The position numbers and the translations under genes were made by a program. This document shows positions 1 to 32,639 of a stretch of 32,639 nucleotides of DNA, piece by piece (the first letter of the stretch is position 1; each line of letters opens with the position of its first letter). The notes under the pieces are model-generated. The model was not told the origin of the DNA and ran no database searches. It worked only from the letters and a program-made list of their open reading frames with translations. The stretch comes from a virus: positions 1 to 32,639 of IMG/VR virus record IMGVR_UViG_3300021962_000379. The stretch is one strand, 5' to 3'.

Positions 1-2
1 CA

Positions 3-1814
3 GTTTCATTAGGTGTGGTATCTTCTGAAGATGCAGTATTTAGTGGTAATAGTGGAACAACCATCTTTGACGTTGCAAATACAGGGTCAACAAACTATAA
101 CCCAATTTTTAGTGGGTATTCGGGTTCTGTATGGACAAACGTATTATTTAGTGGTAATACTTCAGGATTAACTTTACCAATAACACCATTAAGTGCAGAC
201 ACACAAGTGGTTGGTCCGTTTTGGACATTGACACAAACGGGTATGACAGGTGATTATGTTATTGGCACTCAATATACTGGTTATAGTGTCACATATTCAT
301 TTTTTAATGTTAGTCAATTCGGTACTGGATTTACATATTCTGGATTTACAACTGCTTCACAAGAAAACTTCTCTGCTGGTACCTTAGATTATAAAGGCCC
401 ATTGGATTATATATCCACAAAAGAAGATGCTAGTGTAGAAGGTAGGTTAACTACGAATAAAATTACAATTACTAATGGTGCGTCTGCATCTACAATAGGT
501 TATGTTTTAACACAAACTGGTGAAAATGGTGAAGCTGAGTGGGTGATAAACGCCAGTGCAGATACAAACACATATGTTACAGGTGGTACATTAAATGGGA
601 CACAATTAGACTTAACTTATAATACGGGCGGAAGTGTACCTTCTATAGAATTAAGTGGACTTACATTCACAGGTAATACATCAGGAGATTGTATTAATGA
701 TATATTTATAAAAAATATTCATTCATGTTCACCATTATTTATTAACCCTAATGACGAAGGTGACGTTTATTTTGGTTCTAGTAGTGGTATAACAATAGAT
801 TTAACTAATGAAAGATTAGGTATTGGCACTAGTTCACCACAATACCCACTTCAAATATTAGGTACTAATAGTACATTTTACTATGACACAACCTCAGCAG
901 GAGGTAGATTTAACTTAAGTGGGAATACTAATATCCCAAGATATGATGTAACAATTGCACCATATTTAACAAACCCTGCAACTGGAGGTTCTTTAGGTAT
1001 GAGAACATGGGATGATGTTACATTTCCAGGATATGGTAAAGTGGGAGATATGTTTATTTATGCTGGGAACGACATCAATGGGTTAAATATAATAAACAGT
1101 CCAGGTACTGGAAGAGAAGATTACATTAGATTTTACACTGGTCAACAAGCAAACGGAACAACCCCAGACATACACATACAAGGTAGTGGTTCAACAAGAG
1201 GTTATGTTGGTATAGGTACAGAGACTCCTACAGAAAAATTACACGTAGATGGTGGAGATATTTTAGTTAGTGATATCAGTGGTAAATTCTACACTGACAT
1301 TGAAAACGCAACTGGTCCTATAGCACTAATAAGTGGTATTACTACTGATTTACCTAGAATTGGTGCTATATCACCAAACACAGATTCTATTACTATGGGC
1401 GTAAGAGGGGAAAATAATGTAGGATTTCCAGGATATGGTAAACAAAAGGATTCATTCATTTATTCATCTAATGCTAATAATGGTATAAATATAATTAGTT
1501 CGCAAGGGACTGGTACTGATGATTATATTAGATTCTATGCAGGACAAGACGCAAACGGAACAACTCCAGATCTTTACATTCAAGGTAGTGGGTCAACTAG
1601 AGGTAATATAGGCATTAATAATGAGTCACCAACATCTAAATTAGATATAATAGGAACCACAGGATATCAGCAGTTAAGAATTAGAACTAGTTACACCCCA
1701 TCTTCTACTGCGGACACTAATGGTGAAATAGGTGATATTTCTTGGGATACCTCTTATCTATATATAAAAACAGGAACAGGATGGGGTAGAATATCATTAG
1801 ATTATGTATTTTAA
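3..1814 (+). CDS. Tail fibre / receptor-binding-type structural protein, 5' truncated by window edge
   Basis: The frame is open from base 3 with no convincing start, so the true N-terminus lies upstream; a GTG at 15 is the first possible start inside the window. The protein is rich in Gly, Ser, Thr and Asn and built of short beta-strand modules. It carries two complete ~130-residue repeats (nt 819-1208 and 1209-1610) and the start of a third. Each repeat opens with a GIGTxxPxxxLxxxG element, common in phage and bacterial surface fibres, and later contains FPGYGK, DYIRFY and IQGSGSTRG. The C-terminus (GEIGDISWDTSYLYIKTGTGW) resembles the tip module of many tail fibres. It also shares a Cys-containing module (near nt 684-740) with the 1708-residue fibre at 14945. 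It probably contacts the host surface. No chaperone-cleavage or lectin motif was recognised. Confident as a fibre; exact position in the virion unknown. Confidence 0.75.
   Translation, partial: VSLGVVSSEDAVFSGNSGTTIFDVANTGSTNYNPIFSGYSGSVWTNVLFSGNTSGLTLPITPLSADTQVVGPFWTLTQTGMTGDYVIGTQYTGYSVTYSFFNVSQFGTGFTYSGFTTASQENFSAGTLDYKGPLDYISTKEDASVEGRLTTNKITITNGASASTIGYVLTQTGENGEAEWVINASADTNTYVTGGTLNGTQLDLTYNTGGSVPSIELSGLTFTGNTSGDCINDIFIKNIHSCSPLFINPNDEGDVYFGSSSGITIDLTNERLGIGTSSPQYPLQILGTNSTFYYDTTSAGGRFNLSGNTNIPRYDVTIAPYLTNPATGGSLGMRTWDDVTFPGYGKVGDMFIYAGNDINGLNIINSPGTGREDYIRFYTGQQANGTTPDIHIQGSGSTRGYVGIGTETPTEKLHVDGGDILVSDISGKFYTDIENATGPIALISGITTDLPRIGAISPNTDSITMGVRGENNVGFPGYGKQKDSFIYSSNANNGINIISSQGTGTDDYIRFYAGQDANGTTPDLYIQGSGSTRGNIGINNESPTSKLDIIGTTGYQQLRIRTSYTPSSTADTNGEIGDISWDTSYLYIKTGTGWGRISLDYVF
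819..1610 (+). repeat. Two tandem ~130-codon repeats inside the fibre gene
   Basis: Unit 1 spans 819-1208 (390 nt) and unit 2 spans 1209-1610 (402 nt). A third unit begins at 1611 but diverges after about 15 codons. The best-conserved part is the second half of each unit: FPGYGK, then a FIY strand, then G(T)GxxDYIRFY-GQ-ANGTTPD and IQGSGSTRG. The first halves are strongly diverged. The unequal divergence suggests an old duplication with selection on the C-terminal half of each unit. Confidence 0.85.
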
Positions 1815-1824
1815 TTAATAATGA

Positions 1825-3567
1825 ATGAGTAACATTTATCAACATAACTTCGACAATTGTATGAAAATGAGATTAAGTAACAGTGATTACTGGGACTTAT
1901 TTCTTTGTTATGATTGTAGAGATGAACAGAATAATAGTCAAATATTAGATGATTGTATATTAGTAGATATCGACATAAACAATGACAATTCATATTCGGG
2001 AGATACACTATATAGTTTAACGACTTGGACAGGTGCAACAATCAATGGTAGTGGTGTTACACTAAATGATATTGGTTTAACAGGAATTGACAATGGATTT
2101 ATTTTATACGATTGTACAGAATCAACAAGTGGACAAACTTTCTTATCCGCATTTACAGGTTCCACATTAGTATTAACATCCGCAGATACAAGATTCTCTA
2201 TGACAAGAGTTACAGGATGTACTTATGAATACCCAATAGAAATAACTACAGGAATAACTGAAGGTAGGTACGCAAAACTTTGTGGTGGATTTTATCAAGG
2301 TTTCTTTAAATTATCTGATATAACTTACTTTGAGGAAATTACCGATAATAAGTTTACTTGGCCTTTAGAATGGTTTAATTGTCCACCTGTGTGTACAGGA
2401 GATACAGCAGTACCGTCAGGACAAACTTGTTGTTTAAATCCTGATTTAGCGTACCAATGTTATAACGATGGAAAACCCACACCATACAACTATGAAATTT
2501 TGCCAGAAAGATTAGGTGGTATGGGTGGAGAACTTAAGTCTTGTTTAGATGGTTGGACTGCAACATTTTGGTTGAATAAAAGTTCTGAATCTTGTACAGG
2601 TAATACTTTAAATAATTTGTATCCCGATAATAAAGGATTCTTCTTTTATATGGGTACAAGATCAGAAAATAAGTTTTGGGATTTATTTAGTGGTGAAACA
2701 GGATATACCACTTCATCGGGGTATCCTTTACCACCACCAAAAGAAACAACTACGGAATTATTAAACAATCCATTCTTAGTTTATCAACCCGCAGGATGTT
2801 GTTGTTTTAGTGGTGTAACTACAGAAACAACACAACAAAAAGATAGAAACGCAGATATTATTAATAACGCATTAGGATTTAGAATTACAGACGATGGGAG
2901 TATAGGGTATAGAACCATAACGATGACAGGAGTTTGTTCCGCAGTTACCGCAACTACAGTTGTAGATTGTAACACACAATGTGGTTGTGGGTGTAGTAGT
3001 AACACAGGATCAACTAGTGGTTATACCACCGCAACTACAGTATCTGAACAATATATTACAGGAACTAGTATTGTTGAATGTTATAGTATGAGTGGTTTAG
3101 TACAAACTGATGTGTGGACACATATTGGAATTAGATTTAAACCTTATGAGTATTTTGAAGAGTGTGAATTAAATTATATACCATCTAGAAAAGGTTCTTT
3201 GACTGTATATGTGAATGGTTATCTTAAGTGGACAATAGAAGATTTCGATGAATTTATTTTTAAAGAACTAAATGAACATAGAGAGAAACAACAAGGAGTT
3301 CCATTTAATTATAGTTGGGGTGGTGGTACACAAGGATTATTAGAAACTAATACAGTGAATGGCCCAGATGTAGAAGATGAAAATTTAGTAATACAAAATA
3401 ACTTCGCAGGTACCTTTGAGGGATCAGTATCTAAATTTAAATTGTATGGTTGTTCTTTAGATGTTACAACAATAAGACAAGAAATTAATAATGTAATAAC
3501 AGACTTTTATCCAAATTGTGTAAATGAATTTGTTGTTTGTAATTTTGTATCAGGTTACTTTGAATAA
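1825..3567 (+). CDS. Cys-rich virion structural protein with LamG/concanavalin-like C-terminal half
   Basis: 580 residues. The ATG at 1825 is chosen because the ATG at 1821 is stopped after three codons. The C-terminal half has the layout of a LamG/ConA-like beta-sandwich: an early strand LDGWTATFWLNK, then DVWTHIGIRFK, then GSLTVYVNGYLKW, and finally FEGSVSKFKLYG near the end. This fold commonly binds carbohydrate, or serves as a structural module in phage fibres. Cysteine is unusually frequent for a cytoplasmically assembled virion protein, with clusters such as AGCCCFSG and CNTQCGCGCSS. The gene sits between the fibre at 3-1814 and the beta-helix protein at 3595, so a role in the adsorption apparatus is inferred. 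The N-terminal third has no recognised domain. The function of the Cys clusters (metal or disulfides) is unknown. Confidence 0.65.
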   Translation: MSNIYQHNFDNCMKMRLSNSDYWDLFLCYDCRDEQNNSQILDDCILVDIDINNDNSYSGDTLYSLTTWTGATINGSGVTLNDIGLTGIDNGFILYDCTESTSGQTFLSAFTGSTLVLTSADTRFSMTRVTGCTYEYPIEITTGITEGRYAKLCGGFYQGFFKLSDITYFEEITDNKFTWPLEWFNCPPVCTGDTAVPSGQTCCLNPDLAYQCYNDGKPTPYNYEILPERLGGMGGELKSCLDGWTATFWLNKSSESCTGNTLNNLYPDNKGFFFYMGTRSENKFWDLFSGETGYTTSSGYPLPPPKETTTELLNNPFLVYQPAGCCCFSGVTTETTQQKDRNADIINNALGFRITDDGSIGYRTITMTGVCSAVTATTVVDCNTQCGCGCSSNTGSTSGYTTATTVSEQYITGTSIVECYSMSGLVQTDVWTHIGIRFKPYEYFEECELNYIPSRKGSLTVYVNGYLKWTIEDFDEFIFKELNEHREKQQGVPFNYSWGGGTQGLLETNTVNGPDVEDENLVIQNNFAGTFEGSVSKFKLYGCSLDVTTIRQEINNVITDFYPNCVNEFVVCNFVSGYFE

Positions 3568-3573
3568 AAATTT

Positions 3574-3582
3574 TATATTTAT
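3574..3582 (+). promoter_or_regulatory. Candidate phage promoter motif (ATATTTAT class) before the beta-helix gene
   Basis: TATATTTAT lies 12 nt before the ATG at 3595 and is followed by an A-rich stretch (AATAAAAAAGAA). The same octamer precedes several other genes in the window. Its first eight bases (TATATTTA) differ from the Bacteroidetes -7 element TAnnTTTG only at the last base. No Shine-Dalgarno sequence is present. Confidence 0.45.
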
Positions 3583-3594
3583 AATAAAAAAGAA

Positions 3595-5178
3595 ATGGGA
3601 TTAATTACTAGATTTTATGGGCCAAATCAAAAAGGTAGTGAACTTACCATAAAAGATATGGATGATAACTTATATTTTCTACAAAGTAAAGGTGTAGAAA
3701 GTGTATCGTTTTCTTCAAACACACTAACTTTAACAAACCCTACGGGTGGTACGTTAACAACAACAATAAATGCGGGTTCTTCTTCAGACAGAGGTAACTT
3801 AATTTTTATTGATAGTTTTTATGGTGATGATTCTAATGCTTCATTAAATGATGCAAACAAACCATTTTTAACGTATTCTGCAGCTTCAGTATCCGCAGGT
3901 ACTGGTGACTTAATTGTAATTAGACCTGGTAACTACAGTGAAAAAATTATTTTAAAGGATGGTATAAAAATCTATAGTTATCCTAACGTAGTATTTTCAG
4001 GTAACCTCGATACTTTTATAACTGATAATAATGTTGCAGTTAATGCGGAAATTTATGGTTATTTAAATATTAATTGTACAAATTCAGGAATTACGACTAA
4101 TGCAGTATATCTACAAAGTACTGGTACTACTTTATATATGGAATGTGGAGATATAATAATCAATGGTAATGGTAGTTCTAGAGTTTTATGGAATCAATCT
4201 AATCAACAAGTAACAATTAAAGGAAAAACTTTAAAATCCTTTACGAGCAGTAGTTCAGAAACAGTTAGATTACAATCAACAGTAACTGGAAACTCAACAA
4301 CAATAATATGTGATAATATTATTGGTAGAAGTGTTTGTGTATACCCACTCGCTGCGTCTAATGCGAACTTTAATATTTTAAATAATATAATATTAGAAGA
4401 ACCAACAAGCGTTAATCAATGTGCTGTTATTAACAATAGTAGTGGAGATGTCTATTTAAAGGCTAATAAGATTAGCACAACAACATATAGAGCGATTAAT
4501 ACAGATTTAGTTACGGCAGATGGTAATTTTTATGTGGATGTTAATTTAATTGAATCTACTAATAGTACACTAACTGGATTGAATAACATATATGGTGCAT
4601 TAATTACTAATTATGGTTCTTCAGCAAACACATATGTTAAAGCAAAAAATATGATTGCAGATGGGGGCGTAATTTATTTAAATATAAGTGGTGGTGTTGG
4701 AAGAAAAACAGTTTTAGAAGGTGATATGTATAGCAAACAAAATTTACTTATTAGAAATTCTTCTACTAGAAAATTAATAGTTAAAAATAGTACATTAAGA
4801 AGGGGTGGTGATACTGATAACAATATTGTTGTTGGTATGGGTAATTATATAATTGGTAACATATTTGCAGGAATATATAATGATTTATTAGCAGAATTTG
4901 ATAATGTTAAAATAATTAAAGATGAAACCTTATCAGGTACATCTACTAACCCAATCTTTGGATTAGATGGTACTACCTCAGAAGTATATGTTAAAAACTG
5001 TGAAGTTTATGGTGAGAATATTTTTTCAGGAGCAACCGCATTTAATGCTGGTTCTTTAGCAGATGGTAATATTTATTTTAAAAATACCACATCTAATGTA
5101 GATAATGGAACTAATGTAACCGATACTTCTATAGTGTCAGGATTTATATATGACACAAATTTTAAAATAATTGAGTAA
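3595..5178 (+). CDS. Parallel beta-helix tail fibre/spike-like protein
   Basis: 527 residues. After a short N-terminal region (MGLITRFYGPNQKG), which may anchor it to the virion, comes the typical opening of a right-handed parallel beta-helix: a YGDDSNASLNDANKPFLTY strand, then GDLIVIRPGNYSEKIILKDGIKI. This opening is shared by pectate-lyase-like and DUF1565-like proteins. The rest is a long run of short Asn/Gly/Thr-rich strands that fits further helix coils. In phages this fold is typical of tail spikes and fibres, some with polysaccharide depolymerase activity. I see no catalytic residues that I could assign, so enzymatic activity is not claimed. Its stop codon shares one base with the next start (TAATG). 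A candidate phage promoter lies immediately upstream. Confidence 0.7.
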   Translation: MGLITRFYGPNQKGSELTIKDMDDNLYFLQSKGVESVSFSSNTLTLTNPTGGTLTTTINAGSSSDRGNLIFIDSFYGDDSNASLNDANKPFLTYSAASVSAGTGDLIVIRPGNYSEKIILKDGIKIYSYPNVVFSGNLDTFITDNNVAVNAEIYGYLNINCTNSGITTNAVYLQSTGTTLYMECGDIIINGNGSSRVLWNQSNQQVTIKGKTLKSFTSSSSETVRLQSTVTGNSTTIICDNIIGRSVCVYPLAASNANFNILNNIILEEPTSVNQCAVINNSSGDVYLKANKISTTTYRAINTDLVTADGNFYVDVNLIESTNSTLTGLNNIYGALITNYGSSANTYVKAKNMIADGGVIYLNISGGVGRKTVLEGDMYSKQNLLIRNSSTRKLIVKNSTLRRGGDTDNNIVVGMGNYIIGNIFAGIYNDLLAEFDNVKIIKDETLSGTSTNPIFGLDGTTSEVYVKNCEVYGENIFSGATAFNAGSLADGNIYFKNTTSNVDNGTNVTDTSIVSGFIYDTNFKIIE

Positions 5179-5699
5179 TGGGAAAATCACTATATAGTAA
5201 CACTAACGTAAATAATGAAATATTAAGAAATTCTTCTGATGAAGGTACATCGACACAATCTTTATCTGCAACAACTATTTCAGCAACAACCATTTATGGT
5301 AATTTAGTAGATAGTAAATATTTACAAACTACAGTAACCGTAACTGCTGCAGATTTTTTAGGTACTGCACCTGGAGATACAGTAAAAGTACTAATACCAC
5401 CAGTTGGTGCTGGAAAATATTTAAGGTTAAATACATTAGTTGGTAAATTTAAAAATGCAACTGTTGCTTATGATACTATGCCAGTACTAACTGTTGCAAC
5501 AGAATTAAGTCCTATTAATAATCTTATAAGTTTAGTATCACTAGGTACAACAGAAGAAATTGTTTCAATTGCTGGAAATAATGTTGCTACTGGAATTAAT
5601 GGAAGTATATATCTTGTGTATAAAATATCAGGTAGTACTCCCACTGTAGGGGATGGTGATTTAATATTTGAAATAAAATATGAAATATTAGACTTTTAA
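5178..5699 (+). CDS. Small beta-rich structural protein of the fibre cluster
   Basis: 173 residues, starting at the A of the preceding TAA (TAATG), so translational coupling with the beta-helix gene is likely. The N-terminus contains a SATTISATTIYGNLV segment like those in long fibre genes of this phage type. The rest alternates hydrophobic and small residues (for example VKVLIPPVGAGKYLRLN and IYLVYKISG), as expected for a beta-sandwich. There is no signal peptide or membrane segment. The position between the beta-helix protein and another small structural protein suggests a fibre tip, fibre connector or accessory head protein. No family was recognised and the function is inferred from context only. 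Confidence 0.55.
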   Translation: MGKSLYSNTNVNNEILRNSSDEGTSTQSLSATTISATTIYGNLVDSKYLQTTVTVTAADFLGTAPGDTVKVLIPPVGAGKYLRLNTLVGKFKNATVAYDTMPVLTVATELSPINNLISLVSLGTTEEIVSIAGNNVATGINGSIYLVYKISGSTPTVGDGDLIFEIKYEILDF

Positions 5700-5704
5700 A
5701 TGTT

Positions 5705-6073
5705 ATGGAATTTTTTATAAACAAAAATAGCACACTACCAAAACTAAAAATGGAATTAGTTAATGATGGTAGAAATGATTTTCGTAATTTTTACGAAAAA
5801 ATACAAAATGCTACGATAACCTTTACAATGTACGATGTTGAGACTAAAGTTAAAAGGATTGCGTGTTCTACTGCAAATATTGAAATGGCGGTTTCTAATA
5901 ATTGTGAAAACACTGAAACTCCAACATACTATATCACATATCAGTTTACTGAATTACAAACAAGTAGAGTGGGTAGATATAATGGTTATTTTACAATAAC
6001 GTTTTTAGATGGGACAGGAACTCTGATTGCACCAATTAGAGATGAGTTATACATTAATGTCCTAAATAATTGA
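5705..6073 (+). CDS. Small beta-sandwich structural protein, possibly baseplate/fibre adaptor
   Basis: 122 residues, starting 5 nt after the previous stop. The first ATG (5700) gives only six codons, so 5705 is used. The sequence begins with FINKNSTLPKLKMELVNDGR and continues with ATITFTMYDVETKVKRI, then a YNGYFTITFLDGTGTLIAPI strand pair. The layout (a short strand, a D/N-G turn, then xITFxMxD) recalls the N-terminal adaptor domain of BppU-type baseplate proteins of siphophages. The resemblance is from pattern only and I cannot confirm homology. As the last gene of the fibre block before the polymerase it probably belongs to the same late operon. Confidence 0.5.
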   Translation: MEFFINKNSTLPKLKMELVNDGRNDFRNFYEKIQNATITFTMYDVETKVKRIACSTANIEMAVSNNCENTETPTYYITYQFTELQTSRVGRYNGYFTITFLDGTGTLIAPIRDELYINVLNN

Positions 6074-6100
6074 TAATACGAAATATATTTACTATATTTG
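6070..6100 (+). promoter_or_regulatory. Bacteroidetes-type promoter upstream of DNA polymerase
   Basis: TTG at 6070-6072, a 20-nt spacer and TATATTTG at 6093-6100 match the Bacteroidetes consensus (-33 TTG / -7 TAnnTTTG). Transcription would start near 6104-6107, leaving about 22 nt before the ATG at 6128. This also argues against the in-frame TTG at 6098 as a start codon, because that codon is part of the promoter. The host vegetative sigma factor could read it, which fits early or middle expression of a replication gene. Confidence 0.65.
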
Positions 6101-6127
6101 TATATAAAATACAATAACAATATAATT

Positions 6128-9085
6128 ATGCCCGCATCTGTAGATGAAATCAGAGAATATTTAGAAGGTTATGACGAACAAAAATACATAGTCGGTATTG
6201 AGTCGTCTTATTATGAAAACAAAATTCATCTTATTATTCATGATCCAGAAAATGGTAAACGTATAGAAAAACATAAACTACGACCATTCTTATGGATGAA
6301 AACTCCTGACATTAGTAAACTTTACGATGGAGATAGGAGAACTATAAAAGAAAAAATGAGGGAATACAAAGTTAAGTTTATCCCTTTAAATACAGAAGAT
6401 GAGAATGGTAATGACGTAAAAAGACTTTCTAATGGTTATAATATACTAGTTCAATGTAAAGGAACATATGGGGATTTGTTAAAATTCTTTAAAGAGGGTA
6501 AGATGGGTGTTTATGATGAAGAACACAGAGATAATTTCTTAGCGATTAACCCAACAGAACAATTCTTAATTCAAACAGGAAAAAGATTATTTAAAGGTAT
6601 GGAAGAATATGATGATGTTCATAGGCTTTCATTCGACTTAGAGACAACAGGTTTAGATCCACACGTATGTAGAATATTTCAGATAGGTGTTAAAGATAAC
6701 AGAGGATTCCAACACGTATTATCTATAGATGGTGATAATGATGATGATTTAGATGCGAGAGAATCTGAAGCGATAACAACATTCTTTAAAATAATTAATC
6801 ACCTTAAACCATCTATTATATCTGGTTATAACTCAGAGAACTTTGACTGGTATTTCTTTGTTATTAGATGTCAGAAGTTAGGTATTAATATAGAGAAAGT
6901 TGCAAAGACTTTAGGAAGTATACCATTTTATAGAAAGAAACAAACTCTTAAGATGGGTCCAGAGATGGAATACTACGAACAAACTCATATGTGGGGATAT
7001 AACATTATGGATGTATATCACGCAGTTCGTAGAGCACAGGCAATTAACTCCTCAATAAAACAAGCGGGACTTAAATACATTACAAAATATTCTAATGCTG
7101 CAAAACCTAATCGAGTTTACATACAAGGTGATAAGATCGGTAAGACTTACGCAGATAAGGAAAACGATTATTGGTTAAATGAAGAGAATGGTGAATGGGG
7201 TATTATAAAAGATAATATACAGCCAGAAGGAACTATTAAGTTAAAAGGTTGTGATGTTGTAGAAAGATATTTAATAGACGATTTATGGGAAACTGAAAAG
7301 GTAGATGATATCTTTAATCAGGCAACATATCTTTTATCTAAAGTATTACCAACATCATTTATGAGATCTTCTACTATGGGTACCGCAGCAACATGGAAAC
7401 TTCTTATGTTGGGTTGGTATTATAGAAATGGTATTGCTATCCCACATACATTAGATAATAGAAGATTTATCGGTGGATTATCAAAACTATTAGAAGTAGG
7501 ATATAGTCAAAATGTAGTTAAGTTTGACTTTGCGTCTCTATACCCGTCAATACAATTAACACACGATGTATTTACAGATTGTGATGTAATGGGTGCAATG
7601 AGAGGATTATTACAATACAACTATGACTATCGTAACAAATACAAAGAACTTAAGAATGAATATGCGGCGAAAGGGGATAAAGTTAAATCTGCGTATTATG
7701 ATAAAAAACAATTACCTTTAAAGATTCTTAACAATGGTATGTTCGGTTCTATATCCGCACCTAATGTATTCCCTTGGGGTGATACTGATATGGGAGAAAA
7801 GATTACTTGTACTGCGAGACAATACCTTAGACATATGATTAGATTCTTTAATGCAAAAGGATTTAGACCCTTAGTAGGTGATACGGATGGATTCAACTTC
7901 TCAGTACCAAACAATGTTGATAGATTTGTTTATACCTCAAATGGTAATCATAGATTCAATAAATTAGGTAAAACATATAAAGGTATGAATGCAGTTGTTG
8001 CCGAGTACAATGACAAATATATGAAGGGTGTTATGGGGTTAGATGTAGATGAAATATGTCAAGCAACAATTAACCTCGCAAGAAAAAATTACGCAGACTT
8101 AATAGATGGTAAAGTTAAGTTAGTAGGTAACTCCATTAAATCTAAAAAGATGCCAACATACATTGCAGATTTTATAGATAAAGGTATTAGACTACTATTA
8201 GATGGTGACGGATATGGTTTTGTAAATGAATATTATGAAACAGTAGAAATGATTTATAATCAAGAAATACCATTATCAAAGATTGCCAATAAAGCCAGAG
8301 TTAGAATTAGTGTGGAAGAATATAAAAATAAGATGAATACTACTAATAAGTCTGGCGGTGCGATGGCAATGCAAGCCCATATGGAACTTATTATTAGTGA
8401 GGGGTTAAATGTGGATTTAGGTGATACAATATACTATGTGAATACTGGCACAAAGAAATCACATGGTGATGTACAAAAAATTAATAAACCTAAGAAGGGG
8501 TGGAACGATAACCAAATAGAGATGTATTTTTCTGAAAATGATAACTACGAAGAGAAAAAAAGATTCTTACTTAAGAATGGTTGGGAAATGTCTTGGTCTG
8601 ATGATAACTGGGTTCGTAGTGACGCAAAAAATAAAGAGGCGAATACAGGTATACCTACAGATATGGCGTATAGACAATCTTTAGGAGAGTCTGTAGTTGC
8701 ACTTAATTGTGAACTAATACCTAATAATCTTATAGAAAACGATCCTAACGCAACAGGTGAATATAATGTAGATAGATATTTAGATGCTTTTAATAAAAGA
8801 GTAAAACCTTTATTAGTTTGTTTTGACCCATCAGTTAGAGATGAAATACTAGTATCTAATCCTTCTGATAGAAAATACTATACTCGTCAAGAATTAGAAT
8901 TAACATCGGGACAACCATTTAAAGATACTGATCAAGATAAATTAGATGAATTACTAACTATCACAGATGAAGAATTAGAATTTTGGAATAAGATCGGTAT
9001 CTCTCCCACATATATGTTTGAGGATTACGGAATAGATGATGAATTCTCATATGACGTAAAGACCCAAAGGTCGATAACTCAATGA
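6128..9085 (+). CDS. DNA polymerase, family B (T4 gp43-like)
   Basis: 985 residues from the ATG at 6128. A longer reading from TTG 6098 is rejected because it starts inside the promoter. Exonuclease motifs: Exo I FDLETTG (D170, E172), Exo II GYNSENFDWYF, and a likely Exo III YLIDDLWE. Polymerase motifs: A DFASLYPS (D467), B KILNNGMFG starting at K532, and C GDTDG (D585, D587). All catalytic carboxylates are present, so replicative synthesis and 3'-5' proofreading are expected. It is somewhat longer than T4 gp43 (about 900 residues); a charged stretch follows the palm (HGDVQKINKPKKGWND and onward). It replicates the phage genome, presumably with a clamp and loader encoded outside the window. 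The last 39 nt overlap the oppositely oriented neck-like gene. Confidence 0.97.
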   Translation: MPASVDEIREYLEGYDEQKYIVGIESSYYENKIHLIIHDPENGKRIEKHKLRPFLWMKTPDISKLYDGDRRTIKEKMREYKVKFIPLNTEDENGNDVKRLSNGYNILVQCKGTYGDLLKFFKEGKMGVYDEEHRDNFLAINPTEQFLIQTGKRLFKGMEEYDDVHRLSFDLETTGLDPHVCRIFQIGVKDNRGFQHVLSIDGDNDDDLDARESEAITTFFKIINHLKPSIISGYNSENFDWYFFVIRCQKLGINIEKVAKTLGSIPFYRKKQTLKMGPEMEYYEQTHMWGYNIMDVYHAVRRAQAINSSIKQAGLKYITKYSNAAKPNRVYIQGDKIGKTYADKENDYWLNEENGEWGIIKDNIQPEGTIKLKGCDVVERYLIDDLWETEKVDDIFNQATYLLSKVLPTSFMRSSTMGTAATWKLLMLGWYYRNGIAIPHTLDNRRFIGGLSKLLEVGYSQNVVKFDFASLYPSIQLTHDVFTDCDVMGAMRGLLQYNYDYRNKYKELKNEYAAKGDKVKSAYYDKKQLPLKILNNGMFGSISAPNVFPWGDTDMGEKITCTARQYLRHMIRFFNAKGFRPLVGDTDGFNFSVPNNVDRFVYTSNGNHRFNKLGKTYKGMNAVVAEYNDKYMKGVMGLDVDEICQATINLARKNYADLIDGKVKLVGNSIKSKKMPTYIADFIDKGIRLLLDGDGYGFVNEYYETVEMIYNQEIPLSKIANKARVRISVEEYKNKMNTTNKSGGAMAMQAHMELIISEGLNVDLGDTIYYVNTGTKKSHGDVQKINKPKKGWNDNQIEMYFSENDNYEEKKRFLLKNGWEMSWSDDNWVRSDAKNKEANTGIPTDMAYRQSLGESVVALNCELIPNNLIENDPNATGEYNVDRYLDAFNKRVKPLLVCFDPSVRDEILVSNPSDRKYYTRQELELTSGQPFKDTDQDKLDELLTITDEELEFWNKIGISPTYMFEDYGIDDEFSYDVKTQRSITQ

Positions 9086-10192
9086 TTTGTTTAGGTTCTC
9101 CGCCTCTAATCCTTTTTGTTCTAATTGTTTAACATTATTTAATCTTTCTAATCTAAGATCTAATTGTTCTAACAATTTAAGTTGTTCTTCTTTACCCTCA
9201 TTAAGTAAACTATCATAATCCATAGTTAACTCTGCATCTGGTACTTTTAATGCCCCTTGAAACTTACCCCTTACTCTACCTAATGCTTCTTTAAATAACG
9301 CAGTTAAATATCTTCTTATCCATACTCTTGTGGGTTCATTAAGTTGTGAATATTGTAACTTAGATAATGGAACATCATTTGGTAATTTAATAATATCGGG
9401 ATTATCCGTTAAACATTGATCTTTATTTTCGTCAGTAACATCGTAATAGTGATACCATACTTTAGTTCCTGCAAGTCCAATTTGACTATTTACTAATCCC
9501 GCTCCCGCGAAAGATAATCTACTTCCTGGTATAGGCATAAGGTGTAATAATCTAGTACCATTAGGTCCTGCGGTTACTTTATACGATAACTCACTTCTTA
9601 ATAGTTTAGACTTAAGACTGAAATCTTGTGCTCTTAATAATACGTCAAACGCTGGTGCGATATAGAACCCACCATTTCCTAATCCACCACCTTGTCCCCA
9701 TCCTGCGTATGGTACTTGTCCGAATCCACCACCAAAACCGTAGTCACCAAATCCTGCAAATGAATAAAGTGCGTGATCTGTAGAGTTAGGTGTAATCCAT
9801 AATATTTCATTTATTTCTCTTCCTTTCGGTATTTGATATACTTGTTGGTTTTTAACAATGGTTACGTAATCCTTCTTTAATTCCCAAGGACCTCTCTGTT
9901 GTAAACCCACTTGTTTAGAATATGCGTATGAAAAGTTACTTTCGAAATCTAATGATCTTGTAGTCAATGCAAATGCGATATCTACTTTAGTAGCATCTTT
10001 ATCCAACAATGATGACCATTGATTTTCAATTAACCAATCTTGTACCCTTTGTGCATAATCTTCAACTGCAGTGTCTAATAGTGAGTTCATTTGATCCCAA
10101 TCCAACTCAATTTTTCTGATAGGTGCACCTAATCTATGTTTTATCTGAGTAAATAATTCCTCTTTTAAATTATCGTTTAAAGAATTTGGCAT
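9047..10192 (-). CDS. Virion structural protein, probably neck/head-completion (gp13-like)
   Basis: 381 residues. The N-terminal part (LGAPIRKIELDWDQMNSLLDTAVEDYAQRVQDWL, read in pieces) follows the pattern of T4-like neck/connector proteins: a beta-turn-E-L element followed by a helical domain with a xAxxDYxxxxxxWL motif. A central Gly/Phe/Tyr-rich loop (about residues 142-176) is probably flexible or a surface loop. The C-terminal third is helical and charged. Assignment as gp13-like rests on this pattern and on a T4-type gene set nearby; another neck or portal-adjacent protein is possible. It is transcribed from a divergent intergenic gap with the ATATTTAT motif on its strand 16 nt before the ATG. 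It ends 39 nt inside the DNA polymerase gene. Confidence 0.55.
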   Translation of the reverse strand: MPNSLNDNLKEELFTQIKHRLGAPIRKIELDWDQMNSLLDTAVEDYAQRVQDWLIENQWSSLLDKDATKVDIAFALTTRSLDFESNFSYAYSKQVGLQQRGPWELKKDYVTIVKNQQVYQIPKGREINEILWITPNSTDHALYSFAGFGDYGFGGGFGQVPYAGWGQGGGLGNGGFYIAPAFDVLLRAQDFSLKSKLLRSELSYKVTAGPNGTRLLHLMPIPGSRLSFAGAGLVNSQIGLAGTKVWYHYYDVTDENKDQCLTDNPDIIKLPNDVPLSKLQYSQLNEPTRVWIRRYLTALFKEALGRVRGKFQGALKVPDAELTMDYDSLLNEGKEEQLKLLEQLDLRLERLNNVKQLEQKGLEAENLNKSLSYRPLGLYVI

Positions 10193-10208
10193 AGTAAAAT
10201 GTTTATTT

Positions 10209-10216
10209 ATAAATAT
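10209..10216 (-). promoter_or_regulatory. Candidate phage promoter motif for the neck-like gene
   Basis: On the minus strand the sequence reads GATATTTATAAATAAAC, with ATATTTAT 16 nt before the ATG at 10192. It shares the 39-nt gap with a plus-strand copy at 10221-10228, so the gap would fire in both directions. Confidence 0.45.
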
Positions 10217-10220
10217 CTTA

Positions 10221-10228
10221 ATATTTAT
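10221..10228 (+). promoter_or_regulatory. Candidate phage promoter motif, almost abutting the start codon
   Basis: ATATTTAT ends only 3 nt before the ATG at 10232. If it acts as a -7 element, transcription would begin at or next to the start codon, giving a leaderless mRNA. A TATAAATA (T4 late consensus) at 10208-10215 is an alternative element for the same gene. Confidence 0.4.
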
Positions 10229-10231
10229 TAA

Positions 10232-10909
10232 ATGATGAAAAATCTTATTAGAAAAATATTACTCGAGGTCACAGACGATGAAATAGATAAATACGATGAT
10301 GATTTAACTTCACCAGAAATAAGTGTTTCACCTGCCACTGAATTACGTGTTGCACATAAAAAATATAGTTGGGAGGCATATATACCTGAGATTGGTAAAA
10401 AGATTATTTTTTATTTTAATCCCGAACATTGGAATATGTTCGCTAATATGAGGGTTGAGGATGTAGATAAAAAAGGACATGGTAATTTTGGGGATGACGC
10501 ACATAAAGACTACCAAAGATCAATTTTAGATGATCTTGGTGGTGACAGGCACCAAAGTTATTATAATAAGGAAGGTAAGATATTAGGTAGGGGTGATAGA
10601 TATGAATATGTAGATGTTAAAGAGGCAGTTAAAGATGTAAAAGGTTTTAGTGAGGAGGCAGAGAAATTGACAAAAGAATATAAATTAAGAATAGAACAAC
10701 TGACAGTTGAGTATGTTCGTAAAATTAGAGGTTTGAACGATAAATATAATTTTAATAGTAGCGAAGAATTAGATTTGGTTAGTGTAGACAGTAAAGGTAA
10801 TTATAAAAGAGAACGAGACTTTGAAGATGAGGGGGACGGTTGGCACAATCAACCAAGAGAATTTAAAAATGACTACGATATTTATATGAAAGGTAGAAGA
10901 AAAATATGA
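10232..10909 (+). CDS. Protein of unknown function with N-terminal capsid-targeting-like tag
   Basis: 225 residues; two adjacent Met codons (10232 and 10235) are equally usable. The N-terminus MKNLIRKILLE-V is a short basic amphipathic segment ending in L-x-E, like the removable capsid-targeting peptides of T4 internal proteins; six other proteins in the window start in a related way. The remainder is highly charged and mostly predicted soluble. It has a central segment YIPEIGKKIIFYFNPEHW and a likely coiled coil around EEAEKLTKEYKLRIEQL. No known family was recognised. It overlaps the next gene at ATGA, so the two are probably co-translated. Packaging into the head is inferred from the tag only. 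Confidence 0.6.
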   Translation: MMKNLIRKILLEVTDDEIDKYDDDLTSPEISVSPATELRVAHKKYSWEAYIPEIGKKIIFYFNPEHWNMFANMRVEDVDKKGHGNFGDDAHKDYQRSILDDLGGDRHQSYYNKEGKILGRGDRYEYVDVKEAVKDVKGFSEEAEKLTKEYKLRIEQLTVEYVRKIRGLNDKYNFNSSEELDLVSVDSKGNYKRERDFEDEGDGWHNQPREFKNDYDIYMKGRRKI

Positions 10910-11316
10910 TGAGAAAAATAATTAAAAGAATTTTAAAAGAAGAAACTAGCCATAGTTATAAACCATTAAACAATCCTAATGGTTTTGAGGGTACTGATGT
11001 ATATGACGCAAAAGATGAGATTGCGTTAGGTTTGGCTAGAAAGGCATTAAATCACCTTTCTTCTGCTTTAAGAGATGTTGAGTCTGCATTAGAGAATGTA
11101 GAAAGCAAAAAACTTAGAAATCAATTAGAAAAAGTTAGAAATACATTAATGACTGATTATGGTAGGCAAGAGGCTTTCTCTGCTAGAATCAACGATAAAG
11201 ATCATGAAAAAGTTATCAATATGTTAGGTGACGCAATCGATGAGAATAGTAACGAAAACTGGAATTTTAATCTAAATGGTGATCACGACACTAAAGCACC
11301 TGAAGGTGTTTCTTAA
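10906..11316 (+). CDS. Small helical protein of unknown function with N-terminal tag
   Basis: 136 residues, beginning in the ATGA overlap with the preceding gene (ATG at 10906 or 10909). It opens with MRKIIKRILKE-E, nearly the same basic helix and L-x-E site as its neighbour, then diverges completely. Residues about 40-90 form a heptad-like helix (ALNHLSSALRDVESALENV, then KKLRNQLEKVRNTL) that could dimerise. The C-terminus is acidic and Asn-rich. The last 26 nt overlap the glutaredoxin gene on the other strand. No family was recognised; a small internal head protein is a reasonable guess. Confidence 0.6.
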   Translation: MMRKIIKRILKEETSHSYKPLNNPNGFEGTDVYDAKDEIALGLARKALNHLSSALRDVESALENVESKKLRNQLEKVRNTLMTDYGRQEAFSARINDKDHEKVINMLGDAIDENSNENWNFNLNGDHDTKAPEGVS

Positions 11317-11548
11317 CTAAGTCTACCGCTTCATTAATCGTTTGGAATGATCTATCAGGAACAAAGGCAGTTTTACCAATCATAATTGCAGGTAAAAATT
11401 CATTATCCACTTTCTTAGAAAATTTTTCATACAATTCTTCATGTTCATCAACATCTAATTCTAAGAAATCGATATTACTCTCTCTTAGTTGATTTTTTAA
11501 GTTATCACAATGTGGACAACCTTTCATCGAAAATACTTTAACTTTCAT
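11291..11548 (-). CDS. Glutaredoxin
   Basis: 85 residues, the usual length for a phage glutaredoxin. The active site is CPHC (residues 11-14) after the first strand VKVFSMKG, and the cis-proline is in FLPAIMIG (P53). These match the thioredoxin-fold glutaredoxin family (T4 NrdC-like). Such proteins reduce ribonucleotide reductase or other disulfides; the reductase would lie outside this window. Its start lies inside the end of the helicase gene (11-nt overlap), so it is probably translated by coupling from the same minus-strand transcript. Confidence 0.92.
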   Translation of the reverse strand: MKVKVFSMKGCPHCDNLKNQLRESNIDFLELDVDEHEELYEKFSKKVDNEFLPAIMIGKTAFVPDRSFQTINEAVDLVKKHLQVL

Positions 11549-13337
11549 TGTCTATTTTATTTAAAAATTCTGTAATTATATCATCTTCCCCCATAATGGT
11601 TCCAATAATCTTTTTCTTTTCATTTAGTATATCCCATACTAAAGTATCAATAGTATCATCCATTAACATATAATAAATATTAACAGTTTCTTTTTGTCCT
11701 ATCCTATAAGCACGATCTTCCGCCTGTTCGTGATTACCAGGTACCCAATCTAATGAATTCATAATAACTATTTCCGCTTTGGTTAGTGTTAATCCTACAC
11801 CTGCAGCTTTAATCTGTCCCACAAAAACTTTACAACTATCATCTTCTTGAAATCTATCTACAGATAATTGTTTTTGTTTATCTGTCATACCACCTCTAAC
11901 ACAAACACACTTATTACCAAAGTGTCTAATAAACGCATCCATTTCATCATTAAAGTTACAAAAGATAATAACTTTTTTATTTAATTCTAATGCCTCTTCC
12001 GCCTTTTCTATTGAGTATGGTACAGTTTCCATTGCAACAAAAGTTCTAAGTAGTGTCATCTCTACTAAGTCTTTCGCAGGATTACCCTTCTTACCATCTA
12101 TTCTTCTTTTTTCTAAATAATCTTCCCACACAGATTTATAACCAACAACGTTCTCTAATTCTAAATAAACAGGAGTGATTAATTTTTCTGGTAAATCTAA
12201 TACGTCCTCTTTCTTTCTTCTAAGAATAGTTCTTTTAGTCTTTGACGCTAATTCGTCTAAGTTTGATGCACCTTTTGTAACCCAAACGTATTTACCACCC
12301 TTTCTAAATCTCATACCGTCACAATATGTTTTTGCATAATGTACCCAATTGTTGGTTATCGGTGAATCGATAATAGAAAGAAGATTATAATAATCCATAG
12401 GTCTATTTGCGATAGGAGTACCAGTTAACAACCAAACATTGTCACAACCGAAATTTTTAGATAAATCTTTTAAAATTGCACCCCTTTTACTTTTATGATT
12501 CTTTATATAGTGAGCCTCGTCTAATATTAACAGATCAGGTTTAAAGTTCACAATATCTCTCATTAATTCCCAATCTTCATATTTTTTATTTCTTTCTTCT
12601 ACAGTATGAAAATTTTTAAGTATATCGTAATTAACTATTGTAAATCTTTTAGGGTTCCAGTAATTTCCTGTAATGATAGAGACATCATCTTTACTACAAA
12701 AGTTTTCTATTTCCCTCATCCAATTTATTTTAAGTGATGAAGGGCAAATAATTAAAACTCTTTCCGCACCACTTTCTAACGCAGCTACAATGGACTGATA
12801 AGTTTTACCTAACCCCATGTCGTCAGCCAAAATACATTTTTTATTCTTTAATAAGAACTTTATACCATCTTCTTGATGTTTAAACGCCTTCCACCCCCTT
12901 TTATCTATTTTTTGATACTTTTCAAAGTCAATATCCACCTCTACATCTTCATAATGTATATCATCTAATATTTGTGTCTTAGGTACCCAAATTAATTTAA
13001 CATCTTTTTGATTTTTGTATAATTTACAGATTACATGAATTGCTTTATCTGATTCCGCCAATAAGGTCTCTGCAAATATTTTTTTTGGTAGTATTTTTAA
13101 TTTGTGTTCTTCTTTTAATTCCTCCGCAAAATAATTTGTTAACTCAATTACCTTATTAAGAGTTTTAGGTTCAAATGTAAAATATTTTTTAATATATTTT
13201 GATTGATTATTGGTAAGAAAATATTTTTTTTCTGTCTGAAACTTTTTTTTCATATACTTTATATAGGGGTTATTACCCTCATATGTGACAAGTAAATCCT
13301 CACAGTCAAGATTTTTAATATCCTTAACATCCAACAT
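11538..13337 (-). CDS. SNF2-family DNA helicase/translocase
   Basis: 599 residues with the full set of superfamily 2 motifs. Motif I DDMGLGKT (K178), motif II DEAH (273-276), motif III LLTGTP (303-308), motif V AAGVGLTLT (511-519) and motif VI QAEDRAYRIGQ (538-548). The RIGQ ending and the spacing of the lobes are typical of SNF2 ATPases, closest in style to the single-polypeptide SMARCAL1/RapA-like group found in phages, rather than T4 UvsW. An N-terminal ~150-residue region precedes the ATPase core. Likely roles are fork remodelling, recombination or displacing DNA-bound proteins. It leads a two-gene operon with the glutaredoxin and is divergent from the structural genes starting at 13394. 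Confidence 0.95.
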   Translation of the reverse strand: MLDVKDIKNLDCEDLLVTYEGNNPYIKYMKKKFQTEKKYFLTNNQSKYIKKYFTFEPKTLNKVIELTNYFAEELKEEHKLKILPKKIFAETLLAESDKAIHVICKLYKNQKDVKLIWVPKTQILDDIHYEDVEVDIDFEKYQKIDKRGWKAFKHQEDGIKFLLKNKKCILADDMGLGKTYQSIVAALESGAERVLIICPSSLKINWMREIENFCSKDDVSIITGNYWNPKRFTIVNYDILKNFHTVEERNKKYEDWELMRDIVNFKPDLLILDEAHYIKNHKSKRGAILKDLSKNFGCDNVWLLTGTPIANRPMDYYNLLSIIDSPITNNWVHYAKTYCDGMRFRKGGKYVWVTKGASNLDELASKTKRTILRRKKEDVLDLPEKLITPVYLELENVVGYKSVWEDYLEKRRIDGKKGNPAKDLVEMTLLRTFVAMETVPYSIEKAEEALELNKKVIIFCNFNDEMDAFIRHFGNKCVCVRGGMTDKQKQLSVDRFQEDDSCKVFVGQIKAAGVGLTLTKAEIVIMNSLDWVPGNHEQAEDRAYRIGQKETVNIYYMLMDDTIDTLVWDILNEKKKIIGTIMGEDDIITEFLNKIDNES

Positions 13338-13368
13338 AATTATAATTATAAGGATTTTTTTCCTAAAA

Positions 13369-13376
13369 ATAAATAT
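13369..13376 (-). promoter_or_regulatory. Candidate phage promoter motif for the helicase-glutaredoxin operon
   Basis: On the minus strand ATATTTAT lies 31 nt before the helicase ATG. It overlaps the plus-strand copy at 13373-13380, so together they form the palindrome ATAAATATTTAT (13369-13380). Confidence 0.4.
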
Positions 13377-13380
13377 TTAT
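13373..13380 (+). promoter_or_regulatory. Candidate phage promoter motif for the 13394 structural operon
   Basis: ATATTTAT followed by CTATAAAAGAA, 13 nt before the ATG at 13394. The downstream TATAAAA(A)GA also follows the copy in front of the tail sheath gene (24713), which supports a shared extended element. Confidence 0.5.
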
Positions 13381-13393
13381 CTATAAAAGAAAT

Positions 13394-13915
13394 ATGACAC
13401 AACAAAGAAGAGTACCTATTGAACGTCTAAATAAGTTTTTTTCTGCGGAAGATTTCGAATTAGAAATAGGTTTTGGTAGGGAATGGTTGGAGGGAGACAT
13501 CAACATAAAGGTGATACTTTATCAAGTTGATAGGGAACAAATAACCAATGATGATATATATGGTGAAACGGGTAAAGGAGAAATAAGATTTAAACCTCCT
13601 GTGGAAATTCCAGTTAATTTTAATTACGCAGCACCAACAAACAAAAATTATAATTCTGATGGTTCTATGAGATATTTAGAACGTGGTAACATCACTATTG
13701 GTGTTTATCAGGATCAATTAGATGAATTAGGTGTAGATATTAGTTATGGTGATTATATAGGTTATCCCGAAACTGAAACAAAAATAAAATATTTTACTGT
13801 TTCTAATGATGGTAGAGTAAACGCAGATAATGCACATACTATAGTAGGGTATAAAGGATTTTATAGAACTATAACTTGTGTACCAACTGACTTAGACGAA
13901 TTTGACGGAAGATAA
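13394..13915 (+). CDS. Neck-like structural protein (possibly gp14-like)
   Basis: 173 residues, beta-rich. The order of features, a strand INIKVILYQVDREQ followed by NDDIYGE, a proline-rich strand, then GDYIGYPETETKIKYFTV and a terminal strand around FYRTITCVP, follows the pattern I associate with T4-like gp14 neck proteins. The identification is from pattern only. It is the first gene of an operon that continues with a tail-completion-like protein (stop and next ATG are 1 nt apart) and the giant fibre. Other candidates are a head-tail joining or baseplate protein. Confidence 0.5.
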   Translation: MTQQRRVPIERLNKFFSAEDFELEIGFGREWLEGDINIKVILYQVDREQITNDDIYGETGKGEIRFKPPVEIPVNFNYAAPTNKNYNSDGSMRYLERGNITIGVYQDQLDELGVDISYGDYIGYPETETKIKYFTVSNDGRVNADNAHTIVGYKGFYRTITCVPTDLDEFDGR

Positions 13916-13916
13916 A

Positions 13917-14948
13917 ATGGGATTACCAAAGAACTATAGAAAAGATTTAAAAATAACCCCACATAAACAAGGGTTTGAACAAAGACAAAGTATCTTAGAC
14001 GATATAGCCAATAAAGGTACGTACTTACCTAAAGGTATCTTACACGAAGATATGGATGGTGAAATGATAAATTATATTACTAACGATATTGATTTGTCTT
14101 TAGCGGGTGAAAAAGTTCCTATTATATTCCTTTCTGCTCAAAGGTGGGCAGAATTTTCTAAAACTTGGCAATATTCTGATATAGATAAAAATGTTAAACT
14201 ACCTTTTATAACAATAGTAAGAAAACCTGACGCACAACAAGGAACAAACTATGCAGGATCTTTTAATATACCAGGTAGACCAACATTCACATATATGAAG
14301 ATACCCACTTGGGACGGTAATAGGAAGGGGTATGACATATATAAAATACCACAACCTATATCTGTAGACATAATGTATGAAGTTAGATTATTCTGTAATA
14401 GAATGAGAGACTTAAATGTAATGAACAGAAAAATGTTGACATCATTTTCATCATTAGAAAAATATATTAGGGTTAATGGACATCCGATACCATTAATTTT
14501 AGATAGTATCGGTGATGAGAGTCAAATTACTAATTTAGATGAAAGAAAATATTACGTTCAGTTGTTCACAATCAAAATGATGGGGTATTTATTAGATGAA
14601 GAAGACTTTGTTGTTACACCTGCAGTTAGTAGAGGTATACAATTTTATGAGATTAGTGAGGAATTATATAGGGCACCATATCAAATAAACGTTGATAACC
14701 AAAACAAAGGTATTTGTATCAACGTTTTATTTAATAGAGGGGTTAGTAGTGTTACTATCCCAATAGAAGTAAGTGCAACTTATACTGATTCTAATTTTAC
14801 TAACGCAAGTTCAGTAATATTTAAAGTCAATGGTGTAACAAAAACATTACCATTTACAGTAAATAATGGTGATGATTTATATATTAAAGTAAATAAAGTG
14901 GATGGTAATTTATCATCTGATGTAGAAATAACTGGAACGATATCATGA
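13917..14948 (+). CDS. Probable tail completion / sheath-terminator-like protein
   Basis: 343 residues from the ATG at 13917, 1 nt after the preceding stop; an upstream TTG (13902) lies inside the previous gene and is not used. Conserved-looking stretches are QPISVDIMYEVRLFCNRMRD, then NRKMLTSFSS, GHPIPLILDSI, KYYVQLFTIKMMGYLL and DEEDFVVTPAVSRG. This is the style of T4-like proximal tail completion proteins (gp15-like), but I cannot confirm it. The last ~85 residues look like an Ig-like beta domain added at the C-terminus (VTIPIEVSATYTDSNF, then VIFKVNGV). It overlaps the giant fibre gene by ATGA. Confidence 0.5.
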   Translation: MGLPKNYRKDLKITPHKQGFEQRQSILDDIANKGTYLPKGILHEDMDGEMINYITNDIDLSLAGEKVPIIFLSAQRWAEFSKTWQYSDIDKNVKLPFITIVRKPDAQQGTNYAGSFNIPGRPTFTYMKIPTWDGNRKGYDIYKIPQPISVDIMYEVRLFCNRMRDLNVMNRKMLTSFSSLEKYIRVNGHPIPLILDSIGDESQITNLDERKYYVQLFTIKMMGYLLDEEDFVVTPAVSRGIQFYEISEELYRAPYQINVDNQNKGICINVLFNRGVSSVTIPIEVSATYTDSNFTNASSVIFKVNGVTKTLPFTVNNGDDLYIKVNKVDGNLSSDVEITGTIS

Positions 14949-17900
14949 GTAGTTGTGACAATTCTAACATAAAGAAAAATTATATAGTAACAGGAGTAGA
15001 GCAAGACATACTTAGTGCTTGTACAGGATTCTACACTAACAACATATATGCATGTAGTGGAAATACAATAAATTTTAACGCAAATATAGATAATTGTGGG
15101 TTTACTATTAACACTTCATTTATAGGGGGTTGTTCACCAATTACAGTTACTGATAGAATGATATTATTAGATGGTTTAACATTTAATAATATAACTAATG
15201 ATAATAGTTTAGATAGAGTACTTGTCATAAATACTGGTGGTACTGTAGAATATAGAGACGTTTCTTCTCTTTTTACAGGATCAACAACATTTGTGACAGG
15301 AACAACATTTAGTTCTAATCAGGCTATTTTATCTAGAAATGATGGTTTTGATGTATTAAAAATAAGTGGTGGTACAAATGTTACTTTATCTAACCCTAAT
15401 ACTAATGAAATTGTTTTTGATGTAATTATACCTCCCGACACTAATACTTTTGTGTCTGGATTCACATATGACAATTCCAACAATTTAACTATTAGAAGAA
15501 ACGATGACGTTAATCTTAGTACGAATATAGGTACAATGTCAGGATTGACAATAAATGGAGATTTATTAGTCACAGGTACAACAAACATAAGTGGTCTAAC
15601 ATCTATTAATAATTCACTAGATGTTTACAATGGAACAATAGGGTTAAGAGACAATGATTATTTTCTACAAGGAACAAGTACTGGGGGAACAAATGTACAA
15701 TTAATAGGGGTATACTCAAACGATGAAATTCTTATAGGTAATCAAGGTTATACCAATAGAATTATGGATGACACCATAGTAGATGGTCAATTATCTGTTT
15801 TAAGTGGATTAACTGTAAATGGACCTCTAAGTGCTTGTACAGGAATTTACACATCTAACATATATGGATGCTCACCAATAACAATTAATGACACTGCAAT
15901 ATTCCAACAAGGAATTGATGTATTAACAGGAGATACAATATTAAAACAAACAAGCGCTACAACAATAACACTAACAAATTTACCAAATTTAAATAATAGT
16001 GCAACAGAAATATTAGCTAGAAATAGCTCAACAGGACTTGTAGAATATCGTGATGTAAATACTATTACACCTGACACAAATACTTTTGTAACTGGTTTTA
16101 CGTATGATAATGTAAATACATTTACAATATCTAGAAATGATAATGTTGATTTAACGTCTACAATTTCAGTATTATCAGGAATTACTTATTATGGTGATGG
16201 TTCTAACTTAAGCGGTATTACAACTACAGATACCTTTGTTACTGGAGGTACTTTCGATAACAATACTGATACAATTACTTTTACCAATAATAGTGGGGGT
16301 ACTTTTAATGTTACAGGAATTACAGATACATTCGTAATCGCAGGAACTTATACTGACTCTACAGATACTATATCTCTATTAAGAAATGATGGTAATTTTG
16401 TAAATATAACAGGAGTTACAGATAATTTTGTTAGTGGTGGTACATATAATATTGGTACAAATGAAATAAACTTTGTAGGTAATTCTTCTGAGACTACTTT
16501 TGATGTTGATTTAAGTTCTTTAATTAGTTCAGTAAGTGGAGATACATTTGTAGTTAGCGGTAACGCAGATGTTGCAAGTTCACAATTAACATTTACATAT
16601 AATACTGGAGGTACATTTACTGTAACAAATTCTGCAGCGTTATTTTCAGATAATGACATAAATGTAACGGGAGGAACATATAACCCATCTAATGGGTGTG
16701 TTACATTCACAACAAATAGTGGTACAACCTTCGATGTTTGTGGTTTCTTAACAGGTATTACTGATACATATGTGACTGGTGGTACTTATAATGAGTCTAC
16801 AGACACTATTACGTTTACAAATACTAGCGGTGGAACATTCAATGTTACAGGTATAACAGATACGTTTGTAACAGGATCATCTGTAACTTCTAATGTATTA
16901 GAAATCACAAGAAACGATTCACAAAAAGTATTACAACTTAGTGGAGGAACAAATATAACTTTAACAGATAATGGTAGTAACTCTATTACTATTGATACTA
17001 TAGTGAGTGGGGGTGGTGCATCAGTTTCATTACCTTGGAAATTTAGTTCTAACACAACAGAAGCTGATCCATCTTCTAAATTTTTTAGATTAAATAATAG
17101 TGTTCTAAGTGCGGTAACAGAAATATATGTAAGTGATTTCACAAATAATAATATTGATAGTAGTTTTATTTTATCCGCATTAGAGGTTGGTGACAATATC
17201 TACATACAACAAAATGATGATGCTTCTAAAGTAGTTCTATTTAGTGTAAGTGCAGCAACTATCGATAATACAGGTTGGTTTACAATACCTGTTGAATACG
17301 AAACTGGTGGGGATTTATTTGGAAACAATAAAGAGTGTGGTTGGGTTTTATTCTCATTAGGTGCACAAAATAATACCGCATCAAATGTTGGGATAGGACA
17401 AGGTGTGTTTAAACAAAAAGTAGGGAATGACTTTGAGTTTCATTCTTTAAGTGGTGGTACTAACACAACAATAAATTTAAGTGGTGATACTATTGTTATT
17501 GATTCTGAAGACACTTATGTTATTGCAGGTACCTACATTGACAACACAGACACAATATCTTTACTAAGAAACGATGGTAATTTTGTAAATATAACAGGAG
17601 TAACTGACACATTTACAACTGGATCTACATATGATAATGGTACTGCATTGGCGACATTTACAAGAAACGATGGAAATTCTTATACATTAGATTTATCTAC
17701 AATAGACGTTAATGATACATTTAGTACTGGCGGTACTGTAACACAAAGTTCATCAAATAACGATAATAATCAAACTATACAAATTGTAGGTAATGATGGA
17801 TTTAACTCTTATAATATAACAGGAGTAACTGATACATTTACTACTGGTGGAACTTATGACAATGGTACTGCCTTAATAACATTTGATAAAAATGATGGTA

Positions 17901-20071
17901 CATCATATAATGTAGATTTAAGTACATTAGATTTAAATGATACATTCATAACTGGATTCACATATAATGACGCTAACACATTTACTTTAAATAGAAATGA
18001 CGGTGTAGATATTAGTACTTCTATTAATATTGTTACAGGTTTAACAGTTAATGGAGATATCGAAATGGGTAATAGTTCTACAAGACAAATTTACTCTACA
18101 GGTGTAAGTGAGATATCATCTATTGAGTTCACTACTAGTGGAACATCAGTTCAGATGAGATGGGATGGTAGTGGTGACAGTACTGTGTTTACTGTAAACA
18201 ACACAGATTTTGCGACATTATCATCAAATAAAACCGCGTTTGGTGGTTTAACATATGGTTCAGACTACTCACCTTACTACACTGATAGATCTTTAATTGA
18301 TTTAGGATACTTTAATTCGAATAATAGATATGTCACTGGTGGTACATATGATAATGGTACTGCATTAATTTCATATTCAGGGGCAAATGGATTCCCTTCT
18401 TTTAGTGTCGATATGTCTTCTTTAGATTTAAATGACACTTATGTAACAGGGGGTACATTAACACAACCAACGGATAATACAAATAGTGGATTAATAAACT
18501 TATTATATAGTCAAGATGTTTCACCATCTACATATTCTATACCATACACAGATACATTTATAACAGGATTTACCTATAACAATAATAACACATTTACCAT
18601 TGTAGAAAATAATGGTGATACATATAGTGTTACATTTAATGAAGTTAGTGGATTAACAGTTAATGGTGATTTAAATGTTACAGGTAACACTTATTTGGTG
18701 GATGTCTCAGGAACCTCTTTATTTACAGATTATATTGATTTTAGAAATATAGGTGCTTCATTACCTACCGATCAACAAGGACGAATCTATTGGGATGATG
18801 ATAATGGTACACTTTCATTAGGAATGTATGGTGGACAAGTTGTTCAACAAATTGGTTTAGAAAAATATTATTATATTAAAAATCAAAGTGGTGCAACAAT
18901 TAGTAATGGTAGAGTTGTTAGAGCGGCAGGAACATTAGGTGCGTCAGGTAGGATATTAGGTGAATATATGATTGCGGATGGTACAATACCTCCTAAATTT
19001 ACATTGGGTATTGCAACAGAAGATATTATTAATGGTGATGATGGTTATGTAACAGAATTTGGTTTAGTTAGGGGAATTAACACCACAGGTACACCATATG
19101 GTGAGGTTTGGAATGATGGTGACATTCTTTGGGTTTCACCTACAATTCCTGGTGGACTTACTAAAGTAGAACCACAAGCACCTAATTTAAAAATAGAAAT
19201 AGCTATTGTTATATACGCAAATGCTAATGGTTCTATTTTCGTTAGACCTAATAGATATCCTTACTTATATGATATACAACAAGTAAACTATTCCGCAGGT
19301 ACAGAAAATAACTTAGATATTTTATTTTGGAATAATTCAAATCAAACTTGGGATAAAACAAATACACCTTCATTTAGTGGGTTAACAATTTATGGTGATA
19401 CCACACAAATAGGTAATTTTAATATCACAGGTAATACTTTACAAAATGGTAATACTACAACAAATGGTAATGTAGATATTATAACCACAGGAGGAACTGG
19501 ATGTACTCTTTCAGTCACTGGAAAAACTTGTTTAGATGGTGATTTAGAAGTTACAGGTAATGTTTTTGTTGTAGGTAACTTAGATTATGATGGTAACTTA
19601 ATAGTAACAGGATCAACCATAATTAGTAGTGGTTTAACAGTATTTAGCGGTGTATCTGCAGATTTTATTACTATCACAACAACACCTACAGAAAATAATG
19701 ATTTAATACAAATCTTAGGTAGAAATTCTTCTACAGGTGATGTAGAATATAGAGATGTTAAAACAATAGGTAATAATATTACAACAGTTACAGGAACAAC
19801 TTACTCCGCCACAACAACTGACGATGTAATTGGTATAGATAGTTCTACTAATACAGTAACACTTTATTTACCTGATTCTGTTTCTTCAGGAAGATTAAGA
19901 TATGATATAAAAGATATTGGGGTTAATTCATTTAATAATCCAATAACAATACAGGCGGCAGGTTCAGATACCATAATAACAACATCAGTAGTTTCTTCTT
20001 TTGAGTTATCCGCTGATGGTGGGGCGGTTATATTAGTTAATACAGGTACAGGACAATGGTGGCAAATGTAA
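14945..20071 (+). CDS. Giant long tail fibre protein built of short repeats
   Basis: 1708 residues starting in an ATGA overlap. Most of the chain (about residues 80-1280) consists of degenerate 25-50-residue modules such as DTFVTGGTYDNxTDTITF and NVTGITDTFVTG. Three VEYRDV modules occur at residues 101, 366 and 1600. Two copies of a Cys module, CTG(F/I)YTxNIY(A/G)CS, lie near residues 26 and 298 and recur in the fibre at 3-1814. A different globular-looking domain follows about residue 1290 (GRIYWDDDNGTLSLGMYGG, then YYYIKNQSGATISNGRVV). The C-terminal tip (VIGIDSSTNTVTLYLP, then NPITIQ, ending in GQWWQM) resembles the tip module of many marine myovirus fibres. It is probably a trimeric host-range fibre. 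No trimerisation chaperone was seen next to it. Confidence 0.8.
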   Translation: MSSCDNSNIKKNYIVTGVEQDILSACTGFYTNNIYACSGNTINFNANIDNCGFTINTSFIGGCSPITVTDRMILLDGLTFNNITNDNSLDRVLVINTGGTVEYRDVSSLFTGSTTFVTGTTFSSNQAILSRNDGFDVLKISGGTNVTLSNPNTNEIVFDVIIPPDTNTFVSGFTYDNSNNLTIRRNDDVNLSTNIGTMSGLTINGDLLVTGTTNISGLTSINNSLDVYNGTIGLRDNDYFLQGTSTGGTNVQLIGVYSNDEILIGNQGYTNRIMDDTIVDGQLSVLSGLTVNGPLSACTGIYTSNIYGCSPITINDTAIFQQGIDVLTGDTILKQTSATTITLTNLPNLNNSATEILARNSSTGLVEYRDVNTITPDTNTFVTGFTYDNVNTFTISRNDNVDLTSTISVLSGITYYGDGSNLSGITTTDTFVTGGTFDNNTDTITFTNNSGGTFNVTGITDTFVIAGTYTDSTDTISLLRNDGNFVNITGVTDNFVSGGTYNIGTNEINFVGNSSETTFDVDLSSLISSVSGDTFVVSGNADVASSQLTFTYNTGGTFTVTNSAALFSDNDINVTGGTYNPSNGCVTFTTNSGTTFDVCGFLTGITDTYVTGGTYNESTDTITFTNTSGGTFNVTGITDTFVTGSSVTSNVLEITRNDSQKVLQLSGGTNITLTDNGSNSITIDTIVSGGGASVSLPWKFSSNTTEADPSSKFFRLNNSVLSAVTEIYVSDFTNNNIDSSFILSALEVGDNIYIQQNDDASKVVLFSVSAATIDNTGWFTIPVEYETGGDLFGNNKECGWVLFSLGAQNNTASNVGIGQGVFKQKVGNDFEFHSLSGGTNTTINLSGDTIVIDSEDTYVIAGTYIDNTDTISLLRNDGNFVNITGVTDTFTTGSTYDNGTALATFTRNDGNSYTLDLSTIDVNDTFSTGGTVTQSSSNNDNNQTIQIVGNDGFNSYNITGVTDTFTTGGTYDNGTALITFDKNDGTSYNVDLSTLDLNDTFITGFTYNDANTFTLNRNDGVDISTSINIVTGLTVNGDIEMGNSSTRQIYSTGVSEISSIEFTTSGTSVQMRWDGSGDSTVFTVNNTDFATLSSNKTAFGGLTYGSDYSPYYTDRSLIDLGYFNSNNRYVTGGTYDNGTALISYSGANGFPSFSVDMSSLDLNDTYVTGGTLTQPTDNTNSGLINLLYSQDVSPSTYSIPYTDTFITGFTYNNNNTFTIVENNGDTYSVTFNEVSGLTVNGDLNVTGNTYLVDVSGTSLFTDYIDFRNIGASLPTDQQGRIYWDDDNGTLSLGMYGGQVVQQIGLEKYYYIKNQSGATISNGRVVRAAGTLGASGRILGEYMIADGTIPPKFTLGIATEDIINGDDGYVTEFGLVRGINTTGTPYGEVWNDGDILWVSPTIPGGLTKVEPQAPNLKIEIAIVIYANANGSIFVRPNRYPYLYDIQQVNYSAGTENNLDILFWNNSNQTWDKTNTPSFSGLTIYGDTTQIGNFNITGNTLQNGNTTTNGNVDIITTGGTGCTLSVTGKTCLDGDLEVTGNVFVVGNLDYDGNLIVTGSTIISSGLTVFSGVSADFITITTTPTENNDLIQILGRNSSTGDVEYRDVKTIGNNITTVTGTTYSATTTDDVIGIDSSTNTVTLYLPDSVSSGRLRYDIKDIGVNSFNNPITIQAAGSDTIITTSVVSSFELSADGGAVILVNTGTGQWWQM
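15440..18650 (+). repeat. Degenerate coding repeats of the giant fibre
   Basis: Repeats centred on DTFVTG(G/F)TYDN are spread through this stretch (for example near 15440, 16080, 16220, 17610, 17850, 17945, 18330 and 18550). Some are nearly identical in DNA: a run of about 29 bases encoding DGNFVNITG occurs both near 16388 and near 17573. The pattern suggests recent internal duplication and gives material for length variation of the fibre. Confidence 0.7.
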
Positions 20072-20084
20072 TTAATGATAACAA

Positions 20085-20106
20085 ATCAAGAAAACTTGAT
20101 ATTTAT
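20085..20106 (+). promoter_or_regulatory. Inverted repeat merging into candidate phage promoter
   Basis: ATCAAG-AAAA-CTTGAT (20085-20100) forms a 6-bp hairpin, and its end merges into ATATTTAT (20099-20106), 17 nt before the ATG at 20124. The preceding AACTTG resembles the AACTG(C/A)A before the sheath (24713) and tube (28858) copies. It may serve as promoter for the 20124-24467 operon, with a weak terminator or operator built in. Confidence 0.45.
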
Positions 20107-20123
20107 TTAAAAAGATAGAAAAG

Positions 20124-20465
20124 ATGGCATTTTTACCACAAAGAAACTACGTAGAACAAACTTTAGCTAATAATTATAATTTAGGTAATGGTTTAACTGC
20201 GTTCACTAGTGTTAATATTGCGGAGTACAACAAATTTTCTTTTCAAATTAATACTACTGGTTTAAGTGGGTCTAATAGATTTACTATAGAACAAAGTTCT
20301 GATAACGTCAATTGGATACCAATAAATGATACAGTTTATAATTTAGATAGTGGTTCAGGTACCTTAACAATACAAAAAAATGATTTTAGTGGTAAATACA
20401 TTAGAATAAATTTAATTGATGCGGGTAATGGAACTTTAACAATAATTTTAATTGCAAAAAGATAA
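20124..20465 (+). CDS. Small beta-rich structural protein, function unknown
   Basis: 113 residues, predicted all-beta: YNKFSFQINTTGLSG, then NRFTIEQSSDNVNWIPI, then GTLTIQKNDFSGKYIRINL. The SSDNVNW strand-turn is common in small virion beta-sandwich proteins (decoration or tail accessory). It is the first gene of the operon ahead of the paralog array and follows a candidate promoter at 20099. No signal peptide or membrane segment. No family was recognised. Confidence 0.55.
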   Translation: MAFLPQRNYVEQTLANNYNLGNGLTAFTSVNIAEYNKFSFQINTTGLSGSNRFTIEQSSDNVNWIPINDTVYNLDSGSGTLTIQKNDFSGKYIRINLIDAGNGTLTIILIAKR

Positions 20466-20474
20466 TTATAAGAT

Positions 20475-20702
20475 ATGGCAGAACAAATATTATCATATGG
20501 TGAGTTAGTAGATTTAAGTTCTACTTCAGGTGAATTAAATGTAATTGTTGAAAACTTAGGTGATCAAGAAAGTATATTACTAAACCAAATAAGTTTAACA
20601 CAAAAACTAATTCATCAATTAAGAATTAGTAATATGTATAAAGCACACGAAAATGATATGATTATAGATGATAACATTTTTGAAAATGATGAATTAGATT
20701 AA
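20475..20702 (+). CDS. Small acidic protein, function unknown
   Basis: 75 residues, starting 9 nt after the previous stop. The first part (LSYGELVDLSSTSGELNVI) looks beta or mixed. A helix follows (ESILLNQISLTQKLIHQLRIS), then an acidic tail. It could be a small assembly or trimerisation helper for the adjacent structural proteins, but that is a guess from position and helix content only. It reads cleanly in the operon with no overlap to other frames. Confidence 0.5.
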   Translation: MAEQILSYGELVDLSSTSGELNVIVENLGDQESILLNQISLTQKLIHQLRISNMYKAHENDMIIDDNIFENDELD

Positions 20703-20714
20703 AAATAAAAAACT

Positions 20715-21326
20715 ATGGCAACAACAATTGAAGATGGTTCAGGACAAGGGTTTTCTGCAAAAGTAGATCAAGATAACCGTTTGTTTATGAGGGGTGTAAC
20801 AGAAGATGAGTTTGAACACTCAGTTCGTAATGGACGTTCATTTAATGTGAACACACAATTTATTTCTATAACAACTGGTTCTACAACAGAACACGCAATA
20901 TTATACATTAAAAATAATGAAGATACTGATATAGTATTGGGCGCTTGGTTTGTTGGAACTGCGGGTGCATCTGGAACTACTTTTGGTGTTGGTCCATTAT
21001 TAAGTGTTTATTACAACCCAACTGGAGGAAGTTTAATTTCAGATGCAAGTCCTGTAGAAATAGTTAATAGACAAGGGGGTTCTAGTGAAACTTTTGATTT
21101 AACAGTTTATAAAGCAACGGGTCCAAATAAAACAGTAACAGGTGTTGGGACTCCTGTTTTATTTCAGACACATCCAAAGGAAGGAAGAGCGTTTGGTACG
21201 GTTTATCTTTCATTGAAAAAGGGTGCGTCATTAGCAGTCACATATATACCAAATGGTGCTGAACCATTAGAAATTTATACAGGTTTTCAAGGATATAAAC
21301 CAGAATCATTTAATACAGGAGAATAA
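20715..21326 (+). CDS. Array paralog 1: beta-rich structural protein (IxDGSG family)
   Basis: 203 residues. It opens with TTIEDGSGQGFSAKVDQDNR, the signature shared by the array members: I-x-D-G-(S/T)-G, a strand, then N-R-L. The middle has ILYIKNNEDTDIVL and the end LKKGASLAVTYIP. These strands line up with the next three genes. Predicted all-beta, with no signal peptide. Structural role, perhaps head or tail decoration, is inferred from position between fibre and sheath genes. The family has no name that I recognise. Confidence 0.6.
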   Translation: MATTIEDGSGQGFSAKVDQDNRLFMRGVTEDEFEHSVRNGRSFNVNTQFISITTGSTTEHAILYIKNNEDTDIVLGAWFVGTAGASGTTFGVGPLLSVYYNPTGGSLISDASPVEIVNRQGGSSETFDLTVYKATGPNKTVTGVGTPVLFQTHPKEGRAFGTVYLSLKKGASLAVTYIPNGAEPLEIYTGFQGYKPESFNTGE

Positions 21327-21337
21327 AAAGTTAAATT

Positions 21338-21931
21338 ATGAGTACAACAATACAAGACGGGACAGGTACTAAAGTAAAATTAAAAGTAACTGGTGAAAAT
21401 AGAGCTTTAGTACAGGCGGTAACTATTAGTGAAGAAGATAATGCAATTACAAAAGGAGAAGGGTATCAAATTGCTTCAGGTACCGTTTCTTTTACTGGTG
21501 CAACAACAACAGGTGTACTATATATTAAAAACAATGATGATAGAGATTTTGTATTAGATAGATGTGTACTTATTTTAGGTAGTGCGATTGGTGCGGCATC
21601 TGATCAAGATTGGACATTTACAGTATTGAGAAACCCAACTGAAGGTACAACAATTACAAATCAATTAAATGCGGGTGTTTCTAATTCTAATCATGGTTCG
21701 GCTAATACACCAAAATCAACTAATTACAGAGGTGTCGAGGGTGATACAATAACTAATGGTACTGGTGCTGCACAACCAATTAAACAATCTATTGATAGAA
21801 TTATTTTACCATTAGGTAGAAGACTACCAAAAGGTACATCAATTGGGTTTAGAATAACACCACCATCAGGGGTTACATCAACAAAAGCGTTAGTTGTAAC
21901 ACATTGGTGGTATGATGATGCAACAGGATAA
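21338..21931 (+). CDS. Array paralog 2: beta-rich structural protein (IxDGSG family)
   Basis: 197 residues. Signature TTIQDGTGTKVKLKVTGENR, then VLYIKNNDDRDFVLDR, then LPKGTSIGFRITPPSG. It aligns over its full length with paralogs 1, 3 and 4, with closest style to paralog 3 at the C-terminus (PKGxSIGxxITPP). Spacing to neighbours is 11-12 nt with no Shine-Dalgarno sequence. Function unknown; probably a virion surface protein. Confidence 0.6.
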   Translation: MSTTIQDGTGTKVKLKVTGENRALVQAVTISEEDNAITKGEGYQIASGTVSFTGATTTGVLYIKNNDDRDFVLDRCVLILGSAIGAASDQDWTFTVLRNPTEGTTITNQLNAGVSNSNHGSANTPKSTNYRGVEGDTITNGTGAAQPIKQSIDRIILPLGRRLPKGTSIGFRITPPSGVTSTKALVVTHWWYDDATG

Positions 21932-21943
21932 AATTAAATAGAT

Positions 21944-22534
21944 ATGGGATTTCAAATACAAGACGGAACAGGTAGTAATAGAAGAGCTAGAGTAGGTAAA
22001 TCTAATAGACTTTTTGTGGAGTCAACAACAAGAAGTGAAAGAGAAGAAGAAGCTCTTTTAGGTGAGGCATATATCATAGGTACTGGTTTTGTTAATTTAA
22101 CAACATCAGGAACAAGTGCGGTATTATATTTTAAAAATAATGAAGATGTAGATTTAGTAATAACAAGATTTTTAATTGGGGTTAAAAAGAGTGTTGGTGG
22201 TACTGAAAATTTTGTCACAGGTATTATTTATAAAAACCCAACAAGTATGGTTAGTGGTACTGGAAATCCATTGGCAATAAACAACGTAAATTTTGGCTCT
22301 TCTAACACAATTGATTCAGATAGTGAAATTGGGCAACAAGGAGCTTTATTAGCTGGTGGTTCTGCTTATTTAGCGACTGTAGCACCAACTGAAAGTTTAA
22401 CCTCAGAAGATGCTTCAACCATATTACCTAAAGGATCAAGTATCGGTGTATTTATAACACCACCTCCTGGTAATACTAGTATTGATATAAGTGTTGGTAT
22501 AAACTTACATAAATTAACAACCGATTTAACATAA
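21944..22534 (+). CDS. Array paralog 3: beta-rich structural protein (IxDGSG family)
   Basis: 196 residues. Signature FQIQDGTGSNRRARVGKSNR, then VLYFKNNEDVDLVITRFLIG, NPTSMVSG and a segment around FGSSNTIDSDSEIGQQGALL, then LPKGSSIGVFITPPPGN. The NPTS and FGSSNT(I/L)D segments are shared specifically with paralog 4, so these two are probably the most recent duplicates. Function unknown. Confidence 0.6.
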   Translation: MGFQIQDGTGSNRRARVGKSNRLFVESTTRSEREEEALLGEAYIIGTGFVNLTTSGTSAVLYFKNNEDVDLVITRFLIGVKKSVGGTENFVTGIIYKNPTSMVSGTGNPLAINNVNFGSSNTIDSDSEIGQQGALLAGGSAYLATVAPTESLTSEDASTILPKGSSIGVFITPPPGNTSIDISVGINLHKLTTDLT

Positions 22535-22557
22535 TAAAAAATTAAAAATAAAATAAA

Positions 22558-23139
22558 ATGGGATTTGAAATAACAGACGGAACGGGTAAAGGTAACTCAG
22601 CGGGTGTCGATAGAACAAATAGATTATTAGTTAGGAATATTAGTGAGACACTTTTCCAAAACGCAGCGGAAGAAGGTGAAGCCTTTTTTATTGGTACCCC
22701 TATTATAACCGCAACAACCGCAGGTGAAAGTGCTTTAATTTATATTAAAAATAACGAAGACTCTCAGTTAATTTTGGGATCTTTCTTTTTAATTGCTGAA
22801 GCTACGGCAAGTGGTTCACCTAATATGTTTAGGGTTAATTGGTATAGAAACCCTACTTCAATATCTAGTGGTACTGCAATTCCTGCTTTAAATCAAAACT
22901 TTGGTTCTTCGAATACATTAGATGCCGATATTGAATATGGTGCAGAAGGTTCTACTGTGACAGGTGGTTCATTAGCGGCAACACTTTCTTTCCCAATAGG
23001 ACAATTTAATCAATTAGATGCAAATTTAGTTTTAGAAAAAGGTTCTTCATTAGTAGTCACAGTCACACCACCAGCAGGTAATACTAATATGCCAGTACAG
23101 TTCGGTACTAGAACAATTAAATACATAGAACAATATTAA
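22558..23139 (+). CDS. Array paralog 4: beta-rich structural protein (IxDGSG family)
   Basis: 193 residues. Signature FEITDGTGKGNSAGVDRTNR, then LIYIKNNEDSQLILGSFFLI, NPTSISSG, a FGSSNTLDADIEYG segment and LEKGSSLVVTVTPPAGN. The upstream gap is a 23-nt A/T run with no visible ribosome-binding site. Shares the NPTS and FGSSNT blocks with paralog 3. Function unknown. Confidence 0.6.
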   Translation: MGFEITDGTGKGNSAGVDRTNRLLVRNISETLFQNAAEEGEAFFIGTPIITATTAGESALIYIKNNEDSQLILGSFFLIAEATASGSPNMFRVNWYRNPTSISSGTAIPALNQNFGSSNTLDADIEYGAEGSTVTGGSLAATLSFPIGQFNQLDANLVLEKGSSLVVTVTPPAGNTNMPVQFGTRTIKYIEQY

Positions 23140-23145
23140 TAAAAT

Positions 23146-23793
23146 ATGTCAATTAGAACAAATATAGAAGATGGTTCAGGTAACGGATATTTAGCAAAAG
23201 TATCCCCACAAGGTTTTTTATATACACAAGAGGCTCCCTATCCCCCAACTGATGAAGAAACAAAAATTACTGTATATCGAGAATTTTTAACATTAAACAA
23301 TGATGGAACAACAACTGATATGAGGGTTAATGGTTCTACAACACCACAAGAATTCTATATACAAGCAGAACCAAATGTAGACATTTATATCACAACAGTT
23401 TCGTTTATTATTGCGGGTCCCGGTGCTACGTTAAACGAATTTGCCAACTTAGCTGCACTAACAAATGGATGTAGGTTTTATTATGAAGATAATAATGGTG
23501 AGATTAATATTGGAGCCAACCTTGTGTCAAACTTTGAGTTTGTAAGATTGTGTCAAGGTAACCCATCTTTTGGTGGTGGAGCTTCAGCTTTTTTAGCAAA
23601 TAACGTTGTTGGTACTTCCGAAGCATTCATTCCAGTATTTGATTTTAGAAACTTTGGATTTAAATGGGGGTTAAAATTAACATCAGCGACATTAAATAGA
23701 TTAGTTTTAGAGGTTAATGATAATTTAACTCCTAGTGCTAATTTAACTGGATTTAATGCAATCGCGTACGGATTTAGAAGAGTTTTAACTTAA
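23146..23793 (+). CDS. Array paralog 5: divergent beta-rich structural protein
   Basis: 215 residues. The opening TNIEDGSGNGYLAKVSPQGF still carries the family signature, but the body differs: LTLNNDGTTTDMRVNGST, EFYIQAEPNVDIYITTVSF, then a SNFEFVRLCQGNPSFGG block. It pairs closely with the next gene. The strand EFYIxxExxxDIxIxxVSF seems to replace LYIKNNEDxDxVL of paralogs 1-4. Function unknown; a second subfamily within the array. Confidence 0.58.
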   Translation: MSIRTNIEDGSGNGYLAKVSPQGFLYTQEAPYPPTDEETKITVYREFLTLNNDGTTTDMRVNGSTTPQEFYIQAEPNVDIYITTVSFIIAGPGATLNEFANLAALTNGCRFYYEDNNGEINIGANLVSNFEFVRLCQGNPSFGGGASAFLANNVVGTSEAFIPVFDFRNFGFKWGLKLTSATLNRLVLEVNDNLTPSANLTGFNAIAYGFRRVLT

Positions 23794-23795
23794 TT

Positions 23796-24467
23796 ATGTC
23801 TAGAAATGGTAAAATTCTATATAAAAACTTATCTCCAAGTGTAAATAAAGATGGGTTATTATTTGAGATTGACTCTACTTTTCCACCAGTAGGGGAAGAA
23901 GTACAAAATATAATATACGTCCAACCACTAACATTAAACAATGATGGTATTACTACTGATATGAAAGTAGATGGGTCGACAACTGTACAAGAATTTTATA
24001 TAGAATCGGAAAATGATTATGATATTATTATAAATTCAGTTTCTTTTTTTATTGGTGCAGAAACAAATGTTATTGATTTATTTGAGTTTGGGGCAATAAA
24101 CGGAACATTATCAAATGGATGTCAATTAGTTTACGAAAGTTCAAAATACGGTGAAATATTTATTGGGGATAATTTAAATTCAAATTTTGAGCTACTAAGA
24201 ATGTGTAATATGAATCCAGAATTTGGTTTGACTTCAAATGAAGCTTTTGAGATTGTACAAACATTTTCAAATAATGATCGTGGATACTTCTTCATATTAA
24301 AGTTTTCCAACTATGGTTACGAATCAGAATATAGGGGAGGTTTAAGACTAAAGAAAAATGAAAAAGAAAGATTAGTTTTTAAAATTAGAGATGATTTAAA
24401 TTTTATTGTATCTGAACTATCTAGTCTTAATGGAACTGCATATGGATATAAAACAGTTACTAGTTAA
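23796..24467 (+). CDS. Array paralog 6: divergent beta-rich structural protein
   Basis: 223 residues, starting 2 nt after the previous stop. It has lost the N-terminal I-x-D-G-S-G signature (it starts SRNGKILYKNLSPSVNKDG), but shares LTLNNDGITTDMKVDGST, EFYIESENDYDIIINSVSFF, SNFELLRMCNMNPEFG and the final NGTAYGYK with paralog 5 (NAIAYGFR). Probably a diverged copy with a different attachment end. The last 8 nt overlap the mini-gene on the other strand. Confidence 0.58.
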   Translation: MSRNGKILYKNLSPSVNKDGLLFEIDSTFPPVGEEVQNIIYVQPLTLNNDGITTDMKVDGSTTVQEFYIESENDYDIIINSVSFFIGAETNVIDLFEFGAINGTLSNGCQLVYESSKYGEIFIGDNLNSNFELLRMCNMNPEFGLTSNEAFEIVQTFSNNDRGYFFILKFSNYGYESEYRGGLRLKKNEKERLVFKIRDDLNFIVSELSSLNGTAYGYKTVTS

Positions 24468-24618
24468 TCTGGTCACCATACATATCAGTCTTAGGTTTAC
24501 AAGTTTCTTTAATTAATTTTTCTACAAATGCAAACATCTTCAAACCATTCTTTTCACAATATTCTTTTAAAAGTTTGTGGGTTTGTGGTGTAATTTTTAA
24601 GTTTTTATCCCTTTTCAT
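24460..24618 (-). CDS. 52-residue protein, possible ribbon-helix-helix-type regulator
   Basis: The minus-strand ATG at 24618 opens a 52-codon frame ending at 24460. The sequence starts KRDKNLKITPQTHKLLKEYC and continues EKNGLKMFAFVEKLIKETC. A short beta-like segment (LKIT) followed by two helices, with the TPQTHKLLKEYCEKNG pattern, resembles small phage ribbon-helix-helix-type proteins; this is inference. It is the only gene on this strand in the 13.9-32.6 kb region. It has an ATATTTAT motif 5 nt before its ATG and inverted and direct repeats just upstream, which fits an autoregulated DNA-binding protein. It overlaps the last 8 nt of the 24467 gene. Confidence 0.6.
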   Translation of the reverse strand: MKRDKNLKITPQTHKLLKEYCEKNGLKMFAFVEKLIKETCKPKTDMYGDQIN

Positions 24619-24623
24619 ATTAT

Positions 24624-24631
24624 ATAAATAT
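24624..24631 (-). promoter_or_regulatory. Candidate phage promoter motif for the minus-strand mini-gene
   Basis: On the minus strand the sequence is ATATTTATATAATATG: the octamer, 5 nt, then the ATG. The copy before the 28016 gene has the same 5-nt spacing (ATATTTATATTATATG), so the two start regions are nearly identical. Confidence 0.5.
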
Positions 24632-24634
24632 GAA

Positions 24635-24689
24635 AGTATGACAAAAGTATGATAAAATTCATACTATTTTTTGTTGTAAAACAACAAAA
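24635..24689. promoter_or_regulatory. Operator-like repeat cluster
   Basis: Direct repeats AGTATGA at 24635-24641 and 24646-24652 are 11 bp apart, one helical turn. An inverted copy TCATACT lies at 24659-24665, making AGTATGATAAAATTCATACT a near-perfect palindrome. A second palindrome TTTTGTTGT-AAA-ACAACAAAA follows at 24669-24689. The cluster sits directly upstream of the mini-gene promoter and about 24 nt before the sheath-gene motif at 24713. It could bind the mini-gene product or another regulator. The second palindrome might instead act as a weak terminator. Confidence 0.5.
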
Positions 24690-24712
24690 TAAAATTTTTC
24701 AAAAATAACTGC

Positions 24713-24720
24713 ATATTTAT
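24713..24720 (+). promoter_or_regulatory. Candidate phage late promoter for tail sheath gene
   Basis: AACTGCATATTTAT followed by TATAAAAAGAA, 43 nt before the ATG at 24764. The flanking AACTG is shared with the tail tube copy (28858), and the TATAAAA(A)GA downstream is shared with the 13373 copy. It is the longest leader of the set. Confidence 0.5.
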
Positions 24721-24763
24721 TATAAAAAGAAATTAATAATAAAAGTTTAAAAAATAAAATTAA

Positions 24764-27610
24764 ATGGCATCAACAGACAGAATTTTTGTAAGTCCAGGTG
24801 TATTCACATCAGAAAAGGACTTAACATTTGTTACGAGACAAGTAGGTGTTACAACGTTGGGGTTGTTGGGGGAAACTCCTAAAGGACCAGCGTTTGAACC
24901 TGTATTTATCTCTAACTACGATGAGTTTATTAGTTACTTTGGTGGACTTAACACTGAAAAGTTTAAGGGAACAGGATACCAAAAGTACGAACTAAACTAT
25001 ATCGCCAAATCATTTTTAACACAAACCAATCAACTATATGTTAGTAGAATTTTAGGTTATTCGGGGTATAAAGCAGGTGATGCATGGGCAATCACATTAG
25101 ATTCTGCAGAAGATCCAGATACTGTAGCGAGTGCATCCACTTATACAGGACCTCTTTTAACTTATACCGCTGAAACAACTGGTAACCCTGTCGCTTTAAG
25201 TTGGTCAGATTCTAATTTAGAAGCACTTTATGATGATGGACAAATTAGTTCATTATTTACGACATTAGGGTTATTAGATACTGGATCAACAATTTCGCTA
25301 ACATCACCAAAATATGTTAAAACAGGATGTAACTTTAGTGGTGGTACTTTTGATATGGAGATTACTGAAACAGGGACTACAGGAAGTTACGTAACTGGTG
25401 CCACTACAGGTACTGTTGTTAGTTATACTGCAACTTGTTTAACAGACATCGATGGTAGTGTTATTGCGACATTGAGATCTAGAGGTACTTACAACTCAGA
25501 TGAGGAGTTGGTATTCGAAGTTACAGGTAACTCTACAACAATGAGTAATACTACAAATATAAAAAGTAATGCATTGGCATCATTTACTATTGGTGGTACT
25601 GCAACAAATGGTAGTACATTTAGTTATGATGTATCTATGGATAGAACTAAAAAGAATTATTTACCTAGAGTATTTGGTTCTTCTGCACAAGATAAAGAAA
25701 CTGAATTATGGGTTGAGGAAATCTATGAAAATGTATTGGTAGACTTAATCGCTAAAAATCAAGTTAGAGGTTTAGATATTGACTTCAACACTATTAGTGG
25801 AGATTCGTCTAATACAGGTAACTTAAATAACTATCAAGAACAATGGAAATCTGCGGCATCACCTTGGGTTCTTTCAGAACTAATGGGTACAGGAACTGGT
25901 GCAACGTTACAAAGACTATTTAGATTCATTACAATATCTGATGGTAACGCAGCGAATGAAGACGTTAAATTCTCAATCGTTAATATCAGACCCGATAATA
26001 GAACATTTGACTTATTAGTTAGAAGTTTTAATGATACTGACGCTAACCCTAATGTAGTAGAGAAATTCTCAAACATTACTTTAGATGTAAACGCAACAGG
26101 ATATATCGGTAGAAAGATTGGTACATCTAACGGAGAATATCCATTGAGAAGTAGATATATTATGGTTGAGTTGTATGATGAAAACGATCCTAGTTTAGCA
26201 AGTAGAGTACCTGCAGGGTTTGAAGGTGTATTGAATAGAACTTATATTGGAAGTAGAAATTCTCTACCACCAAAAATCGAATATAAAACAGAATATCCAT
26301 CATCATTGACTACCGCACAATTAAGAAGAACTTATTTAGGTTTAAATTCTGAAATTGGTGTGGATCAAGACTTCTTTGACTACAAAGGTAAAAACGCAGT
26401 TAATAACGGTGTATTTACAGGGAAAACAGATGGTTTCCACTTAGACGTAAACGCAAATGGTGCGGAAGTCAATTTAGGAGATGATAGTTATATTCCTACA
26501 CTACAAGTTGGTGTGTCAGCGTTTACAAATGAAGCTAGTTTGGTAGGTGGACCTTATGAGAAACTATCAGCAAGAAAATTCACATTCACATCATTCGGTG
26601 GATGGGACGGATGGGATGTATATAGATTACAAAGAACTAATACTGACAATTATACTAAAACAGGTTCTAAAGGTTCTATAGGATTAACAAATGGAACATT
26701 CTCAACGTTTGTGACAACTGAAGGTGATCAAGGGATTACTTCTGACTACTACGCATACTTAAATGGTATTTACACTTTTAACAACCCTGAAGCGGTTAAC
26801 ATTAACGTATTCGCAACACCAGGTATTGACATTAGAGATAATATTGGTTTAGTAAACAACGCTGTTGATATGGTAGAGGTTGATAGAGCGGATTCACTTT
26901 ATGTTATCACAACACCTGATACAGATGCAGATGGACAAGTACTTACACCAGACGAAGCGGTAGATATTATAGAAGATTCGGCAATCGATTCTAACTACTC
27001 CGCTACATACTGGCCGTGGTTACAGATGAATGATACAGAAAATAACAGATATGTATGGTTACCACCTACATTAGAAGTTATGAGAAACATCGCACTTACC
27101 GATAATGTGGCGTTCCCTTGGTTCGCAGCGGCAGGTTTAAATAGAGGTACGACAAACGCAATAAAAGCGAGAGTTAAACTTAAGTTAGATGATAGAGATG
27201 ACTTATACGAAGGAAGAATTAACCCAATGGCGACATTCTCAGATGTAGGAGTTGTAATCTTCGGTAATAAAACACTACAAGTTAAAGAAACTGCACTTAA
27301 CAGAATCAATGTTAGAAGATTGTTGTTACAAGCGAGAAAACTTATTTCAGCGGTGTCAATCAGATTGTTATTCGAACAAAATGATGATGTTGTAAGAAAT
27401 CAATTCTTAAGTTTGGTTAACCCAATTTTGGATAACATTAGAAAAGAGAGAGGTTTAACTGACTTTAGAGTTGTATTGGATGACACACCAGAGTCTATTG
27501 ATAGAAACGAACTTAACGGTAGAATCTTTATTAAACCAACGAGATCATTAGAATTCATTTCGATCGAGTTCAACATCACTAACACAGGAGCATCGTTTGA
27601 TGATATTTAA
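24764..27610 (+). CDS. Contractile tail sheath protein (gp18-like)
   Basis: 948 residues. The N-terminus (FVSPGVFTSEKDLTFVTRQV, then TTLGLLGETPKGPAFEPVFI, then a YFGG element) and the C-terminus (RRLLLQARKLISAVSIRLLF, later NELNGRIFIKPTRSLEFISI) are those of T4-like tail sheath proteins. It forms the contractile cylinder around the tube at 28913-29401. It is well above T4 gp18 in length (about 660). Extra beta-rich Ser/Thr/Gly material lies at about residues 115-290, probably an external domain on the sheath surface. It is preceded by a promoter motif and followed by a hairpin, so it may be a monocistronic late unit. Identity is confident; the role of the insertion is inferred. Confidence 0.96.
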   Translation: MASTDRIFVSPGVFTSEKDLTFVTRQVGVTTLGLLGETPKGPAFEPVFISNYDEFISYFGGLNTEKFKGTGYQKYELNYIAKSFLTQTNQLYVSRILGYSGYKAGDAWAITLDSAEDPDTVASASTYTGPLLTYTAETTGNPVALSWSDSNLEALYDDGQISSLFTTLGLLDTGSTISLTSPKYVKTGCNFSGGTFDMEITETGTTGSYVTGATTGTVVSYTATCLTDIDGSVIATLRSRGTYNSDEELVFEVTGNSTTMSNTTNIKSNALASFTIGGTATNGSTFSYDVSMDRTKKNYLPRVFGSSAQDKETELWVEEIYENVLVDLIAKNQVRGLDIDFNTISGDSSNTGNLNNYQEQWKSAASPWVLSELMGTGTGATLQRLFRFITISDGNAANEDVKFSIVNIRPDNRTFDLLVRSFNDTDANPNVVEKFSNITLDVNATGYIGRKIGTSNGEYPLRSRYIMVELYDENDPSLASRVPAGFEGVLNRTYIGSRNSLPPKIEYKTEYPSSLTTAQLRRTYLGLNSEIGVDQDFFDYKGKNAVNNGVFTGKTDGFHLDVNANGAEVNLGDDSYIPTLQVGVSAFTNEASLVGGPYEKLSARKFTFTSFGGWDGWDVYRLQRTNTDNYTKTGSKGSIGLTNGTFSTFVTTEGDQGITSDYYAYLNGIYTFNNPEAVNINVFATPGIDIRDNIGLVNNAVDMVEVDRADSLYVITTPDTDADGQVLTPDEAVDIIEDSAIDSNYSATYWPWLQMNDTENNRYVWLPPTLEVMRNIALTDNVAFPWFAAAGLNRGTTNAIKARVKLKLDDRDDLYEGRINPMATFSDVGVVIFGNKTLQVKETALNRINVRRLLLQARKLISAVSIRLLFEQNDDVVRNQFLSLVNPILDNIRKERGLTDFRVVLDDTPESIDRNELNGRIFIKPTRSLEFISIEFNITNTGASFDDI

Positions 27611-27620
27611 TAAATAACCT

Positions 27621-27645
27621 ATGGGGGAGATTAATTTCTCCCCAT
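27621..27645 (+). terminator. Hairpin after tail sheath gene
   Basis: GGGGAGA-TTAATT-TCTCCCC forms a strong 7-bp stem 14 nt after the sheath stop. The following run is only ATTTATA, so it is a terminator with a poor U tract, or an mRNA-stabilising hairpin. Confidence 0.7.
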
Positions 27646-27673
27646 TTATAATAATGACTAAAATAATAAAAAG

Positions 27674-27946
27674 ATGAAAATTAAAAAAAACGGAAAAGTA
27701 ATTACACTTTCAGAAAGTGATTTACGTAGAATTGCAAAGAGGTATTTAAATGAAAGTGACGATTGTTTACCTAAATTTGCAGGAGAATCTGCATTAGATA
27801 AGGCAAAATGTTGTGCAAATAAAGCAGGAATGTCTGAGAAAGAACTTACTAATGTTAAAGACATCAAAGAATTGGCACAAATATTAATGAAAAAAGGTGG
27901 AGATTTTGCTAATTGTCTTTTTACCGTACCAAATGTGTTCGCTTAA
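27674..27946 (+). CDS. Small Cys-containing protein with N-terminal tag
   Basis: 90 residues. The start ITLSESDLRRIAKRYLNE-S is the S-E-S-(D/Q) type of the tag family found in seven proteins of this window, again ending in L-x-E. After the presumed cleavage site the body is a compact helical domain with four Cys (positions 31, 47, 48 and 81; for example AKCCANKAG), so it may bind metal or form disulfides. No family was recognised. It stands alone between the sheath hairpin and a strong terminator. No ATATTTAT is present, only ATTTAT at 27644. Confidence 0.6.
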   Translation: MKIKKNGKVITLSESDLRRIAKRYLNESDDCLPKFAGESALDKAKCCANKAGMSEKELTNVKDIKELAQILMKKGGDFANCLFTVPNVFA

Positions 27947-27966
27947 AAATATTAAAAATTAAATTT

Positions 27967-27990
27967 AAAACCCACCTATGGTGGGTTTTT
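27967..27990 (+). terminator. Intrinsic terminator
   Basis: AAAACCCACC-TAT-GGTGGGTTTT forms a perfect 10-bp stem ending in a run of T's, 20 nt after the 27674 gene. Confidence 0.9.
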
Positions 27991-28002
27991 TATTTATAGA
28001 CA

Positions 28003-28010
28003 ATATTTAT
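28003..28010 (+). promoter_or_regulatory. Candidate phage promoter motif for the HAD-like gene
   Basis: ATATTTAT, 5 nt, then ATG at 28016. It comes just after the terminator at 27967-27990, so an independent start is needed here. The near-zero leader suggests leaderless translation. Confidence 0.5.
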
Positions 28011-28015
28011 ATTAT

Positions 28016-28840
28016 ATGAATATTAAACTTACAGAATCACAATATAAATTATTAAAGGAGTTTAAAAAAAAATCTTATTCATTTGATTGGGATGATAATA
28101 TATTAATCATGCCAACAAGAATTTATTTAGAATACAACCTTAATAATGTCGGTGTATGGGCACCCGTATCAGTATCCACAGAACAATTTAGAAGTATTAG
28201 ACATAAATTGGGATCTGAGTTTAGATACCCAAATAACGACATATTACAAGCGTTTAAAGATTTTAGAGATTATGATGCGTTTATTAACGATACAAAAAAT
28301 GCGTTATCTCATAATAGATTAGGTCCAAGTTTTCAAAAATTTAGGGAGGCATTAATAAGTGGTAGTGACTTTTCTATTATTACCGCAAGATCTAATCCAC
28401 CACAGGCAATTAAAGAAGGAATTAAAATTATAATAAACAATGCACTTAGTTTTACTGAAAGAAAAGAGATGGAAAAAAATCTTAATGGGTTGACAATAGA
28501 TGAGTATTTAAATTTACAAGATTATCATCCAGTATCTTCAGTAGAATTTGCGAATCAATTTGGGTTAGATGTTAGTGGTACTAAACCTGAGGAGGGTAAA
28601 AAAATTGCGTTTAAAAGTTTTGTAGACAGAGTGGTAAATCAAATATCTAAAATTAAAGATGATGAAGAATTTGAAGGTATTAGTGTTGGATTTAGTGATG
28701 ATGATGAAAGTAATGTAGAAGTTATAGAAGATTTAATTAGAAATGAATTAAAAAATTTATACCCAGAAATTAATTTTATTATTTATGATACATCAGATCC
28801 AAAAGATACTAAAAAGAAAAGAATAATAATTAAAAAATAA
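28016..28840 (+). CDS. HAD-superfamily phosphatase-like protein with N-terminal tag
   Basis: 274 residues. Residues 1-15 (MNIKLTESQYKLLKE-F) are a tag of the S/T-E-S-Q type with an L-x-E end. The body has HAD motifs: motif I SFDWDDN (D24, D26), motif II IITARS (T123), a Lys in the KKIAFK region (about 195-200) as motif III, and motif IV GFSDDD (228-230). These are the residues for aspartyl-phosphate chemistry. The substrate is unknown; nucleotide or polynucleotide 3'-phosphatase activity is known in phage HAD proteins. An unusual cap or insertion lies between motifs I and II (about 35-115). Its combination with a head-targeting-like tag suggests that the enzyme might travel in the virion. It lies between the tail sheath and tube genes. 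Confidence 0.8.
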   Translation: MNIKLTESQYKLLKEFKKKSYSFDWDDNILIMPTRIYLEYNLNNVGVWAPVSVSTEQFRSIRHKLGSEFRYPNNDILQAFKDFRDYDAFINDTKNALSHNRLGPSFQKFREALISGSDFSIITARSNPPQAIKEGIKIIINNALSFTERKEMEKNLNGLTIDEYLNLQDYHPVSSVEFANQFGLDVSGTKPEEGKKIAFKSFVDRVVNQISKIKDDEEFEGISVGFSDDDESNVEVIEDLIRNELKNLYPEINFIIYDTSDPKDTKKKRIIIKK

Positions 28841-28857
28841 TTTTTTTTAAAAACTGA

Positions 28858-28865
28858 ATATTTAT
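28858..28865 (+). promoter_or_regulatory. Candidate phage late promoter for tail tube gene
   Basis: AACTGAATATTTAT at 28853-28865, about 47 nt before the ATG at 28913. It shares AACTG-N-ATATTTAT with the sheath promoter, which fits co-expression of sheath and tube. Confidence 0.5.
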
Positions 28866-28912
28866 ATAATAAATAAGATAATAACTATAACAAAGAATTA
28901 AAAAAGAAAAAA

Positions 28913-29401
28913 ATGGCAGATTTATTAATGAGAATGCCTGTTCCTTACGAACCGTTAAGAAAGAATAGGTTTATTTTGAGATTCCCAGATGAATTGGGAA
29001 TTCAAGAATGGTGGGTTTCTACAACATCTAGACCTAAATATACGAGTCAGGAAGTGGAAATTCCATTTTTAAATACATCTACTTATGTGATTGGTAGATT
29101 TAATTGGGAATCTATTTCCGTAACATTTAGAGATCCTATCGGACCTTCCGCAACACAAGCGTTGATGGAATGGGTACGTTTACACTCTGAAACTGTAACA
29201 GGTAGACAAGGTTACGCAGCGGGTTATAAGAAAGACGTAGAATTAGAGATGTTAGACCCAACAGGTGTTGTTGTTCAGAAATGGATCCTACAAGGTACGC
29301 AATTGAATGACGCAGATTTTGGTTCATTAGATTATTCATCTTCTGATTTGGCGGATATTACATGTACGCTCAGGTTTGATAGGGCGATAAACGTGTTTTA
29401 G
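28913..29401 (+). CDS. Tail tube protein (gp19-like)
   Basis: 162 residues, the usual size of T4-like gp19. Typical features are the N-terminal YEPLRKNRFILRFPDELG, then the strand SISVTFRDPIGPSATQAL, and the end GSLDYSSSDLADITCTLRFD. It polymerises into the inner tube through which DNA passes. It is flanked by a candidate late promoter and a strong terminator, so it is probably its own, highly expressed unit. Codon use looks somewhat more GC-rich (CGT, GAC) than that of its low-expressed neighbours, as expected for an abundant protein. Confidence 0.96.
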   Translation: MADLLMRMPVPYEPLRKNRFILRFPDELGIQEWWVSTTSRPKYTSQEVEIPFLNTSTYVIGRFNWESISVTFRDPIGPSATQALMEWVRLHSETVTGRQGYAAGYKKDVELEMLDPTGVVVQKWILQGTQLNDADFGSLDYSSSDLADITCTLRFDRAINVF

Positions 29402-29425
29402 AATTCCTTCATCGAATATAAGACT

Positions 29426-29466
29426 TTCCCTTTTATATATATATTTATATATAAAAGGGATTTTTT
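29426..29466 (+). terminator. Strong intrinsic terminator after tail tube gene
   Basis: A perfect 15-bp stem (29427-29441 with 29446-29460), loop TATT, is followed by TTTTTT. Its upper part contains ATATTTAT (29441-29448), the same octamer as the promoter motif, on the strand of the 29493 gene. Confidence 0.92.
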
Positions 29467-29492
29467 ATTAACATTTAATTAAAGTATATAAT

Positions 29493-29813
29493 ATGAAAAA
29501 GAATATAAATAACATAACTGAAGAGATAGTTAGAATTAAGTCTCTTTTTGGTGAAAGTAGATTATCTGGTAATCTTGTTGAAGAATCTGAGGATGATTCT
29601 CCTTTGGGTGAGTACGGAATATTTGATGATATTGAAAATGATTTGATGGAGATGTCTGATCGTGATAGATCTTATTATTTGCAATCAATAATATCTTTTT
29701 GTCAGGATTTATTGTATAATTCTGAATATGATGATGACGATGATGATGACGATGATGATGATAAGTTAACTAATAGGACTATCTTTGGTGGTGGTGAATA
29801 TGATAATCTATAA
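29493..29813 (+). CDS. Small acidic protein with N-terminal tag and poly-Asp run
   Basis: 106 residues. The first ~30 residues (NNITEEIVRIKSLFGESRL, then GNLVEE) match the start of the 29918 protein (NLNEEIKRIKSLFTEERMFG, NLVEQ), so they are the same tag type, with F-x-E at the presumed cleavage point (E21). Residues 80-90 are eleven consecutive Asp, coded by alternating GAT/GAC. The rest is acidic and Tyr/Ser-rich. An acidic packaged protein could help to offset or bind cations or DNA-binding proteins; that is speculation. It has its own terminator downstream (29841-29876). Confidence 0.6.
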   Translation: MKKNINNITEEIVRIKSLFGESRLSGNLVEESEDDSPLGEYGIFDDIENDLMEMSDRDRSYYLQSIISFCQDLLYNSEYDDDDDDDDDDDKLTNRTIFGGGEYDNL

Positions 29814-29840
29814 TTAAAAATAACATTATTTAATTTAAAA

Positions 29841-29876
29841 AAAAAATCCTTATCATTAATTTGATGAGGATTTTTT
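29841..29876 (+). terminator. Intrinsic terminator
   Basis: AAAAAATCCTTATCA-TTAATT-TGATGAGGATTTTTT is a 15-bp stem with one G-T pair and a T run, 27 nt after the 29493 gene. A-T runs on both sides would let it work in both directions. Confidence 0.88.
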
Positions 29877-29887
29877 GTTATTTAGAT

Positions 29888-29895
29888 ATATTTAT
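29888..29895 (+). promoter_or_regulatory. Candidate phage promoter motif for the 29918 gene
   Basis: GATATATTTAT, with the octamer 22 nt before the ATG at 29918. TATATATATAAAA follows. It lies just after a terminator, as expected for an independent unit. Confidence 0.45.
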
Positions 29896-29917
29896 TATAT
29901 ATATAAAAAAATTTATT

Positions 29918-31204
29918 ATGAAAAGAATTAATAACTTAAATGAAGAAATAAAAAGGATTAAATCTTTATTTACTGAAGAAAGGATGTTCGGTAATTTAGT
30001 GGAACAGGAAGAAGTTTTATCTGAGGGAAATGTTCTTAAATTGGGATCCAAAGGTGAAGACGTTGGTGCATTACAAAACCTTTTAAAAATAGAACCTGTT
30101 GACAATAAATTCGGTAATATTACTAAAGGTAAAGTAGAAGAATTCCAAAAAAACAACGGACTTAAGGTAGATGGTGTTGTTGGTGAGGAAACTCTAAAAG
30201 CGATAATTAAAAAATTTACTAATAAGAATGAATCTGTTGATTTAAATGAAGATGTCTCTGACGATATCAATAAACTTAGTAAAACAATTGTAAATCAAGA
30301 GGTTTTAGATGATAATGGAAATCCATTACCTACTTCTGATTGGGTAAAGTCATTAGATATGTTTAAAAACGCCCCAACTTTAGATACTAAAAATCAACCT
30401 GAACAAATTAAAGGGGAGTTAGAGAGTGAACCAGTAAAAAACAAACCTGAAGAAATAAAAATAAATAACCAAAACGATAAAAAAAGTGGGGATAGTGAAG
30501 GTGAAAACGAAAAGCAGGATGATGGTTCATTAAATAAAAAAAGAGGTGGTACAGGTACAGAAGCCAAAGGACAAGGAATGGATCAAAAAGATTTTAATAA
30601 ATCTAGATCCGACATAGAATCTGAAAGAGGTGGGTTAAGTGTCTTAGGTATGAAACTAGATAGAGTTGACATTATTAATAATAAAGCGGTTTGTAGAAGA
30701 CTTTTGAATAGTATGATTAAATTGTCTAAAAATGGTAAAACGAGACGAGAGTTAGAAAATTATGAGTTTGATGATAAGGGTGGTAATGCTCATACAGGTA
30801 AAGAATATATTGAGCGTATTGAGTGGTGTTTAAGTAATTTTTATAATGTTTATGAAAAAGAAGGGTGGTCAGGTAAAATTGATACTTTATTACAAACATG
30901 GAAAATACCTATGCCTGAGAAAGTTTCTAATGCGGTTCAAGGAGAAGTTTATAAAATAATTAGTGATGATAATAATCATATAGGTTGGATTAAAAAAGTT
31001 AAGAATAATAAATTTAGGTTTAAAGGGAAGGGTGTTGCACCATTATTAGATAATACAAAAGGTAAAGCTGGTAAATTTAACCCTAAATATGAAAAAAATG
31101 TTTATAAGGCAATAAATGTTAATCCTAATGAATATGATATTGTGATACAAAAATCTAAAGATCAAGAAAAGGATTCGGGAATATTTGTTTTATCCCCAAA
31201 ATAA
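29918..31204 (+). CDS. Peptidoglycan-binding-domain protein with N-terminal tag and unknown C-terminal domain
   Basis: 428 residues from the ATG at 29918. A start at 29861 would read through the terminator hairpin and the promoter motif and is rejected. Residues 1-20 are the tag (EEIKRIKSLFTE-E). Residues 37-100 are a PG_binding_1-type domain: VLKLGSKGEDVGALQNLL, FGNITKGKVEEFQKNNGL, KVDGVVGEETLKAI. A long charged linker (about 105-225) leads to a C-terminal domain (about 235-428) that I do not recognise; it contains two Cys (CRRLL and EWCLSNFY) and an Arg/Lys-rich region. It may act on or attach to the cell wall during entry or lysis. A head-packaged, wall-binding protein is an inference from the tag plus domain. 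Confidence 0.75.
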   Translation: MKRINNLNEEIKRIKSLFTEERMFGNLVEQEEVLSEGNVLKLGSKGEDVGALQNLLKIEPVDNKFGNITKGKVEEFQKNNGLKVDGVVGEETLKAIIKKFTNKNESVDLNEDVSDDINKLSKTIVNQEVLDDNGNPLPTSDWVKSLDMFKNAPTLDTKNQPEQIKGELESEPVKNKPEEIKINNQNDKKSGDSEGENEKQDDGSLNKKRGGTGTEAKGQGMDQKDFNKSRSDIESERGGLSVLGMKLDRVDIINNKAVCRRLLNSMIKLSKNGKTRRELENYEFDDKGGNAHTGKEYIERIEWCLSNFYNVYEKEGWSGKIDTLLQTWKIPMPEKVSNAVQGEVYKIISDDNNHIGWIKKVKNNKFRFKGKGVAPLLDNTKGKAGKFNPKYEKNVYKAINVNPNEYDIVIQKSKDQEKDSGIFVLSPK

Positions 31205-31207
31205 AGT

Positions 31208-32639
31208 ATGAGTAGAAAAATTATTATATCGGAATCTCAATATAAAAGGGTTTTTTTAAATGAAGTGCAAACTTTAGACACAGATCCAATAAATCCCAAT
31301 AGTGAGTTATCATTAGATATGATTCCAGGTACTATTAATGTACCATGCAAACCTAAAAACATAATTGGTGGTAGTATATCTGGTTTGGATCCATCTATTG
31401 ATTGGTGTGAAGTAACTAAATTCTCAGATTGTTATATGGGTAATTGCTCCTCAAAGTATAAAGGGGTAGTATACACCTGGAAACAGGATTCGGAATTGGG
31501 TGATAAAAGAGTTAATCCGTTACATAAAGAATTTGAGGGGTATATTTTAAATTGGAATAAGGTGCTGAATAAGTTTAATAACTTAAAAAGTTTATCTAAG
31601 TGGGATGGATCAATTTTACTTATTGATAAAAAATGGTTAACAAGCAATGATATTAGTAAAGTATTTAATAGAAATTCTTATAATAGTAATAGTATAGGTA
31701 TTGGTACTACTAATATTTTTAATCCTGGATGGGTAATACAGGAATACTTTAAATATAAAGATGCATTAGAAACTGATTTATTAAGTATTATATATCAAGA
31801 GGAATGGAAAACTTCTGTTAAAGAAGCCGAAGAAGAATATAGAAAAAAATATCAAAAATATAAAAATGAATTAAATAAATGGAATGAAAATTTTTTATTT
31901 AAAATTATTGCAAAAGAATCTGAATATTATACAAAAAACAATATTTATCACCCTTCTTATAATGTTAATGTTAGACAAGAGGAAAATTACCCTAGACCAT
32001 TAAAATTAGATACAAAATACTTTGATAAAAACAACCCTTTTGGTAAAAGTCATACTAAAAGTGATGAAACTTCTATAAGTTATGATTATAAAAAGAAAAT
32101 AAAACCTGATAATGTTAAAGATTTTCAAGATTGGTTAGATAGTAAAAATTTAAAATGGGTTAATGGTGTAAATTTAAATAAGGGTGCTGGGTATGGTAAT
32201 TTTGGTTCTTACACTTCCGCAGCTTGGGACATGTATGGTATAATCTATGATTATGAAAAAGGTAATACAGGAAATAAAATACCCCCAATGCCTGTGGCAC
32301 CAGGGAAACCAGAAATTTTATTACCTAATACTAAGAGAAATAATCTTAGTGATTTAGAAAATACAATAGAAAATTTTAAACTTTTATTATCTGCAATAGA
32401 CAGTTTTAATAGTTTAATACTTACACAAAATAATAATGATATAGTAGAATTTTGTAATACTAACCTTAAAGTCAATTCTTTAGGTCAGGCAGTACCTGAA
32501 AGTAGTGTAGTGAGGATAAATTCTGGAACTAAGGACAGTAAAATGTTGTTTTGGTATAGGGATATATGTCCAGATAATGGTGGTGTGTGGGTTTATTCAC
32601 AAGGTAAAAATAGTAAATCTTGTGGTTGTGTTAGAACAC
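31208..32639 (+). CDS. Large tagged protein with peptidoglycan-binding-like segment, 3' truncated by window end
   Basis: The frame opens at ATG 31208, 3 nt after the previous stop, and stays open for 477 codons to the window end. It begins RKIIISESQYKRVFLNE-V, the S-E-S-Q tag type also seen at 28016, ending in L-N-E. After about 290 residues of mixed, weakly conserved sequence with a coiled-coil-like charged helix (EEEYRKKYQKYKNELNKW), a segment reads DFQDWLDSKNLKWVNG, GAGYGNFG, SYTSAAWDMYG. That is a divergent PG_binding_1-like pattern. The region past it is Pro-rich, then helical, then has Cys (CPDNGG, SCGCV). The function is unknown; with the gene before it, it may form a wall-interaction pair. 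The real C-terminus is not visible. Confidence 0.7.
   Translation, partial: MSRKIIISESQYKRVFLNEVQTLDTDPINPNSELSLDMIPGTINVPCKPKNIIGGSISGLDPSIDWCEVTKFSDCYMGNCSSKYKGVVYTWKQDSELGDKRVNPLHKEFEGYILNWNKVLNKFNNLKSLSKWDGSILLIDKKWLTSNDISKVFNRNSYNSNSIGIGTTNIFNPGWVIQEYFKYKDALETDLLSIIYQEEWKTSVKEAEEEYRKKYQKYKNELNKWNENFLFKIIAKESEYYTKNNIYHPSYNVNVRQEENYPRPLKLDTKYFDKNNPFGKSHTKSDETSISYDYKKKIKPDNVKDFQDWLDSKNLKWVNGVNLNKGAGYGNFGSYTSAAWDMYGIIYDYEKGNTGNKIPPMPVAPGKPEILLPNTKRNNLSDLENTIENFKLLLSAIDSFNSLILTQNNNDIVEFCNTNLKVNSLGQAVPESSVVRINSGTKDSKMLFWYRDICPDNGGVWVYSQGKNSKSCGCVRT

Follow-up and report, generated by a model that had tools for sequence, protein, structure and literature searches.

Six tandem genes of an uncultured tailed phage belong to a portable cassette and may encode subunits of a virion-surface assembly

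Introduction

Why would a phage carry six adjacent, anonymous genes for related proteins, and what might these proteins build? The question is raised by a 32.6-kb virus record (hereafter the window, meaning the whole stretch of DNA analysed), in which six open reading frames on one strand span exactly positions 20715-24467 (Table 1). The window also encodes a tail sheath (at 24764), a tail tube (at 28913), a DNA polymerase, a helicase and a gene product with weak similarity to head-tail adaptors, and it groups with contigs of which several bear a T4-type Gp23 capsid gene. An earlier note on this DNA described the six as tandem paralogs of an unnamed beta-rich structural family and proposed that they form a hetero-oligomer, serve as alternative decoration proteins or constitute a reservoir of surface variants.

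Results

Sequence comparison divided the genes into the two subfamilies that had been proposed. Genes 1-4 (family A) matched one another with E values of 1e-17 to 1e-40 and genes 5-6 (family B) with an E value of 6e-40, shuffle z-scores ranged from 24 to 52, and the homology was full-length within each group. The six neighbours are genuine duplicates of ancient origin. Gene 6 was nearest to the second B gene of the related contig L012, with 48% identity as against 41% to gene 5. Between the families, single sequences linked only genes 1 and 5 (E 0.001, z 5.6), and deep profiles of 64 A and 18 B members aligned with an hhalign probability of 92.5 and an E value of 5e-7 over the N-terminal ~80 residues only. 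A separate search with the B profile also recovered A genes from further contigs (E about 1e-5), and genes 1 and 5 were 78% identical across 46 nt of the DNA that encodes the arm. These matches indicate that A and B have a real N-terminal arm in common, of the form I-x-D-G-x-G...A-x-V...L. The opening motif I-x-D-G-(S/T)-G was present in genes 1-5 and missing from gene 6, as the earlier note had read it; the terminal KG-x-S strand that it ascribed to the whole set was found in genes 1-4, while genes 5 and 6 end differently.

Table 1. The six-gene array and the three genes upstream of it in the window
Feature	Coordinates	Strand	Product and remarks	Lineage or closest relative
w13	14945..20071	+	1708-aa repeat-rich fibre-like protein directly upstream of cassette; only weak PHROG matches; cassette membership uncertain	
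w14	20124..20465	+	113-aa protein; weak F5/8 type C (galactose-binding-like) likeness (Pfam F5_F8_type_C, E 2.5e-4, under curated cut-off)	
w15	20475..20702	+	75-aa protein with predicted C-terminal helix/coil; cassette component k; seed of k profile	
Gene 1	20715..21326	+	family A, 203 aa; N-terminal arm at about residues 1-27	L015_A2, L006_A2, L012_A2
Gene 2	21338..21931	+	family A, 197 aa	L008_A2, L015_A1, L009_A1, L007_A1
Gene 3	21944..22534	+	family A, 196 aa	L009_A3, L011_A4, L012_A4
Gene 4	22558..23139	+	family A, 193 aa; A gene adjoining terminal class; AlphaFold pLDDT 92.8	L033_A2, L006_A4, L009_A4
Gene 5	23146..23793	+	family B (terminal class), 215 aa; arm present	first B of L012, 77% identity
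Gene 6	23796..24467	+	second family B copy, 223 aa; opening signature lost	

Scans of IMG/VR, together with one genome scan, yielded 70 distinct cassettes after repeats had been removed, nearly all of them on uncultured viral contigs. Their order was fixed: a small protein with a short predicted C-terminal helix (k) was followed by one to four A genes and then by a terminal gene of class B (~215 aa), C (~143 aa) or D (~355 aa). The three terminal classes were never mixed within one of the 70 cassettes, and the intergenic gaps were mostly between -4 and +25 nt. Exceptions were an A match after C in L078, two D matches in L029, a helix protein between two A genes in L014, and L103 and L138, which have no recognised terminal gene; L012, like the window, carries two B genes. 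The profile of the helix motif, built from 12 small proteins that included w15, found its non-seed matches almost exclusively directly upstream of A genes and detected k in 41 of the 70 cassettes; for most of the rest, a helix of like appearance was judged by eye to close the product of the upstream gene, sometimes behind a larger domain. The six genes belong to a portable gene cassette of many unrelated uncultured tailed phages. The earlier account had caught the A and B genes but neither w15, which recurs as a member of the cassette, nor the exchange of one terminal class for another.

Contig L051 carries at 8160-10618 a complete cassette composed of a helix protein gene, two A genes and a D gene. 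This contig, the sole one to come from the genome scan, is filed as a Thermoplasmatales archaeon MAG and could be either a phage binned there in error or a virus of archaea.

Across the 70 cassettes, the strict IxDGxG motif lay within the first 20 residues of 111 of 136 A, 14 of 31 B, 9 of 26 C and 4 of 9 D proteins, and its rate was 0.0 in 20-residue segments taken from residues 40-120 of these proteins. The A-C and B-C profile matches rest on the N-terminal part as well, and B and D have their C-terminal domain in common. If the proteins docked at a shared site, one arm joined to differing outward domains would be the expected outcome.

The window comes from a T4-like phage, and its cassette is placed with a neck-side gene before it and the tail sheath gene after it. 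The fibre-like w13, whose relatives precede the cassette in L007, L008, L011, L012 and L033, is possibly a carrier of the cassette or possibly just its neighbour; it holds many T-x-F-x-T-G-G-T-Y-D-type units, and its C-terminus looks by eye like a fibre tip. In T4-like relatives, w14 is kept directly before w15. In Microcystis phage Mel-JY01 and in the 484-kb phage LR756508, a w12-like gene adjoins the sheath gene or nearly so, and neither w13-w15 nor A or B genes stand between them; therefore the cassette and w13 look inserted in the window lineage, or lost from the other two phages.

Several further features of these genomes were recorded. Phage LR756508 (L049, 22464-28424) carries two sheath-like proteins side by side, both of which match the sheath of the window. 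Between gene 6 and the sheath gene, a minus-strand reading frame of 51 codons (24465-24618; MKRDKNLKITPQTHKLLKEYCEKNGLKMFAFVEKLIKET...) looks like a ribbon-helix-helix-type protein. The T4 late-promoter-like sequence TATAAATA occurred at chance level. Outside the cassette, the proteins encoded at 10232-10909, 10906-11316, 27674-27946, 28016-28840, 29493-29813, 29861-31204 and from 31208 onward, an endolysin-like protein among them, open with a similar short amphipathic segment that ends in a [LIF]-x-E-like tripeptide and presumably resembles the capsid-targeting segments that are cut by the prohead protease in T4.

Among relatives, the place of the cassette suggests that its products act in the virion. 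Of the recognised genes upstream of it, the nearest encoded the major capsid protein in nine contigs (L017, L025, L026, L031, L034, L036, L067, L078 and L080), the capsid proteins belonging to several different PHROG families of unrelated types, and a P22-type head closure protein in seven (L043, L044, L045, L063, L065, L086 and L090), counts that are not exhaustive as the neighbour survey covered chosen proteins; in L027 the nearest was the portal, followed by the scaffold. Thus the cassette stands in head-morphogenesis gene blocks in a strong pattern which is not universal: the neighbour in the window is the sheath, in L016, L024 and L029 the cassette is arranged differently with respect to terminase and portal, and in L068 a tail-fibre-like gene lies upstream of it. 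The cassette of L037 precedes the tape measure gene, not tail-tip genes, and in L043-L045 a needle-like coiled-coil protein comes before it.

The history of the A copies was read from a tree of 133 A proteins, in which cassette position clustered more than did shuffled labels, near-copies contributing to this signal. In a tree of the T4-like subset, each A copy of the window grouped with copies from other phages, and a topology holding the four window copies together was rejected (AU p=0.000175), as it was for L009; a recent tandem amplification of A was set aside on this ground. The order of the lineages differs between phages. On these trees, the A duplications are older than the phages that carry them.

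The AlphaFold model of family A was confident and jelly-roll-like, nearly all strands, and that of family B was beta-rich and less certain (pLDDT 79), so that the description as a beta-rich structural family fits both the models and the relatives in head-morphogenesis blocks. Among predicted viral proteins the A model had its best match in A0A516M9T5 (TM 0.86, 32% identity), followed by many uncharacterised phage proteins; its PDB matches were weak (TM 0.2-0.4), headed by the binding domain of a cyanophage short tail fibre and continuing with many viral jelly-roll capsid proteins. The fold by itself gives no function, jelly rolls serving many roles. Neither PHROGs nor Pfam had a family for any of the six proteins, and sequence searches of the PDB gave no match to them. 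No known decoration or head-fibre family was matched, the 64 A members giving one weak Hoc-like match (E 0.031), nor was any tail-fibre family match supported for the six proteins; the cassettes were mostly head-side and not regularly at the tail-tip end. When named phages (50,697 records) were searched by tblastn, A, C and D gave no confident match and the consensus B found only Vibrio phage PS25B.1. A literature search found no description of such a cassette.

Discussion

These observations incline us, by a modest degree, to the view that the products of these genes are subunits of an assembly on the virion surface, located on the phage head or at the head-neck junction, with several differentiated A proteins and one terminal type making up a defined hetero-assembly. 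In such an assembly, the common N-terminal arm of ~30 residues would dock both the A proteins and the terminal B, C or D protein, their differing beta domains would face outward, and the C-terminal helix of the small upstream protein may anchor or nucleate the set. Most simply, the product would be a complex of decoration proteins or short fibres with host surfaces or other ligands as its targets. We favour this head or neck assembly because the grammar k-A(1-4)-B, C or D is fixed and tightly spaced, because one arm is joined to different C-terminal domains (in the A-B, A-C and B-C profiles and in the motif counts), because capsid, head closure or portal is the nearest recognised upstream gene, because a confident all-beta A model goes together with old, maintained paralog lineages, because the structural neighbours of that model are mostly uncharacterised phage proteins and viral jelly-roll proteins, and because the head fibres of the crassvirus PhicrAss001 anchor by short N-terminal segments (PMC10172136). 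The weak PDB fold matches and the cassettes of L016, L024, L029 and L068, which are not head-side, argue against this reading, and an appendage of the neck or tail would fit equally well the window cassette, which adjoins a fibre-like gene and the sheath.

The main rival, which we consider possible though rather unlikely, is that the proteins are tail- or neck-mounted adhesins, that is, accessory receptor-binding proteins riding on an adjacent fibre, which would be w13 in the window and the needle-like protein in the P22-like relatives. The adjacency of the fibre-like w13, the needle-like protein in L043-L045, the tail-fibre-like gene of L068 and the cyanophage short-tail-fibre domain that heads the PDB fold matches of A all speak for it, but the closest recognised gene upstream of the cassette is that of the major capsid protein and not a tail gene in nine contigs, and the placement of the L037 cassette also disagrees with it. 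Late non-structural or secreted proteins, absent from the virion, would be quite improbable products of these genes, given that their position in the head-assembly blocks of several unrelated phage types, their linkage to a small helix protein and their beta-rich folds all fit structural proteins better.

The tandem copies might instead have arisen by recent amplification and serve as a store of interchangeable surface variants, as the variation of A copy number from one to four and the changing order of lineages could suggest; this we judge very improbable, as the window copies do not group together, nor do those of L009, and each lineage has been kept across several phages. Since the A copies of the window are old, separate lineages common to related phages, differentiated subunits are favoured over recent variants. 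Of the three proposals of the earlier note, the hetero-oligomer and the decoration proteins are favoured by the fixed order of the genes, by their close spacing and by the long-standing divergence of the paralogs, and the reservoir is disfavoured.

The hetero-assembly on the head or neck finds its closest working analogy in PhicrAss001, whose head fibres gp21 (a trimer) and gp29 (a dimer) are anchored by N-terminal residues 1-38 and 1-58 and point their C-terminal domain outward, a beta-sandwich in gp29 (Nature 2023; PMC10172136). The likeness lies in two different small fibre proteins on one capsid, with short N-terminal anchors and outward domains. It stops short of a demonstrated sequence relation, and the gp21 and gp29 genes are single-copy, without an A tandem, terminal grammar or helix protein partner. 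The decoration protein Dec of phage L (PMC6449081) and the decoration/linker proteins and capsid fibres of phage 7-7-1 (PMC12796354) are, like the cassette proteins, small and beta-rich, and capsid decoration and fibre proteins bear a further likeness to the cassette in that many relatives of the window cassette have its genes near the capsid gene. The cassette differs from them in its several paralogs and in matching no PHROGs or Pfam family, and we infer its virion location.

Single proteins that resemble cassette members do occur in named phages. ORF57 of Pantoea phage LIMEzero (length-matched to BFVD entry F4N9W0) has an A-like predicted structure (TM 0.69) and a weak sequence match (E 9e-5 in a small set), and p0030 of Vibrio phage PS25B.1 has a B-like C-terminal domain (E 7e-12); both are annotated as hypothetical, lack the IxDGxG arm and have no recognisable cassette around them. 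The small genes neighbouring the fold matches in LIMEzero and CVT22 were considered as counterparts of the helix protein and rejected as unlike it.

In summary, our work places six anonymous genes in a defined module whose rules can be tested. We tentatively propose, while giving it somewhat less than an even chance, that this module is a previously undescribed and horizontally portable multi-subunit head-appendage system, composed of a helix anchor, one to four differentiated A subunits and one exchangeable terminal subunit with a common docking arm, employed among uncultured viruses by phages of T4-like, siphovirus-like and P22-like kinds, on contigs of up to 300 kb, and with no recognised equivalent in isolated phages. 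The cassette helps to annotate many genes of uncultured phages that are at present called hypothetical and, if it does encode a head appendage, one modular surface complex would be plugged into phages with unrelated capsids, showing how virion surface functions spread.
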